DNA from: Owenweeksia sp.
GTDB lineage: Bacteria > Bacteroidota > Bacteroidia > Flavobacteriales > Schleiferiaceae
Assembly (NCBI GenBank): GCA_028285465.1
Contig: JANQPD010000065.1
Location: forward strand, 1 to 64,000
Length of the DNA: 64,000 nt
Direction: 5' to 3'
How positions within the stretch are numbered: the stretch's first letter is position 1; every line of letters starts with the position of its first letter. Below are positions 1 through 64,000 of this stretch, one piece after another. The notes below the pieces were generated by a model. That model made no database searches. It saw nothing but the letters and a program-made list of their open reading frames with translations, and was not told the origin of the DNA. Made by a program: the position numbers and the translations under genes.

Positions 1-454
1 GATAGCCCAGGCTAATGGGAACGCCGGCCCCCAGGGCAATGTGATAAAAGCCCGTACGCCATTTCTCCACCGCCTTGCGCGTGCCCTCTGCCGGCACCAG
101 GATCACCAGTTGCTCCCGCTCCTTCAGCAATTCGGTGGCATAATCTACCAGGCCGTTCCTGCGGTTTGCGCGGTTTACCCCTATGGCGCCCATCGCCTTG
201 AAGAACCAACCGAAAGGGCCTTTGGTATAGCTGTTCTTGATAAAAAAACGCAGGTCGATGCCCATGACCCAAAAGGCCGCCAGGGCAATGGGAAAATCCC
301 AGTTGGAGGTATGGGGGGCGGCAATCATTACCGAATGAGCCATGCGGGGCGTTACGCGGGCGGTTACTTTCCAGCCCAGTACCCACAACACAAAGTTCCC
401 TATCGCTTTTTTCAAGGCGTTTGATTTTCGGTAAAAGTAGGGAACACCGGCCAT
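1..454 (-). CDS. PlsC-like 1-acyl-glycerol-3-phosphate acyltransferase family protein (partial)
   Basis: Reading from an ATG at 454 down to the window edge gives 151 codons without a stop; the C-terminus lies outside the window. The translation holds PHTSNWD (about residue 48), the HX4D catalytic motif of glycerolipid acyltransferases, and later VPAEGTRK, close to the family's second conserved block (EGTR). Such enzymes move an acyl chain onto a lyso-phospholipid or related acceptor at the inner membrane face. Hydrophobic stretches flank the motif. The ATG is preferred over an in-frame TTG at 415 because the N-terminus aligns with the duplicated fragment at 2155-2268. The acceptor substrate cannot be told. 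Confidence 0.85.
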   Translation of the reverse strand, partial: MAGVPYFYRKSNALKKAIGNFVLWVLGWKVTARVTPRMAHSVMIAAPHTSNWDFPIALAAFWVMGIDLRFFIKNSYTKGPFGWFFKAMGAIGVNRANRRNGLVDYATELLKEREQLVILVPAEGTRKAVEKWRTGFYHIALGAGVPISLGY

Positions 455-1003
455 GCGTGTTTGTTTCCCTATTTCCTAAAAACTAGCCCATACGAAACGA
501 TTGTAAATGGGTATTAAACGTTTAAAAACGCCTTACCAGGCGATATTTCTTTTTGTTTGAACAACAAGCAGTATACAAGAGTGTATGCGCTTTCGCCTAT
601 TCCGGCTTGCCCGGTGCTTTCTGCATCGCCTCCTTATACGGGCATTACGCCCGGCAAGGTGTGCATTTAGTGTTTTAGGCCGTATTGAAAAGGCCTATAT
701 TCGTAGGACCCATAGAGAAAATAAACGCACCTAAAGATAGGGTGAGGTGCTGTTATACTGATGTTATAAAACATTTTGAAAAAACAGAGAAAATCTTTAA
801 AATTTAACTTACATTAACAAATAAAACATACACTTTTAATGAACCAATTTTGGTTTAATTAAAAAGTTGTACTTTAGACTTGAATACAAGTCTTTAAAAA
901 TCACATTAAAATATAAAACAACATTCTTCTGCTAAGAATAGACATAAACTATGAGTGTCTTAAAAAGTTCATAGAATACTAATTAAAAACAAATAGTAAA
1001 GTT
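455..1003. other. Gene-free accessory leader with palindromes
   Basis: No convincing gene lies in this 549-base stretch. It contains a perfect palindrome TTAAACGTTTAA at 514-525, the first copy of the 86-base repeat (682-767), an inverted repeat AACCAA-N2-TTGGTT at 842-855 and a hairpin AGACTTG-AATA-CAAGTCT at 876-893 followed by TTTAAAAA. The stretch becomes strongly A+T rich after about 765, marking the entry into accessory DNA. The last two elements sit 110-160 bases upstream of the start at 1004 and may control it. Confidence 0.6.
682..767 (+). repeat. 86-base direct repeat, copy 1
   Basis: This matches 5367-5452 with about eight mismatches in 86 bases counted by eye, ending in the same GAGGTGCTGTTATACTGATG string. 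Weaker similarity extends upstream to about 632. Both copies are read toward a + strand accessory gene. It may be a duplicated promoter/leader or the scar of a segment duplication. Confidence 0.9.
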
Positions 1004-1348
1004 ATGAAACATTTATTTTTAACAGTGGTGCTTTTTGCTTTTACATTTCCAGCTTTAAGAACACAAAATGAACAATTAGAAGTCAACAAAAGCACTTCCA
1101 GTTACATTCAAAAAGACGATATTGGTATTTCGTCTTCACTTTTTAAAGACACAAAGTCTTTTGTAAAAGGTGCTTTTGGTAATTCGCAAAAATCGACCTC
1201 TTGGGGTATAGTAATTGGTCCATGGTCTAGGGGTAATTGTGGAGTAAGGACTGTATCGCATTATAGAGAAGATGGCTCATTGATAGCAACTTTTATTGAA
1301 ACAAAAAAATGCACTAGTCTAGTTGATCCACCAAACGACCCATATTAG
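1004..1348 (+). CDS. Small exported protein of unknown function
   Basis: The 114-residue product starts with a clear signal peptide (MKHLFLTVVLFAFTFPALRT). The mature part is short and polar with two cysteines (in GNCGVRT and KKCTSL) that could form a disulfide, and it ends PPNDPY. I do not recognise a family. The gene has its own perfect terminator 4 bases after the stop codon and lies alone in A+T-rich DNA. Its C-terminal PP-x-D-x(0,1)-PY ending recurs in the neighbour at 1766-2148, which suggests related peptides or a shared processing or interaction signal. A role in the envelope is inferred only from the signal peptide. Confidence 0.7.
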   Translation: MKHLFLTVVLFAFTFPALRTQNEQLEVNKSTSSYIQKDDIGISSSLFKDTKSFVKGAFGNSQKSTSWGIVIGPWSRGNCGVRTVSHYREDGSLIATFIETKKCTSLVDPPNDPY

Positions 1349-1352
1349 ATTC

Positions 1353-1391
1353 AAAAAGAGGCTGTCTTGATTTTTCAGACAGCCTCTTTTT
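1353..1391 (+). terminator. Rho-independent terminator
   Basis: A perfect 15-base-pair stem (1353-1367 with 1377-1391), loop of nine bases, ends in a T run directly after the stop codon at 1348. The A-run on the left arm means it could also stop transcripts from the other side. Confidence 0.9.
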
Positions 1392-1765
1392 CTTTTAGGC
1401 ATCTTGAAATTATGCTGATTAATAGTTTGTTAAATTATTGATAGATTTCCGGTTTAAAGCTATTATACGAACAACACCTGTTTTAAAAGGAACAACTAGT
1501 AGATTTGGATAATATAATCTAAACCGATATAAACTAATTGAAATTGAAAAAATCTCAAGCAAATATGAAGTTGAGAGGATTATTTGCGGAATAACATAGG
1601 ATAGAATTGGTGTTCTAATATTCGAAATTAGAGTATATAATTCTTTCACATATGAGTTGGGAGTTGACTAAAAAACGTTTTACAGCAAAAGCTATAAGCA
1701 ATAGCGCCCTACGGGACACTGCGCATAGCCAAACAAACCGTTGGTGAACATTACAACAGACACCC
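1392..1765. other. Gene-free stretch between two small genes
   Basis: A+T-rich to about 1680, then a GC-richer segment (1690-1760) typical of spacers between accessory genes. A 76-codon ORF on the minus strand (1419-1649) has biased composition and no recognisable domain or start signal, and I do not accept it as a gene. Confidence 0.4.
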
Positions 1766-2148
1766 ATGACTGAAAACCGAATAAAAAGATTGCGCGTACC
1801 ATTGGAATCTATGAAGTAATATCAGGCTCACTTGGAATTGGCCTTTTGCTTTATCAAAACCTAGAATTAAATGGTTTTATTCTATGGACTTCTATTCTCG
1901 TTTTAATACTTATCGCCTTCTCGGTACTGCTGTTTATGTCTTTTTCTTTACCCGAGAAATGCTCATCTGGTTTTTCGGGATCTTATGAAGAGAAAAAAAT
2001 TACCATTTATGAACACGTAAACAGTTGTGGTGGAATTAATGGGTTTTATTATATCCAAAATGGAGGTGGCATCTGTGGCAACAATTACTTTCATCATTTA
2101 AAAGACCCTTGCAGAGATCCTATACCTCCTCAGGACCATCCTTACTGA
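1766..2148 (+). pseudogene. Small membrane protein gene with a one-base frameshift
   Basis: An ATG at 1766 opens MTENRIK and then runs into a stop at 1817. The next frame, entered at the A5 run around 1783-1787, continues with a TM segment and a Cys/Gly-rich tail to 2148. Adding one A to the run gives a smooth N-terminus (MTENRIKKIARTIGIYEV). The product would be about 127 residues with one or two membrane helices (near 17-35 and 43-66) and a tail ending PPQDHPY. A TTG at 1846 is the only later start in that frame. Either the gene is broken, the base is a sequencing error, or slippage on the run restores the frame. Confidence 0.55.
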
Positions 2149-2154
2149 AAAGGT

Positions 2155-2268
2155 CATGCGGGGCGTTACGTGGGCCGTTACTTTCCAGCCCATTACCCGC
2201 AACACAAAGTTCCCTATCGCTTTTTCCAAGGCCTTTGCTTTTTGGTAAAGCAGGGCACGCAACAACAT
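2155..2268 (-). pseudogene. Duplicated N-terminal fragment of the acyltransferase gene
   Basis: Read from an ATG at 2268, the first 38 codons closely match codons 1-38 of the acyltransferase at 1-454: both share KAIGNFVL and VTPRM. Similarity stops abruptly at about 2155, where the C-terminal end of the small membrane protein region begins, so the catalytic PHTSNWD motif is absent. It is a remnant, not a working gene. Together with the repeat at 5367-5452 it indicates that the acyltransferase 5' end plus leader was once duplicated and then split by the gene at 2314-5157. Confidence 0.8.
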
Positions 2269-2313
2269 AGGTTAAGCATTACAAAGCGATTGGGTACCTA
2301 AACTAGTTTTTTA

Positions 2314-5157
2314 TCACAGAATTTGAATCCGCTTACACTCTTTGCCTGTTTCGGACAATAATACTAGTGTATACATCCCCGATGCTAAGTTTCCAACTTG
2401 TATATGTATTTTACTCTTTTTTACTTTTCTATTAAGTACTACTCGGCCTGCCAGGTCTAAAAGACGTATTTCTTTTGTTTCAGGACCAATACCCCTTATT
2501 TCTACTCGATTGCCGACAGGATTTGGATACACCACTACCTGGCTTAATGCGTAGCTCCCTTCATGACTTAAACTGCTTATGGAAACACATTGAGATGTAT
2601 CTGTGCAACCTTGCTGCGTAACAGATACGGCATAGTTTCCATTACGCACTGCTGTAAAGGTTTGGCTCGTAGCTCCTACTATAGGGGCAAAATTGCTGTC
2701 GCAATCCAACCACTGATAGCTAGCCATACTTGCATCGGAAGTGAGGTTAGGCGAATTCAAGGTAACCCCCGTATTGATATTTGGAATGGTTAAATCCAGG
2801 GTAACAAGGGAATCACACCCCTCGGCATTGGTCAATGTAAATGTTGCTGAGTTATTGCTGCTGGTGTAGGTGTTTCCATCAATCCATGTAAAAGACTTAC
2901 AGGCTAGTACCTGATCTGTGGATGCACTAGTTGCAAGCCTTGTATAATGAAGTGTAACAACGGAATCACACCCATTGGAAGCTGGTAAAGTGAAGGTGGC
3001 TGTAGAATTAGTATTGTTATACGTTACCCCATCAATCCAGGTAATGGGCGAACATGAGCGCAGACTATCAGCAGCGCTTTTTGATAGGTTAACAGTAAGA
3101 TTGAGGGTAACTATTGAATCACAACCCGATGTAGTCAGCAGCGTATCGGTAGGCCCGTTGGTACTATTGGTGTAAGTCACTCCATTACTCCATGTGTAAC
3201 TGTCGCAAGCAGTTACTGTTTCAATACCAGCAGAGGGAGGCGTAATGGTGAGGTTCAGTGTTACAATGGAGTCGCAACCCGTGGAGTTTACCAGCGTATC
3301 TGTAGCTGTATTATTATTGCTTGTATACGTAACCCCATTTGTCCAGGTATAAGCGATGCAACTTGTAACCACATCGGTACCCGTAGTAAACGGTATTATG
3401 GTTAAATTCAAAGTTGCTACGGTGTCGCCATTGGGTAAAAGTTCTACGTAATTACCCGAGCTGGTGTAGTTGTTTCCATACCATTGTGCTTGTGTACAAG
3501 CCTCTATGGTGTCCTTGTAAATTCCTCTGCCCTCAGCAGCCCCGGCATCTCTAACACCTATGGTTGCGCCATTTTGTGCATCTGTAGCATTTAGTGGATT
3601 GCCTGCATTAATGGCTGAGCTTCCAATGTTTGGAGGGGCGGTCTTTGTAAACCCTCCATAAAACCCTATTGGTCTTACGCTTAAAGCTGAATCGCTTATC
3701 GCTAATTGATCAGAACTTACGCTGCCTACTACTGTAGTGTCGCCAAAAACATTATATCCCAGCGAAGTAATAGAATCATTGAAAATACGCACATTAACAT
3801 GTCCATTCCCTGCTACTATACTGCTTTCAAAAGTGGCATCTAGAGGAAAATTTGAGTTAGTCCTGAAAGCGATCCCATTTCCTGAGAAAGCGGTATTGTT
3901 TGTTACCGTAGAGTTTCTAAGGCTGAATGAGCCAACGTTAAACGCTTCAAACGCATAAATGCCTCCACCTAGCCCCGTGGCTGTATTGTTGGCAATGGTA
4001 CTATACGCGATATGTAAGGTACCAAACTGATTGGCATTTATAGCACCACCGTTATTGCTACTAAAATTATTAGAGAATGTACTTCGGGCAATGTTTACGG
4101 TAGCAGAGGTGAAGTATAGTGCACCACCGGGGCTGGCAGAGTTTCTTTCAAAATTGCTATGCCGGATGTCCATGTCGGTTTGGCCAGCTATAGCACCTCC
4201 AAAATTACCGGTGTTTCTTGTAAAGGAAGACGAATCTATTACCAACGCACTACTAAAAAAACCGGCCAGAAGCGCTCCGCCACGACTGCTGGCGCTATTG
4301 CTATCAAGCTGGGTAGCAGTAATGTGTAATGCGCCATTTGAGTGTATTGCCCCTCCATCGTTTTGCGCATGATTTCCCGTAAAAAAGCAATGGGAGACTA
4401 AAACCGTGTCTGTAAAATGGACGGAAATGCCACCTCCCAGATCCGCATCGTTATGCATAAAAATAGAGTGATTTACCTCGGATACATCCTCAGCATGAAA
4501 GTATAAAGCGCCTCCATTATCAGTGGCACTATTGTTTTTAAATGCACAATGCTGAATTACAAACTTCGCATGATACGTGCTTAAAGCACCCCCAAACCGG
4601 TTGGCGTGATTGTTTTCAAAACTACAAGACTGTACATACACCATAGGAGCGCCAGTATTGCTACTGATAGGAGGGTTACTGGTAATGGCTCCACCAAAAT
4701 CGGAAGTGCCATTGCGAAAAAGGCAGTTTTTAATTCTTAGGGTATCTACACTCTCTGAAATAGCTAATATACTTGGGGTGCTTTGAATAGAAAGACCTTG
4801 AAGCAAGGAGAGGTTTTCAAGGGTTACATTTCTCAGCCCGACATAGTTTGAGGGAAAACCTACTACAAGGGGTGAGACAAGGCTTTGCCCATTGATAAAC
4901 AAGGTGTCGGTCTGACTAAACAGCCCAAGTATTGTTAGTCGCTTATTGATAGTCAAGAACGAGGATAAATGAATCGTATCGTTGCCATTGAGCAAAAGAT
5001 TTGGATCGAATCGTACCGTGTCATCATCAGAAGCTACATTTATAACGTCTCGCAAAGATCCACTTCCCGTATCATTTGTGTTGGTCACAAAAACTGTATT
5101 GGCTTTTGTATAAAATGCACATACTGTAAGCGCCAGTAGGAGATAGAGCTTATTCAT
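2314..5157 (-). CDS. Large T9SS-sorted surface protein with Pmp-like and Cys-Asp repeats
   Basis: The start at 5157 is chosen because it opens a signal peptide (MNKLYLLLALTVCAFYTKA); an upstream in-frame ATG at 5226 would add an unlikely leader. Residues about 60-510 form a right-handed parallel beta-helix with repeated FxxNxAxxxGGA(I/L) units, like chlamydial polymorphic membrane protein repeats. About 540-820 holds roughly five units of the form SYTWxxGVTYT...GCDSIVTL, common in Bacteroidota surface proteins. The end is a typical type A T9SS domain (VVVYPNPVGNRVEIRG ... GMYTLVLL). It should be exported by the Sec system, carried across the outer membrane by T9SS and anchored outside, probably as an adhesin. 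The gene stands alone on the minus strand. Confidence 0.9.
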   Translation of the reverse strand: MNKLYLLLALTVCAFYTKANTVFVTNTNDTGSGSLRDVINVASDDDTVRFDPNLLLNGNDTIHLSSFLTINKRLTILGLFSQTDTLFINGQSLVSPLVVGFPSNYVGLRNVTLENLSLLQGLSIQSTPSILAISESVDTLRIKNCLFRNGTSDFGGAITSNPPISSNTGAPMVYVQSCSFENNHANRFGGALSTYHAKFVIQHCAFKNNSATDNGGALYFHAEDVSEVNHSIFMHNDADLGGGISVHFTDTVLVSHCFFTGNHAQNDGGAIHSNGALHITATQLDSNSASSRGGALLAGFFSSALVIDSSSFTRNTGNFGGAIAGQTDMDIRHSNFERNSASPGGALYFTSATVNIARSTFSNNFSSNNGGAINANQFGTLHIAYSTIANNTATGLGGGIYAFEAFNVGSFSLRNSTVTNNTAFSGNGIAFRTNSNFPLDATFESSIVAGNGHVNVRIFNDSITSLGYNVFGDTTVVGSVSSDQLAISDSALSVRPIGFYGGFTKTAPPNIGSSAINAGNPLNATDAQNGATIGVRDAGAAEGRGIYKDTIEACTQAQWYGNNYTSSGNYVELLPNGDTVATLNLTIIPFTTGTDVVTSCIAYTWTNGVTYTSNNNTATDTLVNSTGCDSIVTLNLTITPPSAGIETVTACDSYTWSNGVTYTNSTNGPTDTLLTTSGCDSIVTLNLTVNLSKSAADSLRSCSPITWIDGVTYNNTNSTATFTLPASNGCDSVVTLHYTRLATSASTDQVLACKSFTWIDGNTYTSSNNSATFTLTNAEGCDSLVTLDLTIPNINTGVTLNSPNLTSDASMASYQWLDCDSNFAPIVGATSQTFTAVRNGNYAVSVTQQGCTDTSQCVSISSLSHEGSYALSQVVVYPNPVGNRVEIRGIGPETKEIRLLDLAGRVVLNRKVKKSKIHIQVGNLASGMYTLVLLSETGKECKRIQIL

Positions 5158-5366
5158 TTTTATTCTCATTAAGCAGGTAAATGTAAAGCATCTCATTTGT
5201 TTGTTTAGTGCAGTGAAGCAACACAAATAGTGGATAAAGAAAATTGAAAAACACAGGGATAATGTTCCAGGTTTCTTGTAAAGTGTTGATAAGCAGGCTT
5301 CGCCCGGCTCAAGGCTTTCTATACAGGCATTACGTCCAGTAGGGTATACATCTGCTGCGTTAAACC
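5158..5366. other. Intergenic region upstream of two divergent genes
   Basis: It must hold the promoter of the minus-strand surface protein. From about 5320 it shows weak similarity to 632-681, the upstream extension of the repeat that follows. No gene was found. Confidence 0.4.
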
Positions 5367-5452
5367 CTATTGAAAAGGCCTATATTCGTAGGGCCCATAA
5401 GGAAAATAAACGCACCTTACCATAGGATGAGGTGCTGTTATACTGATGTTAT
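5367..5452 (+). repeat. 86-base direct repeat, copy 2
   Basis: Second copy of 682-767. The last two bases form the beginning of an ATG (5451) that is a possible start of the LRR gene, so this copy reads directly into a coding region whereas copy 1 is followed by 236 bases of leader. Confidence 0.9.
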
Positions 5453-5465
5453 GTGTAATGAAGGC

Positions 5466-6872
5466 ATGAAAACAATACTCGAAAAAATACAAGCAGTAAA
5501 GGATTCTAGTGGAGAGATATTAGAGCTCAACGACATGGAGTTATCTGAAATTCCATCTGAAGTTTTCGACTTGTATGAACTCAAAGTACTAAGACTTAGA
5601 AGAAACAAAATAAAACATGTTCCAAAGGAATTAGCTCAGTTACAATCTTTAATAGAGCTTAATCTGATTGAAAACGAACTTGATGAATTCCCCAAATCAG
5701 TTTTAGAACTAAAAAACTTAGAGGTTCTACATCTAAGAAAGAACAACATATCCGAGATACCTAATGAAATTGGTCAGTTAAAAAAACTACTGCAGTTAAA
5801 TCTTGGTAATAACAACCTGACAGAGCTGCCTGAAGGAATTGGCGGGTTAACCTCTGTAGCAAATATTTTTCTTAAGAAGAACAATATTTCGAGGTTACCA
5901 AGTGCGATTAAATTTTTAAAAAATCTCAAGGAACTAAACTATGTTGAAAACCCTGTAGTCTATCCTCCAGAGGATATCCTTAGAGGAGGTTTAATGAGAA
6001 TAATTCTCTTTTTTATTCTTGAAGAGAATGACGCCTACAACAAAAGATCATTTTCGTTTAAGATACCGAAGGAATTGCGAACTGCTATAAAACAATATTT
6101 AAGCTACTTCCCTGATTATGTGGAGATTTCAAAAGGCAGGAACTTAGCATTTGAAACAAAAACTTCTGAGGATGGTGTAAGAATCGAAATGTCTCTTGAT
6201 GCAGATTTTGATGAAGTTAGTACCTACTTCAACGAGTATTTAGGATTTATAAAATCAAACATTGATTCACTTGATCCACAGATTGAAACCAATATTACGG
6301 CTCCTAAAAAGCAACTATTAATTTTGGAATTAAAACAACAAGTAACTCATTTAAAGCAACAAGTAGAGTTTAAAAATTTTCAAATTCAATTTCTGGAAAA
6401 TCAAGTAGATAACTATTACAATTTGTTAAACATAGAAAAATCGAATCCGGCAACAATTGCAATAAATGCTCTAACTCAATCAACATCCACTTCTAATTCG
6501 TCATCAGAACTCAATTCAGAAATATCAATAAACCTAAAAATAGAAATTCCTAAGCTCCAAAGTGAACTATTGGAGGCTAAAGCGAATCTTCCAAATGATG
6601 CTCCTGAGAGTCTAAAAAAGGAAATTGAAGACATTGATCATGAACTAATGGAGCAACGTGAAATTGCTGACAAATCAGATGTGAACCAAGTTCCATTGAG
6701 AAAAATTAAGAGACTTTTCGACAACCTTAGTAATGAGGATTCTGAATGGAATAAGACTTTATCAAAATCTAAAAAGCTGAAAGAGTCATTGCAAAACCTA
6801 GGAAAGACATATAATAAAATAGCACAGTGGACTGGTTTACCGAATATCCCAGACCTTCTTTTGAATCTATAA
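5466..6872 (+). CDS. Leucine-rich-repeat and coiled-coil protein, possible conflict-system sensor
   Basis: Start at 5466 (MKTILEKIQ) is preferred because AAGG lies close upstream; an ATG at 5451 is possible. About residues 20-165 are six to seven leucine-rich repeats of the LxxLxLxxNxIxxIP type ending in NPVVYPPEDIL. Then comes an alpha/beta stretch (about 200-275), a long coiled coil (ELKQQVTHLKQQVEFK...), a Ser/Thr linker and a helical C-terminus ending KIAQWTGLPNIPDLLL. There is no signal peptide, so it is probably cytoplasmic. LRR plus coiled coil plus a small helical end is the build of bacterial NLR-like or effector-associated proteins, but no NTPase or effector domain is visible. The A+T-rich gene and two neighbours form an accessory cluster. 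Confidence 0.75.
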   Translation: MKTILEKIQAVKDSSGEILELNDMELSEIPSEVFDLYELKVLRLRRNKIKHVPKELAQLQSLIELNLIENELDEFPKSVLELKNLEVLHLRKNNISEIPNEIGQLKKLLQLNLGNNNLTELPEGIGGLTSVANIFLKKNNISRLPSAIKFLKNLKELNYVENPVVYPPEDILRGGLMRIILFFILEENDAYNKRSFSFKIPKELRTAIKQYLSYFPDYVEISKGRNLAFETKTSEDGVRIEMSLDADFDEVSTYFNEYLGFIKSNIDSLDPQIETNITAPKKQLLILELKQQVTHLKQQVEFKNFQIQFLENQVDNYYNLLNIEKSNPATIAINALTQSTSTSNSSSELNSEISINLKIEIPKLQSELLEAKANLPNDAPESLKKEIEDIDHELMEQREIADKSDVNQVPLRKIKRLFDNLSNEDSEWNKTLSKSKKLKESLQNLGKTYNKIAQWTGLPNIPDLLLNL

Positions 6873-7005
6873 AAAAGCACATAACAAACACTAAAATGAA
6901 GATGCGAACTGAGACATCTGATATGACAATGCAATTAAGAAACTTCGGTTCTTCTAACAACAGGGGCGCATACTCATTCTAGTTGGTCGTTAATATTAAA
7001 ACACT

Positions 7006-8553
7006 ATGAAGTTCAAAATAATAATCTTTCTTTTCATAATGTCGACAACTGGATTTAGTCAAATTCAAATCGATTCAACTGAGGTAAACAATAATAAAGT
7101 ATTAATTGAAAAATCTGAATTAGATAAAATTAATCATGATTTGGACACAGTAAGAAGTCAATTAGACAATTACTTACTTTTATTAAATGGTGCCTTAATC
7201 TTATTTACAGTTTTTATAGCTGTTGGTTCAGGCTTTTCTATTTTTAGTTTAGTTAAAAACGAAAATAGGGATAGCAAGGCTTTCAAAGTTGCCATGGAAT
7301 CTCATGAGCAAAACAAAACCGATTCTGCAATATTAAAAAGTCGTGAGAATTCCATATTCCAAGAATCTCAAAGGACTTTGACTTTAGTAAACGAAACATT
7401 GACATTAGCGACCGAAGCCAGCAAAAGAGCTTCTAAATCCCTAGAAAATAGACTTAGAAACAATTTAGATAAATTAGAAAAGACTTCTTTGAAAGTAGTT
7501 CAGGACAGCCAAGCTTTTGTAGATGACAAAAACCTTACAACAGATTCTGATATTTGTTCTGAAATACATAGAATTGGTAGAAAAATTGAAGGATTAGAGA
7601 ACAATCTAATCATTCTAGAAGATAATCAACTTTCTCTAAAACCATATTGTAATTTTGTAAGAGCAACAGACTCTTATTTAGATGAACAATTTGATCAGGC
7701 TTTGGAATACATTGAAAATGTGTTATTCACAAATGAAACTGATTCTAAATTAAAATCTTTAGCTTATTTCTGGAAAGGCTATATTCAAAATAATCTGAAT
7801 GAATTTGAAAAAGCACATTCAGATTTTAGAAGAGCATATGACTTGGCAACTGATTCAAGAAAATATGAATTAAGAAGAATTGAATTGGAAACAAGGTTTT
7901 TCAATAATGAAAACCCATTATTCATTATAAATGAATTTGGTGGCTTGTTAAAGCAAATAGATCATGATATAAGTTCAGAATCTAAAAGAATATTAGATTC
8001 GCGTAAAGCAAAAATCAAAACCACTATTGGTAATATATACTATCAATTAGCAAGTGAGACTAATGATAAACAAAAAAAAGAAAATTATTACAAAAAATCA
8101 ATGTCTCATTTTGCGGAATTATTGGAAATTGATCTCGAAGAAAATACCTCTATTCTCGAATCATTAAAGCACAATAGAAACAGAGATAAGCTTAAATGGA
8201 CAATATTTGGTTTAGCTGAATCAATGTATCAAGCAAATTATAGGGTTAGTCAAGCAATTCAAATTTTCAAAGAGATAGTATATCATTCTGCTGAAAATGA
8301 GTTTTTAAATCGAGAAGAGAAGAGAACAAAGGTTTTAGCTAAAACAACACAGTTGATTTGTGATATTAGAACTAAAGAAAATATAACAAAGATTTCGCAG
8401 ACTAAAGCATTGGTCGATTCAGCCCTAAGTGGAGTTGATAGAAGACTGACTTTATACAGCCAATTACAAAGAAGAAATGTCTCTAGAGATTCATTTAGAA
8501 ATGATTTAGAAATACTATTGGATTCAATAAATACTAACGCCAACAATGTATAA
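7006..8553 (+). CDS. Membrane-anchored coiled-coil/TPR protein
   Basis: The 515-residue product has a signal sequence ending near GFSQ, a short exported segment, a membrane helix (about 58-80, LLNGALILFTVFIAVGSG), a coiled coil (about 95-170) and helical TPR-like pairs from about 215 to 480 (for example LDEQFDQALEYIENVL and AYFWKGYIQNNLNEFEKAHSDF). The large C-terminal part would face the cytoplasm if both hydrophobic segments stay in the membrane. No enzyme motif was found. It follows the LRR gene on the same strand after 133 bases and shares its low GC, so the two may work together, the LRR protein as sensor and this one as membrane scaffold; that is inference. Confidence 0.7.
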   Translation: MKFKIIIFLFIMSTTGFSQIQIDSTEVNNNKVLIEKSELDKINHDLDTVRSQLDNYLLLLNGALILFTVFIAVGSGFSIFSLVKNENRDSKAFKVAMESHEQNKTDSAILKSRENSIFQESQRTLTLVNETLTLATEASKRASKSLENRLRNNLDKLEKTSLKVVQDSQAFVDDKNLTTDSDICSEIHRIGRKIEGLENNLIILEDNQLSLKPYCNFVRATDSYLDEQFDQALEYIENVLFTNETDSKLKSLAYFWKGYIQNNLNEFEKAHSDFRRAYDLATDSRKYELRRIELETRFFNNENPLFIINEFGGLLKQIDHDISSESKRILDSRKAKIKTTIGNIYYQLASETNDKQKKENYYKKSMSHFAELLEIDLEENTSILESLKHNRNRDKLKWTIFGLAESMYQANYRVSQAIQIFKEIVYHSAENEFLNREEKRTKVLAKTTQLICDIRTKENITKISQTKALVDSALSGVDRRLTLYSQLQRRNVSRDSFRNDLEILLDSINTNANNV

Positions 8554-8689
8554 CCGAAATTACTTCGGATTCGACTACTTACGAATCCACTCAGAATTAC
8601 TAAGGTCTGCGCTAAACCGATGAGTAAAACATATAAACCCGTAACCGGCGGCTATACGAGAGCGTTATACAACATTTAAGACAGATCTC
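8554..8689. other. Spacer with small hairpin
   Basis: A GGATTCG-N8-CGAATCC inverted repeat lies at about 8568-8590 without a T run, so it is not a classical terminator. The spacer is GC-richer than the genes on both sides and ends in a CGTTATACAAC string, resembling spacers between accessory genes in this phylum. Confidence 0.35.
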
Positions 8690-9490
8690 ATGACAACAAT
8701 CTTAATTATCTCAGGAATCATACTTTTCATTCTTTTCATAATCGGTAAAAGTAAAACCACGCCCAGTTCGACAACGACTTCCACCTCATATTCAACTCCT
8801 AAACCGACTGTTAAAACCAACTACAAAAGTGAAGGACCATTACTCTATAAAAAGAAAGGTATCAAATCATTTGAAATGAAAGGAATGTATTATAGAGACT
8901 TAAATCCAAAATCGCACAGTGGACAGTTTACCGGTTTTGCGGAATGTGAAGACAACACACATGATATGTATGCAGTTGGGATTTACAATGGCAATAATGA
9001 GCTTCTTGGTTATACTCCCAAAGGGAACAAAAGATTGAATACTTCACTGCAAGAATGGAACAATGGAAAAGTTCTTGTTTGGGGCTCCCTTTATTACAAT
9101 GACTATGAAGACAGGTGGAGTGGGCTGGTTTATATACCAGTTGGACTAACAAGTGCACAGCTTCAAAAAGTTGAACAGATACTCAAATTATTCACAGACA
9201 ATAAAGAACAAATAGATAAGAAAGAGAAATCGACAGAAAAATACTTTGAAATTCTAGAGCGACACAAGGAAATTAAAAAGCTATTATCAGAACTGAAAAA
9301 TCCAAAAGAGTTTAATTATTCATCTCCAAAAAACCTTTTACCTTCAATATCAAGTTATTTAGAAAAAGAAAAAAAATGGGAAAAACTGATAATGTTAGAA
9401 CAGTATCAAGATCTGATTTCCGAACTAAATGAAAAATTCCGAGAAACGACACTAAAAAGAATTGAAAAAGCCAAAAAAAACATTGCTTAG
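8690..9490 (+). CDS. Membrane-anchored HIRAN-domain protein
   Basis: Residues 4-19 form a single N-terminal membrane helix, followed by a Ser/Thr-rich linker. About 58-155 resembles a HIRAN domain: FEMKGMYYRDL at the start, DMYAVGIYNGNNELLGYTP in the middle (the family's NAVxV...xxGYxP block) and VLVWGSLYYN at the end. HIRAN domains bind single-stranded 3' DNA ends and occur in helicases and standalone prokaryotic proteins. The rest (about 170-266) is charged and helical. A HIRAN domain tethered to the membrane is uncommon and fits a DNA-entry surveillance role, which is inference. It ends the cluster begun by the LRR gene. Confidence 0.65.
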   Translation: MTTILIISGIILFILFIIGKSKTTPSSTTTSTSYSTPKPTVKTNYKSEGPLLYKKKGIKSFEMKGMYYRDLNPKSHSGQFTGFAECEDNTHDMYAVGIYNGNNELLGYTPKGNKRLNTSLQEWNNGKVLVWGSLYYNDYEDRWSGLVYIPVGLTSAQLQKVEQILKLFTDNKEQIDKKEKSTEKYFEILERHKEIKKLLSELKNPKEFNYSSPKNLLPSISSYLEKEKKWEKLIMLEQYQDLISELNEKFRETTLKRIEKAKKNIA

Positions 9491-9644
9491 CAATATATAA
9501 ACCCAATGCGGTAGTTGTTGTTCTATGGAAACAGGAAGTTGTAAATTAAAACCTCTAACCAACCAATAAGGATTAATCAGGACCGCACTGTGTTTATACA
9601 GCTCCCTTACCCACAAGCTAATCAAACCTCGTTGAATACAAGCC

Positions 9645-10559
9645 GTGAAGTCAAAAATTAAAACATACAACTCCGAAGATTTCCGGAATGAATACTTCAA
9701 TGCAAGTCCCGAGTTAGAAAAGCTTTTTAAAAAGAGCATAGAAGACTTTTTCTGCTTACAAATAGAAGACGTGAGTGAAAGAGTTCTCAAACCAATATTG
9801 CCCTCAAGGGAAGAAAGTCACACCTTAATTTTTGTAACAGAAGGCTCGTATAAAACCAAAATCGGATTCCAGGAATATACGGTTAAGCCCGACCAGATCG
9901 TGGTGATTCAAGCAGGGGCGGTTTTTTCCACGGAAGAGATCTCTACAGGAGTCAAAGGCTTTGCCTGCCATTTCCATCCCGATATACTTATCGGCAAATT
10001 TGGAAACCAGGCCTTACTCACGGATTTTGAGTTTTTGAATGTGGGCAACCATCCGATAATTGACTTGAAGAAAGAGGCAAAACCTGCTATCCGGAACTTA
10101 TTTGAAAGACTCTGTTCCGAATTCAAGTCTTATGAGCGGCCAAACCCGACTATTGTACATGCATACCTGTATACGCTACTTGCCGAATTAAAAGGATTGT
10201 TCGGTAACAATGACCTGGTCAACCAGGGCGCTTCGTTTCAAATTACTTCCCGGTTCAGAAAATTGGCTTACCAAAACGTAAAAAACAATTTGAAAGTAGC
10301 CGACTTTGCCGAAATGATGCATATCAGCCCTAACCATTTGAATAAATCGGTAAAAGTCATTACATCCAAGTCTGCATCTGAAGTAAATGATGACATAAAA
10401 CTTATCGAAATCAAGTTTTTACTTTATCAATCGGGCTTATCCATTAGTGAGATCTCCTATGAAATGGGCTATTCAGATGCTTCCTATTTTACCCGGTTCT
10501 TCAAAAAACGCACCAACGTTGCGCCAAGCAAGTTTCGGGAATTGATTGAAAAGTCCTAA
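9645..10559 (+). CDS. AraC-family transcriptional regulator
   Basis: A GTG start gives 304 residues. The first half is a cupin-like sensor region (VTEGSYKTKIGFQEYTV ... KGFACHFHPDIL) and the last hundred residues carry two helix-turn-helix units, including KVADFAEMMHISPNHLNK and the AraC signature ISEISYEMGYSDASYFTRFF. The ligand is unknown. It precedes the three-gene membrane operon at 10628 by 68 bases and may control it. Composition returns here from the A+T-rich cluster to the chromosomal average. Confidence 0.9.
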   Translation: MKSKIKTYNSEDFRNEYFNASPELEKLFKKSIEDFFCLQIEDVSERVLKPILPSREESHTLIFVTEGSYKTKIGFQEYTVKPDQIVVIQAGAVFSTEEISTGVKGFACHFHPDILIGKFGNQALLTDFEFLNVGNHPIIDLKKEAKPAIRNLFERLCSEFKSYERPNPTIVHAYLYTLLAELKGLFGNNDLVNQGASFQITSRFRKLAYQNVKNNLKVADFAEMMHISPNHLNKSVKVITSKSASEVNDDIKLIEIKFLLYQSGLSISEISYEMGYSDASYFTRFFKKRTNVAPSKFRELIEKS

Positions 10560-10587
10560 CCTTGGCATAATACTTCATAGTCCTTTC

Positions 10588-10614
10588 TTGAGAATGTAAA
10601 GACCTTTGCATTTG
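10588..10614 (+). promoter_or_regulatory. Bacteroidota-type promoter of the 10628 operon
   Basis: TTG at 10588 and TGCATTTG at 10607-10614 (one mismatch to TANNTTTG) are separated by 16 bases, and the predicted transcript would start a few bases before the ATG at 10628. Confidence 0.5.
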
Positions 10615-10627
10615 AAAATTTAAGGCT

Positions 10628-11092
10628 ATGTATTCAACGGTTTTGGCGCTACATTCCATATTCAGGTGGCTCGTGCTGCTCTCCTTATGCTACGCAATAT
10701 ACAGGGCATACAAAGGCTATGCTTCCAAGTCCGAATTCTCCTTTTTAGACAACAAAGTTCGACATTGGACAGCGACAATCGCGCATATCCAGCTTACTTT
10801 AGGTATTCTCGTTTACATCAAAAGCCCAATGATCAAATACTACTTCTCTGATTTCAGGAATTTAGTTGCTGATTGGAATTTGACTTTTTTCGGCCTTGTA
10901 CACTTTATCCTTATGATGGGGGCCATAGTGCTCATCACCATAGGTTCGGCCAAAGCCAAACGAAAAAAAACAGCACGGGAAAAGTTCAGGACCATGCTCG
11001 TAACGTATTCCATTGCACTTGCCCTGATTTTTATGGCCATTCCCTGGCCGTTTTCGCCATTGGCAAACCGACCTTACATAAGAGCATTTTAA
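10628..11092 (+). CDS. Four-helix integral membrane protein, cytochrome b-like
   Basis: The 154-residue protein has four predicted membrane helices. Histidines sit in or near the helices (LHSIFRWL, VRHWTATIAHIQL, GLVHFILMM), which is why relatives are sometimes called cytochrome b-like; heme binding is not shown by the sequence alone. It is joined directly to the next gene (stop and ATG adjacent) and so belongs to a three-gene operon behind an AraC regulator. Confidence 0.7.
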   Translation: MYSTVLALHSIFRWLVLLSLCYAIYRAYKGYASKSEFSFLDNKVRHWTATIAHIQLTLGILVYIKSPMIKYYFSDFRNLVADWNLTFFGLVHFILMMGAIVLITIGSAKAKRKKTAREKFRTMLVTYSIALALIFMAIPWPFSPLANRPYIRAF

Positions 11093-11410
11093 ATGAACCG
11101 GTTTTTTAATTCCAATATCGGCAGGCTTCGGTTACTGGCAATCCTGGAAGGCTTGTCCTTACTTCTATTGGTCTTTGTATCCGTTCCGCTCAAATACGTT
11201 TTTGGAATACCCCAACTGTCCTCGATTTTAGGCCCTGTTCACGGAATACTTTTCTTGTTGTTCGTTTTCAACACCATTAGCGTGGGAACAGAATATGAGT
11301 GGAAATTTAGACAAACCACCTGGAAAGTATTGTTAGCCTGCCTCATTCCATTTGGAACATTTTACGTTGACCGTAAAATTCTCAAACCCATACACAAAAG
11401 GATCGGTTAA
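11093..11410 (+). CDS. DUF3817 family membrane protein
   Basis: The 105 residues match the DUF3817 pattern: an N-terminal GRLRLLAILEGLSLLLL, then PLKYVFG, GPVHGILF in the second helix and IPFGTFYVDRKILK at the C-terminal end. Members are small three-helix membrane proteins of unknown function. The gene starts immediately after the previous stop and overlaps the next ORF by one base (TAATG), so the three are translated together. Confidence 0.9.
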   Translation: MNRFFNSNIGRLRLLAILEGLSLLLLVFVSVPLKYVFGIPQLSSILGPVHGILFLLFVFNTISVGTEYEWKFRQTTWKVLLACLIPFGTFYVDRKILKPIHKRIG

Positions 11411-11619
11411 TGCATATTTACGTGTTTAAGACCTCTATTGAACCACAGAATGTAAGAACGGTCAATGGCGTATTACGAACTTTGATTCCCAATGGCAAAT
11501 GGAATTATGATTTGGAGGACTGCGACAACATTTTACGGATTAAAAGCGGAAAAAATATTGCTGAATTGATCACCTTTCATTTAAGAAAGCAGGGCTTTTA
11601 CTGCGAAGAAATGGAATAA
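11410..11619 (+). CDS. Small ferredoxin-fold-like protein
   Basis: The 69 residues read as a beta-alpha-beta-beta-alpha-beta pattern (IYVFKTSI, VRTVNGVLRTL, NILRIKSG, IAELITFHLRKQGFYCEEM), as in heavy-metal-associated and related small ferredoxin-like proteins, but without the CxxC metal site. It is probably a cytoplasmic helper of the two membrane proteins before it, to whose last gene it is coupled by a TAATG overlap. The function is unknown. Confidence 0.65.
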   Translation: MHIYVFKTSIEPQNVRTVNGVLRTLIPNGKWNYDLEDCDNILRIKSGKNIAELITFHLRKQGFYCEEME

Positions 11620-11764
11620 CGCCCATAGGTAACAATAGCGGGGCAGGTGCTTTTTCGAACCGCTTTTGCTTTTATTTGACTACCTTTTCAAACGCGAAAA
11701 GCAGGTGCTATTTTTCCGCTCATGCGTTTGCCTGAGACCGCTAGCAGTAATTAAAACAGAATAA

Positions 11765-12097
11765 ATGAAACACCCGTTATTCCTTTCCATGCCTTACCCT
11801 TTACTCTTGTCATTGGCAATGGTATTTAGTAGCTGTGCGAAAGAAGAGGAAACACTATCGGACAGAGAGTTTTTTGAACAAGAATTAAGAGAACTCATCA
11901 GAGAACATAACCTAAACCGAATCGAAATCTTCATCGGGGATGGAAACAGCACTATTGGCAGCAATAAATGGACTTTCCGAAATGGTTTCTTGATTCTGGA
12001 CGATAATAGAAGATTTTTTGACCTGGATAAATTAAGGAGTTATGAAGTCACCATTTTTCCAAATGAAGACAGAAGGCTAAGGTTATGGTTTATATAG
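11765..12097 (+). CDS. Small lipoprotein of unknown function
   Basis: The product (110 residues from 11765, or 102 from an ATG at 11789) begins with a signal peptide and a lipobox ending SSC, followed by an acidic stretch. The rest is polar with a short beta-rich end (YEVTIFPNEDRRLRLWF). It should be anchored to the inner or outer membrane by lipidation. No family was recognised. It lies alone, with 145 bases upstream and 73 downstream. Confidence 0.65.
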   Translation: MKHPLFLSMPYPLLLSLAMVFSSCAKEEETLSDREFFEQELRELIREHNLNRIEIFIGDGNSTIGSNKWTFRNGFLILDDNRRFFDLDKLRSYEVTIFPNEDRRLRLWFI

Positions 12098-12170
12098 CTA
12101 TAAAAGCTAAGAATTATTATGAATACACACTGCTAACAAAGCCTATGAGCTGTAATTTGAGAAGAACGAA

Positions 12171-12902
12171 ATGACAATAAGAGCATTAGCCATTGGTTTG
12201 CTTGTTATGGGGCTGATGAGTTGCAACGCGAGACAAAAAGACAACCACACAAAAGACCCAGAAACCTATGCCGACATTAAAATAATTGGGGCAATGAAAA
12301 ACGTAATGTGGAAAGGAGAATTAGGCGGCATACTCCACCTGGACACAATTGCGGACAAAAACGGGCTTTACGGGCTTGGGCCTGTACGTTATTTAACAGG
12401 AGAGTTGCTGATCAATAACGGAAAATGTTACGTATCCAAAGCAACTTCTGACTCTACAATGACCGTTGAGGAAAGGTTTGATGTTCAGGCACCGTTCTTT
12501 GTTTATGGCCATGTAACGGATTGGCATGATGTTGAACTGCCCCCTAAGGTGAAAACCATTCAGGACCTGGAAGAATTCATTGATGAGAAAACAAGTGACT
12601 TCAAAAGACCTTTTGCCTTTAAGCTTGCCGGGCGAGTCTCAAACGCCCTTATTCATATTCAGAACCTGCCAGAAGGAACAAAAGTATCTTCACCGGAAGA
12701 AGCACATCAGGGGCAAACAAACTACAATATCGAAAATGAAGAAGCCGAAATAATCGGGTTTTTCTCCACGGAACACAAAGGTGTTTTTACCCATCACGAC
12801 TCCTTTTTACATATGCATTTAATTACTAAAGACGAGCGTAAGATGGGACATGTAGACCAATTGGAAATCGGAGAAATGAAACTGTATTTACCGAAAAAAT
12901 AA
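12171..12902 (+). CDS. budA: Exported alpha-acetolactate decarboxylase (lipoprotein)
   Basis: The enzyme converts 2-acetolactate to acetoin. Family blocks are plain: LGPVRYLTGELLI, PFAFKLAGRV, the long stretch from NLPEGTKVSSPEEAHQG to NY, and FSTEHKGVFTHHDSFLHMHL, which carries the histidines expected to hold the catalytic zinc. The N-terminus is a signal peptide with a lipobox (VMGLMSC), so the enzyme should act outside the cytoplasm, as the secreted Brevibacillus enzyme does. No acetolactate synthase or butanediol dehydrogenase gene is near. The gene is single, with no terminator seen. Confidence 0.93.
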   Translation: MTIRALAIGLLVMGLMSCNARQKDNHTKDPETYADIKIIGAMKNVMWKGELGGILHLDTIADKNGLYGLGPVRYLTGELLINNGKCYVSKATSDSTMTVEERFDVQAPFFVYGHVTDWHDVELPPKVKTIQDLEEFIDEKTSDFKRPFAFKLAGRVSNALIHIQNLPEGTKVSSPEEAHQGQTNYNIENEEAEIIGFFSTEHKGVFTHHDSFLHMHLITKDERKMGHVDQLEIGEMKLYLPKK

Positions 12903-13231
12903 AAAACTACCTACAACAGAAGTTGTTGCTGCACACGCCTTTCAAGAGAAAAATGTACGCTGACAGGAGGGCCGGGAGCGTTTCTTTTTTAAGGCACCTG
13001 TTAAGCGGGCAAAATCCGGCTGCAGTACCCGGATTTCCCCCCGGAACAACCTTTTGCACAAGTGCCCAACCCTGGCACTCAGCAGATAACCTACAAAAAA
13101 CGCTTCCTGCTCATTTTTTTGCCTTGCACGCGATAAGATTAACTCCGAGCACATGGCGTATCCGGATCCTTAAGCTATCTTTATCAACCAGTGTTGTGCA
13201 ACAGGTACAATGCTTGTAAAATTCACGCGTT
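12903..13231. other. Gene-free stretch
   Basis: A 98-codon ORF (12923-13219, +) has low-complexity, shadow-like composition and is not accepted. A CCGGAT/ATCCGG-like symmetry occurs around 13016-13043 but no terminator or promoter could be assigned. Confidence 0.4.
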
Positions 13232-13870
13232 ATGAAACACATGGCAATAATCACGCTTATTGCGACAACGATCGCTTTTTTCTCGGGATGTGCAAAGGGT
13301 AAACCCGTTTTTGTGCACGCAAAGCACTATGAAGTGGTAGATGAGCTTCCTATGGATTTAAAAACAACAAAGCGCACAGGCAGGATGTTCTCCATTGTCT
13401 CCAACGCCCAAACAGCAGACGAACTCGCCCAAACAGCCATGTTAGCGGCTTATGAACTCCATAATGTGCATGGCTATGACCTAACGTCCGTGCTCCTTTA
13501 CCCCAATAAGGACCTCATCAGAACAGGCGCGTATTATGCGCAAGTTGAATATGCGGCAGATAATAAAGGAACTCAAGGAGTGCCGGGCGTTGATAAGACG
13601 CTGTTTACGTCGGGGAAATGGAAAGTAAGGGCTGCAAATAATGCGTTATCAGGTAGGGAATTAGCCATCATAAACCTGTGGTACGGAGATCAACATAAAT
13701 TTCCCAGCAAAGACATGCATAGCAGTTTGTCTTTTGACAAAGCCGCATTAACGGACCACATAGCCAAAGAACTTGAAGTGCATGTGGCGGAAGTTAAACT
13801 TCCGCCTATTGTATGTAGAGAATACAAAGGGCTGGATGTAAAAAGCCGGATGACCCCTGCGCCTAATTAA
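13232..13870 (+). CDS. Lipoprotein of unknown function
   Basis: The 212-residue protein starts with a signal peptide and lipobox (IAFFSGC). The mature part contains alternating helices and strands (TADELAQTAMLAAYELH, VLLYPNKDL, YYAQVEYAADNKG, WKVRAANNALSGRE) that recall DUF4875-like lipoproteins, but this link is weak. It is presumably attached to a membrane and faces the periplasm. The gene is solitary on the + strand. Confidence 0.65.
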   Translation: MKHMAIITLIATTIAFFSGCAKGKPVFVHAKHYEVVDELPMDLKTTKRTGRMFSIVSNAQTADELAQTAMLAAYELHNVHGYDLTSVLLYPNKDLIRTGAYYAQVEYAADNKGTQGVPGVDKTLFTSGKWKVRAANNALSGRELAIINLWYGDQHKFPSKDMHSSLSFDKAALTDHIAKELEVHVAEVKLPPIVCREYKGLDVKSRMTPAPN

Positions 13871-14016
13871 AACCAAAATTACCCCGGCAATATGAACTAC
13901 ACCCGCCCTTGGTCAACAGCAATGCCTTGCGCACGAATTTCTCTCTCCATTAGACATTTACCTTAAAACACCTGACTTTTGCCGCAGCCCTATGCTTTAT
14001 CCAAAGACACAAAGAA

Positions 14017-14790
14017 ATGCAAAACTTCATTGAGTTAAACACCGGGAACATTGCTTCGGAGCACATTTGTTGTGCGATATCAGACAAGAAATGCGCCGAC
14101 AGTTACCAGGCAAAAAAAGACTGGCTACAAAAAGAATTTGCCAATGGCTACGTATTCAGACGCCTTGACGAAAGAGCCAAAGTCTTTATTGAATATGGCC
14201 CAGCCGAAAATGCCTGGGTACCCATAACCGCCCCCAACTACCTAAACATAAATTGTTTTTGGGTATCCGGAAAGTATAAAAAAAAGGGATATGGTAAAGC
14301 GCTTTTGAACACGGCCATTGAGGATGCAAAAGAACAGGGTAGAAACGGACTCGTCACCGTGGTAGGGACAAAAAAATTCCACTTTATGAGTGATACCAGG
14401 TGGCTGTTAAAACAGGGGTTTGAAGAAGTGGAGCGCATATCAAGCGGATTCAGTTTGCTGGCCATGAAATTCGATGATGGCGCCGAAGACCCGAAATTCA
14501 ACGAGTCCGTAAAAAGCGGTGAATGCCCGGATAAACAGGGTATAGTTGTATATTACTCAAACCGCTGTCCTTTTGCAGAATTTCATGCGCATAAATCTTT
14601 AGCCGAAACCGCAAAGAACAGAAACCTCCCATTAAAAGTGATCAAACTAAACACAATGGAAGAAGCACAAAAGGCGCCAAGTCCCGCCACCATTTTTAGT
14701 TTGTTCCTGGATGGAACATTTATAACCACAGACCTGAGTGTTTGTATGGATAGCAGGTATGATAAAGTGATTGAACGGTCGAAGAAGTGA
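14017..14790 (+). CDS. GNAT acetyltransferase with YoaP-like C-terminal domain
   Basis: Residues about 1-150 are a GNAT acetyltransferase: FWVSGKYKKKGYGKALLNTA contains the acetyl-CoA binding R/KxxGxG/A loop. The second part (about 170-257) has VVYYSNRCPFAEFHAHKSL and SLFLDGTFITTDLSV, the thioredoxin-like YoaP domain with a cysteine (SNRCPF) in a redox-site position. The pairing is known from Bacillus YoaP and relatives, whose substrate is unresolved. Solitary gene with 78 bases to the next one. Confidence 0.9.
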   Translation: MQNFIELNTGNIASEHICCAISDKKCADSYQAKKDWLQKEFANGYVFRRLDERAKVFIEYGPAENAWVPITAPNYLNINCFWVSGKYKKKGYGKALLNTAIEDAKEQGRNGLVTVVGTKKFHFMSDTRWLLKQGFEEVERISSGFSLLAMKFDDGAEDPKFNESVKSGECPDKQGIVVYYSNRCPFAEFHAHKSLAETAKNRNLPLKVIKLNTMEEAQKAPSPATIFSLFLDGTFITTDLSVCMDSRYDKVIERSKK

Positions 14791-14868
14791 AAGCAGATGC
14801 CAACCATAGCGCCATAGTGTCTGCCCCAGGGGAAACCTGCCCCGTATTTAATAAACGCCCCGCATAAA

Positions 14869-15408
14869 ATGAGTAAGAAGAACAGCGTATTTATTGCCAC
14901 CAGTATCGATGGTTACATCGCGGATAAAAAAGGCGGAATAGACTGGTTGCACGCCATACCTAACCCAGGTGAGGACGATATGGGCTATGTAGCCTTTATG
15001 AAAGATATTGATGCCCTCCTTATGGGGCGCATCACCTTCGAAACCGTATGTGGATTTGACATAGATTGGCCCTATGCCCAACCCGTGTTCGTATTGAGCA
15101 ATACGCTCGATGAAATACCTGAAAGCCATACAGGAAAGGCATTTTTGGTCAGCGGAACATTAAGCGGGGTGCTAAACCAGATCCACACAAAAGGATTTCA
15201 CCGGCTTTATATAGACGGGGGAACCACCATACAAAGTTTCCTGAAAGAGGATTTGATCGATGAAATGGTACTCACCACTATTCCGATCCTGCTGGGTGGG
15301 GGTGCTGCTTTGTTTGCTGAACTTCCGCACGCACTAAAATTTGAGTTGGTGGGCACAAAAACCTATTTAAACCAAATCACACAACGGCATTACAGACGGA
15401 AAAAATGA
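14869..15408 (+). CDS. Dihydrofolate reductase-like (RibD C-terminal) family protein
   Basis: The 179-residue product matches the RibD C-terminal/DHFR-like fold: FIATSIDGYIADKKGGIDWL at the start, LLMGRITFETVCGF, FVLSNTL, LYIDGGTTIQSFLKEDLIDEMVLTTIPILLGGG (split here as consecutive blocks) and the short C-terminal strands. Members usually reduce pterin or deaza-flavin type substrates with NAD(P)H; the specific substrate is unknown, and this is not the riboflavin pathway RibD because the deaminase half is absent. Confidence 0.88.
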   Translation: MSKKNSVFIATSIDGYIADKKGGIDWLHAIPNPGEDDMGYVAFMKDIDALLMGRITFETVCGFDIDWPYAQPVFVLSNTLDEIPESHTGKAFLVSGTLSGVLNQIHTKGFHRLYIDGGTTIQSFLKEDLIDEMVLTTIPILLGGGAALFAELPHALKFELVGTKTYLNQITQRHYRRKK

Positions 15409-15568
15409 CCTACCCCATACCGGTAAGGTGGATAAAGAGATAACAACTATAGGAGGTCCTCGAAACGCTAAATATAGAAACCAAGGTTCGTGCTACCTAA
15501 AACGTTGTACATTAGAGATTCACCAATGCGCATACCCAAAAACGTTGCACACATCAAATATTTAAATC

Positions 15569-15994
15569 ATGACATCCGGAAAAGCAAAAATTATTCCCGC
15601 CCTGCGCTATAAAGACGCAAAGGCCGCCATCGACTGGCTATGCACGGCCCTTGGGTTTGAGCAACACCTCCTTGTAGAGGGAGAAAATGGTTCCATTGAC
15701 CATGCGCAACTCGTTTTGGACAACTGTATGGTCATGCTTGGATCTATGCGTACGGATGCGTACGGGCAATATTTTAGCACGCCTGACCATATGGGGGGCA
15801 TAAATACGCAAGCCCCTTATATTGTACTGGAACAAATCGAGGCACATTACGAAAAGGCCGTTGCCGAAAAAGCCGAGATCATCCTTCCGTTAAAAGAAGA
15901 GCAGTATGGCGGAAAGTCCTATTCGTGCAGAGACCCTGAGGGGCACATTTGGAATTTTGGTTCGTACGATCCCTGGGAACAGCCAAAGCCCTAA
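15569..15994 (+). CDS. VOC (glyoxalase/bleomycin-resistance) family protein
   Basis: The 141 residues form one vicinal oxygen chelate module pair: ALRYKDAKAAIDWLCTALGF at the start, DHAQLVLDNCMVMLGS in the first half and YSCRDPEGHIWNFGSY at the end, where DPEGHxW is the family's closing motif. Such proteins bind a metal or a small molecule, and many confer resistance to thiol-reactive drugs or detoxify aldehydes. Here the substrate is unknown. The upstream 160 bases carry two AACGTTG(T/C)ACA strings (near 15501 and 15540) which may be regulatory. Confidence 0.88.
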   Translation: MTSGKAKIIPALRYKDAKAAIDWLCTALGFEQHLLVEGENGSIDHAQLVLDNCMVMLGSMRTDAYGQYFSTPDHMGGINTQAPYIVLEQIEAHYEKAVAEKAEIILPLKEEQYGGKSYSCRDPEGHIWNFGSYDPWEQPKP

Positions 15995-16051
15995 CGCCGG
16001 TATACAAGCTTTTACATACACCATGGCCGGCAAAACCCTAAACAGCGAAGT

Positions 16052-16078
16052 TTGTATGCTATGCAAACTTTACATTTG
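16052..16078 (+). promoter_or_regulatory. Bacteroidota-type promoter
   Basis: TTG at 16052-16054, 16 bases, then a perfect TACATTTG (TANNTTTG) at 16071-16078. It faces the small lipoprotein gene. Confidence 0.65.
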
Positions 16079-16145
16079 ATAACCCACATACAGGCGCTGG
16101 AATGCACGGCATTAAAGCAGCCGAATGAACCCAAAAAGCAAACCT

Positions 16146-16472
16146 ATGAGAAAAGTTTTTGTAAACATTACCCTGGCACTCTTTTCCCTCCTGCTCTTGC
16201 TCAGTAGCTGCACTACCACGAGAATGGCGGTTTTAATACCCGAGGAAAACGAAGAGATTGAACTGTTTACAACAAAAGTGCCGGAGCGTAACTATGTCGA
16301 AATTTGTTACATCCAAACCGATGGGGGCATATTTACTACCCCTCAAAAACTTCTTGACGAACTGAAAAAGAAAGGCATTGCATTGGAAGCGGATGCCCTG
16401 ATTGACATTAAATATGACTTCCAGGCCTGGTATCCTGTGGCCTCCGGAATTGCCATAGTGTATACAAACTAA
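16146..16472 (+). CDS. Small lipoprotein of unknown function
   Basis: From the ATG at 16146 the 108-residue product has a textbook signal peptide and lipobox (FSLLLLLSSC); an ATG at 16125 would add seven residues. The mature part contains EIELFTTKVPERNYVEICYIQTD-like alternating strands split by a Lys-rich helix (LLDELKKKG) and ends in a hydrophobic strand. The pattern suggests a small alpha/beta periplasmic domain like that of YbjQ-type proteins, but no family was confirmed. Confidence 0.7.
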   Translation: MRKVFVNITLALFSLLLLLSSCTTTRMAVLIPEENEEIELFTTKVPERNYVEICYIQTDGGIFTTPQKLLDELKKKGIALEADALIDIKYDFQAWYPVASGIAIVYTN

Positions 16473-16612
16473 AAACAACACCTGAAGGTGGCCTGCCTCC
16501 GGCAAACACAAAGGCAAGAGGTAACGAACCTCCGGTTTCTTTAGGAATGTATAGAAACCCGCGCTAGCTTTAGCCGGAACCGGCATACGCAACCACAACA
16601 AAAGCATCGCTT

Positions 16613-17434
16613 ATGGATTATCAAACCTTTGCCCCCCATCCCGATCTGGATGCGCTTGTGAAGTGCCATTGGACCTTGGAAGTCCCGGGCGACATAGAAG
16701 CTCCCAGGCAACGCATCATCCCGGACGGCTGCATTGAAATGTGCTTTATTCTCGGGGACGATGTAAAGAGGTTTACCTCTGGCAATGCATACATCATCCA
16801 ACCCCGCGCCATGGTATTCGGGCAGATCACCAAACCCTATTACGTACAGCCTACCGGCTATGTCAATACTTTTGCCGTCCGGTTTTACCCTTATGGCTTC
16901 GCCCATTTTATCACGCAGCCCATTCACGCATTGGCGGACAAAGAAACCCCGCTGAGCGCGCTGTTTGAAAAGGATGCTGCCCGGGAATTAGAGGAAAAAA
17001 TAATTCGTGCTTCATCTACGTCCTCCAGGATAGAAGCCGTAGAAAACTTCCTGCTCGAAAAACTCACGGATCAATCCACCGTTGAAAACATTGTAAGGTC
17101 AACCATTGATGCCCTTGCTCAAACCAAGGGCAGCGCTTCCATCCACTCCCTGCTGAAAGACGACCCATCCAAAAGGCGGAAGCTCGAAAGGAGGTTTTCA
17201 ACACAGGTGGGGATCAGCCCAAAGCAGTTGGGTAAGATCATGAGGTTGCAGGCGGCATTAAAAATGATGCTCGACAAACCGGGGAAAAGCCTGACCCGGG
17301 TTGCCTATGAAAACGCATACTACGACCAGGCCCATTTTATCAAAGACTTCAAAGAGTTCACAGGCGTCAATCCTAAAAACTACCTCGGTGACGATCAGAT
17401 GAGGCTTTCGTCGCTCATCTATTCAAAGGACTGA
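16613..17434 (+). CDS. AraC-family regulator with DUF6597-type sensor domain
   Basis: The first ~110 residues (HPDLDALVKCHWTLEVPG, RIIPDGCIEMCFILGD) are the DUF6597 cupin-like domain often fused to AraC DNA-binding domains. Residues about 170-260 give the HTH pair: RKLERRFSTQVGISPKQLGK and RVAYENAYYDQAHFIKDFKE with GVNPKNY. The effector is unknown. It is followed after 189 bases by a VOC gene, a pairing seen in stress or drug-response units. Confidence 0.88.
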   Translation: MDYQTFAPHPDLDALVKCHWTLEVPGDIEAPRQRIIPDGCIEMCFILGDDVKRFTSGNAYIIQPRAMVFGQITKPYYVQPTGYVNTFAVRFYPYGFAHFITQPIHALADKETPLSALFEKDAARELEEKIIRASSTSSRIEAVENFLLEKLTDQSTVENIVRSTIDALAQTKGSASIHSLLKDDPSKRRKLERRFSTQVGISPKQLGKIMRLQAALKMMLDKPGKSLTRVAYENAYYDQAHFIKDFKEFTGVNPKNYLGDDQMRLSSLIYSKD

Positions 17435-17623
17435 GCTTGTCGCATTTTTACAATTTCAGTTCCGTCTACTGCTGTACCTATGCACCGAACCAAAAGCAGA
17501 AGAATGAGATACAGCAGACATACAATAGCGCTTGTACCCGTATTGAGCCTTATAACCTGCCTCTACCCTGCCAGAACGATAACACAAACAGAAAATACAT
17601 CCCCCGATCAAAACAGCACTACC

Positions 17624-17992
17624 ATGAAGAGTTTCGTTTCCATTTTCGAGATCCCCGCCACAGATATAAGCAGGGCCGTCGGGTTCTATGAAGCAATACT
17701 AAATGTGCACATCGAAAGAATGGATTTTCCGGGCATGGAAATGGGCTTGTTTCCTTATGAAGAACAAATGGTAACGGGAGTAATCTTAAAAGGGGAAGGA
17801 TACGAACCCTCTGCCAAGGGGATAACCCTATACCTGAATGGTGGAGAGAACCTGCAGGTCATTCTGGATAAAGTGGAGCAACATGGTGGGAAAATCCTGG
17901 TGCCCAAAACCCCACATGCGGATGAAAGCGGGTTTTTTGCCCTGTTTCTCGATTCGGAGGGCAACAAAATGGGCTTGCACTCTCCAAACTAA
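17624..17992 (+). CDS. VOC family protein
   Basis: The VOC core runs from MKSFVSIFEIPATDI to FALFLDSEGNKMGLHS, with the characteristic DxxRAVxFYE, YLNGGENLQVILDKV and SEGNxxGLHS blocks. The start at 17624 gives a normal 122-residue family member. Upstream in frame, an ATG at 17504 would add a hydrophobic segment with a possible lipobox (LSLITC), so an exported lipoprotein form is an alternative. The function is probably resistance to or detoxification of a small molecule. Confidence 0.8.
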   Translation: MKSFVSIFEIPATDISRAVGFYEAILNVHIERMDFPGMEMGLFPYEEQMVTGVILKGEGYEPSAKGITLYLNGGENLQVILDKVEQHGGKILVPKTPHADESGFFALFLDSEGNKMGLHSPN

Positions 17993-18169
17993 GCGGGAAA
18001 ACAAGCATACCTCAAGCTATAAAAGCAGAAGCGGTTCGGTGTGCGCTTGCACCACCTTTGTGTTTAAATGAGTACCTTGTCAATTTGATGGCATACCCCA
18101 CTCTACCGCTGCTGCCCATACATAAGACCGTAGCGCTAGGTTATTCTTATTTGATTTTGTTTAACCCAC

Positions 18170-18655
18170 ATGCACCTGTCCCTTCCCAAAGTTTACGACC
18201 CCTATTGCATCACCCCGGCTGATTTGACCAGGAAAAAACTAGCCCTGTTGGAATTAAAAGACGGGGATGTTTTATATGACCTGGGTTGTGGCAATGCGCA
18301 CGCCTTGATCGATGCGTTTGCTTTTGCCCGGGTAAAGGGGATAGGGTACGAAATTGTGCCGGAGGCCATAGAAGATGCAAAGGACAATATTGCAAAAGCC
18401 GGGCTTACCGGGAAAATAGAGGTCAGGACCCGGGATTTTTACGATGCGCCCTTCTCTGATGCTACTGCCATTGTAGTGTACTTATCTAGAAGTGTGCTCG
18501 GTGCCTTATCTTTAAAATTCGAAAAAGAACTTAAGGCAGGAACGAGAATAGTAACCCATCAGTTTGACATTCCGGGTTGGGCTGCCGAAAAAGAAATTGA
18601 TTTTGTACTTACAAGTGGTGCCACAGAAAGAATATTCCTTTATCGCAAAGAATAG
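18170..18655 (+). CDS. Class I SAM-dependent methyltransferase
   Basis: The 161 residues contain the motif I glycine loop (VLYDLGCGNAHALI) and an acidic motif II position (GIGYEIVPEAI), followed by EVRTRDFYDAPFSDATAIVVY, the motif III-IV region. The short size and lack of a target domain fit a small-molecule or protein methyltransferase of the Methyltransf_31/DOT1-like type (LPKVYDPYCITP before the loop resembles those). Substrate not known. Confidence 0.8.
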   Translation: MHLSLPKVYDPYCITPADLTRKKLALLELKDGDVLYDLGCGNAHALIDAFAFARVKGIGYEIVPEAIEDAKDNIAKAGLTGKIEVRTRDFYDAPFSDATAIVVYLSRSVLGALSLKFEKELKAGTRIVTHQFDIPGWAAEKEIDFVLTSGATERIFLYRKE

Positions 18656-18698
18656 GCATCCCGGAACGCCAAATACAAACCGCTAAACAAAGTAAGAC

Positions 18699-19061
18699 AT
18701 GCACCCTCCTAAAAACAAAGCTGTTCAGGATTTCCTGGACTCCCTCAGCGCCATTGATCCCGAAAAGTTTGAGGTCCTGGCCGCCTGCCGCAACATCATC
18801 CTGGATACCTTTTCAAAAGCGGATGAAAAAATCATGTATGGCGGCCTTGTTTTTTTTTCCAATGGTGAAATGTTCAGCGGCTTGTTTGCAAACAAGCAGC
18901 ACATTACCCTCGAGTTCTCCGACGGCTCCCGCATGGAAGACCCTGGTGGCCGGCTGGAAGGCAAAGGAAAATACCGCAGGCATGTAAAACTGAAGCAGCA
19001 AACGGACCTTTCAGCAAAACAAGTGGCCTTTTTTGTTGCACAGCAATACGAGCTGATGTGA
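18699..19061 (+). CDS. DUF1801 family protein
   Basis: The 120-residue protein has the DUF1801 layout: FLDSLSAIDPEKFEVLAACRN at the start, then KIMYGGLVFFSNGEMFSGLFANKQHITLEF, split by a glycine turn, and RRHVKLKQQTDLSAKQVAFFV at the end. Members are small cytoplasmic proteins (YdhG/YjhQ-like), some linked to iron or stress, without a firmly known biochemical role. It follows the methyltransferase by 43 bases and might share its transcript. A second DUF1801 gene lies at 23091-23468. Confidence 0.82.
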   Translation: MHPPKNKAVQDFLDSLSAIDPEKFEVLAACRNIILDTFSKADEKIMYGGLVFFSNGEMFSGLFANKQHITLEFSDGSRMEDPGGRLEGKGKYRRHVKLKQQTDLSAKQVAFFVAQQYELM

Positions 19062-19325
19062 CGACCAACCGCTTACCCCAAAACCGTATCAAATGTCCAA
19101 GCGCCACACCATCCTTGTAAAAACCCGTGCAAGCATTAACCGAAGACGAGTCGCTACCGCAACCAAAATATCCACATCTATTGCCTTATAAATCATCCTT
19201 TTTTATGGTTAGACACTTGTTTATACCGACAATACTCATCTTTGTTGTTTATAAAATTTCTATCGGTATTTTCGTTTGTATACGGAGTTCGTTGACTTAC
19301 AAGATTAAAACCTTATAAACCCGTC
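19062..19325. other. Gene-free stretch
   Basis: A 63-codon ORF (19127-19318) contains a hydrophobic segment but has no start signal or family; I see no other structure apart from an A+T-rich end before the next gene. Confidence 0.35.
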
Positions 19326-19910
19326 ATGAGAAAATTCCTGGTACACCTGGCACTTAGCCTCTGCGCTCTACAACCTACCTTTGGGCAGGCTGATTTTTAT
19401 AAGGAACTTGCTGACTCGGCGTTGACTTTAACGCAACAAGATGTGCAATACGACCCGGCCTATTACCAAATTGACTATCCCAATGGAGATGTCCCTGCTG
19501 GCAGAGGAGTATGCACAGATGTAATTATACGGGCCTACAGAAAATTGGGTATTGACCTGCAAAAAGAAGTACACGAAGACATGCAGGCCCATTTTGATAC
19601 GTACCCTAAAAATTGGGGGCTCACACGCCCGGATAAAAATATCGACCACAGGCGGGTGCCCAATCTGATGACCTTTTTCGCGAGGCACGGTATTGTAAAA
19701 ACAAACTCCCAGAAACCGGAAGATTACCGGGCCGGAGATATTGTGTGTTGGGACCTGGGAGGTGGCATCACCCATATCGGCATGGTAAGCGGAAAAAGGG
19801 TTGTAGGCACTCAACGGCTTTTGATCATACACAACATCGGAGCAGGGCAGATACTGGAGGATTGCCTGTTCCGCTTCAGCATAATCGGGCATTACCGGTA
19901 TAAAAAATAA
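19326..19910 (+). CDS. DUF1287 family exported protein (NlpC/P60-like)
   Basis: A signal peptide (ending TFGQA) is followed by the DUF1287 domain: ALTLTQQDVQYDPAYYQIDYP, GDVPAGRGVCTDVIIRAYRKLGID with the presumed catalytic cysteine, then DHRRVPNLMTFFARHG, DIVCWDLGGGITHIGMVSG with the histidine, and IIHNIGAG. This is the Cys-His arrangement of papain-like NlpC/P60 enzymes (E. coli YijF relatives), so it is probably a periplasmic amidase or peptidase. The length, 194 residues, is normal for the family. Confidence 0.9.
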   Translation: MRKFLVHLALSLCALQPTFGQADFYKELADSALTLTQQDVQYDPAYYQIDYPNGDVPAGRGVCTDVIIRAYRKLGIDLQKEVHEDMQAHFDTYPKNWGLTRPDKNIDHRRVPNLMTFFARHGIVKTNSQKPEDYRAGDIVCWDLGGGITHIGMVSGKRVVGTQRLLIIHNIGAGQILEDCLFRFSIIGHYRYKK

Positions 19911-19975
19911 AACAGAGGTAAAGCAAGCGCATAAGGGTTTACAAAGGCATTCAAACAAAAATTACCCTAATATAT

Positions 19976-20317
19976 ATGAAAAACAACCACATCAATTACG
20001 TTGAATTTAAAGCCAAAGACCTGGAAGCGGTAAAGGCCTTTTACACCCAATCTTTTGGCTGGACTTTTATAGATTACGGCCCTACTTACACCGCATTTTC
20101 AGAAAGTGGTTTGGAAGGCGGTTTTGAAAAAACCGGGGAAGACATCACCAACGGGGCCCTTGTAGTGCTTTACCACAAAGACCTGGAACATATAAAACGC
20201 GCCATTACGGAAGCCAGGGGGCAGATATCCAAAGACATTTTTTCTTTTCCGGGCGGGCGCAGGTTCCATTTTATGGATCCTGCCGGGAATGAACTGGCCG
20301 TTTGGTCGGACCAATAA
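19976..20317 (+). CDS. VOC family protein
   Basis: The 113-residue protein opens INYVEFKAKDLEAVKAFYTQ and has SFGWTFIDYGPTYTAFSESG, LVVLYHKDLEHIKRAI and the closing GRRFHFMDPAGNELAVWSD, all standard for a single VOC module of the glyoxalase/dioxygenase superfamily. The histidine and glutamate positions for metal binding are partly present (HF...NELAVW). The substrate is not known. Third VOC gene of the same-strand array. Confidence 0.88.
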   Translation: MKNNHINYVEFKAKDLEAVKAFYTQSFGWTFIDYGPTYTAFSESGLEGGFEKTGEDITNGALVVLYHKDLEHIKRAITEARGQISKDIFSFPGGRRFHFMDPAGNELAVWSDQ

Positions 20318-20440
20318 ACGCCGGGGTGCTGTACAACCGGTATTTTCAATTGTTTCCCAACGGAATCTATGCCGGTCCGGTGAAAAATGGGGCAACGCCT
20401 TCCAGGCATTCCCCTTTATTTTATCTCTATATTGGCCGCC

Positions 20441-22282
20441 ATGTCTTTCATGAAAAAGCATTGGCCCTATGTGTTTTTGGCGGCAACGGCATTCTTGCTC
20501 TACGCCAACACCTTAACACACGATTACGCCTTAGATGACTACTCCGCAATCGTTGAGAACCGCATTGTAAAAAAAAGAGCGGAAGCCATCCCGGAGATCT
20601 TTGCTACTCCATATAGGGCCGGGTACCGGGCAGCGGCCGGAAACCTGTATCGTCCTTTGCCTTTGAGTATGTTTGCCGTAGAACACCACTATTTCGGCAA
20701 TCAGGCAGCAGGCCACCATGTCGTCAATGTATTGCTTTATGTGCTCCTGGCTGTATTGTTGTTTAGCTTACTGAAGAAATGGCTCGTCCGTCAACACGCC
20801 TTGCTACCCTTTGTCATTGCCTTGTTGTTTGTTTTACACCCCATACATACCGAAGTAGTGGCCAACATCAAGTCAAGGGATGAACTGCTGGCCTTTATCT
20901 TTATGCTGGGCCTTTTCCACGCCTTGCACATTTACCTGTACCGGCAAAAAAAATGGGCCTATGGAGCTGCGTTGCTTTGCTTTGCCCTGGCCCTTTTTTC
21001 CAAAGAAAGTGCGGTCGCCCTTATCGGGGTCATTCCCCTGGTACTGTACTTTTTTTACTATAAACAGGCAAAACCGATCACCTTCCTCACTCTGCCCTTT
21101 ATAGTGCCCCTGGCGGGTTTTCTCCTTGCCCGGCACTATGCTTTGTCGATAGAAACAACGGTAACTTCCCGGGAAGGGAGCTGGCTTATGGCACAATCCC
21201 AGCCCCTTGCACACCTTGCTTCTTCTATTCGCTTCATGGGACTTTACCTTTATAAAATGCTTATCCCTTACCCCCTGGTAAGCGACTACTCCCACCCTCA
21301 ATTTGAACAGCTAAGCTGGGCTTCGTGGCAGGTTTGGTTGTCTTTGCTCTTGTACGCCACAGGGATAGGGTTTGCCTTTAAAGGTTGGAAAACACGCAAA
21401 GTGTGGAGTTTCGCCATTCTTTTCTTTCTTATTACGCATTTCCTGCACAGCAATCTTTTGTTCGTAATAGGCACGGTATTTGGCGAACGCTTGTTGTTTA
21501 CCCCCTCCCTGGGGATCATAATGCTCATGGGGTTGGGCTTCGCGTATTGGTGGGAAAAGGCCGGGCTTACCGGTAACTTTGCGCCAATGAGTGCCCCAAA
21601 GGCCATCGCACCCCTTTTGATGCTGGCCGTATTGTATGCCGGCTTGAGCTTTCGGCGAAATGCGGAATGGAATAACAACCGTACCTTATATGCGGCTGAT
21701 GTAAAGAAACACCCTGACAGCCCCTTGTTGAATTACTGGCATGGATTAGAATTGATCGATTCCCAATGGCTGCAGAAGCTCTCCCCCGAGCAAAAGAAAG
21801 CATCTCTCCTACAGGGCATTGCGGCCTTTGAAAAGGCAACGGCATTAAAGCCCCGTTATGGAGATGCTTTTGCGCAGTTAGGGCTGGCTTACTATAAGTT
21901 AAACCAGTATGAACAAGCCCTCCCCTATTTTGAACAAGCCCTGAGCCTGGGCAAAGGCAGCGCAGAAACACTGAACAATGCAGCGGCCATCTATTTTGCC
22001 CGGGGCAACTTCTCAAAAGCCCGGGATTACTACGCACAGGCCATTCGTATTGATCATTATTACGTAGATGCCATAGGCAACCTGGCCGCTACGTATGGGG
22101 CCCTGGGTGAATTTGAAACCGCCCTGGCCTATTTTGAGCAAGCTTTGCGTCTAAGCCCGGAAAATGCCAGTTATTTGTATTATACCGGCCTTACTTTGAA
22201 CCAGTTGGGCAGAACAGCAGAAGCCCAGCCTTATTTTGAAAAAGCTTTTGCCCTAAACCCTTCTTTACGTCCCAAAGACTAG
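20441..22282 (+). CDS. TMTC-like membrane protein with C-terminal TPRs (probable glycosyltransferase)
   Basis: The start at 20441 (MSFMKKHWPYVF) begins directly with the first membrane helix; an ATG at 20387 would add an unlikely leader. About residues 1-400 hold roughly ten membrane helices, with ALDDYSAI in the first loop and LYRPLPLSMFAV, the acidic and YRPL features of the O-mannosyltransferase TMTC/DUF1736 GT-C family. Residues about 430-610 are four or five TPRs (AFAQLGLAYYKLNQYEQALPYFEQAL and repeats). Such proteins are thought to transfer sugars from a lipid carrier at the periplasmic face. Target proteins cannot be named. Confidence 0.82.
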   Translation: MSFMKKHWPYVFLAATAFLLYANTLTHDYALDDYSAIVENRIVKKRAEAIPEIFATPYRAGYRAAAGNLYRPLPLSMFAVEHHYFGNQAAGHHVVNVLLYVLLAVLLFSLLKKWLVRQHALLPFVIALLFVLHPIHTEVVANIKSRDELLAFIFMLGLFHALHIYLYRQKKWAYGAALLCFALALFSKESAVALIGVIPLVLYFFYYKQAKPITFLTLPFIVPLAGFLLARHYALSIETTVTSREGSWLMAQSQPLAHLASSIRFMGLYLYKMLIPYPLVSDYSHPQFEQLSWASWQVWLSLLLYATGIGFAFKGWKTRKVWSFAILFFLITHFLHSNLLFVIGTVFGERLLFTPSLGIIMLMGLGFAYWWEKAGLTGNFAPMSAPKAIAPLLMLAVLYAGLSFRRNAEWNNNRTLYAADVKKHPDSPLLNYWHGLELIDSQWLQKLSPEQKKASLLQGIAAFEKATALKPRYGDAFAQLGLAYYKLNQYEQALPYFEQALSLGKGSAETLNNAAAIYFARGNFSKARDYYAQAIRIDHYYVDAIGNLAATYGALGEFETALAYFEQALRLSPENASYLYYTGLTLNQLGRTAEAQPYFEKAFALNPSLRPKD

Positions 22283-22343
22283 CAGCACCGATACGGGGGC
22301 AAATAGGTCAAAAAAGGAATACCACAACTTTACTTTCCCATTT

Positions 22344-22901
22344 ATGCAAAAAAATAGGCACGTCCCCATTCTAGAAACCCAAAGGCTCAGGTTACGGCCT
22401 ATCCGGCCTACCGATAAACACGCTCTCTTTAAGTACCGTTCGGATGAACAAACAAACCGTTTCCAGGGATGGCTTCCAAAAAGTGTGGCAGATGTGGTGG
22501 ATTTCATTGCAAAAAACCCGGCCCACTTCAACAAAGCAGAAACCTGGTTCCAATTGATCATCATTGAAAAAGCTTCGGGAGAAATAATCGGGGATGCCGG
22601 TATCCATTTTATGGACGTTGAGAATAAACAATGTGAAATCGGGTGTACCCTGAACAAACATTACCATGCTAAAGGCTTTGCTACGGAAGCGCTTTCTGCC
22701 GTGGTGGACTACTTGTTTAAAACCCTCCATAAACACAGGATAGTAGCCTCTATAGACCCGGAAAACACCTCCTCCCTTAAACTCGTTGAGCGGTTAGGCT
22801 TTAGAAAAGAAGCCCACTTCAAAAAGAGTGTCCGGCTACGCGGCAAATGGGTAGACGATATTGTGTACGCTTTGCTTCGGGATGAATGGGCAGGGAAATA
22901 G
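22344..22901 (+). CDS. GNAT acetyltransferase (RimJ/RimL type)
   Basis: The 185 residues read TQRLRLRPIRPTDKHALFKY, then GEIIGDAGIHFMD, CEIGCTLNKHYHAKGFATEAL (acetyl-CoA loop) and HRIVASIDPENTSSLKLVERLGF, the hallmark of RimL-like N-acetyltransferases with the NxxSxxLxEKLGF block. The likely substrates are protein N-termini or small amines or drugs. Solitary gene; a poor TANNTTTG-like element lies shortly upstream. Confidence 0.92.
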   Translation: MQKNRHVPILETQRLRLRPIRPTDKHALFKYRSDEQTNRFQGWLPKSVADVVDFIAKNPAHFNKAETWFQLIIIEKASGEIIGDAGIHFMDVENKQCEIGCTLNKHYHAKGFATEALSAVVDYLFKTLHKHRIVASIDPENTSSLKLVERLGFRKEAHFKKSVRLRGKWVDDIVYALLRDEWAGK

Positions 22902-23090
22902 CCTGGCATTGAGGGGTCGCGCATCAGCAGCTTAGCCGTAGCTGATAAATACCCGGTTTAATAAAAAAACAAAAGAGGCCATAGAGGTTCACTTCTTTCG
23001 GCCAAACAGACAAGTGTTTTTTTAGAGATACGTACAACTTTACATTACTTTTACACCTTCTGAAACTCTACTCAAAAAGGCTGGAAAAAC

Positions 23091-23468
23091 ATGCAATATG
23101 AAGCTGAAACTCCTGAAGAATACTTAGCCAAAATTGAAAAGGATTGGCGTAAAGAAGTACTGGAAAATATCCGTACGCTCATTACTTCATATGCCCCGGA
23201 ACTCGAGGAAGGCATCCAATACAAAATGTTGTGCTACGGGGATAAAAGCCGTAAATTGTTTCACCTGAATGCCCAGAAGGCATACGTTAGCCTCTATGTG
23301 GGGAATATAGACAAGATTGAGCATGCCCGGGATCTTTTAAAGGGATTGGATGTAGGAAAAGGATGCATCCGGGTAAAAAAAAGACCTGACCTTGGACAAA
23401 CGAATTTGGAAGGTTTCATTAAAAAAACCATTGATGTTTGGCGTGCGGGAGGGGACACGGATTGCTAA
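23091..23468 (+). CDS. DUF1801 family protein
   Basis: The 125 residues contain TPEEYLAKIEKDWRKEVLEN, LEEGIQYKMLCYG and KLFHLNAQKAYVSLYVGNI, then CIRVKKRPDL near the end, all DUF1801 features. This is the subgroup with a C-terminal helix annotated as iron chaperone in B. subtilis (YdhG/FraH); that role is only presumed here. Last gene of the same-strand array. Confidence 0.85.
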   Translation: MQYEAETPEEYLAKIEKDWRKEVLENIRTLITSYAPELEEGIQYKMLCYGDKSRKLFHLNAQKAYVSLYVGNIDKIEHARDLLKGLDVGKGCIRVKKRPDLGQTNLEGFIKKTIDVWRAGGDTDC

Positions 23469-23791
23469 AAAAACATCTAAAGAATTCGCACGGGCCAGGG
23501 TACCACTACAGCGTATAGAGAATAGTGGAGTTTCTAACTTTGTTGGTACAAATTAGTTAAGCCTTGTTATTATGAGATGGAATAAGGATTAATTAAACAC
23601 CAATAAAAATGGAACGCAGAGTCTATGACAAAACAAAAGGACATATGGTAAAAACGAAGGTAATTGGCCGTTTCCTGGACATCTACTTAAAGGGTCAGGG
23701 GGCGTTTGTGCCTGCTCAGGACCACTCCCTTGCGTGGTTCCGGTAGGTTTGGCCGCTCTTTGAATTTATGGGCATGTACAAGTTTCAGATG
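23469..23791. other. Intergenic stretch with a possible 45-codon ORF
   Basis: A perfect TANNTTTG element (TAACTTTG, 23535-23542, +) lies 67 bases before an ATG at 23609 that opens a 45-codon ORF (to 23746) beginning MERRVYDK. The opening is reminiscent of transposase N-termini, but nothing else supports this. The convergent dehydrogenase gene ends just beyond. Confidence 0.3.
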
Positions 23792-25768
23792 CTAATACGC
23801 CATCAGGCGTTCTACGTATTCCTCAAGCCTGGCTTTGGCTAAAAAGCCTTGTTCCAGCGCCTCGGCAAAAGGAATAGGGGTATTCTCACTTCCCAGGCGC
23901 AATACCGGGGCATCCAGTGCCTCAAAACAGTTTTCGGTGATCATGGCGGCAATGTCAGAAGCAACGCTTCCGAAAAGGGTATCTTCCGTAAGCACCAACA
24001 CCCGGCCTGTTTTCCGTACACTGGCATACACACTGGCTTCATCCAAAGGGGCCAGGCTCCTCAAATCGATTAGCTCGATATCCTGCCCGGGATGTGCTTC
24101 GCAATATTCCAGGGCCCAGTGTACGCCCATGCCGTACGTAACAATGCTAAGGGCACTGCCCTCCTTTACGCATACGGCCTTGCCCATGGGTGTATGGTAA
24201 TAGCCTTTGGGCACCTCACCCGTAATGCTGCGATACAGTTTTTTATGTTCAAAAAACAACACCGGGTTTGGATCATCCAGGGCGCTTAACAAAAGCCCCT
24301 TCGCGTCGGCCGGAAAGGCAGGGTACAATACTTTAAGCCCCGGGGTATGCGTAAACCAGGCTTCATTGCTTTGTGAGTGAAAGGGTCCGGCTGTCACCCC
24401 GGCACCGGTAGGCATACGCACTACCACATCTGCCTTCTGCCCCCACCGCCAATGGATCTTTGCCAGGTTATTTACGATCTGGTTAAAGCCTTCAGTCACG
24501 AAATCGGCAAACTGCATTTCTACCATGGCTTTATAGCCTTTGATGGAAAGGCCCAAACCGCTGCCTACGATAGCGGCTTCACATAAGGGCGTATTGCGTA
24601 CACGGTGTTTCCCGTAACGCTTGTAAAAACCGTCTGTTACCTTAAAAACACCTCCGTAATCGGCTATGTCCTGGCCCATTAAGATCAGGCGGTCATGACG
24701 CTGCATGGCCTCGTCTAAGCCCTCGGAAATGGCATCTACCATGCGCAAAGTAGTGGTTTCAGTGCCTGCTTCTTCTGCTTTCGTTTCGTTAGGGGCAAAA
24801 AGATCCGTGTACTCGCGGGCCACATCATAGGCCAGGTCTGGCTCCTGCATGGCGGTTTCCAACGCTTCAGCGATCTCCTTCTTTATTTCCTGCGTTATTT
24901 CTTCATTCTGCTCAGGGCTAAGGATGCCTTTGTTGAGCAAAAAAGCCATGAAGTTGTTCACCGGGTCTTTTTTGGCCCATTCTTCCTGCAGGCCTTCGGG
25001 ATAGTACTTGGTGCCACTTGCTTCTTCATGGCCGCGCATGCGGAAAGTTTTACACTCCAATATATAAGGTTCGGGATGTGTGCGGATCTCGCCAGCTATT
25101 TTTTGTACCGCCTGGTACACCTCCAGCAAATTATTGCCGTCTACGCTTTTGCCTTTAATGCCGTAGCCAATGGCCTTGTAAACAAAACTGTCGAAATTGA
25201 ATTGCTCGTTAGAGGGTGTGCTCAGCCCCCACTGGTTGTTCTCTACCAAAAAAATTACCGGCAGCTGCCAAACAGCCGCCACGTTTACCGCCTCGTGGAA
25301 ATCTCCCTCGCTGGCTCCTCCGTCACCTGTTACTACCAGCGTTACCTTCTTTTCTCCCCCCAGCTTACTGGCCAGGGCTATCCCGTCTGCAATACCCATC
25401 TGAGGGCCCAGGTGGGAGATCATCCCCACTATGTGATGCTCCTTACTCCCGAAGTGAAAAGAGCGGTCACGCCCCTTGGTAAAGCCATTGGCCTTTCCCT
25501 GGAACTGCGAAAAAAGACGCTCCAAAGAGATTCCCCTGGTGGTAAACATACCCAGGTTGCGGTGCATGGGTAAAAGGTATTCATCCGGTTCCAAAGCCAG
25601 GGTAGCCCCCACGGAGATCGCTTCCTGGCCATAACCGGAAAACCACTTGCTGATGCGTCCCTGGCGCAAGGCGATCAACATTTTTTCTTCAATAAGCCGG
25701 GGCTTTAATAAAGCCTTGTAAAATTGTATCAGTTGGTCGTTGGTGAATCCCTTCCTGCTAAACTTCAT
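23792..25768 (-). CDS. Fused alpha/beta 2-oxoacid dehydrogenase E1 component
   Basis: The 658-residue protein joins an E1-alpha half (about 1-320) and an E1-beta half (about 345-658). The thiamine diphosphate motif GDGGASEGDFHEAVN...NN is present in the alpha half, along with MHRNLGM and FHFGSKEHHIVG. The beta half starts MVDAISEGLDEAMQRHDR and has ADYGGVFKVTDG and MPTGAGVTAGPFHSQS. It decarboxylates a branched-chain 2-oxoacid or pyruvate and passes the acyl group to a lipoyl E2 subunit. The fusion is usual in this phylum; the substrate cannot be decided. Single gene, with E2 and E3 elsewhere. Confidence 0.93.
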   Translation of the reverse strand: MKFSRKGFTNDQLIQFYKALLKPRLIEEKMLIALRQGRISKWFSGYGQEAISVGATLALEPDEYLLPMHRNLGMFTTRGISLERLFSQFQGKANGFTKGRDRSFHFGSKEHHIVGMISHLGPQMGIADGIALASKLGGEKKVTLVVTGDGGASEGDFHEAVNVAAVWQLPVIFLVENNQWGLSTPSNEQFNFDSFVYKAIGYGIKGKSVDGNNLLEVYQAVQKIAGEIRTHPEPYILECKTFRMRGHEEASGTKYYPEGLQEEWAKKDPVNNFMAFLLNKGILSPEQNEEITQEIKKEIAEALETAMQEPDLAYDVAREYTDLFAPNETKAEEAGTETTTLRMVDAISEGLDEAMQRHDRLILMGQDIADYGGVFKVTDGFYKRYGKHRVRNTPLCEAAIVGSGLGLSIKGYKAMVEMQFADFVTEGFNQIVNNLAKIHWRWGQKADVVVRMPTGAGVTAGPFHSQSNEAWFTHTPGLKVLYPAFPADAKGLLLSALDDPNPVLFFEHKKLYRSITGEVPKGYYHTPMGKAVCVKEGSALSIVTYGMGVHWALEYCEAHPGQDIELIDLRSLAPLDEASVYASVRKTGRVLVLTEDTLFGSVASDIAAMITENCFEALDAPVLRLGSENTPIPFAEALEQGFLAKARLEEYVERLMAY

Positions 25769-25847
25769 GTACTGGTTTTACAAAGGGCGTAAAAATACCA
25801 TAAATCATAACCTGCGGTTAACATAATTAAGATAGTTTCGGCCCCGC

Positions 25848-26771
25848 ATGAAAAAACAAATTCGCCTCATTGTAAATCCTGCCAGTGGGTTGAGAAAAAA
25901 GCGTTTTCTGGAGCAAGAGTTGAGTCCTGTTCTAAAGCACCCCGGCTTTAGCTGTGAGCTTTTTTACACCAAGGGGCCCACGCATGCTACAGACCTGGCG
26001 CAGGAGGCGGTAGACCTGCACTATTATGCCGTGGTAGTTTGTGGAGGAGACGGCACCATAAACGAAGTATTGGCTCCCCTGCTGCACTCTTCTACGGCTC
26101 TGGGTGTTATTCCTTTAGGCAGCGGAAACGGTTTTGCCCGCCATTTAGGCATAAGCATGTTGCCTGCAAAAGCGGCCAAACAGCTTACCCAGGCACAGCC
26201 GGTACACATTGATGCCTGCATGGTAAACAACCTTCCCTTTGTGAACGTAGCAGGCATTGGCCTGGATGCTTTGGTAGCGCACGACTTTTCCATTCAGCCT
26301 GAGCGCGGTTTTTGGGCTTACTTTTCCAGTGTGTTGCGGTTGTGGTTCAAAACATCTAACCGCGTGTATAAGCTGAAGCTGGATGGGAAAAAGTTCAAGG
26401 TAAAAGCGCTTATGGTAAGCTTCGCCAATGGCTCTCAATTCGGGAACAATGCCATGATCGCCCCGGGAGCGCGTATGGATGACGGATTGATGCAGGTATG
26501 CTTTCTGCGCAAGTTCCCTACTTTAAAAGCCCCGGTATTGGCCTGGCAACTTTTTTCCGGTAAGATCATCCGGAGCCGCCATCTGCGGATATTGCCTGCA
26601 CGGGAAGTAAGCGTAAAACGTACGCGCAAAAAAATACACCTTGACGGAGAGCCATTTAAGCTCAGTAAAAAGCTCCGGGTTAAGGTTTTGCCAGCCGCTT
26701 TGAATATCTTAGCCCCGTCACAATATTTTGAAGCGCATGGACCACAACATTCCTTGGATAGACCTGGCTGA
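25848..26771 (+). CDS. Diacylglycerol kinase-like lipid kinase
   Basis: The product begins RLIVNPASGLRKKRFLE and contains VVCGGDGTINEVLAPLL and GVIPLGSGNGFARHLG, the DAGK catalytic signatures with the GGDGT nucleotide loop, followed by the beta-rich C-terminal domain. It should phosphorylate diacylglycerol or another lipid at the inner membrane (YegS/DgkB-type). Its end overlaps the start of the next gene by 35 bases, so the two are probably expressed together. A TAGTTTCG box lies 13 bases upstream. Confidence 0.93.
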   Translation: MKKQIRLIVNPASGLRKKRFLEQELSPVLKHPGFSCELFYTKGPTHATDLAQEAVDLHYYAVVVCGGDGTINEVLAPLLHSSTALGVIPLGSGNGFARHLGISMLPAKAAKQLTQAQPVHIDACMVNNLPFVNVAGIGLDALVAHDFSIQPERGFWAYFSSVLRLWFKTSNRVYKLKLDGKKFKVKALMVSFANGSQFGNNAMIAPGARMDDGLMQVCFLRKFPTLKAPVLAWQLFSGKIIRSRHLRILPAREVSVKRTRKKIHLDGEPFKLSKKLRVKVLPAALNILAPSQYFEAHGPQHSLDRPG

Positions 26772-27690
26772 CTTTACCAGCGGGGATCCGGAAAAAAAGC
26801 AGGCTTTTGTACAAAAACTCGGAGCTGCCTATGAAGAAATAGGCTTTGTAGCGGTCAAAAATCACGGCTTGAGCGATGCTACTACCCGTACGCTTTATAA
26901 GGAGGTACAGCACTTCTTTGAACTGGAAGACCAGGTTAAAAAGCAGTATGAGATCGAAGGGCTGGCCGGGCAGCGGGGGTATACTTCTTTTGGTAAAGAA
27001 CACGCCAAGGGAAGGAACACCGGAGACCTGAAGGAATTCTGGCATTTCGGGCAGTATGTGGAAGACGATGATCCCATTAAAACGGAATACCCCGCTAACG
27101 TAGAGGTTAGGGAATTGCCGGCTTTTAACACGGTAGGCAAAGAAGCTTACCAGACCCTGGAAAAAGCCGGGCAAAATATGTTGCGCGCCATAGCGCTTTA
27201 CCTGGGCCTGGACGAATTCTATTTTGACGACAAGATCCATAACGGGAACAGCATACTACGCCCAATCCATTATCCCCCGATCACCGAGGAACCGAAAGAT
27301 GCCGTACGTGCTGCCGAGCACGAAGACATCAACCTGATCACCTTGCTTATGGGGGCCAGCGCTGAAGGCCTCCAGGTGTTGAACAAGAAAGGAAAATGGG
27401 TGGGTGTAACAGCGCTCCCCGAGCAGATCATTGTAAATGTAGGCGATATGCTGCAAAGGCTTACCAACAACAAACTGCGGAGCACCACCCATCGCGTGGT
27501 AAACCCTCCGCGGGAAAAGTGGCAAAAATCGCGCTTCAGCATTCCCTTCTTCCTGCATCCACGTTCCGAAATGCGCCTGGATTGCCTTGAAGTATGTATA
27601 GACGCAGCACACCCCAAAGCATATGAGGATATCTCCGCCGGGGAATACCTCAACCAACGGCTAACGGAAATAGGACTGCGAAAAAATTAA
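26737..27690 (+). CDS. 2-oxoglutarate/Fe(II)-dependent oxygenase (isopenicillin N synthase-like)
   Basis: The start ATG at 26737 is used because the earlier TTG at 26728 is not needed. The N-terminal half matches DIOX_N (IPWIDLADFTSG, LGAAYEEIGFVAVKNHG, HFFELEDQVKKQY). The iron site is visible: HEDINLITLL supplies His and Asp, and RSTTHRVVNPP supplies the second His with the 2-oxoglutarate arginine later in RFSIPFFLHP. It oxidises a small molecule; the substrate is unknown. It overlaps the lipid kinase gene, so translational coupling is likely. Confidence 0.92.
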   Translation: MDHNIPWIDLADFTSGDPEKKQAFVQKLGAAYEEIGFVAVKNHGLSDATTRTLYKEVQHFFELEDQVKKQYEIEGLAGQRGYTSFGKEHAKGRNTGDLKEFWHFGQYVEDDDPIKTEYPANVEVRELPAFNTVGKEAYQTLEKAGQNMLRAIALYLGLDEFYFDDKIHNGNSILRPIHYPPITEEPKDAVRAAEHEDINLITLLMGASAEGLQVLNKKGKWVGVTALPEQIIVNVGDMLQRLTNNKLRSTTHRVVNPPREKWQKSRFSIPFFLHPRSEMRLDCLEVCIDAAHPKAYEDISAGEYLNQRLTEIGLRKN

Positions 27691-27781
27691 ACCCTTAAGT
27701 GCCTCTTGCCTTGTATGGCTTTTGCCTTACAACAAAGATTTGAGTTTCTTTAGAAATCTGTTCACTTTAAATACCATCCCT

Positions 27782-28138
27782 ATGTCTAAACCCAAAAAAC
27801 TAAACGCACTGTCGGACCTTGGTGGTATGGTGTACAGCACCAATAAGGATGCGCAGTGGGAAAATAAGGACGAAAGCGAGGAAACTTTGGCTCCACAGGA
27901 GCAGTTGCTGGAAGCACATATTGAGAAAAAAGGCCGGGGAGGAAAAACGGCGGTATTGTTAAAGGGTTTCGTGGGGCCCGAAGAAGCGTTAAGAGACCTG
28001 GCAAAACAGCTTAAAAGCCATTGCGCTACAGGAGGCAGCGCTAAAGATGGAGAGATCATCATACAGGGGAATGTGCGCCAGAAAGTGATGGATTACCTCA
28101 ACAAAAAAGGCTATAGGGTAAAGCGCGTGGGGGGATAG
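27782..28138 (+). CDS. SUI1/eIF1-like translation factor
   Basis: The ATG at 27782 is chosen over a TTG at 27722. The 118 residues hold a variable Lys/Glu-rich N-terminus and the SUI1 domain: GRGGKTAVLLKGF, the long helix EEALRDLAKQLKSHCATGGS, and DGEIIIQGNVRQKVMDYLNKKGYRVKRVGG in consecutive strands. The protein (YciH-like) binds the small ribosomal subunit and may tune start codon choice. It is followed convergently by a GNAT gene, with no terminator seen in the 21 bases between. Confidence 0.95.
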   Translation: MSKPKKLNALSDLGGMVYSTNKDAQWENKDESEETLAPQEQLLEAHIEKKGRGGKTAVLLKGFVGPEEALRDLAKQLKSHCATGGSAKDGEIIIQGNVRQKVMDYLNKKGYRVKRVGG

Positions 28139-28159
28139 ACATTTCCTTTAAAGACAGTT

Positions 28160-28627
28160 TCACTGGCGTGCCCACCTGATCTGCACCGCTTCCAGTTTTT
28201 CGTTGCGGAACCGGTTTTCCAATTTTTCGAACCCACGCTTGAGGTAAAAGCCTAAAGGAGAGGCATAGGGTTGCCCGTTATGCAAAGTATAGCTTGCATC
28301 CTCTATCACCCACCCATTTAAACAGGGATAGCGCGTTTTCATAGCTTCGAGCAGCAGCTGCCCATACCCTTTTCCCTGGTAAGATGTGTCCACCACAATC
28401 GAAAACCAGCGGGCTCCATCCCGCATAAAGCCAAGTGACCAGGCTGCCGGTTGACTCCCTCCATGCAGGAGTATGAAGTGACAACATTCGGTGAGCCCTG
28501 ACAAAAAGCCCTCAATGCCCTCTTCTTTTGACAGAGCCAATGATTTCGGAAAATGGGCATTCCAGAGCCTGCTTACCCAGGCCTTCTCATCAGCATTTAA
28601 AATAGGTTTACTGAACAGCGTGTACAT
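28160..28627 (-). CDS. GNAT family acetyltransferase
   Basis: The 155-residue product contains WFSIVVDTSYQGKGYGQLLLEAM, the acetyl-CoA binding QGKGYG loop, and YASPLGFYLKRGFEKLENRF at the end. The substrate is unknown. It ends one base before... the neighbouring T9SS gene starts on the same strand: its start at 28627 lies next to the T9SS protein's stop at 28629, so the two genes form a short operon. Confidence 0.85.
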   Translation of the reverse strand: MYTLFSKPILNADEKAWVSRLWNAHFPKSLALSKEEGIEGFLSGLTECCHFILLHGGSQPAAWSLGFMRDGARWFSIVVDTSYQGKGYGQLLLEAMKTRYPCLNGWVIEDASYTLHNGQPYASPLGFYLKRGFEKLENRFRNEKLEAVQIRWARQ

Positions 28628-28628
28628 A

Positions 28629-29507
28629 TTACCGACCGCCCAACACCACTATTTTTTTGCTGCTTTCTTCCCCGTTACTGCGGAGAGTGGCTATTAAAAC
28701 CCCCTTTGGTAATGTAGTAAGATCAATGCGCTCATTGCGCTGGCTTACCGCATACCTTTCTACTTGTCTTCCGGAAAGATCGTAGATCAAAAGCTCGCCT
28801 TCCGGGGCATAGGTTTCCGGTAGGGTTACCACCAATTGACCGCCCAATTGTTGTAAGTTGATCCTGGGTACCAGATGCTCGGTTAAGCCTATAGGAGAAT
28901 TCTCTCCTGCGGTAAGCCCTGTGCTGTATTCCGGTTGATAGCCGTAATCCTTGATCGTTACGGAGGTCAGGTCGGGTGATACATCGAGACGCACCCAGCC
29001 AAAAAACACCCGGTTGGTATCGTTTAACCTGCCTGTAAAGCGCAGCCCTAAAAACCCATCGGTAATGCCGTTCGTTGTATCTACAAACTGGCTGTTGGGG
29101 TAGGTAGTTCCTTCTACTTCAAAAGCCATATACCCTACATTTTTAGCTGTATTAATGCCCCTGAACAACTCGTTAGGGCCAATGCTATCGCCTACATTCA
29201 GGTTCATGGGGTAATTGTAATTGCCCACGTTCAGGCCTTGTGCCTGGTTGGTACTATTGTCCCCTGCAGAAAGAATTACCCCGTTGATGCGGTACAAGCC
29301 ACTGTCTACCAGCTGTGTAATACGAAAATCCACACCAAAAACCGTATCGTTATCCAGGTTAAGGCCATAGCTAGCCCCATTGGTGCTCAAGGTGGTATCT
29401 GTAATATCTGTCCAAACCACCTGTGCACTGAGGGTTTGAGTGCCTAGTACTGCGGTAGCCAGACCGGTATATCTCAACGCAAGGTTTTCCAGGGTTTCTT
29501 TTTTCAT
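28629..29507 (-). CDS. T9SS-sorted extracellular protein
   Basis: The N-terminus (LALRYTGLATAVLGTQTLSA) is a signal region of a kind common in Bacteroidota surface proteins. The middle (about 25-200) is beta-rich with a choice-of-anchor-like pattern (GFLGLRFTGRLNDTNRVFFG, WVRLDVSPD). The C-terminal ~80 residues (LLIYDLSGRQVERYAV, LPKGVLIATLRSNGE) are a type A T9SS sorting domain. The mature protein should be released or anchored on the cell surface. It precedes the GNAT gene on the same strand. Confidence 0.85.
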   Translation of the reverse strand: MKKETLENLALRYTGLATAVLGTQTLSAQVVWTDITDTTLSTNGASYGLNLDNDTVFGVDFRITQLVDSGLYRINGVILSAGDNSTNQAQGLNVGNYNYPMNLNVGDSIGPNELFRGINTAKNVGYMAFEVEGTTYPNSQFVDTTNGITDGFLGLRFTGRLNDTNRVFFGWVRLDVSPDLTSVTIKDYGYQPEYSTGLTAGENSPIGLTEHLVPRINLQQLGGQLVVTLPETYAPEGELLIYDLSGRQVERYAVSQRNERIDLTTLPKGVLIATLRSNGEESSKKIVVLGGR

Positions 29508-29546
29508 AGGGTATAAATGTGCTGCAAAAATCTTAAAAACTTCTTA

Positions 29547-32030
29547 CTAGGCCAATTTATTGCGATACAGACCCGGCTTTATTGCAGCGGCTGCCTTTTT
29601 TTCATTTACGGGGATGGGCAAAAAGGCCTTTATATTGGCAGCTGCCTGAAGCGGGTTGGCCACACAATCCTGGTAAGACAGCTTCAAGACCTGCACATTA
29701 GGCTGGCTTTGTAGCCAACGATCCAGGCGCTTTTCCTCTTCTTCAAAATCTACCGCCAGCTTAAAGGGGAAGTTTTTGAGTATCTCCTCAGGTGTACGCC
29801 CCTTCATTTTTTCCTGTGAAAGCAACACTTCCATTAAAGGACGTTCCATTTTAAGGATGTAATACGTATAATCGGGCGGCAGGTAACGCAATAAAGGGCT
29901 TACCACTTTTATGGCTTTTCCCTCGGCTTCCTCTAACCAATCTGCCTGCTGGGGCAGTTTTTTTATGCGTGCAGCTTCAAAGTATCCCAAGGGGTTATGT
30001 GCATCGGCCGGGCGGGTATCATCTGTAAATACGCGCATTCCGCCTTCTGCCAGCATGTGCATAAGCATACTGGTACCGCTGCGGGGCAACCCGCTTACCA
30101 CAATGATAGCCTTTTCCTTTTCCACGGAAAACTCTTTTTCATCTTTCAAGGTTGCCAAAAGACGTTTTGCAGCCAGGTGTTTCGGTGCTTGCCTAAGGCA
30201 TATGCCCAGGGCTTCTTTTGCTTCTTTTCCACGACCCAGCTCTACCCAGAGTTTCGCCAAAACAAAATGTGCGGTGGGCTGAAAAAACTGCAACTGGATG
30301 CTTTCCAGTAAATCTTCAACTGCTGCTTCTGCCCTACCGAGGGCCTCGTTAGATTGCCCCCTAAGGGTAAGGGCCGCGGGCACATCCGGGTCAAGTGAAA
30401 GGGCCTTTCCGGCATAGGCTGAAGCCTTTTCAAATTTTTGCGATAAAAACAAGGCCTGCGCAATTTGTAAATACAGCTGTACGGATTCTCCCCCTGCCTC
30501 TTCCAATTGCAAAAAGCATGACAATGCCTCCGGAAAACGATTTTCGCGCAGCTGTCGTAATCCGGTGAAATAAAGTACGTCCGGGTGGGCATTTCCAAGT
30601 TGTTCTTCCAGCGCAGCCAAAGTTTTGTCGAACAAGTCGGTAGACACTCTTTTATGCGCGATATGCAACAATACCTTTGCCGTACGCACATCTCCCGCCT
30701 TTTCGTAAAGTTGCCTGGCTTCACGCTCTGCCTGTTCCCATTTATGGCCATCTACCAGGCTTTGGATCAGGTTGTGTTTTAACTCATGGGCAACATAAGC
30801 CTGCTTTTCTTTTTCCGGCAGTTCTACATAGCCTATTTCTGCCAGTTGTCCCAAAACTTCCTGCTCTGCCTGCCCATCTTTTTCGCCTTCCATTAAAGTG
30901 TGCGTAGCAGCGGTATGCTCCCAGCTTTCAATGCTGCTCAGCGGTTCGGGCTGCTTAAATACATCCTGCAGCACCCGGCCTTCCATATCCTCTCCAACCG
31001 GCAAATGGTGCAACTGCAACAAAGTTGGGCTGATGTCAAGCAATGAAGCCCCGTATACCTGCTCTCCTTGTTTAAAAGCCGGGCCATAAGCCAGGAATAC
31101 GCCAAACCGGCGGTGTTCCAGGGCAGGGGCGGCCGGCACATCAGGCAAGCGGGCAGTACGTTGCTGTCCGGAATGAAAGCCATGATCGGAAAGCAATACC
31201 ACGTTTGTATCGGGTCCGGCCAACCCGAGTAACCTCTCCAGCATCATATCGTGAAAGCGGTAGGCAGCCGTCATAATGTTCTGGTAGCGCTTAAACGCTT
31301 CTGTGGATATTCCCTTGAGTTGAGGAGGGTGGTACTTCATAGCCAAATGCCCGAAGTGGTCAATGGCCTCCTGGTACACGGCCATAAAATCCCACTCGCT
31401 ATGCGCTTCTATTTCAGTGGCGGCATTATGGATGGAACAGGCATGTGCCAGGATCCGCATCAAAGGCTTAAGTACTTTGTCTTTTTCCGGATCCAACTGA
31501 TGGGCTTCTTCAATAAAGGGCAGCACGTGTGCCAAAGTCAACTCTGCGGGGTGCAGGCGCAATTCAGCCAGCCTTTCCTCCCATTCGGGCGGCCATACCG
31601 TACTGTTCTTTAACGGCCAGGGCTGGCCCTGTAGTGGTGCCCCCTGGTGGAAGCGGTTGCTTACGTAAATGCCATTGACCGCTTCGGCAGGATGCGAGGG
31701 CCACCAGTTTACCACATTGGTTTTCAACCCGGCTTCATTCAATATATTCCAAATAGCCTTGCTTTTGCGTTGACTCACCCGAACCGCTTCTATCCTGGCC
31801 GTAACCGGGTCTACCTGTACAAAACCGTGGATGCCGTGGTCATACGCGCGTTTCCCGGTAGCAATAGATGTCCACAGGACCGGGCTCAGAGGAGGTTGGA
31901 GCGTAGCCAGGTTTCCGTATACGCCCTCTGCTTTCAGTTTCGCCAGGGTCGGCAGATAGCCTTTTTCGATCAAGGGGTTGATCATCTGCCAATCGGCCGC
32001 ATCCCATCCTATAAGCAGGGTTTTAGCCAT
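29547..32030 (-). CDS. Phosphodiesterase/alkaline phosphatase - TPR - sulfotransferase fusion
   Basis: Three parts are visible. Residues about 1-370 form a type I phosphodiesterase/nucleotide pyrophosphatase-like domain (LLIGWDAADWQMINPLIEKG, PPLSPVLWTSIATGK with the nucleophile threonine/serine region, VVLLSDHGFHSG). About 430-610 are TPRs (AAVEDLLESIQLQFFQPTAH and repeats). From about 615 a sulfotransferase-like P-loop follows (VVSGLPRSGTSMLMHMLAEGG). It probably cleaves or transfers phosphate or sulfate groups on surface glycans, though the cellular site is unsure: no signal peptide is seen. The start overlaps a small upstream gene by 8 bases. Confidence 0.88.
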   Translation of the reverse strand: MAKTLLIGWDAADWQMINPLIEKGYLPTLAKLKAEGVYGNLATLQPPLSPVLWTSIATGKRAYDHGIHGFVQVDPVTARIEAVRVSQRKSKAIWNILNEAGLKTNVVNWWPSHPAEAVNGIYVSNRFHQGAPLQGQPWPLKNSTVWPPEWEERLAELRLHPAELTLAHVLPFIEEAHQLDPEKDKVLKPLMRILAHACSIHNAATEIEAHSEWDFMAVYQEAIDHFGHLAMKYHPPQLKGISTEAFKRYQNIMTAAYRFHDMMLERLLGLAGPDTNVVLLSDHGFHSGQQRTARLPDVPAAPALEHRRFGVFLAYGPAFKQGEQVYGASLLDISPTLLQLHHLPVGEDMEGRVLQDVFKQPEPLSSIESWEHTAATHTLMEGEKDGQAEQEVLGQLAEIGYVELPEKEKQAYVAHELKHNLIQSLVDGHKWEQAEREARQLYEKAGDVRTAKVLLHIAHKRVSTDLFDKTLAALEEQLGNAHPDVLYFTGLRQLRENRFPEALSCFLQLEEAGGESVQLYLQIAQALFLSQKFEKASAYAGKALSLDPDVPAALTLRGQSNEALGRAEAAVEDLLESIQLQFFQPTAHFVLAKLWVELGRGKEAKEALGICLRQAPKHLAAKRLLATLKDEKEFSVEKEKAIIVVSGLPRSGTSMLMHMLAEGGMRVFTDDTRPADAHNPLGYFEAARIKKLPQQADWLEEAEGKAIKVVSPLLRYLPPDYTYYILKMERPLMEVLLSQEKMKGRTPEEILKNFPFKLAVDFEEEEKRLDRWLQSQPNVQVLKLSYQDCVANPLQAAANIKAFLPIPVNEKKAAAAIKPGLYRNKLA

Positions 32031-32166
32031 GGTTCTCCCGGGGTTTTGTTTTTATTTCTTCCGCTTCCGCCTTTCTCTTGCGCCAGGCGCGCAAGCCGTC
32101 TGCACCAAGTGCCAGAAGCCCTAAAGAACCTTCGAGGGGAACCGCATATGCCTTTTCATTTTTCAT
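32023..32166 (-). CDS. Small conserved protein upstream of the phosphodiesterase gene
   Basis: The 47-residue ORF starts at an ATG at 32166 and contains AVPLEGSLGLLALGADGLRAW, a phrase I recognise from small Bacteroidota proteins sitting next to similar phosphodiesterase genes. It ends in a charged tail (KRKAEAEEIKTKPRE). It overlaps the following gene by 8 bases (ATGGCTAA), which strongly suggests a coupled operon. Its function is not known; it may help the larger protein fold or anchor. Confidence 0.65.
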   Translation of the reverse strand: MKNEKAYAVPLEGSLGLLALGADGLRAWRKRKAEAEEIKTKPRENHG

Positions 32167-32229
32167 TCTTGCAAAGGTAAAGCGTGCTGGTAGTAGATTA
32201 AATTCTAATTTTGGAGCCAACGAATAACG

Positions 32230-33474
32230 ATGACAAAGCGCCATTTAAGAGAAACGTTAAAGACAGCCTTTGGCAGCATCAAAGGACAAATGCTGCGTAC
32301 GGTAATCACCGCATTGATCATTGCGTTCGGCATCATGGCACTCGTTGGGATCCTCACCGCAATAAATGGTATTGAAAGCAGTTTGCGCGGCCAGTTTGCC
32401 TTGCTGGGGGCCAATACCTTTACAATCCGCAATACAGGGCCGAATATCCAGATCGGTCGTGGGGGAAAAAAACCCAAGGTGCACCCCAAAATACCCTTTC
32501 ACCAGGCACAGGCTTTTAAAGAGCGCTTTAGCGGCAATACAGCTGTAGTGAGCGTAAGCTATATAGCCAGCGGCATTGCCCAGGTAAAATACCGGAACCG
32601 TAAAACCGACCCGAACATACAGGTATGGGCGGCAGACGAGCATTTTTTACAAACCAGTGGGTATGCACTGGAAAAAGGGCGCAATTTTAGTATAGCGGAA
32701 GTAAAAGATGCGGCCCCGGTAGCTATAATAGGACAGACGGTAAAAGATAAGCTCTTTCCTAAGGAAGATCCTATTGGCAAGCTTATACAGATACGAAATG
32801 CACGCTACCGCATAGTGGGCCTCACTGCAGAAAAAGGCAACAGCTTCGGCAGCGGGGGGGATAAATCCGTATTCATCCCCATACAAAAGGCGCGCAGCAG
32901 TTTTGGGAACAACTCGGGCACTTTTGCCCTGAATGTTATGGCGCTTAACGGAGCGGTAATAGATGATGTAGTGGGAGAAGCCACCATGGCCATGCGCGCA
33001 GTAAGAAAATTAAAGCCCAGGCAGGAAAGCAATTTCGACATTACCAAAAGCGATAATCTTTCCCAGTCGCTTATTGAAAACCTATATTACTTAAGAATTA
33101 CAGCGGTGATCATCGGAGCGATAACCCTCTTTGGAGCAGCTGTAGCACTTATGAACATTATGCTGGTTTCGGTAACCGAGCGCACCCGGGAGATCGGCAT
33201 CCGCAAAAGCGTAGGGGCCAAAGCAGGTACAATCATGATCCAGTTTCTTCTGGAAGCAGTATTAATCTGTATTTTCGGAGGGGTTGCTGGAATCATATTT
33301 GGTATAAGCATTGGGAATTTTGTGGCGTTATTTTTTGGCAGTGGGTTCGTCATTCAGTGGCCTATTATGGCTATGGCAGTCGGTCTTTGCCTTCTGGTAG
33401 GTGTAGTTTCCGGCTTCTACCCTTCTTTTAAAGCGGCTCGTTTGGATCCTATCGAATCACTCCGGTACGAGTAA
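32230..33474 (+). CDS. MacB/FtsX-type ABC transporter permease
   Basis: The 414 residues start with a membrane helix ([20 protein letters not shown]) and a large MacB-like periplasmic domain (about 45-245), then three membrane helices at the end ([19 protein letters not shown], then a pair). [20 protein letters not shown] is the FtsX family signature before the last helices. It should work with an ATPase and an outer membrane channel in efflux, mechanotransmission or lipoprotein sorting; neither partner is next to it. Divergent from the phosphodiesterase operon. Confidence 0.88.
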
Positions 33475-33496
33475 ACCCTTTTAGTTGCGGCCTTTC

Positions 33497-33973
33497 TTAA
33501 GCGATCTGCTGAAGACTAGTTCCCAATGCTCTTTTCAGGTTTTCTTTAAGCTGGATAAGCTGTTGTGCCAATTGGGTATGGGTGAGCAACATCTCCCTGT
33601 CCAACACGAGAAAGTGTTCAAAGCACCGCTGGTCTATAAAGATGGTGGCGGTTGGCTCCAGGCTTACCCAGTGTGTACTGATAAAGCGTTGCTGCAGGAA
33701 CTCTTCGAGCCCTACCATATAGCCTTTTTCAAACTGAAGACTCAGGGAAGTGCCAAACCGTTGTTCTACTGCTCCCGAGAGCACCCAGTAAAAACCCTTG
33801 GCTGCATCACCGGCCCTGAAAAGGGTTTCCCCGGCATGGTCAAACACAATATAACTGCTTTGCAAGGCTATGTCTTCCAGCAAAGCGGAATCCGCCTCCT
33901 TGGGAAGTAATTCTTTCAATAGGGATATGATCTCCGGGACACTCACAGCATTTGGCTCAAATGAAGTAGCCAA
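33497..33973 (-). CDS. Cyclic nucleotide-binding-domain protein without DNA-binding domain
   Basis: The 158 residues cover the beta-barrel of a Crp/FNR sensor (SYIVFDHAGETLFRAGDAAKGFYWVLSGAVEQRFG, given here as adjacent pieces, then GYMVGLEEFLQQ) and a long C-helix (TQLAQQLIQLKENLKRAL), but no helix-turn-helix. Full-length family members have about 220 residues, so this is a sensor-only form. It is downstream of the FNR-like gene on the same strand, 41 bases after it, with an FNR-type palindrome in between. It could modulate the regulator by forming mixed dimers; this is speculation. Confidence 0.75.
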   Translation of the reverse strand: MATSFEPNAVSVPEIISLLKELLPKEADSALLEDIALQSSYIVFDHAGETLFRAGDAAKGFYWVLSGAVEQRFGTSLSLQFEKGYMVGLEEFLQQRFISTHWVSLEPTATIFIDQRCFEHFLVLDREMLLTHTQLAQQLIQLKENLKRALGTSLQQIA

Positions 33974-34000
33974 AGTACTGGGACACTCAGCTTTTGAAAA

Positions 34001-34012
34001 TGATATTTGTCA
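34001..34012 (-). promoter_or_regulatory. FNR-like palindrome upstream of the sensor-only gene
   Basis: TGAT-ATTT-GTCA differs from the other sites in this window by carrying one T-type and one C-type half. The TANNTTTG-like element (GTACTTTG, minus strand, 33971-33978) is one base off the usual 33-base spacing and overlaps the start codon, so the site is less certain than the others. Confidence 0.4.
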
Positions 34013-34014
34013 GG

Positions 34015-34734
34015 TCAGTCAAAAACGGCTGCCACTTCTCGCAGGGCTTCCGGATCTTCGAGTTTTATCCTACGTCCTTTGGTGCTGATGTACCGGTCTT
34101 CTTTCATTTCCGAAAGCAGCCGAATGGCCGATTCCGTAGCGGTACCCACCATGTTGGCCAACTCCTCACGGGTCAGCTTTACGTCCAAGTACCCTTCTTC
34201 ATCCTTTCCAAAAGTGGTTTGTAGGAGCAGCAGTATCTCGGCCAGGCGCTCCCTAACCGTTTTTTGCGCAAGACTGGCAATCATTTTCCCGGCTTCACCC
34301 AACTCCCTGCACGACAGTTTCAGGATGTTCAAAGAAAATTTTGGGTTTTGTTCAATTACTTCAAAAAAGGATGACTTTGGGATATAACAGGCATAGGTAT
34401 CTTCGAGGGCAGTGATAGAAGCACTGATCGGCTGATCACTGAGTATGCTCCGGTAGCCGATCAGGTCTCCGTTGGTGGCAAAACGCAGGATCTGCTCCTT
34501 TCCCTCTGTGCCAATTTTATAGAGTTTTAACTTGCCCTTATGGATGCAGTATATGCCCTGGGGGCGTGCACCTTCATGCATTACTACCTGGCCCTTGCGA
34601 AAAGACACACAGGTTTTTAGCTTACTCACCACATCTAACTCTTCGGTTCCCAGGTTATGAAAGGCACTGTTTGCCTTGTTTTGGCAAAACTGGCAATGGA
34701 TGGGAGCTTCAAGTTCTTCTTTCAGACTCTTCAT
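34015..34734 (-). CDS. FNR-type Crp/FNR transcriptional regulator
   Basis: The 239-residue protein has IHCQFC near residue 12 (as in E. coli FNR IHCQDC), a cyclic-nucleotide-like sensor barrel (VVMHEGARPQGIYCIHKGKLK) and the HTH LTREELANMVGTATESAIRLL. Three of the four [4Fe-4S] cysteines of E. coli FNR are in place (C14, C17, and C116 in TYACYIP); the third of the N-terminal set is missing, though C42 or C63 might substitute. The recognition helix keeps E and R but has I for the FNR serine. It is the likely controller of the TGAY-N4-RTCA sites before the cbb3 genes. Confidence 0.88.
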   Translation of the reverse strand: MKSLKEELEAPIHCQFCQNKANSAFHNLGTEELDVVSKLKTCVSFRKGQVVMHEGARPQGIYCIHKGKLKLYKIGTEGKEQILRFATNGDLIGYRSILSDQPISASITALEDTYACYIPKSSFFEVIEQNPKFSLNILKLSCRELGEAGKMIASLAQKTVRERLAEILLLLQTTFGKDEEGYLDVKLTREELANMVGTATESAIRLLSEMKEDRYISTKGRRIKLEDPEALREVAAVFD

Positions 34735-34786
34735 AATGCATCAAAAATAGGGCTTACAAAGCGTATTTAACAAATGTGTATGAATG

Positions 34787-34818
34787 AAAAGAGGTGCTGC
34801 CTGCGCAGCACCCTCTTT
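34787..34818 (-). terminator. Terminator of the isocitrate dehydrogenase gene
   Basis: A hairpin GTGCTGC-CTGC-GCAGCAC, extended by AAAGAG/CTCTTT with one bulged base, lies between the stop of icd (34853) and the start of the FNR gene (34734). On the minus strand it ends in CTCTTTTC. Confidence 0.75.
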
Positions 34819-34852
34819 CCTACATGAAAACACTAATCGAAAACTTATTTTG

Positions 34853-36289
34853 TCATTGTCCCTGACCGAGAGAATAAGATCTCACGCCATCAAAGCGATA
34901 CAGATTCTCGGTTTTGATCACTTCAAAACCATGATCGGCACAGGCTTGCAAAAGAGCGATGATCTCGGTTGGCTTTACCGGTTCTTTTGCTTCAAACCTG
35001 CAACGCCAGTGATCGGTACAAAAAGTCTCTTTGATGCCGTGTGGCCATACTTTTACGCCCCGGTTGGTTACCATCTGCAAAGACAGGTTGGGGGTACGTA
35101 CTTCACTGAGTTTATCGCCAAACGCATTGGCATCGTTGCCTTCCCAATGAATAAACACATCCGTGCCAAGTAATTCTTTAACCGCGCTCTGCTTGCGTAC
35201 ATATGGCCTAAGGTTTACTTTGCCTCCTTCAGGGAAATGCACAGCCTTCAGGTGGGTCGGTTCCTGTCCCAAACACTCTATGATGCTTTCGGCAAATTCC
35301 CGGGTGCCCACTTTCCGCACACTCACTCCTTCGCGGTATACATCGGGTGTGTGTATGCCCTCTTCCAGGGTACGTAACCAGGCGTTGGTTATTTTTTCAG
35401 CCGCTTCATTCTGCCCCAGGTAGTGCAACATCTGTACAGCTGCCTGCAACAAACCGGAAGGGTTGGCTTCGTTCTTCCCGGCAATGTCGGGTGCCGTACC
35501 GTGTATAGCTTCGAACATGGCGAGCTCTTCCCCGATGTTCGCTGATCCAGCCAGGCCAACAGACCCTGCAATTTGTGCAGCAATATCGGAAAGCACGTCC
35601 CCGTACAGGTTCAAGGTCACGATCACATCGAAGCGCTCGGGGGTATCACTGAGCCGGGCAGCTCCTATATCGATGATCCAGTGGTCTGTTTCAATTTCCG
35701 GGTAATCTGCTTTTACTTCATCAAATACTTTGTGAAACAGCCCGTCTGTCTGCTTCATGATGTTGTCTTTCGTGAAACAAGATACCTTTTTACGCTTGTG
35801 TGCCCGGGCATATTCAAAGGCATAGCGTATGATCTTTTCACAACCGGGACGGCTCATGAGCTTCAGGCACTGCACTACTTCATCTGTTTGCTGGTGTTCG
35901 ATCCCCGCGTACAGGTCCTCTTCGTTTTCGCGGATGATCACCACATCCATTTCCGGGTGTTTGGAAGCTACATAAGGCGAAAGGCTAAAGGCAGGACGCA
36001 CATTGGCATACAAGCCAAAAAGCTTGCGAATGCTTACATTCAGGCTCTTGTACCCTCCCCCCTGCGGGGTAGTAATGGGTGCTTTTAAAAAGACCTTGTT
36101 TTTACGGATGGTGTCCATCGCCTCGGGGGAAATGCCCGAGCTATGCCCCTGGAGGTAAACCTCTTTTCCTATTTGCACTTCGTCAATCTCGAGTTGGGCA
36201 TCAACTGCCTCCAGAATTTTCAAGGTGGCATCCATGATCTCCGGCCCTACGCCATCTCCTTTTGCTACGGTAATTCTTGCTGTATTCAC
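34853..36289 (-). CDS. icd: NADP-dependent isocitrate dehydrogenase, long (Thermus-type)
   Basis: The enzyme oxidises isocitrate to 2-oxoglutarate in the TCA cycle. The 478 residues begin ARITVAKGDGVGPEIMDATL, then VIIRENEEDLYAGIEHQQ, CFTKDNIMKQTDGLF, NLYGDVLSDIAAQIAGSVG and AMFEAIHGTAPDIAGKNEANP, all isocitrate/isopropylmalate dehydrogenase blocks. The extra ~130 C-terminal residues identify the Thermus-type NADP enzyme rather than the short type. It lies alone, between the FNR-like gene and ccoI, with a TACATTTG promoter box 23 bases upstream and a terminator after it. Confidence 0.94.
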   Translation of the reverse strand: MNTARITVAKGDGVGPEIMDATLKILEAVDAQLEIDEVQIGKEVYLQGHSSGISPEAMDTIRKNKVFLKAPITTPQGGGYKSLNVSIRKLFGLYANVRPAFSLSPYVASKHPEMDVVIIRENEEDLYAGIEHQQTDEVVQCLKLMSRPGCEKIIRYAFEYARAHKRKKVSCFTKDNIMKQTDGLFHKVFDEVKADYPEIETDHWIIDIGAARLSDTPERFDVIVTLNLYGDVLSDIAAQIAGSVGLAGSANIGEELAMFEAIHGTAPDIAGKNEANPSGLLQAAVQMLHYLGQNEAAEKITNAWLRTLEEGIHTPDVYREGVSVRKVGTREFAESIIECLGQEPTHLKAVHFPEGGKVNLRPYVRKQSAVKELLGTDVFIHWEGNDANAFGDKLSEVRTPNLSLQMVTNRGVKVWPHGIKETFCTDHWRCRFEAKEPVKPTEIIALLQACADHGFEVIKTENLYRFDGVRSYSLGQGQ

Positions 36290-36311
36290 TTTTTTGTTTT
36301 ATTAAGCATGA

Positions 36312-36319
36312 CAAATGTA
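36312..36319 (-). promoter_or_regulatory. -7 box of the icd promoter
   Basis: TACATTTG on the minus strand, a perfect TANNTTTG, 23 bases from the icd start codon. No clear TTG partner was found upstream. Confidence 0.5.
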
Positions 36320-36394
36320 TTATGCTTCTACCATTATTTTTTATTTATATTTCTTATGGCATCCATAAACGTTTCTTTTGAAGCACTTCAAAAA

Positions 36395-36438
36395 ATGACC
36401 TAGGTCATTTTGCAAACGTATTCAATATCCCATTTTTG
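36395..36438 (+). promoter_or_regulatory. FNR-like site and -7 box of ccoI
   Basis: ATGACCTAGGTCAT at 36395-36408 (palindrome TGAC-N4-GTCA) is centred 33 bases upstream of CATTTTTG (36431-36438), a TANNTTTG-like element. This puts the site at about -40 from the predicted start, the class II activator position. The transcript would begin just before the ATG at 36444, which favours the second ATG, 36468, as the start of translation. Confidence 0.7.
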
Positions 36439-36467
36439 CAGCGATGAAAGCCCCCGGGGAGAAAAAG

Positions 36468-38807
36468 ATGGAATGCACCCATTGCCACCAACCGGTAACG
36501 GATGCCTTATGGAATGAGGCGCAGGATAAGGTGTATTGTTGCTATGGCTGTAAAGTAGTGGATGAACTGCTGGATGGAAGCGGGAACCTACTGAAGTCAA
36601 CGGACCTGGACATAAAGGCATTTGCCTATCTGGAAGAAAAAAAGATCCTCCGTTCACTTTTGGAATTTAACGAGGGGCTCTTTTCCAGGGTAAGCATTCA
36701 CCTGCCCGCCATCCACTGTTCCAGCTGTATTTATTTGCTGGAAAGCCTGCCCGAGGTAGAAGAAGGTATTTTGGAAGTGCAGGTGCATTTCACCAAAAAA
36801 CAGGCCAGTATTACGTTTAAAAACAACCTCATCTCCCTGTCAAAGCTGGCGGCTTTACTGGATTATATTGGCTACCCCCCTGATTTTCAAACCAAGCTGG
36901 GCACTGGGAAAAAGAAGAAGAATGTATTGCTTATCCAGCTGGGCGTGGCCGGTTTCTTTTTCGGCAATACCATGTTGCTGGCCTTGCCTGAATATTTTGA
37001 TGATAGCCTGGGCGCGGATGCTGCTTTGCAAACTTTTTTCCGTTTCCTGATGATGGGTTTCAGTTTGCCTGTATTGCTCTTTAGTGCCAAAGATTATTTC
37101 ATCAACGCCTTTAAATCCCTACGGGCTGGTGTGCTGAGCATAGACCTACCCATTGCCCTGGGTATTGCCGTTCTTTTTCTGCGTTCGGTATTTGAAGTAT
37201 TCAGCCAGCAGGGACCGGGTTATTTTGATAGCCTGTGCGGCCTGGTCTTTTTCTTATTGATCGGCAAGTGGTACCAGCAAAAAACCTATCAGAATTTCAC
37301 CTTCGACCGTGACTTTCGTTCGTTTATTCCACTGGCGGCCAATTTGCTCCTAAGCAATGGCAAAGAAAAACCCATCGCGGTAGACGACTTGCAAAAAGGA
37401 GACGTCATCCTTTTGAGAAAAGGAGAAGTGCTGCCCGCAGACGCCATTTTGCGTAGTGAAAGTGCGTTGCTGGATTACAGCTACATAACAGGAGAGTCAT
37501 TGCCGATAGAGAAGAGAAAAGATGAAACCCTCTATGCCGGTGCACGGGTAGAAGGGGCAGCCATACAACTGGAGATATCCAGCACTGTGGACCGCTCTTA
37601 CCTCTCTTCCTTGTGGGGAAAAGAGCGCGACCGGCAGGCTCAGCACAAAGGCAGTCGCGGGTTCACCGACCGGATATCGCAGTATTTTACCCCCGCCATT
37701 ATCCTCATCGCACTCGGAGCAGCAGGCATCTGGAGTACGGTAGATACCGCAAAAGCCATAACGGTATTTACGGCCGTACTTATTGTTGCCTGCCCCTGTG
37801 CGCTGGCCCTGGCCGAGCCTTTTGCAGGAGGCAGCCTGATGCGCTGGTTTGGCGTACACGGCTTTTTCTTGAAAAACGTAGCCGTACTAAACCGTTTACA
37901 GGAAGTGGATTATCTGGTTTTTGATAAAACGGGTACCCTTACCGAGCAGCACAACATGCAGGTAGAATGGAAGGGCGATCCGCTTAGCCCGCAGGAGAAG
38001 GTGGCCGTTGCTTCCTTAGCGGCCAACTCCCCGCATCTGCTCTCCAAAGCCATTGCCACGCACCTTCAGGTCGAAGGGGCCCACCCGCACCTCAGCGATC
38101 AGTTTGCCGAAAAGATTGGCCAAGGCGTAGAAGCCCGCATTACCGGGCAACACTATAAACTCGGCAATGCCACTTTTGTAGGGCTGCCCAACTCCAAAGC
38201 AGGCACCCGGGTTTTTGTACAAAAACAATCCCGGCTCCTCGGTTACTTCAGTTTTCACCAAAAAAGCCGGAGTAGGCTCACCCAGGTAATCCGAAAACTA
38301 AGGACTACTTACCGCCTCTCCCTCTTGAGTGGGGATAACGAAAGCGAACGCAAGCGCTTCGAAGGCGTTTTCGGGCCCGGTGCGGACCTGCGCTTTAACC
38401 AATCTCCTCGCGATAAACTTCAATACCTGGAACGCCTGCAGGCGCAAGGCCATAAAGTACTCATGTTGGGAGACGGGCTCAATGATGCGGGGGCCTTGAA
38501 ACAAAGCAATGTGGGCATCAGCCTTTGTGAAAAGGACGTAAACTTTTTCCCGGCCAGTGATGCTTTGCTGATGGCACACTCTTTTGATAAGCTCGAAGCT
38601 TTCATCCGCCTGAGCAAGAAAAACAAACACGTAATATTCAAGGCTTTTGCGCTTTCGCTTTTTTACAACCTGGGTGGACTCAGCTTTGCCGTGGCCGGGG
38701 TATTGAGTCCTTTGATCTGTGCCATATTGATGCCCGTCAGCTCCATTAGCGTGGTGGTATATACTACGCTGGCCAATCGCTACCTCGTGAAAAAAGCCTT
38801 TGGTTAA
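36468..38807 (+). CDS. ccoI: cbb3 oxidase copper-translocating P-type ATPase (CcoI/FixI)
   Basis: The start at 36468 (MECTHC) has an AG-rich ribosome site upstream; the ATG at 36444 is too close to the predicted transcript start. The N-terminus has CTHC and CYGC cysteine pairs and a metal domain (LPAIHCSSC). The ATPase core shows YSYITGESLPIEK, the ion motif CPCALALAEP, DKTGTLTE with the phosphorylated Asp, and GDGLNDAGAL. CcoI delivers copper across the inner membrane for cbb3 oxidase assembly. It ends 4 bases inside the convergent radical SAM gene and is separated from the oxidase genes by 3 kb, but shares an FNR-like promoter with them. Confidence 0.92.
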   Translation: MECTHCHQPVTDALWNEAQDKVYCCYGCKVVDELLDGSGNLLKSTDLDIKAFAYLEEKKILRSLLEFNEGLFSRVSIHLPAIHCSSCIYLLESLPEVEEGILEVQVHFTKKQASITFKNNLISLSKLAALLDYIGYPPDFQTKLGTGKKKKNVLLIQLGVAGFFFGNTMLLALPEYFDDSLGADAALQTFFRFLMMGFSLPVLLFSAKDYFINAFKSLRAGVLSIDLPIALGIAVLFLRSVFEVFSQQGPGYFDSLCGLVFFLLIGKWYQQKTYQNFTFDRDFRSFIPLAANLLLSNGKEKPIAVDDLQKGDVILLRKGEVLPADAILRSESALLDYSYITGESLPIEKRKDETLYAGARVEGAAIQLEISSTVDRSYLSSLWGKERDRQAQHKGSRGFTDRISQYFTPAIILIALGAAGIWSTVDTAKAITVFTAVLIVACPCALALAEPFAGGSLMRWFGVHGFFLKNVAVLNRLQEVDYLVFDKTGTLTEQHNMQVEWKGDPLSPQEKVAVASLAANSPHLLSKAIATHLQVEGAHPHLSDQFAEKIGQGVEARITGQHYKLGNATFVGLPNSKAGTRVFVQKQSRLLGYFSFHQKSRSRLTQVIRKLRTTYRLSLLSGDNESERKRFEGVFGPGADLRFNQSPRDKLQYLERLQAQGHKVLMLGDGLNDAGALKQSNVGISLCEKDVNFFPASDALLMAHSFDKLEAFIRLSKKNKHVIFKAFALSLFYNLGGLSFAVAGVLSPLICAILMPVSSISVVVYTTLANRYLVKKAFG

Positions 38808-39808
38808 AAGCTCGCGCAATCCTTGCAAAGCTCCAGTTCTGCTTTGCGTCCTTCTTTGAGCAAGTGTACATAACGCATGCGCTCCTGCCCCCGGTAAAGG
38901 TCAAACAGGTCTGTTTCAAGTACATTCCCTACTACGCCTTTTTTGTTCAGGTCGTTGCAGCAAACGGTTACCGCTCCATCGGGAAGCACTACCAATTGCC
39001 TTAGCAGCATCTCGCAACCTTTTTTGTTTACTTCCTGTTGTTCTCCAATATCAACCTGGCCACCCCAATCGTGTAACCTACGGTATTCCACTGAATCGAG
39101 CATGCGGGCAATACGCTGAAAATCGGGCGCCATCCAACTGTCGTTCAGAGGATGAGGGTGAGGCACTATGCTGATGCCAAAGGTTCTTACTTTCGGAGAT
39201 AGTTCATTTTTCAGACGGATAAAATGTTCCACATTAGCCGCAAACTTTTCCCAGCGTGCGTTTACCCGCATTTCTTCGAACGCCTCAGGCGATCCTCCGT
39301 CCAGGCTAAAGCCTACCTCATCCAGAGTATGTAAAGACAACAAGGTCCTGGATAGCTTTTCGCGCAGCAGCATGCCGTTGGTGAGTAAAATTACCCTTGG
39401 ATAAGCCTTGTTCTTCAAATGAAATATTTTCTTGTAGTGCGCCAATCGCTCAAAAAGCTCTACCCGCCGGGGGTGCATCAGGGTCTCCCCTCCATTGTGC
39501 AGGTTCAGGGTTTTTACCCTGCTGAAGCGCGGATCGTGCAACAGGCTTTCCATTACCTTGTCGAGCACTTTTGTGCTCATATAGCTTTTTGGCTTCAAGT
39601 GGTCGAGCGCACAAAACCGGCAACGCAAATTACAGGCGCTGCTGAATTCCAGGTTGATCTCTTTGGTGGAGGCCAGACTTCCCGAGTATGGACCGTGGAA
39701 ACGGAAGTACTGGTAGTCGTATTTAACCTCCTGCGCTTTTTTAACCAGCCGCCAGGCGGCCGGATTTCCGGCTATGGTGCTTTTAAGTTTACGCGTCCAT
39801 TTTGACAT
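38804..39808 (-). CDS. Radical SAM protein with SPASM domain
   Basis: CNLRCRFCAL near the start holds the CxxxCxxC cluster motif of radical SAM enzymes. The next part is the TIM-barrel core (NLHNGGETLMHP, FSLDGGSPEAFEEM), and the C-terminal end (VVLPDGAVTVCCNDL, ELCKDCASF) looks like a SPASM domain with extra Fe-S clusters. The start is uncertain: 39808 (MSKWTRK) is used because the predicted FNR-controlled transcript would begin near 39852, almost on top of the first ATG (39850). The substrate is unknown; typical targets are peptides or cofactors. It is convergent with ccoI and divergent from yceI. Confidence 0.85.
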   Translation of the reverse strand: MSKWTRKLKSTIAGNPAAWRLVKKAQEVKYDYQYFRFHGPYSGSLASTKEINLEFSSACNLRCRFCALDHLKPKSYMSTKVLDKVMESLLHDPRFSRVKTLNLHNGGETLMHPRRVELFERLAHYKKIFHLKNKAYPRVILLTNGMLLREKLSRTLLSLHTLDEVGFSLDGGSPEAFEEMRVNARWEKFAANVEHFIRLKNELSPKVRTFGISIVPHPHPLNDSWMAPDFQRIARMLDSVEYRRLHDWGGQVDIGEQQEVNKKGCEMLLRQLVVLPDGAVTVCCNDLNKKGVVGNVLETDLFDLYRGQERMRYVHLLKEGRKAELELCKDCASF

Positions 39809-39882
39809 AAGCGGGCATATGGCACAGGCCATGCAGATTTTTATATTCAATTAAACAAAAAACTGAAAAGATCAAGTTTTAT

Positions 39883-39902
39883 AAACTGATATGTATCAGT
39901 TT
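39883..39902 (-). promoter_or_regulatory. FNR-like palindrome facing the radical SAM gene
   Basis: AAACTGATATGTATCAGTTT, a perfect 20-base palindrome apart from the centre, with TGAT-N4-ATCA as core (39887-39898). Thirty-three bases toward the gene, the minus strand has GTTTTTTG (39856-39863), keeping the TTTG end of the -7 box. Confidence 0.65.
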
Positions 39903-39907
39903 AAACG

Positions 39908-39951
39908 ATGACTTGCGTCATTTATAAAGGAAGGTACGGGGGATATTTTCG
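39908..39951 (+). promoter_or_regulatory. FNR-like site and -7 box of the yceI-porin operon
   Basis: ATGACTTGCGTCAT at 39908-39921 (TGAC-N4-GTCA) is centred 33 bases upstream of TATTTTCG at 39944-39951 (one mismatch to TANNTTTG). Its centre is 22 bases, two helix turns, from the centre of the neighbouring palindrome. Confidence 0.7.
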
Positions 39952-39969
39952 TAGCGTAATTCTTATAAA

Positions 39970-40551
39970 ATGAGATTTTTCGCACTGCTGCCCCTCCTCT
40001 TCTTCTCCAGTCTTCCCGATATATTCCTGCACACCTACAAAACCAACGAAGCCCAATCTACGATGTCTATATCAGGCACTTCAACCCTGCACGATTGGGA
40101 AATAACAGCCGAAAGCTTTACGGGAGAATTAAACATAGACCGCTTTACTGACTCCATAGACATCAAAAACCTTAACCTCGCCATTCCCGTAAAAAGCCTG
40201 AAGAGCGGCAAAAGTGCCATGGACCGGAATACATACAAGGCATTGAAGAGCGAAACGCATAAAACAATCGAGTATACCCTCATCAGGGTAACAAAACAAG
40301 AACGCGTTTCCGCAGATGAACTGCAGCTGCATACCCTGGGTACACTTACGGTGGCTGGCCAAGGCGAAACCCTGAACATCCCTTTACGCGCAAAACTAAG
40401 CAAGGCCGGGGTAAGCTTTTCAGGCAGTACGGAATTGAACATGACCCAGTTTGGAGTGGAGCCTCCTTCCTTCATATTCGGCACGGTAAGCACGGGCGAC
40501 CGCATTACCATTCAATTTAACATCAACTATAATTTAAACGCTCAGAAATGA
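39970..40551 (+). CDS. YceI-like periplasmic lipid-binding protein
   Basis: The 193 residues have a signal peptide (FFALLPLLFFSSLPD) and the YceI lipocalin-like pattern: SISGTSTLHDWEI, LNLAIPVKSLKSGKSAMDRN, LHTLGTLTVAGQGETLNIPL and FGVEPPSFIFGTVSTGDRI. YceI proteins bind isoprenoid or other lipids in the periplasm; some are linked to quinone or stress. It overlaps the porin gene by 4 bases (ATGA) and lies behind an FNR-like promoter, so its ligand may belong to respiration, possibly a quinone; that is inference. Confidence 0.88.
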   Translation: MRFFALLPLLFFSSLPDIFLHTYKTNEAQSTMSISGTSTLHDWEITAESFTGELNIDRFTDSIDIKNLNLAIPVKSLKSGKSAMDRNTYKALKSETHKTIEYTLIRVTKQERVSADELQLHTLGTLTVAGQGETLNIPLRAKLSKAGVSFSGSTELNMTQFGVEPPSFIFGTVSTGDRITIQFNINYNLNAQK

Positions 40552-41831
40552 ACCGAACAAGTTTTATGAAATCCTTTGTTACCGCAGCTTTTTTAGCAGG
40601 TACTACTTCGTTATTCGCGCAATTGGAAAGCGAACGCAGCATGCAACAATTTCGCTACCCCGACCAAAGAGGCATAAACCGATTTGAGGCCCTGGACGAT
40701 GACGGAACGCCTTTTGAGGGGGTAAAAGTGCGCTTAGGCGGGGCTTTTGCCGTACAATTCCAGGCACTGGATCACTCCACCGGTACTACACAGGATACCC
40801 TTATCGACCTGGGTTCAAACTTTAACCTGCCCACCGCCAATCTCGACCTCAACGTAGCCCTGGCGGACGGAGTGCGTATGCATATGCGTACATACTTATC
40901 TTCTCGCCACCACCCCGAAAGCTGGGTAAAAGGGGGGTATGTGCAGATCAGTAAGCTGGACTTTATCCGCGAAGACTTTTTGAAATCCGTAATGGACATC
41001 ACCACTGTGAAGATAGGTTTGATGGAGATCAATTATGGCGATTACCACTTCCGGAGATCCGATAACGCCACGGCCATTTTCAACCCCTTTGTGGGCAATC
41101 TTATCCTGGATGGATTTAATACAGAGGCAGGTGCCGAAATATATGTAACCCCCGGTGATTTTCTTTTTATGGCCGGTGTAACCAACGGCAAACTCAACCA
41201 GGGAGTGAATAATCCGGGGAGTTTTGGGCCGGTGTTTTTGGCCAAAGCGGGTTATGACAAGCAAATGAACGAAGACCTGCGCCTGCGCCTTACGGCTTCG
41301 CTGTATACTACTTCAGAATCCGGACGTAACTTTCTCTACGATGGCGATCGGGCAGGCTCCCGCTTTTACCTGGTAATGGAAAACCAAGATGCCAACCCCG
41401 TCAGCAACTTCCGTTCCGGTCGTTACAGCCCGGGTTTTAACAATGAAATTACGGCCATTATGATCAACCCTTTTGTGAAATTTAAAGGACTGGAACTTTT
41501 GGGTACAGTAGAGTTGACCAGTGGAAAGGCCAATGCTGAAGCCAACACCCGTAACTGGACCCAATTGGCCGGGGACCTGGTATACCGTTTTGGGGAAACC
41601 GAAGACTTTTATGTAGGCGCCAAGTACAATATGGCTGCCGGTGAAGAAGCCTTCACAGGCAATGACGTAAGCATTAGCCGTGTAGAGGCCGGGGCCGGTT
41701 GGTACATGACCAAAAACATGATGCTAAAGGCTACTTACGTAACGCAAACCTATGATGGTTTTGACCAAAGCAGCTTATTTCATGAAGGAAACTTCAACGG
41801 TGCTATATTAGAGGCCGTAATAAGTTTTTAA
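40548..41831 (+). CDS. Outer membrane beta-barrel porin
   Basis: The 427 residues begin with a signal peptide (FVTAAFLAGTTSLFAQ) and then show amphipathic strands ending in aromatic residues (KVRLGGAFAVQFQALDH, VRMHMRTYLSSRH, DFYVGAKYNMAAGE) and a C-terminal strand ending in F (GAILEAVISF). This is the pattern of a carbohydrate- or phosphate-type porin of Bacteroidota. The solute is not known. Its translation is coupled to yceI. The ccoS gene follows after 62 bases with its own FNR-like promoter, so the operon probably ends here. Confidence 0.85.
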   Translation: MNRTSFMKSFVTAAFLAGTTSLFAQLESERSMQQFRYPDQRGINRFEALDDDGTPFEGVKVRLGGAFAVQFQALDHSTGTTQDTLIDLGSNFNLPTANLDLNVALADGVRMHMRTYLSSRHHPESWVKGGYVQISKLDFIREDFLKSVMDITTVKIGLMEINYGDYHFRRSDNATAIFNPFVGNLILDGFNTEAGAEIYVTPGDFLFMAGVTNGKLNQGVNNPGSFGPVFLAKAGYDKQMNEDLRLRLTASLYTTSESGRNFLYDGDRAGSRFYLVMENQDANPVSNFRSGRYSPGFNNEITAIMINPFVKFKGLELLGTVELTSGKANAEANTRNWTQLAGDLVYRFGETEDFYVGAKYNMAAGEEAFTGNDVSISRVEAGAGWYMTKNMMLKATYVTQTYDGFDQSSLFHEGNFNGAILEAVISF

Positions 41832-41833
41832 GC

Positions 41834-41876
41834 TGATATATATCATTTCTGCCTCATACAGGCACCTTTACATTTG
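41834..41876 (+). promoter_or_regulatory. FNR-like site and -7 box of the cbb3 oxidase operon
   Basis: TGATATATATCA at 41834-41845 (TGAT-N4-ATCA) is centred 33 bases upstream of a perfect TACATTTG at 41869-41876. The predicted start of transcription is about 14 bases before the ccoS ATG. It lies just after the porin stop codon. Confidence 0.75.
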
Positions 41877-41893
41877 GCCAAACTTTAAGAAGC

Positions 41894-42046
41894 ATGTCTG
41901 CCATTTACATACTCATTTCTGTAAGTTTTCTCGTAGCGGTAGGTTTTTTAGCTGCCTTTATCTGGAGCATCAAAAATGGCCAGTACGATGACGACTACTC
42001 CCCCGGGGTACGCATGCTGAAAGACAATCATAAATCCAAGCAATAA
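41894..42046 (+). CDS. ccoS: cbb3-type oxidase assembly protein CcoS
   Basis: The 50-codon ORF, too short for the usual cut-off, starts with a membrane helix (AIYILISVSFLVAVGFLAAF) followed by WSIKNGQYDD and a charged tail, which matches CcoS. CcoS is needed for insertion of copper and heme into cbb3 oxidase. The gene is the first of the operon and stops 14 bases before ccoNO; it has its own FNR-like promoter. Confidence 0.92.
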   Translation: MSAIYILISVSFLVAVGFLAAFIWSIKNGQYDDDYSPGVRMLKDNHKSKQ

Positions 42047-42060
42047 TCAAAATCCCTTGT

Positions 42061-44199
42061 ATGCAACGCGAAACTTTTCATTATGACAACCGGTGGACCA
42101 GGAATTTCCTGGTGGCTACCATGATCTGGGGTATTATTGGTCTTCTCGTAGGGCTTGTCATTGCCTTGCAGTTGGTCTTCCCCGAGCTAAACATGGATAC
42201 CTCCTGGCTCACTTTCGGACGCCTGCGTGCCCTGCACACCAACGGAGCTATTTTTGCCTTTGTAGGGAACTCCATTTTTGCAGGGGTCTACTACTCGCTG
42301 CCGCGCCTGTTGAAAACCCCAATGGCCAGCAACTTTTTAAGTAAGCTGCACTTCTGGGGCTGGCAGCTCATCATCGTGTCGGCCGTGCTTACCCTGCCGC
42401 TGGGGATTACTTCTTCTAAAGAATATGCGGAGCTGGAGTGGCCGATCGATATCGCCATTGCCCTCATCTGGGTAACCTTTGGGGTAAACATGTTCTGGAC
42501 CATACTGAAAAGAAGGGAGCGTCACCTCTACGTAGCCATCTGGTTTTACATTGCCACTTTCGTGACCGTGGCCCTGTTGCATATTGTGAACAACCTGGAG
42601 CTTCCGGTTTCTTTCCTCAAGTCGTACTCCGTGTTTGCCGGGGTACAGGATGCCCTCGTGCAATGGTGGTACGGGCATAATGCAGTGGCTTTCTTTTTAA
42701 CCACCCCGGTGCTCGGTTTGATGTATTACTTCATTCCCAAAGCAGCCAATCGCCCGGTATACTCCTACCGCCTTTCGATCGTACACTTCTGGGCTTTGAT
42801 ATTTATCTATATCTGGGCCGGCCCACACCACCTGCTGTATACCAGCTTACCTGATTGGGCACAAAGCTTAGGTACAGTTTTCTCCATCATGCTCATCTTC
42901 CCCAGCTGGGGGGGTATGATCAACGGTTTGCTTACGTTGCGTGGCGCCTGGGACAAGGTGAGGGAAAGTGCCGTACTTAAGTTTTTCGTAGTGGCGGTAA
43001 CCTGTTATGGTATGGCCACCCTCGAAGGGCCCCTGCTGAGTTTGAAAAACATCAATGCCATTGCGCACTTCACCGACTGGATCCCTGCGCACGTGCACAT
43101 TGGTACATTGGGATGGAACGGCTTTATGATCTTCGGTATCATCTACTGGTTGATGCCCAAGCTCTACCAGACCAGCCTTTTCTCGCATAAAATGGCGAAT
43201 GCGCATTTCTGGATCGGTACCCTGGGCATCATCTTCTGGGCCTTGCCTATGTACGTAGCCGGCTTTACTCAAAGCCTGATGTGGAAAGAGTTTAACCCTG
43301 ATGGCACCCTGGTATACGGCAACTTCCTGGAAACCGTTACCCAGATCATTCCCATGTACGCCTTACGTGCCTTAGGGGGCACCCTGTACATCGTTGGTAT
43401 GGTGATCATGGCGGTAAACGTGATCCGTACCGTAGCTTCCGGTAAATTCCTGAAAAACGAAGAAGACAGTGCTGTACCCTTTGGCCGCGTGTTCAATAAG
43501 CCCAAGGGAGAACACTGGCACCGCTGGATCGAAAGACGCCCCGTTCAGTTGTTGGTGGTAAGCCTCGTAGTAGTGCTGATCGGAGGGATCATCGAGATCG
43601 TGCCTACTATGATGGTAGAAAGCAATATTCCTACCATTAAAAGTGTAAAACCCTATACAGCCCTGGAACTGGAAGGCCGTGACCTATACATCCGGGAAGG
43701 CTGTAATGCCTGCCACTCGCAAATGGTGCGCCCTTTCCGTTCTGAGACCGCCCGTTACGGGGAATACTCTAAGGCCGGGGAATTTGTTTACGATCACCCC
43801 TTCCTGTGGGGAAGTAAACGCACGGGCCCCGACCTGCATCGCCTGGGTGGAAAATACCCACACAGCTGGCACTACAACCACATGCTGGAACCCACCAGTA
43901 TGAGTCCGGGTTCTATTATGCCCCGCTACCCCTGGCTTTTTGAAAACAGCCTGGATACCAGTCTTACCAAAGCGAAACTACAAGCCATGGTAAGTTTGGG
44001 CGTGCCTTATGAAGAAGAGTACATCAGCAATTACCAGGTGTACCTGACAGAGCAACAAGATGCGATCGCCAATGAACTGCGCGACCAGATCGAAGACCTG
44101 GAAATAAACAGCAATGACGAGATCATCGCCCTTATTGCCTACCTGCAACGCCTGGGGGTAGACATCAAGGCTATGGATACCGAAACCGCAGAAAAATAA
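42061..44199 (+). CDS. ccoNO: cbb3 cytochrome c oxidase, fused CcoN-CcoO subunit
   Basis: The 712 residues join CcoN (about 1-480) and CcoO (about 500-712). CcoN has twelve or so membrane helices with RALHTNGAIFAFVGNSIFAG and WWYGHNAVAFFLTTPVLG, where histidines ligate heme b, heme b3 and CuB. CcoO follows as a membrane-anchored monoheme cytochrome c with EGCNACHSQMVRPF (CxxCH). The complex reduces O2 to water with high affinity. The fusion occurs in Bacteroidota. Spacing of 5 bases to ccoQ. Confidence 0.95.
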   Translation: MQRETFHYDNRWTRNFLVATMIWGIIGLLVGLVIALQLVFPELNMDTSWLTFGRLRALHTNGAIFAFVGNSIFAGVYYSLPRLLKTPMASNFLSKLHFWGWQLIIVSAVLTLPLGITSSKEYAELEWPIDIAIALIWVTFGVNMFWTILKRRERHLYVAIWFYIATFVTVALLHIVNNLELPVSFLKSYSVFAGVQDALVQWWYGHNAVAFFLTTPVLGLMYYFIPKAANRPVYSYRLSIVHFWALIFIYIWAGPHHLLYTSLPDWAQSLGTVFSIMLIFPSWGGMINGLLTLRGAWDKVRESAVLKFFVVAVTCYGMATLEGPLLSLKNINAIAHFTDWIPAHVHIGTLGWNGFMIFGIIYWLMPKLYQTSLFSHKMANAHFWIGTLGIIFWALPMYVAGFTQSLMWKEFNPDGTLVYGNFLETVTQIIPMYALRALGGTLYIVGMVIMAVNVIRTVASGKFLKNEEDSAVPFGRVFNKPKGEHWHRWIERRPVQLLVVSLVVVLIGGIIEIVPTMMVESNIPTIKSVKPYTALELEGRDLYIREGCNACHSQMVRPFRSETARYGEYSKAGEFVYDHPFLWGSKRTGPDLHRLGGKYPHSWHYNHMLEPTSMSPGSIMPRYPWLFENSLDTSLTKAKLQAMVSLGVPYEEEYISNYQVYLTEQQDAIANELRDQIEDLEINSNDEIIALIAYLQRLGVDIKAMDTETAEK

Positions 44200-44204
44200 T
44201 TGCC

Positions 44205-44405
44205 ATGTTAAAGCTTATAAAACACCATATGGAAAGCATCAGCGGGATAGAGATCTATCCCCTGATCTCCTTCATCATCTTTTTTACCTTTTTTGTTTTG
44301 ATGCTTATTTATGTGCTGAAAGCGGATAAGAAGCACATGGCAGACTTAGGTGCACTCCCCCTTGATTTGGAAACCAATACCCCCGACCATGAAAAAGAAA
44401 AATAG
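44205..44405 (+). CDS. ccoQ: cbb3 oxidase small subunit (CcoQ-like)
   Basis: The 66 residues have one membrane helix (IYPLISFIIFFTFFVLMLIY) followed by a charged cytoplasmic tail, in the position between ccoNO and ccoP where CcoQ/FixQ lies. CcoQ stabilises the complex. The tail overlaps the start of ccoP by 17 bases, so it is translationally coupled. Sequence identity with proteobacterial CcoQ is low, and the name rests on size, helix and gene order. Confidence 0.8.
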   Translation: MLKLIKHHMESISGIEIYPLISFIIFFTFFVLMLIYVLKADKKHMADLGALPLDLETNTPDHEKEK

Positions 44406-45378
44406 AACCCTGACAGGCTTTTTATTGCTGGTTTTTGCCGGCGCCATAGCCGTACCTTTTATAGATGGCGACAAAGCCGCCAATCTTTTGGTAGACCCAC
44501 TTTTTTGGATGGTAGTGCTCGTTGTATTCTTCCTCATCCTGGCTTCTGCTGCCATTCATAGCGCTCTGGACAGTATCAAATACTATGTATTGCGCAAAGA
44601 AGGGCGTTTGGAAGAAGCTACCGAGGCCGAGGTAGCTGCTGCTACGGGAGAAGACTTCTTTTCTCGCCTTTGGAGAAAAATGCAGGATGCGAAGCCTATT
44701 GAGCGCGAAAGTGAAATAGACCTGGACCACAACTATGATGGCATACGCGAGCTGGACAACAATTTGCCGCCCTGGTGGCTCTGGGGTTTTTACCTGTCTA
44801 TTGCTTTTGCGGTGGTATACCTGATACGCTACCATGTGGTGCAAAGTGCGCCTTTGCAAGAGGGAGAGTACCAGGCACAAATGGCCGCTGCTGAAGTGCA
44901 AAAAGCCGAGTACCTGAAAAACGCAGCGAATCTGGTAGACGAAAACAACGTAGTAATGCTTACAGACGAAGCATTGATCTCTGATGGCTCCAAGATCTTT
45001 AACGCCAATTGTGCCGTTTGCCATGCGGCAGATGGAGGCGGGGGCGTAGGTCCCAACCTCACCGATCCGTATTGGATACACGGGGGCGACATCAAAGCCA
45101 TCTTCTCTACCATTAAATACGGGGTACCTGCCAAAGGCATGATCCCCTGGAAAGATCAGCTCAACCCTTCACAAATGCAGAAAGTGGCTTCTTATATCAT
45201 GACGCTGAAGGGAACTACACCTGCCGACCCAAAAGATGCGGAAGGAGAGTTGTATACCCCCGTAATAGAAGAAGAAATTTCACCTGCCGACAGCAGCAGC
45301 GCAAGTGACCCTGTAGAAGAAAGTGTAGCTGAAGATACCCCGACTGAGGAAACAGAGCAGCAACTCAGCGCATCATAG
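44389..45378 (+). CDS. ccoP: cbb3 oxidase cytochrome c subunit CcoP
   Basis: The ATG at 44389 gives 329 residues. Two membrane helices lie near the N-terminus (TGFLLLVFAGAIAVPF and LFWMVVLVVFFLILASAA), then a charged segment, the conserved LDNNLPPWWLWGFYLSIAF block and a single cytochrome c domain (NANCAVCHAADGGGGVGPNL). Only one CxxCH is present, while the proteobacterial subunit has two. The C-terminus is a low-complexity Ser/Glu/Thr-rich tail. It passes electrons from the donor to CcoNO. Confidence 0.92.
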   Translation: MKKKNRTLTGFLLLVFAGAIAVPFIDGDKAANLLVDPLFWMVVLVVFFLILASAAIHSALDSIKYYVLRKEGRLEEATEAEVAAATGEDFFSRLWRKMQDAKPIERESEIDLDHNYDGIRELDNNLPPWWLWGFYLSIAFAVVYLIRYHVVQSAPLQEGEYQAQMAAAEVQKAEYLKNAANLVDENNVVMLTDEALISDGSKIFNANCAVCHAADGGGGVGPNLTDPYWIHGGDIKAIFSTIKYGVPAKGMIPWKDQLNPSQMQKVASYIMTLKGTTPADPKDAEGELYTPVIEEEISPADSSSASDPVEESVAEDTPTEETEQQLSAS

Positions 45379-45416
45379 TTGCATACACCTACGGTACCAA
45401 AGGAAGAAGATTGAAA

Positions 45417-46868
45417 ATGAAGGAAGGAGAAGCACCTGAAGAAAAGGACGAGAAACGCAGCATACACATCCCTAACCCGAATTTCAGGGATCACATCGGC
45501 ACCATTGACGATGAAGGGAAACGAAAATTTCTCTACCCCCGCAAAACGAGTGGCAAATACACCAATTACCGGAGGTATGCCAGTTATGTGTTGCTGCTCA
45601 TCCTTGTGGCTACTCCTTTTATTTACGTAGACGGCAGGCCCTTTATGATGTTCAACGTGCTGGAACGGAAGTTCATCCTCTTTGGGCAGATCTTCTGGCC
45701 GGAAGACTTTTACCTGGCCGTATTGGCTATGATCATTGGCGTACTTTTCATCGCGGTGTTTACCGTAGCTTTTGGAAGATTGTTTTGCGGGTGGGTGTGC
45801 CCGCAAACCATCTTCATGGAGCATGTTTTTCGCAGGATAGAATACTGGATCGATGGCGACCGCAACCAACAGATGCGCCTGGCGGCCATGCCCTGGAATG
45901 CCGAAAAGATAAGAAAGCGTGTATTGAAGAACAGCCTTTTTTACCTGATCAGCTTTGCCGTGGCCAATATATTTATGATGTACCTCATCAGCCGCGATGC
46001 CTGGTGGGCAATCGTAAGCGATAACCCGGCCCACCACCTCAGCGGCCTGTTTACTTTACTCATCTTTTCCGGGGTATTCTTCTTCATATTTGCCTGGTTC
46101 AGGGAGCAGGTTTGCCTTATTGTATGCCCTTACGGGCGTTTGCAAAGCGTGTTGCTCGACCGCCATTCCGTAGTGATCGCCTACGATTATATAAGGGGCG
46201 AGATCCGCAGCAAATTCCGTAAGGGAGAAGACCGAGAGGCAGTGGGTAAGGGAGATTGTATCGATTGCAACCAATGCGTGGAGGTATGCCCTACCGGTAT
46301 CGACATCCGCAACGGCACCCAGCTGGAATGCATCAATTGCACGGCTTGTATGGATGCCTGCGACCACATCATGGACCGCATTAACCGCCCCAGGGGGTTG
46401 ATCCGCTACGACAGCGAGGAGAACATTGCCGAAAACAAGAAAACGATCTTTACCGCCAGGGTAATTGGCTACATGGCGGTACTTACCATATTGATAACAG
46501 GTATGAGCTTCTTGTTGGCCAGCCGTACGGAGGTGGAGGCCATTTTACTCCGCATGCCCGGTCAGCTGTACCAGAAGGTAGACGAACAGACCCTGAGCAA
46601 TGTGTACAATTACAAAATGATCAACAAAACGCCCGATGCACTCGAATTGCAGATCAGGTTGCTTGCACCGGAAGGGGAACTGAAACTTGTAGGCGCCAAT
46701 CCTATAAAGGTTCCTCCGAGCGACCTGGCAGAAGGTGCCCTGATCATATACCTGAAGAAATCCATATTGCAAAGCCGCAATACGGAAGTTACTTTAGGGC
46801 TTTATAAGGGAGAAGAACTGATCGATGAGATCGAGACCAATTTTAACGGGCCGATCGTAAGAAGGTAA
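45417..46868 (+). CDS. ccoG: cbb3 oxidase accessory ferredoxin CcoG (FixG/RdxA)
   Basis: The ATG at 45417 is used; an earlier TTG at 45411 is not needed. The protein has five membrane helices, the FixG signature GRLFCGWVCPQTIFMEHVFR, and two [4Fe-4S] clusters in CIDCNQCVEVCPTG and CINCTACMDACDHIM. The C-terminal ~100 residues are an IgD-like beta domain. CcoG is thought to reduce Cu(II) so that it can be delivered to the oxidase. Distance of 38 bases from ccoP. Confidence 0.94.
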   Translation: MKEGEAPEEKDEKRSIHIPNPNFRDHIGTIDDEGKRKFLYPRKTSGKYTNYRRYASYVLLLILVATPFIYVDGRPFMMFNVLERKFILFGQIFWPEDFYLAVLAMIIGVLFIAVFTVAFGRLFCGWVCPQTIFMEHVFRRIEYWIDGDRNQQMRLAAMPWNAEKIRKRVLKNSLFYLISFAVANIFMMYLISRDAWWAIVSDNPAHHLSGLFTLLIFSGVFFFIFAWFREQVCLIVCPYGRLQSVLLDRHSVVIAYDYIRGEIRSKFRKGEDREAVGKGDCIDCNQCVEVCPTGIDIRNGTQLECINCTACMDACDHIMDRINRPRGLIRYDSEENIAENKKTIFTARVIGYMAVLTILITGMSFLLASRTEVEAILLRMPGQLYQKVDEQTLSNVYNYKMINKTPDALELQIRLLAPEGELKLVGANPIKVPPSDLAEGALIIYLKKSILQSRNTEVTLGLYKGEELIDEIETNFNGPIVRR

Positions 46869-46922
46869 GCGCGGTTTCTACCGCACGGCCTTCTTTTGTT
46901 GTTTAACCGCAAAGAGAATACA

Positions 46923-47363
46923 ATGAAACTAAACTGGGGAACCGGAATTGCCATAAGCCTCGCGCTGTTTGCATGCCTGATGGGCTTTATGGTGTACCTG
47001 GCCATGCAGCAGGATTTTGACCTGGTGAGTGAAGATTATTACAGCGAGGAAATTGCTTACCAGGAGATCATCGACCAAAAGCAAAACACCCTGCGGCTGG
47101 AAGGAAAAGCGAGCTTACAACTGAACGAGGAGGGCGTATTTTTACAACTTCCCGCTGATCTTGAAGGAAAAACAAAAAGTTTCGAGGGCTTGATGTACCA
47201 CGAGCAGGAAGCCGATAACGACTTTAGCTTTGGGGAGGAGCACACTGAGGAAAACCGCTTTGAAATACCTTTTACACAGTTTGCCCAAGGCAAATGGATC
47301 GCCAAAATAAAAGTGCATTGTGAAGGCGTAGACTACTACTTTGATCCTCAAATCAATTTATAA
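46923..47363 (+). CDS. ccoH: cbb3 oxidase assembly protein CcoH (FixH)
   Basis: The 146-residue product from the ATG at 46923 has one membrane helix (GIAISLALFACLMGFMVYLA) and the FixH pattern DLVSEDYYSEEIAYQEIIDQ, followed by a beta-sandwich domain. FixH helps join the subunits of cbb3 oxidase. It overlaps the next gene by one base (TAATG), which argues for coupled translation. An intergenic stretch of 54 bases separates it from ccoG. Confidence 0.9.
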   Translation: MKLNWGTGIAISLALFACLMGFMVYLAMQQDFDLVSEDYYSEEIAYQEIIDQKQNTLRLEGKASLQLNEEGVFLQLPADLEGKTKSFEGLMYHEQEADNDFSFGEEHTEENRFEIPFTQFAQGKWIAKIKVHCEGVDYYFDPQINL

Positions 47364-48055
47364 TGTGGTGGAGCGCACTGCTACTGGGCCTTATCTCTTC
47401 CCTGCATTGCGTAGGCATGTGTGCTCCCCTGCAAGTGGCGGCCATCAGCGCCTTCCGGAAACAAAGCCATAAAGGGCATTTGCTGCTCTATCATGCAAGC
47501 CGCATCCTTACCTACGGCCTTTTAGGCGGTTTGGTGGGTTTGCTGGGCAAAGGCCTGGGCTTGCAAGCCTGGCAGCAGCAAACCTCCTTACTGGGCGGGC
47601 TTTTCCTTTTACTGGCTTTTGCCGCCTTTTACCTGTTGAAATTAGACCGGCACCTCCTGCGCCTGCTCTTCCCCTACCTTAGCCGTTTACGTGGAAAACT
47701 ACAACAAAACCGGGCGGCCCAAACGCTTTATTTTAGTGGGAGCGGGTTTATAAACGGGCTCCTGCCCTGTGGTATGGTATACCTGGCGCTTTTCCCGGCT
47801 ATGGGCAGCGGTACCACCTGGGCATCGGTCATGTATATGCTGTTTTTTGGCCTGGGTACTTTGCCCCTGCTGGCCCTGGCCAACCTGGGCGGGTTGAGTT
47901 TTTTGAAAAGCCGCAGCCGTTGGGTACAACGCCTTATCCCGCTAATGATCGTAAGCACCGCCCTCCTGCTGATCCTGCGCGGCATGGACCTGGGCATTCC
48001 TTACCTTTCTCCGCAATTGCCCCCGGAAACAGAACAAACTGCGGGCTGTCGCTAA
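47363..48055 (+). CDS. SafE/TauE (DsbD_2-like) membrane protein of the cbb3 operon
   Basis: The 230 residues contain six or so membrane helices. SLHCVGMCAPLQ at the start and GLLPCGMVYLALF in the middle are the paired Cys/Met motifs of the DsbD_2/SafE group found at the end of cbb3 clusters. These proteins probably take part in copper handling or thiol reduction for oxidase assembly. The gene ends the operon, whose product is next to a convergent gene 70 bases away; no strong terminator hairpin was seen. Confidence 0.85.
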   Translation: MWWSALLLGLISSLHCVGMCAPLQVAAISAFRKQSHKGHLLLYHASRILTYGLLGGLVGLLGKGLGLQAWQQQTSLLGGLFLLLAFAAFYLLKLDRHLLRLLFPYLSRLRGKLQQNRAAQTLYFSGSGFINGLLPCGMVYLALFPAMGSGTTWASVMYMLFFGLGTLPLLALANLGGLSFLKSRSRWVQRLIPLMIVSTALLLILRGMDLGIPYLSPQLPPETEQTAGCR

Positions 48056-48124
48056 ACTACTATAGGAAATCGCTTATAGATAGTGAGAGAGTCATCACTC
48101 AAAACCTGAACCGGCCTGTACTAG

Positions 48125-50614
48125 CTATTGTACAGTTCCCCCGGTTAAAGAAGCGGGTTCGGTAATTGTCCCTGAAGCAGTGGCCGTACTGCCGTTTTTG
48201 TCCGTTACGGTTACGGTATAGGTCCCTGCCGCTAAACCCGATATAGTATTACCATCAGATGAACTGTCATCAATACTCGCTCCATTAGACCATTGATAAC
48301 TGTAATTGGGCGTGCCATTGGTAACTCCGGCCGTTAAAGAACCATCCGTACCTCCGGTACAGCTTACGTGGGTTGTATTGCTGATGTCGGCCAAAAACTC
48401 GAGTACTGCATTTGAAACAACAGTAGTATGGCTATCCGTAACGCTAAACGGGCCATCGCTAACCATTATGGTAAAGGTGGTGGTTTCGGTGTTGCCTACG
48501 GCTACGCGGTTGTCGGCCGGGTTAAACACCAAAGCCCTTAGGGTGGTTTGCAGGCTGGCGGCATCGGTTGCTGTAAGGGTGTAAGGCCCGGAGCCACTTA
48601 AGCCTGCACCGGAAAGGGTGCCTTTGGCGTTATCGTCCAGGGTAATGGTGGCGGAAAGGTTATCGCCATTGGGGTCCAGCACTTCTATCGCAGCAAATGG
48701 GCTGAGTGTGGCGTCTTCATCTACCAACTGGTTGGATAAGGCATCCCAGATCACGGGACCTGCCAATGAATATTCATTAATGCGCCTGGTGTCCCTTCCG
48801 AGAACAAAAACTTTTGTTCCGGCTTTATCAAATGCCATTGATACAGGAATGGCTTCCTGACCTGATACCCTTAATCTTTCACCGTTTCCAGCAAAAACAG
48901 CAGTAGAAACATCATAAGCGATAGATAAATGATACTCGTTGATACGATCACTGGCGGAGCCCAACACAAACATCTTAGTACCCTCACTGTTAAAAACCAA
49001 TGATTGAGGAAATGCTTCCTGTCCTGCCACCGAAAACCTCTCCGCATTTCCTGCAAAGGCTGCAGTAGATACATCAAATGCCGTAGCAAGACTATATTCA
49101 TTGATATCACGTCCATCGGACCCGGTAACATACATCTTGGTGCCCTCATTATTAAAAGCCAGGCATGTAGGAGACTGCTCCTGATTGCTTATCGAAAACC
49201 TCTCCGCATTTCCTGCAAAAACTGCCGTAGAAACATCATAAGCTGTCGAAAGCGTATATTCATTAATATCCTTCCCGGCATCCCCCATAACAAACATCTT
49301 AGTACCATCATTATTAAAGACCATAGATTGGGATTGAGTTTCTTGTGCTGCGACCGAAAAACGTTCATCATTCCCGGCATAAGTAGCTGTTGAGATGTCA
49401 TAGGCCGTTGACAGGCTGTATTCAAGAATACGATCAGCCGGGCCCAGAATGAACATTTTAGTGCCGTCATCATTAAATGTCAACGACCTGGTGCTGTTTT
49501 CAAAATGAGAGGCTCTATCCTCATCTCCGGCATAAATGGCCTTTGAAACATCATAGGCATCGCCTACCGGGTGAGGGAGTGCCGTGTAGCCTCCTGAGAA
49601 GGCATTCCCGGCCATGTCCTGGATACCGGTGCCACTGGCTTTGAGGGCTATGTTTACAGTGCCATGCCCTGTGAGGTTGTTTACCGTTACGGTATAGTTG
49701 GCTCCGCTACCACTGATACCGGCCAGGCTGGCGGTCACTGCTGTGGAGGTTTCCAGCGTAAAATCACTGAGGTCTACCCCGCTTACCGTTTCGCTGAACG
49801 TTACGGCAAAATCGACTGAGGAAGCGGTACTGCCGGCAGTAGTGATTGCTACGGAAGGGGGCGTGGCATCCAGGTTAAAGTTGGTAAACGCAGTGGTCGA
49901 AAGGTCGGTATTGGTACCGGCAAATATATAGTTTGCAGCCTCTTCCAGTTTGTCCTTGTTTACGTTTGTTCTGTCGGCAGCAGAGGTGTTGTATTCTACC
50001 CGGTTCACCCCACCGGAGAAATAGGGCTCATTGTTGTAGCTGAACTGTGGAAAGTCATCGACCAAAATGGCATTTGGAAAATCGGGGGTGGGGTCTAAGG
50101 CGGATGGGATAGGCCCACCCGTAAGGTTGGTGGGGGCGTAAGACGATGAGCCGGGAAAAAATGCGGCATGGATCTCGGTAACTCCGTTGGTGGGGTCTGC
50201 ATCACTGTCGGTATATACATACAGGGCCTCTCCGTTGCTGGCTATGGAAAAGGGTCCGCTGCCGGCTATGTGCTGCACAGAAACACTGCCTGAGCCGGCT
50301 GAAACACTGGCCGTAAAGGTATTCGAGCTGCTGGGTGTATTTTCTTTAAAGTAAATCACATTGCCTTTGCCGATGGCGGAGGTAATGGTGATCCGGACCA
50401 CGCTTTCTGCGGCATCATCGAAACGGTTCGTAGTGTTGTTGTACTCATTTTCGGTGAAGTAATATGTTTCACCCACTGCCAGATCCTGTAGCGCCAGCAG
50501 GGAAACGCCATCTTCGGTTGCCTCCAGGCTTTTGGAACCTATTATGGCTATTTCCTGTGCATGTACGTGCCCAAACACTATGCTCAACAGCAGTACGGCC
50601 AGTGTCCTTTTCAT
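48125..50614 (-). CDS. Surface protein with propeller and SprB-like repeats, probably truncated
   Basis: The start at 50614 (MKRTLAVLLLSIVFGHVHA) gives a signal peptide; an ATG at 50671 would add an unlikely leader. Parts, in order: an N-terminal beta domain (EIAIIGSKSLEATEDG), an Ig-like fold (VDFAVTFSETVSGVDLSDF), six repeats of the type AYDVSTAVFAGNAERFSV...GTKMFV, a cadherin-like unit and one SprB-like repeat (GSLTAGVTNGTPNYSYQWSNG). It ends in TEPASLTGGTVQ, midway in what should be a repeat linker. There is no T9SS sorting domain, and the 70 bases beyond the stop show no continuation, so the gene seems truncated at its 3' end. Confidence 0.8.
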   Translation of the reverse strand: MKRTLAVLLLSIVFGHVHAQEIAIIGSKSLEATEDGVSLLALQDLAVGETYYFTENEYNNTTNRFDDAAESVVRITITSAIGKGNVIYFKENTPSSSNTFTASVSAGSGSVSVQHIAGSGPFSIASNGEALYVYTDSDADPTNGVTEIHAAFFPGSSSYAPTNLTGGPIPSALDPTPDFPNAILVDDFPQFSYNNEPYFSGGVNRVEYNTSAADRTNVNKDKLEEAANYIFAGTNTDLSTTAFTNFNLDATPPSVAITTAGSTASSVDFAVTFSETVSGVDLSDFTLETSTAVTASLAGISGSGANYTVTVNNLTGHGTVNIALKASGTGIQDMAGNAFSGGYTALPHPVGDAYDVSKAIYAGDEDRASHFENSTRSLTFNDDGTKMFILGPADRILEYSLSTAYDISTATYAGNDERFSVAAQETQSQSMVFNNDGTKMFVMGDAGKDINEYTLSTAYDVSTAVFAGNAERFSISNQEQSPTCLAFNNEGTKMYVTGSDGRDINEYSLATAFDVSTAAFAGNAERFSVAGQEAFPQSLVFNSEGTKMFVLGSASDRINEYHLSIAYDVSTAVFAGNGERLRVSGQEAIPVSMAFDKAGTKVFVLGRDTRRINEYSLAGPVIWDALSNQLVDEDATLSPFAAIEVLDPNGDNLSATITLDDNAKGTLSGAGLSGSGPYTLTATDAASLQTTLRALVFNPADNRVAVGNTETTTFTIMVSDGPFSVTDSHTTVVSNAVLEFLADISNTTHVSCTGGTDGSLTAGVTNGTPNYSYQWSNGASIDDSSSDGNTISGLAAGTYTVTVTDKNGSTATASGTITEPASLTGGTVQ

Positions 50615-50663
50615 TGCTACTTTTTTTCTTTGGGTCTTCCCGTTTTTCACGTTCCGGATCGCA

Positions 50664-52205
50664 TTATTCACTTGCTTCTGTTTCGTTGCGGTTGGGGTAG
50701 ATCCCGTCTATGGAGATCAGGTAATTGATGGTCAGAAAGGGGTTTCTGATGTCTACTTTCTCGCCCACGAAAGGGGTTTCCTCAACACCTGCCAGGTAGG
50801 TGTTTTCCGATGGTTTGGTGCTGTATGGCCCGGCATTTTTGTTCAGGACAGCGTTTGGAATGTTTACCTGCTGTCCATCGTCTACCGCATTGACGGCCAG
50901 TTTTACGTCATGATTGTGTTCCGGCAGGTTTTCTGCGCTAAGTAGGATCTCATTAGCCCCTACAGTCTGCCCTACTTCGTGTAGTGTGGTACAGCAAAGG
51001 GGTATCCTGCTTTTCAGATCGGGCAGTTTGAAGCTTGTTTTGCCGTTGCCCCCGTATGTATTCCGGATGAGGCTGAACAACTGCTGAGAGGATGCCATGG
51101 ATAAAGGTTGACCATCACAATAATTCAACCCATGATCACGCGCATTACCGTACACACCGGCAAAGGGTATTATCTCTCCCATCAATGTGCCATGGCTGTT
51201 CGGGTTAGAAACACCTTCCACGCAAATGATGTAATTGAGCGCGGTAGCAGGGTTTGTAATGTCCAATTCTCCATTGCCTCCCCGGTTTTCCTGGACAATA
51301 CCGCCTAGTGTTGCCGGAACCGTTGCTTCCTGGCTGAACCTTCCGGCATTTCTATTGATAAATCCATTGGATGGGGATGGGGTGTGCGCACTGTCGGCTT
51401 CATTATTTACGGCTAGCTTAACGTCATGCGTATGCCCGGGCAATTGGTTCAGGCTAAGCCGGATACGGGTATTTCCTCCTGTTTGCCCAACCTCTTCATA
51501 GGTTTGGGCTCCGGTAGCCAACCTCTCCCTGAAGTCCGGAAGTTTTGGGTTGCCCTGGTTGTCTTCGCCATATTTAAAACCCAATAGTGTGGTGAAAGCC
51601 GGGTTTTTGGTAAAGGAGTAAGAGGCGCCATTGCAAAGTTTCCAGCCCCGGGGGGGATTGGCATTGGGCCAGATGGTTAATTGCCCCAGAAATCCGTGTA
51701 CATCATCGGCCCGGTACCGGATGGCATACACCATTTTCACCGCACGGTTTTTTACGGGAACAGGGGTGGCATTCCCTACCTCTTTTTGAGAGAGCTCTCC
51801 CAAAAAAGCATCTTCCGAAGGTTCCTGGCTGAATACACCGGCCTGGTTATTCAGGTAGGCATTGGCGGGGGTATTCAGCACTTCTTCGCCTCCGCTGGTG
51901 TTGTCTACTTCTAATTTTACCTGGTGGTTGTGTTGCGGCATCTGATCCATGGTGAGCACCACTTCATCGGCACCGCTTTGCCTACCGAGTGCACTTTCAC
52001 TTTCGGGTTGTCTTACAAAGCGGTCTCTTAGGTCAGGAATGGCAAAAGTGGTGGTATCGGCCCGGTCGTAGGTAAAGCGGTCTCCTACCATGCGGTACAG
52101 CTTGCTGTATGTATTTTTGTTCAATCTCCGGCCATCGCAGAGCATGAAATTTGACGGGGCAAAGCCAAAAGCAAAAATTTTTATTTCTCCGATGTATCCG
52201 TTCAT
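50664..52205 (-). CDS. Triple phage-tail-collar (MdpB-like) protein
   Basis: Three consecutive collar-type units of about 165 residues are visible, starting YIGEIKIFAFGFAPSNFMLCDG, FLGQLTIWPNANPPRGWKLCNG and MGEIIPFAGVYGNARDHGLN, each followed by a short FxxPDLR(D/E)R segment and a GHNHDVKLxV-type block. Usual members (microcystin-dependent MdpB-like proteins, tail collars) have one unit. The protein may form spikes or bind a surface glycan. There is no signal peptide. The gene starts 1 base after the solo HTH gene, so the two form an operon. Confidence 0.85.
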   Translation of the reverse strand: MNGYIGEIKIFAFGFAPSNFMLCDGRRLNKNTYSKLYRMVGDRFTYDRADTTTFAIPDLRDRFVRQPESESALGRQSGADEVVLTMDQMPQHNHQVKLEVDNTSGGEEVLNTPANAYLNNQAGVFSQEPSEDAFLGELSQKEVGNATPVPVKNRAVKMVYAIRYRADDVHGFLGQLTIWPNANPPRGWKLCNGASYSFTKNPAFTTLLGFKYGEDNQGNPKLPDFRERLATGAQTYEEVGQTGGNTRIRLSLNQLPGHTHDVKLAVNNEADSAHTPSPSNGFINRNAGRFSQEATVPATLGGIVQENRGGNGELDITNPATALNYIICVEGVSNPNSHGTLMGEIIPFAGVYGNARDHGLNYCDGQPLSMASSQQLFSLIRNTYGGNGKTSFKLPDLKSRIPLCCTTLHEVGQTVGANEILLSAENLPEHNHDVKLAVNAVDDGQQVNIPNAVLNKNAGPYSTKPSENTYLAGVEETPFVGEKVDIRNPFLTINYLISIDGIYPNRNETEASE

Positions 52206-52206
52206 A

Positions 52207-52455
52207 TCAGTATGATTTAAGGTTTTGTTGATTCATGAGTGTCCATTGGATCAGCGCATTGGATTTACCCTCCAGGCCCAGTTTGCCGATGATGTTGCTG
52301 CGGTGTTTCTCTACCGTGCGAATGCTACAGGCCCGGGCATCTGCTATTTGTGCTGAGGTAAGTCCACTTTGTACGGCCCGGAGCACTGCTTTTTCCGTAG
52401 TACTTAAAGCCTCCAGGGGATTATTGGGAATGGTGGAAAGTGAATGTTTGGGCAT
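52207..52455 (-). CDS. Solo LuxR-type helix-turn-helix protein
   Basis: The 82 residues are essentially one LuxR/NarL-type HTH domain (LSTTEKAVLRAVQSGLTSAQIADARACSIRTVEKHRSN in consecutive blocks) with no receiver. It is very similar to the HTH of the NarL-type regulator at 63223-63858 (both RTVEKHRSNII). It is cotranscribed with the collar gene, and its own promoter region has three TACGTA motifs. It probably controls the collar gene or itself. A TAGCTTTG box (52460-52467) lies immediately upstream of the ATG. Confidence 0.88.
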   Translation of the reverse strand: MPKHSLSTIPNNPLEALSTTEKAVLRAVQSGLTSAQIADARACSIRTVEKHRSNIIGKLGLEGKSNALIQWTLMNQQNLKSY

Positions 52456-52811
52456 AGCACAAAGCTACCGGAAGGGGTATGCGTGGGCCATACGTAGCGC
52501 CTCGTAAATACCTACGTAGTGCTACGTATTTTTTAGTTTGCCATGCCTTTGTTATAAATCAATTGGCGTACATGCTTCCTGAAGGTCCAGCAAGGTGTGA
52601 AGTGAATTGCAGGTATGCTTGCTGGTGGGCAGCAGTGCTTAAAACCTGGGGGCTGTAAGGTCTTTTTTTGCTCAACTTCCCCTACTCGTGAATAATTAAG
52701 TCATCCAAATTTATACGTACTTTATCCTTAAATTAGACTATGTATTAACGTGAAAGTACATTGCGAAAAGCATAGATATTTTTGACCCTCGAATTACTTA
52801 GCTTTGAACCT
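52456..52811. other. Divergent regulatory region with three TACGTA motifs
   Basis: No gene is seen in these 356 bases between the minus-strand HTH gene and the + strand RadC-like gene. A -7 box (TAGCTTTG, minus, 52460-52467) and TACGTA strings at 52491, 52513 and 52523 face the HTH gene. From about 52700 the DNA becomes A+T rich, close to the island border. Confidence 0.5.
52491..52528 (-). promoter_or_regulatory. TACGTA operator cluster
   Basis: TACGTA occurs at 52491-52496, and as an inverted pair TACGTA-GTGC-TACGTA at 52513-52528. The three copies are 22 and 10 bases apart, so they lie on one face of the helix. The nearest copy is centred 30 bases upstream of the -7 box, a place where a LuxR-type activator would act. 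Confidence 0.5.
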
Positions 52812-53432
52812 ATGAACGTCCGCCTCACTCAAGACCAGAAAATAAAGCTCCTGAACTCGGATGATGTGTACAGCATTATGCAACAAATACTGATGCGGGA
52901 GAATAAGATCCGCAGGAACCAGGAGCACTTTTGGGTAATTGGCCTCGACAACCGGAACAAAATCCTGTTTATAGAACTGATCGGGCTTGGCCAGGTAAAC
53001 CGTGTGGGTGCGAACCCTCCCGATGTGTTCCGCATGGGCATTTATAAAATGGCCGTACGGATGATTTTAGTACATAATCATCCAAGCGGTGAAGTTGACC
53101 CTTCCAGGGAAGATAGAGACTTCACGGATAAAATGTTGAAAGTCGGTAAACTCATCAGTATTGAAGTGTTAGATCATTTAGTAATCTCTGAAACAACCTA
53201 TACCAGCTTTAAGGATAAGGGCATTATGGACGAGCTGACCAAGTCAGGTCTGTTTGAAATTGTGGAGCGAGAAAAAGTTGCGATCAAAGAGTGGCAATTG
53301 AAAATGGAAGCAGAACGGGGTGAACACAGAGGCAAACTTGCAATTGCTAAGAAGATGAAGAAGGAAGGGTATGACAATGACACGATAAAAAAGTTGACCC
53401 GTTTACCCATCGCAGAAATTCGCGAACTTTAA
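52812..53432 (+). CDS. RadC-like JAB-domain protein with Rpn-type tail
   Basis: The ATG at 52812 is used; a TTG at 52782 is possible. HNHPSGEVDPSREDRD is the full HxHX10D metal motif of the RadC-type JAB fold, which probably has peptidase or DNA-related activity. The C-terminal residues (AKKMKKEGYDNDTIKKLTRL) resemble the tail of Rpn/PD-(D/E)XK transposase-like proteins. RadC-type genes often ride on mobile elements. It converges on the operon of the next island and ends only 13 bases from it. Confidence 0.82.
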   Translation: MNVRLTQDQKIKLLNSDDVYSIMQQILMRENKIRRNQEHFWVIGLDNRNKILFIELIGLGQVNRVGANPPDVFRMGIYKMAVRMILVHNHPSGEVDPSREDRDFTDKMLKVGKLISIEVLDHLVISETTYTSFKDKGIMDELTKSGLFEIVEREKVAIKEWQLKMEAERGEHRGKLAIAKKMKKEGYDNDTIKKLTRLPIAEIREL

Positions 53433-53445
53433 GTAAGCCTATCTC

Positions 53446-54426
53446 TCATTTTTCTTCCTTACTACTTCTTGAACTAATCGAGTCCAGCTTGAACTGATAA
53501 TGATTTTTTACAGAATCAAGTTCTACTTCATGAATCTTGTTAATTGAATCAATGGCAACCGCATTATTCTTATTCAATTCACTTTTCTCGTTGTCAGTCG
53601 ATTTTCTCAATTCCTTTAACTCCTTTTTCAAATTCTCTTCTTCCGTAGTGTTCAAATACCTACCCAGCCCCCAACCAGATGAAAGTAGGCCTAAAACTAT
53701 TCCTGATAAAATCAACCAGGATTTAAAGTTCATATTTTTGATTATGTCAATCGGCTTTAGCCCTTCTATATCAACGGCAGAAGACTTGGTTGCCTCTTGG
53801 TGGTTTTGATCTTTGGAGGCACTTAAAACCTTAATAAAGAAATCAATCTTGCATAGAATGGAAGCTCTAATTTTTTGATATTCCCTTTTTTCAAAACATG
53901 CTCCCTCTTCATGATTTGTTAAAAAGGCAATTGGCAGTCTATCGCTATTATTCTGCTTTATAAACCCTTTTAAAGTTATTTCTTGCTCATTAAACTTAAA
54001 AAGGTAAGGAATACTGCGTCTACTGCCAGTAGGTATTTGTTTGAATGTTTTTTGAGACTCAGCCTTATTTCGGGCCTCAAAAATTCTTTTTAACTCATCT
54101 AGGATTAACCCTTGCCCATCATCTTCCGTCCAATAAATGAAGTTACACTGCGCTTTTTCCTTTAGAAAAGAGTTAAACTCATCAAGTATCGCTAGCTCGA
54201 TATCGTCAAACCACTGATCTAGGTCATCAAATGGAATGTCATTCTGTGAAGCAAAGTTCTCTATAGAGAATTCTCGACTATCAGTCGAATTCAAGTTCTT
54301 AGCATGGATAGCAATAACTTTTTTGATACTTCTACCCTGAACTTCTTTTTCTAAGTAAGTGAAGTGAATAACATAGGAATCCTCTGGATTTGTGAAAAGT
54401 GCCTTAATTTCTTCTCTAAGCGTCAT
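53446..54426 (-). CDS. Unknown protein with one membrane helix and coiled coil, third gene of the putative defence operon
   Basis: The 326-residue protein has a soluble N-terminal part of about 210 residues rich in acidic and aromatic residues (LDQWFDDIELAILDEFNSFL, NFIYWTEDDGQGLILDELKR). Then comes a membrane helix near residues 238-255 (LILSGIVLGLLSSGWGLG) and a C-terminal coiled coil with regular Glu/Lys residues. I recognise no family. The start overlaps the helicase stop by 4 bases (ATGA), so it is expressed with it. It may anchor the helicase-nuclease at the membrane or serve as the effector; both are guesses. Confidence 0.75.
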   Translation of the reverse strand: MTLREEIKALFTNPEDSYVIHFTYLEKEVQGRSIKKVIAIHAKNLNSTDSREFSIENFASQNDIPFDDLDQWFDDIELAILDEFNSFLKEKAQCNFIYWTEDDGQGLILDELKRIFEARNKAESQKTFKQIPTGSRRSIPYLFKFNEQEITLKGFIKQNNSDRLPIAFLTNHEEGACFEKREYQKIRASILCKIDFFIKVLSASKDQNHQEATKSSAVDIEGLKPIDIIKNMNFKSWLILSGIVLGLLSSGWGLGRYLNTTEEENLKKELKELRKSTDNEKSELNKNNAVAIDSINKIHEVELDSVKNHYQFKLDSISSRSSKEEK

Positions 54427-57293
54427 AGCTTCCTATTAGCTTTTGAAATTGAGTAGCCACTACAGAGAGACCTCTGGTCACAATCTTTGCAAATAGAGTA
54501 CTTACAAACTCTATCAAACTTTTTGTTTCTTATGTCCGATACAACACCTTTAATTTTATTTTCTATTGCAACGAGGTGGTCTTCACTTAGTTTCTTGGGT
54601 ATTCCTGAATCCTGAGGCACTTCACCATCTCTCTTATTCTCTTTGTCTTGAAGTATATAGATTCTTATATAATCTGCTTTTTCGCCTGTCAGCTCTTTAT
54701 GTCCCAGCCCATATAAATGAAGTTGTTCCTCTGTCAGCTTTTTGTCTTGTGAATCGTTGCTTGATTTGAACTCAATGATTGTAGTTTCGAGGTTTCCCTG
54801 GAAGTCTTTTTTCTTAATCAAGTCGATTCTTCCTGAGACGAATATACCATCCCCTAAATTCAATTGAATGTCCTTCTCGACAAGTTCAATCTCATGAAAA
54901 TCACTCTTATTTTCCTTAATATATGTTTCAACCACTTCTCTTGCCGTGGCTCTCATTTGCCTCTTTAACTCAGGTGGGGCATATGGAAAATTCTCATGAT
55001 TGCTTATAACTTCATCTGTATTGTCCTCTGATATATCTTCCTGATTAAAAGCTCGCTTATGTATTTCTGATAAGGAGTCGTGAATAGTTTTCCCAAACCC
55101 CATTCTTGGGCTCAATGGTGAAGCAAAACCATATATAGAAACCAGTTTAAAACGATAAGAACAATCGAAAAAATCCTTTAGAACGGTGAAATTCAGTTCA
55201 ATGTTATTAGTAGATTCCTTGGGAACAGAAGGGAGTTCTTTCAATTCACTATAATCCTCATGTTCCGAAGATATTAGATAATCAGAACTTGATATTTCAT
55301 TAATAAAAAGTGAGGGCTTCTGATACAATCGATTTGTAAGAGACGGTGCCCTTGAAATGAATAGATATTTTTTTGCCCGTGTTATTGCCACGTAAAATAA
55401 TCGTCTTTCAGACTCATGATCGTCATCCAAGCCTCTATACTTATCAGAGTTTTCAATTAGATCAGCATCAATGAATTTCCATTCAGTGACTCCCCCTCTC
55501 CTCTTTGAAGGAAAATAATTTCTATTCATACCAGGAATAAAAACTACTGGGAATTCTAACCCTTTTGATTGATGAATTGTAATTATTTGTACAGCGTTCG
55601 GTGTTTTATACGTGCTATTTATCCATCCTTCGGGGTAATAATCTTTAGCCGCATGTTTAATAAAATTCAGGAAGTTGAAAAGATAAAATGAAGCACTACC
55701 AGTCTTATAATTGATGGACTCGAAATCGTTAATTACCTGACTAAATTTGCCAAGATTATACATTACAATTTCGCCTGATGAGTTATCATGTTTTTCAGGC
55801 GACTCGGGAAACGATTCTTCCCTAATATTCGCATCTTCAAGGAAATTCCAGAATATATCTTGAAGACAGAACTCCCAATACATTACTGGCCTAGGCTCTC
55901 CTTCTTTTTTGGGAATACTTCTCTCAGGATCTTGTTTCTTAAGCTTTTCAATGGCCTCAGAGATTTTATCCTGTTGAACAGTGCACTTAGGGATTTCTGT
56001 CCAAGCTAAAGCCAGTTCCGACTCATCGATTTCGCCATTTAAAAATTCAAATATCCCTAAAGATGCCTTTATTTCAGGTCTCTCAAATAGCTTATTTACA
56101 CCCCCTGTAATGTATGGAATGTCCTCTTGATCAAAAATTTTGGTGATCTCTTCTGCCTTACTCCATTTCCTGATCAAAATGGCAAAATCAGAATAGGCCA
56201 AACCTCTGGTTTCATCATTTGGTTTGTCTTGAAAAGACTTCCCTTTTAAGCTTTTGATTGTTTCTAAAATAAAGGAGTTTTCAGCTACTTCATTCTCAAA
56301 CTCATTGTATAGAATGTTATTTCTATCGTATGCATGATGGCTAGCAGAGATCATTTTCTTGTCTAGCCTAACCGTATTCCTTGAAATTACTCCTTGAGCT
56401 AGGTCGACAACTCCTTCAGAGCTTCGAAAGTTCTTAATTAACTTGACTTGCTTAATCTTTGAATCTTCTGCATAGCGATCTTCAAAATTGATTATATATT
56501 CAATGTCGCTACCTCTCCATTGGTAAATGTTTTGATCATCATCTCCTACAACGCAAATGTTAACACCAGATTCATAAACAAGTCTGATGATGTCCTCCTG
56601 AATAGGGTTTACATCTTGATACTCGTCAATTGTTAAAAACTGAATTTTTTGGCAGACCTTATCATAGAAATCGCCCTTTTGAGAAAGAAGCTTTTTCGCT
56701 TCACTCATTATCATGGAGAAATCTAAATACCCATTTTCTTTTAGAGTGTTTTCATATTTTTCGCGGGCTTCTAAAATTGTTTCAGGAATGCTCCTACCTT
56801 CTTTTACACGAGCTTCACTGACGATGTTCATGATTTGAATGAACTTGTCCGTATCTACGAACATTTTCATTGGTGTATGAGGTGCATCAATTTGACAGAT
56901 GTCCTTCATACCAATTACTTTATAGTGCTTATCGACAAAAAGCTTCAGCCTTATTTCATCTAAGACCGAAAACTTTTGAAATTCAAACTGATGCTCTTGA
57001 AGAATTTTAAAGCACCAACCATGAATAGTACCAACGTACATTTCTGCCATCCCTTTTAATTCTGGCAGTTCTTCCCGTACTAATTCATAAATTCGGTTTT
57101 TGAGTTCTCCGGCCGCTTTCTCAGTATAAGTGAACGCTAGGATATTCTCAGGCAGCCCTCTTTCTTCTTTTAGAATGTTTACAATGCGTCTGGCGATCAC
57201 CTCTGTTTTTCCAGACCCTGCACATGCTATTATCTGAAGATTCTGGTCTAGAGTATTAAAGGCATCTATTTGCTCCTCAGTGTATTGTATCAT
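54423..57293 (-). CDS. UvrD/Rep-like helicase with C-terminal Fe-S PD-(D/E)XK nuclease domain
   Basis: The 956 residues show the superfamily 1A motifs: ACAGSGKTEVIARRI (I), TIDEYQDVNPIQ (II), VVGDDDQNIYQWRGSD (III), TIHQSKGLEFPVVF (V) and ERRLFYVAITRAKK (VI). From about 690 a RecB-type nuclease follows, with GRIDLI and IIEFKSSN (catalytic Asp, Glu, Lys) and QLHLYGLG. Cysteines in FDCSYRFK and the final CKYSICKDCDQRSLC form a probable [4Fe-4S] site as in AddB and Cas4. It should unwind and degrade DNA. Overlaps of 4 bases with genes on both sides (ATGA) show a tight operon with the methyltransferase before it. Confidence 0.9.
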   Translation of the reverse strand: MIQYTEEQIDAFNTLDQNLQIIACAGSGKTEVIARRIVNILKEERGLPENILAFTYTEKAAGELKNRIYELVREELPELKGMAEMYVGTIHGWCFKILQEHQFEFQKFSVLDEIRLKLFVDKHYKVIGMKDICQIDAPHTPMKMFVDTDKFIQIMNIVSEARVKEGRSIPETILEAREKYENTLKENGYLDFSMIMSEAKKLLSQKGDFYDKVCQKIQFLTIDEYQDVNPIQEDIIRLVYESGVNICVVGDDDQNIYQWRGSDIEYIINFEDRYAEDSKIKQVKLIKNFRSSEGVVDLAQGVISRNTVRLDKKMISASHHAYDRNNILYNEFENEVAENSFILETIKSLKGKSFQDKPNDETRGLAYSDFAILIRKWSKAEEITKIFDQEDIPYITGGVNKLFERPEIKASLGIFEFLNGEIDESELALAWTEIPKCTVQQDKISEAIEKLKKQDPERSIPKKEGEPRPVMYWEFCLQDIFWNFLEDANIREESFPESPEKHDNSSGEIVMYNLGKFSQVINDFESINYKTGSASFYLFNFLNFIKHAAKDYYPEGWINSTYKTPNAVQIITIHQSKGLEFPVVFIPGMNRNYFPSKRRGGVTEWKFIDADLIENSDKYRGLDDDHESERRLFYVAITRAKKYLFISRAPSLTNRLYQKPSLFINEISSSDYLISSEHEDYSELKELPSVPKESTNNIELNFTVLKDFFDCSYRFKLVSIYGFASPLSPRMGFGKTIHDSLSEIHKRAFNQEDISEDNTDEVISNHENFPYAPPELKRQMRATAREVVETYIKENKSDFHEIELVEKDIQLNLGDGIFVSGRIDLIKKKDFQGNLETTIIEFKSSNDSQDKKLTEEQLHLYGLGHKELTGEKADYIRIYILQDKENKRDGEVPQDSGIPKKLSEDHLVAIENKIKGVVSDIRNKKFDRVCKYSICKDCDQRSLCSGYSISKANRKL

Positions 57294-58534
57294 TGAGCCC
57301 CTCTTTTCTTCATTACAACTACTAATTCTTTATTCATTAAGGGAGTCTTCTTTCCCTTTTTTCCCGAGGAACTATTCTTCTTCGGCATTCTTTTGTTTGT
57401 AATGGTTCTACTAAAAGTGTCCACGTGATCGAATCCATTCAATTCAAAAAAGTCTTTAGTTATTTGACCTGTTTCTAACTGGATACCCTTGACAGTTCTA
57501 TTGCTTACAACATAACAAGCATAACCACCCTTTTTGACTTTGTTAGATACATTTCTTATAGATGAGTGATAGCCCCGATAAAATGAAGCAACATCGAGTG
57601 CTCTATTTCTATCAATATTTTCGACTTCACGTACCTGATCATTCAAGACCCTGGATTTAAATTTGGGAATTCTGGATGCTTTTTTTCCTCCCATTAATTG
57701 TTCATCAAGAGCTCTTCCTCGATCCATAAATCCTAACCATTGATTTGCTAAGGCAGAAAATTGCCCATAGGCTACTGTAGTAGTAGAATCACCATAAGGA
57801 GGTGATGTGAGAACCATATCCATACTTTCATCTGGTATTACTCTTTTTGGAATCCTTTCAGAAGTGTCAAAATCGTATATCCTAGATGAAACTTTTTCCT
57901 TCGATTTATTCATAAAATCAAGAAGACCATCTCTATTTTTGCCTAATGTTTTCTCAAAAACAGAAAAGCTATCTGGCTTGAATATCCTGATCCGTTCTGG
58001 GCTCATTCTATATAGTTTGAACTCATTTTTTCTTGTCCATGAGCATAACCTAATAGTTTGACTCAGGGCAACTTGAAAAAACTCCTTGATATCATGATTT
58101 TCAATGGTGTCTACATAATTAGAAATAACTGATATATCTTTTTTAACAGTTCTTGAAAACCAGAAATCAATATTTTTGAATGATGGAACAACTATTGAAT
58201 CTTGGTTAGTTGTGAATCCAAATCTGTAATTGAATAAATAATTATAAAAGTCTCTTAGGTGTAAATCAAGTGTTTGTATTTCAATAGGAGTAGTTTTAGT
58301 TTTTGCTATTAACCTAGCCAAAGGATTCAAATCGGTTCCAATTCCATTTAAACCGTGAAGATTTGCCTCGACTAAAGACGTGCCTGTCCCACAATAGGGG
58401 TCAAAAAGATTAGTAGCATTTTTTCCAAACTCATCAAGCAAGGCTTTTGCTATCTGAGGTATCATTTTTGCTGGGTAAGTATGGAATCCATGAGTTGAAT
58501 AAGTCGTATGTGAATTCTTGAAATCTAAGTCCAT
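57290..58534 (-). CDS. DNA methyltransferase (N4-cytosine/N6-adenine type)
   Basis: The 414 residues contain FDPYCGTGTSLVEANLHG (AdoMet binding, motif I), GTDLNPLARLIAKTKT and, about 190 residues later, VLTSPPYGDSTTTVAYG (motif IV, SPPY catalytic). The segment between is the likely target-recognition region. THGFHTYPAKMIPQIAKALL near the start is typical of this class. No restriction enzyme gene is near, but the next gene encodes a helicase-nuclease, so methylation could mark self DNA. First gene of the operon; its start follows the recombinase by 86 bases. Confidence 0.9.
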   Translation of the reverse strand: MDLDFKNSHTTYSTHGFHTYPAKMIPQIAKALLDEFGKNATNLFDPYCGTGTSLVEANLHGLNGIGTDLNPLARLIAKTKTTPIEIQTLDLHLRDFYNYLFNYRFGFTTNQDSIVVPSFKNIDFWFSRTVKKDISVISNYVDTIENHDIKEFFQVALSQTIRLCSWTRKNEFKLYRMSPERIRIFKPDSFSVFEKTLGKNRDGLLDFMNKSKEKVSSRIYDFDTSERIPKRVIPDESMDMVLTSPPYGDSTTTVAYGQFSALANQWLGFMDRGRALDEQLMGGKKASRIPKFKSRVLNDQVREVENIDRNRALDVASFYRGYHSSIRNVSNKVKKGGYACYVVSNRTVKGIQLETGQITKDFFELNGFDHVDTFSRTITNKRMPKKNSSSGKKGKKTPLMNKELVVVMKKRGAQ

Positions 58535-58620
58535 TCTTTGAGCAATAATTAAAACTAATAAAGGTCTTTTAAATTTTTGAATTTAATCTAGAAAGACCGT
58601 TGAAATATAGGCATTTTCAT

Positions 58621-60105
58621 TTAGCTCATCTTCAGGTTGAAGACATCATTTTCCTCAAATTGACCTTTGGCTATTTGGTCATAGGGTTCAAGAAAATCAA
58701 AAGAAACTTTCCTTTTACTCAGCTTCCGGTTGGTGGTAGTTCTGCGGAGAAAACCTCTGATTTCTTCTAGATCGTCTGAATCTATTAGGTCAACCGCTTG
58801 TTTACAGGTTTGTATCACATCTTCTAAAGGGCGTAAATAGTCACCACTACTGTTTTTCAATTTCTTTAATCGCTGTTCTAAAGTGAGTTTACGGGTAAGC
58901 ATATTGTGCTCCTTTTTGAGATAAAGCGACCGTTCAATGTCTTCATCCAAAAAAGTGTCGATCAGTTTATCTATCCGTAATTCTGCGGCAGCAATCTTCT
59001 TTTCCAAGGCTAGCATAGTTACGTGTCTTTCTTTCTCAAACTGCCAGTGCTTTTTTCTAAGTTTTGCCCGCACTTGGCTACACCATTCTTCGGGCAGTTG
59101 AAGCTGTTTCAGCTTGGACTTTACTTGTTCGGTGAAGTCTTTAGTTTGCAGATAGCTTTCGGGGCATTTCCCTCGTTTCTTAGTGCATCGGTAATAGGCA
59201 TATAAACCACCACTTCCCCTACTCCATTGCGCTGAAATACTGCAACCACAAGTGCCACAGGTAAACAGCGCTGCAAAAGGCCAATTATGAGTATGCTTTG
59301 ATCTACGAGGTCGCGACCTTACGTGCAGTTCGTCCTGCACAGCATCAAAAAGTCCTTTGCTGATAATGGGTTCAAACTTGCCTTCAAATGCTTCACCTTT
59401 GTACTTGATCAATCCGATATAAACTGGATTAGATAGAATAAGCTGGATGGAGGTACTGGAAAACGCTTTTCCCCTGCGCGTATGTGCACCGTATTCGAAC
59501 ATTCGGTCTCGCATAATGGCTAGTGAGTACTTGCCGGTGGCATAGTCTTCAAACATCTTTTTTACCACCTTAGCCTGTACAGGGTTTGGCTCTATGTTTT
59601 TAGTTTCCTGGTTGGACTTATAGCCGAAGGGTGTATGGCCTAGCCACTCTCCCCTTCTCACTTTTTGGCGGTTTCCACGCTTGACGTTTTCGGATAGGTT
59701 GTCGGAATAATATTTGGACTGACCAAAGGCAATTTGCAGCATGAACAGTCCTTGCGGAGTGGGTTCAAACCAAAAGGTAGGAAACTCTAGTGCGGTTACT
59801 TTTTGAATGTCAACCAGATAAATGATTTGCCCACCATCTACACTATTCCGAGCCAATCGGTCAGGATGCCATGCCAGTAAACCAATGGGCTGCTTGCTGT
59901 CATATATCTGCATGATCATTTCATTAAAAACTTTGCGCCCCGGTTTTTTTGCGCTTTTATTTTCAATGAATCGTTTGGTAATTCTAATGCCTGTGTACCG
60001 GGCATATTCGGCTAGTTCCAGGATTTGATCCTGAATGGATTTTACTTGGCGTTCTTCAGTTTCTGAAGATTTACGTGCGTAGAGGAAGTATTTCTTGGGT
60101 TTCAT
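58621..60105 (-). CDS. Large serine recombinase
   Basis: The 494-residue protein begins FLYARKSSETEERQVKSIQDQ, where the first serine of the pair is the nucleophile, and has the resolvase-type HPDRLARNSVDGGQIIYL block. The following recombinase domain (GHTPFGYKSNQETKNIEPN, ...) is joined to a zinc ribbon (CGTCGCSISA ... YYRCTKKRGKC) and a coiled coil. Such enzymes integrate or excise mobile elements. It is next to the methyltransferase operon on the same strand. Its start codon lies inside an inverted repeat (60103-60134). Confidence 0.92.
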   Translation of the reverse strand: MKPKKYFLYARKSSETEERQVKSIQDQILELAEYARYTGIRITKRFIENKSAKKPGRKVFNEMIMQIYDSKQPIGLLAWHPDRLARNSVDGGQIIYLVDIQKVTALEFPTFWFEPTPQGLFMLQIAFGQSKYYSDNLSENVKRGNRQKVRRGEWLGHTPFGYKSNQETKNIEPNPVQAKVVKKMFEDYATGKYSLAIMRDRMFEYGAHTRRGKAFSSTSIQLILSNPVYIGLIKYKGEAFEGKFEPIISKGLFDAVQDELHVRSRPRRSKHTHNWPFAALFTCGTCGCSISAQWSRGSGGLYAYYRCTKKRGKCPESYLQTKDFTEQVKSKLKQLQLPEEWCSQVRAKLRKKHWQFEKERHVTMLALEKKIAAAELRIDKLIDTFLDEDIERSLYLKKEHNMLTRKLTLEQRLKKLKNSSGDYLRPLEDVIQTCKQAVDLIDSDDLEEIRGFLRRTTTNRKLSKRKVSFDFLEPYDQIAKGQFEENDVFNLKMS

Positions 60106-60134
60106 AGCGTAGCTTTTTAATGTTTAACGCTATG
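60103..60134. promoter_or_regulatory. Inverted repeat over the recombinase start codon
   Basis: CATAGCGT (60103-60110) and ACGCTATG (60127-60134) form a perfect 8-base inverted repeat with a 16-base A+T-rich centre. The left arm contains the start codon of the recombinase on the minus strand. The size of 32 bases fits a binding site for a dimeric recombinase or a repressor. Confidence 0.5.
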
Positions 60135-60214
60135 CGTCCCTTATTGACTTGTGTGCTAAAGAACCTGAATACTTTTTTCTGCCTCCTATTTATTTTCCCG
60201 GGCCAAGGGAGGGC

Positions 60215-63200
60215 TTACCGGGCTATTTCAAGGATAAGTCGGGTGCCGGTTTTACCGGAGGTAATCTTTAATTTCCCCCCGAGCATTCTGGCCCTCTTTT
60301 CGAGCGTTTTTAAGCCAAGGCTACTTGCTTGTGCCTGTTTGGAGGGCAAGTCGAAGCCTTTGCCATTGTCTTTTAGCGTCACCTTTACGCCACTCCCTCT
60401 TTGTATGGTGAGCTGGGCGGAAGTGGCTTCTGCATGTTTTACCAGGTTGTTGAAAGCCTCCTGCAAAATGCGGTAGAGGTGCAGGGCTTCTTCTTTGCTA
60501 AAAAGGTCATCGATGTTGTGGAGTTCGGTGCTCAAGAATACATCCGTATGCTCGTCCAGCTTCCGTACCATTTCCTCTATGGCAGCGGTAAGACCCAGCC
60601 TGTCCAGGATCACGGGGTGAAGGTCGCGGGTGATGCTTCGCACTTCTTCCAAGGTATCGCTTGCGAGGTGTGCCAGGGTTTCATGCTTGCTGTAGGTGGC
60701 CTGGTTCTTCAGTAAAATGAGTTGCTGCCCTACCCCATCGTGCAGCTCGTGGGACAAACGCAGCCTTTCTTCTTCCTGTACTTTGAGCAAAGTGCGTGCG
60801 TACTTCCTCTCCCTCCTGTTTGCCGCATAGGCTTGCCTCAGCAGGTAATAGCCCATGGCAATCACGATTAAAAACAGGATCGCCCAAAACCCGGGCTTGC
60901 GGTAAAAGAATTCTTCGGCATGGAGTTGCAACACAATGGGGGCGCCTATCCGTGCCCCGGCATGGTCTACCGCCTCGATGCGTAGGGTGTATGCTCCGGC
61001 ATCCAGGCTGGGTAGCTCTACTGTACCGCTACGGCTCACAGACTTCCAATCGTTGTTATTGAGCCTGTACCTAAGGGTAATGGCATGGTTTGCTTTAACG
61101 CCCAGCAAGGCCGTTTCTACCTTGATGTACCTATTCTCTGCCGGCAGGGTGAGCACACCCAGATGTGCCAGGCGCTCCGGGCTTATTTCTGTAACGGATT
61201 TGTTTGTACTGTCGGAATAGTACTGTAGCCGGGCTATGCTTAATTGAATGTCGTGCTGCTTTTTCTTTAGTTTCAACGGATCGATGTGGTTCAACCCTTT
61301 AACCGTCCCTAAAAGCAGGGTACCCTCTGCGGTAAGCCGCGCACTATACCGGTTGAATTCATTGCTCGTTAATCCGTCCGATTCTGAAAAGCGTACCGTT
61401 TCGCGGTTTTGGGGATCATAGCGCACGAGGCCGTTGAACGTTCCCAGCCAGCGCCTTCCCGCGGCATCGGTTTCTACAAACGCAACGGGCGATTGCAGGG
61501 AGTCTTCGTACAACAAGGAGAGGTTTTCCTGATCGTTTAGTGTATATACTTTGCCCTTTGTGGTGGTAATGAGCAGTTCTCCCGGCTTGTTTTGCTCCAG
61601 CATCATCAGGGTACTGTTGTCAACCGGCATGGAAATGCGACTAACTTCCCCCTTTTCATTGAATTTCAACAGCCCTCGATTGGTTGTGGCGTATACGGAT
61701 CCATTGAAAGGTTCCATATCAACCGTTTGCAGGGAGTCGTTCTCGAATAGCAATGCTTCTTTCCTGCTGTGTTTATGAAGCCTGGCTATCCTGCCCCTCT
61801 TTGCACCATAGTAAACATAGTCGCCTGAAATGGTCATGGCGTATACGTCTACCGGTATGATCTCCGGTTCGCGGGTGCCTTTCTCCAGGTACAGGAGTTG
61901 GGCATCTGTTGCCGCCCAAATGTGCCCGTCCTCTTCAAGGATGTTCCGGTTCACTTTAGGTAAATAGGCTTTTCCGTTTAGCGATAAGTCAAAGCGGGAA
62001 ACCGTTTTGCGCCTGGTATCTACCGTAAACCACCCGTGGCTTTCCGTAGTAACGAGGTATGTTCCGTCCTCCCGGGGCAATATGCCTCTCACGCTGGATT
62101 GCTCCAGGTAGGTAAAACCGGAGCTTCCGGCAAACCTTATGCAATTCAGCTTTCCCGGTTCTGCCAGCCACAGTTCCCTGCTGAGGTCCCTGGAGGTTAA
62201 AGCGGTTGCCCCATCGATGCTTACTTTGAATGCTTCTACCGCAGGTTCCGTTTTTTTAAGCGCTCGTTTCAGGTAAAATTCCCCGTTCCGTATGTCCACG
62301 GCAAGCAGGTTGTCTGATGGGTCGGTGACGAGGTTCGTGGTTATTTTGGTATGGGCAATGTTCGCTTCTCTTTGTGCTTCGTAGGCCAGTTGTGTGGGCA
62401 TCCAGGTTTTCAGAGAGTCGTTGTAGCGGCTGTACAAAGAGGCGCCCGGGTACAGGGTCAGCAGCTGCTGCCGATGCTTTACAAATTTCAGCACGCCTCC
62501 TTTTGCCGGTTTGGCGGAAAGTCGTGCATCCAGGTCTTTTTCCTCAAAGCTGCGCAAGCGAACTCCCTCGTAGGAATAAGCAGAAAGCCCCAGCTTGTTG
62601 GCACTTATGAGGACATGGTCGTCAAAAAGCAAAATGCGGTCATCGCCTTGCAGAAACAGCGGTGGCCCGGGAATGGTAAATAAAGGTTTGTAGACATTCT
62701 CTACTCTGCCTACTTCAAACTGCTGGCCGTTGTAGCTAAAAACATAGGCGGTATCCTGCCGGAAAGATACATCTAAAACAAGCGAAGAGGGGGGCAAACC
62801 GGGGGGATGGAACGCTTTAAAGGTTAACGCAGAGGGATCAAACGTATACCAGATCTTTTCTTTCCCATTTTTGGCGCTTATGTATAGCCGTTTTTCATGT
62901 CTTCTGACCATCTCGATGGAGTAAAAGCGGTCATGAAAAGCGGAAGGCAAGGGGACATCTATAAACATCTCTCCATCGAAACGTTGCAGGAGTAATTTTT
63001 GATCTACAAAAACATTTCCGGTAAACCGGGACTCTATTCCGCTCAGCCACAGCCACCCCTGGTCGTCAAAGACCATAGACTGGATGTTGCCTATTTTCAG
63101 GCCTCTTTCCCGCCCGAATACTTCATGGCTCACAGCTTCTGTTTCTTCTACAATTTGTGCCGTGCTGAAGTGTGCCAGCCAAAGGGCTCCGAGGCAAATT

Positions 63201-63220
63201 AAGAGTCGCAGGTCACCCAA
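60215..63220 (-). CDS. Two-component sensor kinase with propeller, Y_Y_Y and HisKA_3 domains
   Basis: The 1001 residues start with a signal peptide and a large beta-propeller sensor (about 30-680, repeats such as GYWLWLSG-like strands, for example SMVFDDQGWLWLSG). Then come a Y_Y_Y domain (LRYRLNNNDWKSVSRSG), a membrane helix (WAILFLIVIAMGYYLL), a HisKA_3 dimerisation segment (EERLRLSHELHDGVGQQL with the phospho-His) and an HATPase domain (LKDNGKGFDLPS). It is a NarX/hybrid-like sensor of an extracellular signal. It lies 2 bases downstream of its response regulator gene. Confidence 0.92.
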   Translation of the reverse strand: MGDLRLLICLGALWLAHFSTAQIVEETEAVSHEVFGRERGLKIGNIQSMVFDDQGWLWLSGIESRFTGNVFVDQKLLLQRFDGEMFIDVPLPSAFHDRFYSIEMVRRHEKRLYISAKNGKEKIWYTFDPSALTFKAFHPPGLPPSSLVLDVSFRQDTAYVFSYNGQQFEVGRVENVYKPLFTIPGPPLFLQGDDRILLFDDHVLISANKLGLSAYSYEGVRLRSFEEKDLDARLSAKPAKGGVLKFVKHRQQLLTLYPGASLYSRYNDSLKTWMPTQLAYEAQREANIAHTKITTNLVTDPSDNLLAVDIRNGEFYLKRALKKTEPAVEAFKVSIDGATALTSRDLSRELWLAEPGKLNCIRFAGSSGFTYLEQSSVRGILPREDGTYLVTTESHGWFTVDTRRKTVSRFDLSLNGKAYLPKVNRNILEEDGHIWAATDAQLLYLEKGTREPEIIPVDVYAMTISGDYVYYGAKRGRIARLHKHSRKEALLFENDSLQTVDMEPFNGSVYATTNRGLLKFNEKGEVSRISMPVDNSTLMMLEQNKPGELLITTTKGKVYTLNDQENLSLLYEDSLQSPVAFVETDAAGRRWLGTFNGLVRYDPQNRETVRFSESDGLTSNEFNRYSARLTAEGTLLLGTVKGLNHIDPLKLKKKQHDIQLSIARLQYYSDSTNKSVTEISPERLAHLGVLTLPAENRYIKVETALLGVKANHAITLRYRLNNNDWKSVSRSGTVELPSLDAGAYTLRIEAVDHAGARIGAPIVLQLHAEEFFYRKPGFWAILFLIVIAMGYYLLRQAYAANRRERKYARTLLKVQEEERLRLSHELHDGVGQQLILLKNQATYSKHETLAHLASDTLEEVRSITRDLHPVILDRLGLTAAIEEMVRKLDEHTDVFLSTELHNIDDLFSKEEALHLYRILQEAFNNLVKHAEATSAQLTIQRGSGVKVTLKDNGKGFDLPSKQAQASSLGLKTLEKRARMLGGKLKITSGKTGTRLILEIAR

Positions 63221-63222
63221 AA

Positions 63223-63858
63223 CTAGCTTAACAGGTGTTTATGCCGGAGTACCCAGTGGGTAAGCCCATTGGGTTTGCCGCTGAGCTCCAGTTTTAGAAT
63301 GATGTTGCTGCGGTGTTTTTCAACCGTCCGCTCCGATACAAACAGGGAATCCGCAATGTCGCGGGTGCTCATGTTCCTGGCGATCAGCCTGAGGATCTTC
63401 TTTTCGGAGGGAGTAAGGGTATCCAGGCGGTCCAGGGAAGAGCTGGCAGCAGCAATCTCCCTGACCTGGAAGGCCTTGCTGTAATAGGCACCTCCCCTGA
63501 TCACTTCCCGGATGCAGGCGTCTATCTCTTCCAAAGCGTCTTCCTTTAGCAGGTAGCCGGAAAGGTTCAGGCTTTTTGCCCGGGTAACGAATTCGATCTC
63601 CTTATGGTAAGACAGCATAATGAATTTGGTCGCATGGCCCTGGTCCCGGCAGTGTTTCGCTACGGAAAGGCCGTCCATATGCGGCATTTCTATATCCAGG
63701 ATAGCGATATCCGGCTTGTGCTCATCAATAAGCTTTAGCGCGGTACTGCCATCTTGCGCCACGCCCAGGATCCGGAATCCCTTTGCGCGTAATGCGGTTT
63801 CCAGGCCCTTAAGCAAGAGGGGGTGATCATCCGCTATAACCAGTGTTTTTTCCGCCAT
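63223..63858 (-). CDS. NarL-type response regulator
   Basis: A receiver domain (VIADDHPLLLKGLETALRAK, AILDIEMPHMDG with the phospho-Asp, LKEDALEE) of about 120 residues is joined to a LuxR-type HTH (LTPSEKKILRLIARNMSTRDIADSLF, RTVEKHRSNIILKL) at the C-terminus, 211 residues in all. It should bind DNA when phosphorylated by the kinase encoded just downstream. Its HTH resembles that of the solo protein at 52207-52455. The gene is first in the operon; 142 bases of upstream DNA in the window hold no gene. Confidence 0.94.
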   Translation of the reverse strand: MAEKTLVIADDHPLLLKGLETALRAKGFRILGVAQDGSTALKLIDEHKPDIAILDIEMPHMDGLSVAKHCRDQGHATKFIMLSYHKEIEFVTRAKSLNLSGYLLKEDALEEIDACIREVIRGGAYYSKAFQVREIAAASSSLDRLDTLTPSEKKILRLIARNMSTRDIADSLFVSERTVEKHRSNIILKLELSGKPNGLTHWVLRHKHLLS

Positions 63859-64000
63859 ACCCGCTTAAATAAGGGCGTGAAGATAAGGGTTCCCTCATCT
63901 AAGTGCCAATGCACGCTGTACAGTATGTTTAGCGGTGGTTATGAAAGCGAGCATTTATTACCGGAACATACCTACTAGTTTGCACTAATAGTACCGGGAT

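Follow-up and report, generated by a model that had tools for sequence, protein, structure and literature searches.

Conserved operator-promoter spacing points to an FNR-like activator of the cbb3 oxidase genes in Owenweeksia and related Bacteroidota

Are the cbb3 oxidase genes of Owenweeksia sp. switched on together with neighboring genes by an FNR-like protein that binds at one fixed distance from their promoters? In Proteobacteria, cbb3 genes are known to be under class II control by FNR, Anr or FnrN, and -41.5 is the classical class II position. The Bacteroidota promoter is unlike that of E. coli, and the action of activators on it is little studied. No report of FNR class II control of cbb3 genes in Bacteroidota was found in the literature searched, which lay mostly outside subscription journals; such a report may exist.

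The window analyzed here is a stretch of 64,000 nucleotides. TGAY-N4-RTCA palindromes are centered at 36401.5, 39914.5 and 41839.5, exactly where a preliminary description had placed them, and each lies 33 bp, center to center, from a TANNTTTG-like box, leaving an identical gap of 23 bp at ccoI, yceI and ccoS. The copper P-type ATPase gene ccoI (36468..38807 (+)) is preceded by operator TGACCTAGGTCA (36396..36407 (+)) and -7 box CATTTTTG (36431..36438 (+)); starting at another ATG, at 36444, would leave almost no leader, and orthologues align from 36468. At yceI (39970..40551 (+)), whose end is overlapped by the gene of an outer-membrane, porin-like protein (OMP; 40548..41831 (+), weak Pfam match), the operator is TGACTTGCGTCA (39909..39920 (+)) and the box TATTTTCG (39944..39951 (+)). 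Operator TGATATATATCA (41834..41845 (+)) and the ccoS-ccoNO box TACATTTG (41869..41876 (+)) precede the cbb3 oxidase cluster (41894..48055 (+)), which consists of ccoS, a fused ccoNO, a small ccoQ-like ORF recognized by inspection only, ccoP, ccoG, ccoH (FixH) and the gene for a DsbD_2-type protein. The preliminary list omitted a fourth site (34001-34012) and a tandem site (39887-39898). The fourth, TGACAAATATCA as read on the minus strand (34001..34012 (-)), again has a gap of 23 bp to a -7 box, TACTTTGG (33970..33977 (-)), and stands before the gene of a cNMP-binding-domain protein with no HTH match (33497..33973 (-)), the true start of which probably lies downstream of 33973. This gene directly follows fnr, which encodes an FNR-like regulator of the Crp/Fnr family (34015..34734 (-)).

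The boxes correspond to the -7 element of Bacteroidota sigma-A promoters. TANNTTTG is matched in full by the ccoS box only; the ccoI and yceI boxes share five of its six fixed bases and the box of the cNMP-domain gene is one base off. Most orthologues of these three genes likewise have boxes that depart by one base. Among 20 orthologous ccoI promoters, 19 have a base other than T at the first box position, and all 17 ccoS promoters have T there. In Flavobacterium psychrophilum the TANNTTTG box occupies -12 to -5 (PMC9723704); on this basis the transcript starts can be inferred and the operators before ccoI, yceI and ccoS would be centered at -41.5, overlapping the -35/-33 region as in class II promoters. 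The class II geometry proposed in the preliminary description is thus borne out by its conserved spacing, and its position of about -40 becomes -41.5.

Could common palindromes and AT-rich boxes have been aligned by chance? The window holds 10 palindromes against 2.5 expected, a number reached in 0 of 100 shuffles, and a box score of at least 5/6 occurs at exactly gap 23 for 4 of 20 palindrome/strand combinations (P ~1e-5, or ~5e-4 once 51 possible gaps are allowed for). The genome taken alone leaves some room for chance: three of its 10 exact pairs (gaps 8-38) fall at gap 23, and two of these look spurious, one lying inside a long ORF and one having no ORF behind it. The third is ccoS. With the exact consensus, the genome scan suggested earlier is too weak to define a regulon in this genome. 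Against chance stands the spacing histogram in relatives, where, of 139 palindrome/box pairs, 49 have gap 23 and 21 have gap 24, compared with ~3.5 per other spacing (P ~1e-29 under uniform spacing, with kinship between genomes ignored). Gaps 32 and 33, longer by one helical turn, show only a slight excess (7 pairs each vs ~3.5). Among genome-contig loci, 13 are at gap 23, 11 at gap 0 and at most 4 elsewhere. When the gene-proximal palindrome was chosen without regard to any box and gap 23 was then scored, mean box scores were 4.4 (ccoI), 4.6 (ccoS) and 5.0 (yceI) of 6, over a background of 1.63 (sd 0.38). Together with the conservation described below, the histogram and this blind profile lead us to reject chance pairing, to which we give a negligible probability.

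The operator-box geometry is kept in dozens of related species. Operator and box were found at 20 of 28 ccoI orthologues (17 of these 20 at gap 23), at 17/28 ccoS orthologues, at nine of the 13 best yceI loci and, for the cNMP-domain gene, in all 12 relatives where the gene was found; nearly every conserved promoter has T rather than A immediately behind TCA. Some genomes with both regulator and oxidase, for example G001, G025 and G036, showed no operator-box pair at either ccoI or ccoS in the promoter test. The density of gap-23 sites is 1.39 per Mb where the regulator is encoded and 0.25 per Mb where it is absent; that of exact sites is ~2 per Mb within the order, 0.8 for other orders in the same class and 0.12 for other classes. 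The grouping of oxidase, CcoI copper ATPase, YceI and porin-like OMP in one regulon, as first suggested from the window, holds across relatives, the OMP gene following yceI in 8/9 loci. That the same site recurs at the same promoter distance in dozens of species most likely means that an FNR-like protein switches these genes on together, and the conserved -41.5 geometry before orthologous genes strongly supports class II activation by a member of the Crp/Fnr family, as judged from sequence. Elsewhere in the genome, one-mismatch gap-23 matches precede genes for an ExbB-type proton channel, a response regulator on contig C74, a beta-lactamase-fold/rhodanese protein, YkuD, DUF6544 and MlaE, which are unproven regulon candidates; gap 24 with one mismatch gives eight matches.

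The tandem site, TGATATGTATCA (39887..39898 (+)), precedes the yceI operator by exactly 22 bp, which points to a two-way promoter common to yceI and the divergent radical SAM/SPASM protein gene (38804..39850 (-), Pfam). The latter has a weak -7 box, GTTTTTTG (39856..39863 (-)), at gap 23 from the tandem site; at loci L193 and L194 the corresponding boxes are TATTTTTG and TAGTTTTG. The tandem site would thus be centered at -41.5 for the radical-SAM gene and -63.5 for yceI, with the reverse for the yceI operator, and a second dimer bound there would let the pair serve both genes. A spacing of 22 bp is found in 20 of 44 tandem palindrome pairs, and the radical-SAM gene is a probable further member of the regulon.

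In close relatives fnr and ccoI are adjacent and divergent, and the ccoI operator abuts the fnr -7 box (gap 0), so that it is centered at -18.5 for fnr. This suggests autorepression: a single operator, at -41.5 for ccoI, would activate ccoI and repress fnr. In the Owenweeksia genome the NADP isocitrate dehydrogenase gene icd (34853..36289 (-)) separates the two, and the fnr -7 box (TATTTTTG, 34742..34749 (-)) has no adjoining operator, unlike in close relatives. The repressing position of the relatives' operator beside the fnr box, and the overlap of a site at -41.5 with the -33 region, could also be read to mean that all operators are repression sites, where a protein covering the -33 region would silence the genes under aerobic conditions. 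The exact phasing to the -7 box and the conserved off-consensus boxes are what one expects of activation, whereas repressors can also act from other positions, and we consider general repression very unlikely.

Activation through these sites is most likely exerted by the product of 34015-34734. It has the Crp/Fnr fold with dimer helix and C-terminal HTH (PF00027, the cNMP-binding domain, and PF13545; predicted model with pLDDT 91), and it is the best candidate for the trans-acting regulator because in close relatives the same operator is found at the promoter of its own gene, and because it occurs together with the oxidase: 28 genomes have both regulator and CcoNO, none the regulator only, one the oxidase only and 11 neither. 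Paralogues may share the sites. The genome encodes five Crp/Fnr relatives, among them C74:78-710 with the same ES-x-IR recognition helix as the 34015 product and C74:5789-6367 with an ETISR helix, and genome G012 has two gap-23 sites and no regulator orthologue. The class II sites could therefore be real and served mainly by another paralogue, such as that on C74 beside Usp and Hsp20 genes, or by several. Only the 34015 type, however, is linked to the cco cluster, and only this type both co-occurs with the oxidase and, in close relatives, has the operator at the promoter of its own gene, so that we regard a different main activator as improbable.

The preliminary naming of the 34015 product as an FNR-like activator thus stands as regards linkage and co-occurrence, but the protein is not a textbook FNR. 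Its fold resembles those of E. coli and Aliivibrio fischeri FNR (PDB 5CVR, 5E44; Z 21.9-22.5, the highest value being that to the A. fischeri protein, over 227 residues) throughout, including the N-terminal CX2C segment, and it shares the recognition-helix Glu and Arg (E201 and R205, both invariant). Of the four FNR cluster cysteines it has three, C14, C17 and C116, matching C20, C23 and C122. All sequences that include the N-terminal segment keep CX2C (55 and 56 of 57 alignment rows), which sets the family apart from FixK, a class without N-terminal cysteines, and C116 is invariant. The C29 position of FNR is mostly Ser (44/57, with T, P, A or R in a further 11), FNR Ser212 is replaced by Ile204 (57/57), departing from E-x-x-S-R, and additional cysteines C63 (56/57) and C42 (48/57) are conserved. 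The best NCBIfam match is FNR (PRK11161), at 103 bits vs a cut-off of 228. The closest solved fold is the Porphyromonas gingivalis Crp/Fnr regulator (PDB 2GAU; Z 26.1, 30% identity over 217 residues), from the same phylum; the profile alignment to it begins after the N-terminal CX2C, and the likeness concerns structure and sequence alone.

That the 34015 product senses oxygen can be inferred. The same regulator and geometry could answer to nitric oxide, redox state or a small ligand on a cluster-free protein, considering the missing third cluster cysteine, the cNMP-binding domain and closest solved folds that include cAMP-binding CRPs besides the Porphyromonas family member. Set against this are the CX2C pair and invariant C116, the further conserved cysteines and the nature of the targets, which are low-oxygen genes; a signal other than oxygen is possible but seems unlikely. 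In F. psychrophilum, cbb3 is induced on oxygen limitation (PMC9723704). Crp/Fnr homologues of a Flavobacteriales genome have been assigned to MalR-like carbon sensing (PMC8510549), which does not fit the present targets.

We thus favor, as the likely explanation, a compact regulon in which a dimer of the 34015 type binds TGAY-N4-RTCA centered at -41.5 and, by class II contacts with RNA polymerase, would activate sigma-A promoters (TANNTTTG, -12 to -5) of ccoI, yceI-OMP, ccoS-ccoNOPGH and the cNMP-domain gene, with divergent use of the yceI site. The signal is probably low oxygen, so that the high-affinity cbb3 oxidase and its copper supply would be made under oxygen limitation. As with proteobacterial FNR, Anr and FnrN, the operator lies at -41.5, the targets are cco and accessory genes, and the regulator gene is near the cco cluster; in Sphingopyxis granuli, FNR boxes are found at -41.5 before ccoN and other genes (PMC7713065). 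Unlike those systems, the promoters here carry the Bacteroidota box TANNTTTG and exact 22-bp tandem operators, and the half site is TGAY, with TCA followed by T on the side facing the promoter, agreeing with only the inner part of TTGAT-N4-ATCAA.

More tentatively, and with some doubt about the whole taken together, these differences may describe a distinct Bacteroidota oxygen sensor. The ligands of its cluster would be CX2C, the counterpart of FNR C122 and, in fourth place, the conserved Ser at the C29 position, C63 or C42. Its promoter code would comprise class II binding, fixed at -41.5, to promoters with a TANNTTTG box; tandem operators spaced by 22 bp that act on a divergent gene pair; and a single site through which ccoI is activated and fnr repressed. 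The analysis indicates an FNR relative whose set of cluster ligands is unusual. It also defines an exact geometry, conserved and open to test, for an entire class of activators, and it predicts how flavobacteria control their high-affinity oxidase.

The preliminary description had placed FNR-type palindromes (TGAY-N4-RTCA) centred at 36401.5, 39914.5 and 41839.5, before ccoI (copper P-type ATPase), yceI and ccoS, at one distance from -7 boxes. Inspection of the window confirmed the three palindromes and three boxes at their coordinates, with a gap of 23 bp each (33 bp centre to centre). The ccoS box, which precedes the fused cbb3 oxidase gene ccoNO, matches TANNTTTG completely; the ccoI box (CATTTTTG) and yceI box (TATTTTCG) are each one fixed base short of it. 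The window holds 10 such palindromes (2.5 expected), and a box with at least 5 of 6 fixed bases stands at exactly gap 23 in 4 of 20 palindrome/strand combinations (per-position rate 0.0068; P ~1e-5, or ~5e-4 if the gap is picked among 51). The fourth site lies at 34001-34012 on the minus strand.

CcoNO, CcoI and YceI orthologues were retrieved from relatives for promoter footprinting, and promoters with a palindrome and a box of at least 4/6 fixed bases at gap 22-24 were counted as positive. This was the case for 20/28 ccoI, 17/28 ccoS-ccoNO and 9/13 yceI promoters, the gap being almost always 23. In alignments of the ccoI and ccoS promoters, conservation is strongest across the operator, its following T and the box. 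When the proximal palindrome was picked blindly, without reference to the box and omitting promoters without a palindrome, each of the three genes had its maximal box score at gap 23 (4.4 to 5.0 of 6; background 1.63, sd 0.38). At the ccoI box (36431-36438 in the window) a base other than T comes first in 19 of 20 promoters, whereas 17 of 17 ccoS promoters begin the box with T (Fisher P ~1e-9, treating promoters as independent despite kinship). Such a conserved weak box may render ccoI strictly activator-dependent.

Scanning for the motif beyond the window, as had been proposed, showed gap 23 to be commonest in relatives as well. The pattern palindrome-N{13,33}-TANNTTTG, searched in 40 related genomes, gave 139 listed pairs from 14 genomes after one repeat family of genome G002 had been excluded by hand; 49 of these have gap 23 and 21 gap 24, and each remaining gap occurs 1 to 7 times. 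In G002, a relative, a repeated element starting TGATTGAAATCATCCTTTTTGGAGTGGACTC stands ~10 times, on several contigs, at variable distance before TANNTTTG boxes and resembles a promoter element that is mobile or repeated. In the same analysis of 80 named loci of GTDB genomes, mainly uncultured Flavobacteriales and Bacteroidales, gap 23 was found 13 times, gap 0 11 times and any further gap at most 4 times. The density of exact gap-23 pairs is 2.05 per Mb within the order, against 0.80 per Mb for the remaining orders of its class and 0.12 per Mb for the remaining classes of its phylum.

Relative to mapped starts in F. psychrophilum, the TAnnTTTG box occupies positions -12 to -5 (PMC9723704); this would put the box centre at -8.5 and the operator centre at -41.5. 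Sphingopyxis FNR boxes lie at -41.5 before ccoN, uspA and other genes (PMC7713065). The class II position proposed at about -40 would accordingly be corrected to -41.5. Positions, spacing, conservation, gene order and protein features are direct observations; transcript starts, binding and activation at the candidate operators are inferred.

Further operators follow this geometry. A second operator lies exactly 22 bp upstream of that of yceI (the pair spans 39887-39920), a spacing found in 20 of 44 close palindrome pairs of relatives, many at ccoS and yceI. At loci L193 (3825-3858) and L194 (4946-4979) of relatives the divergent radical-SAM gene likewise has a good box, separated from the tandem pair by gap 23, so that each operator would serve one gene from -41.5 and its partner from -63.5; the window radical-SAM box (GTTTTTTG, 39856-39863) is weak. 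Lying between the divergent radical-SAM and yceI genes, the tandem palindromes form a symmetric two-way promoter. Behind fnr, a gene for a stand-alone cNMP-binding domain (33497-33973, minus strand), whose product gave no HTH match, is preceded by TGACAAATATCA-N23-TACTTTGG; site and box are kept in all 12 relatives where the gene was found, and a conserved class II operator is predicted. In close relatives ccoI and fnr are divergent neighbours sharing one operator, directly followed by the fnr TANNTTTG box (exact in 11 loci; at least 5/6 fixed bases in 13/80). Its centre is at -41.5 for ccoI and at -18.5, a repressing position, for fnr, which would be autorepressed there. Unlike in these relatives, no operator is found at the fnr -7 box in the window genome, where icd (NADP isocitrate dehydrogenase, NF006673; 34853-36289, minus strand) lies between the two genes.

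The candidate regulator, the fnr product (34015..34734, minus strand), belongs to the Crp/Fnr family; its best NCBIfam match is FNR, far below that model's cut-off. Its AlphaFold model (pLDDT 91) aligns with A. fischeri FNR (Z 22.5 over 227 residues) and a P. gingivalis relative (Z 26.1). Three cysteines, C14, C17 and C116, align with FNR C20, C23 and C122 and do not vary among those of 57 orthologues that have the segment; the FNR C29 position (residue 23) is Ser in 44, and C63 (56/57) and C42 (48/57) are further conserved cysteines. Glu and Arg are retained in the recognition helix, but Ile takes the Ser212 position in 57/57, in keeping with a motif having T after TCA versus the A of FNR. 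The signal would be oxygen. With presence defined as best E <1e-40 and weaker matches scored as paralogues, regulator and oxidase occur together in 28 of the 40 related genomes, the regulator alone in 0, the oxidase alone in 1 and neither in 11; gap-23 site density is 5x in regulator-bearing genomes, which are also larger and richer in paralogues. Co-occurrence and denser sites favour this protein as the proposed regulator, but another contig of the same genome, C74, encodes two Crp/Fnr paralogues with similar recognition helices, so it may not be the only protein to act on these sites. The C74 region (L273, 1-20000) also carries Usp and Hsp20 genes, palindromes at 5702 and 17575, and a PfkB-like kinase and a P-type ATPase, both assigned by eye; it is probably a low-energy or anoxia stress island.

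No prior description of this regulon was found in the literature searched, although one may exist. For the cbb3 genes of Proteobacteria, class II control by FNR is established; the system described here differs in its Bacteroidota promoter, altered motif, altered cysteine set and 22-bp tandem operators, and is therefore regarded as a variant of it.
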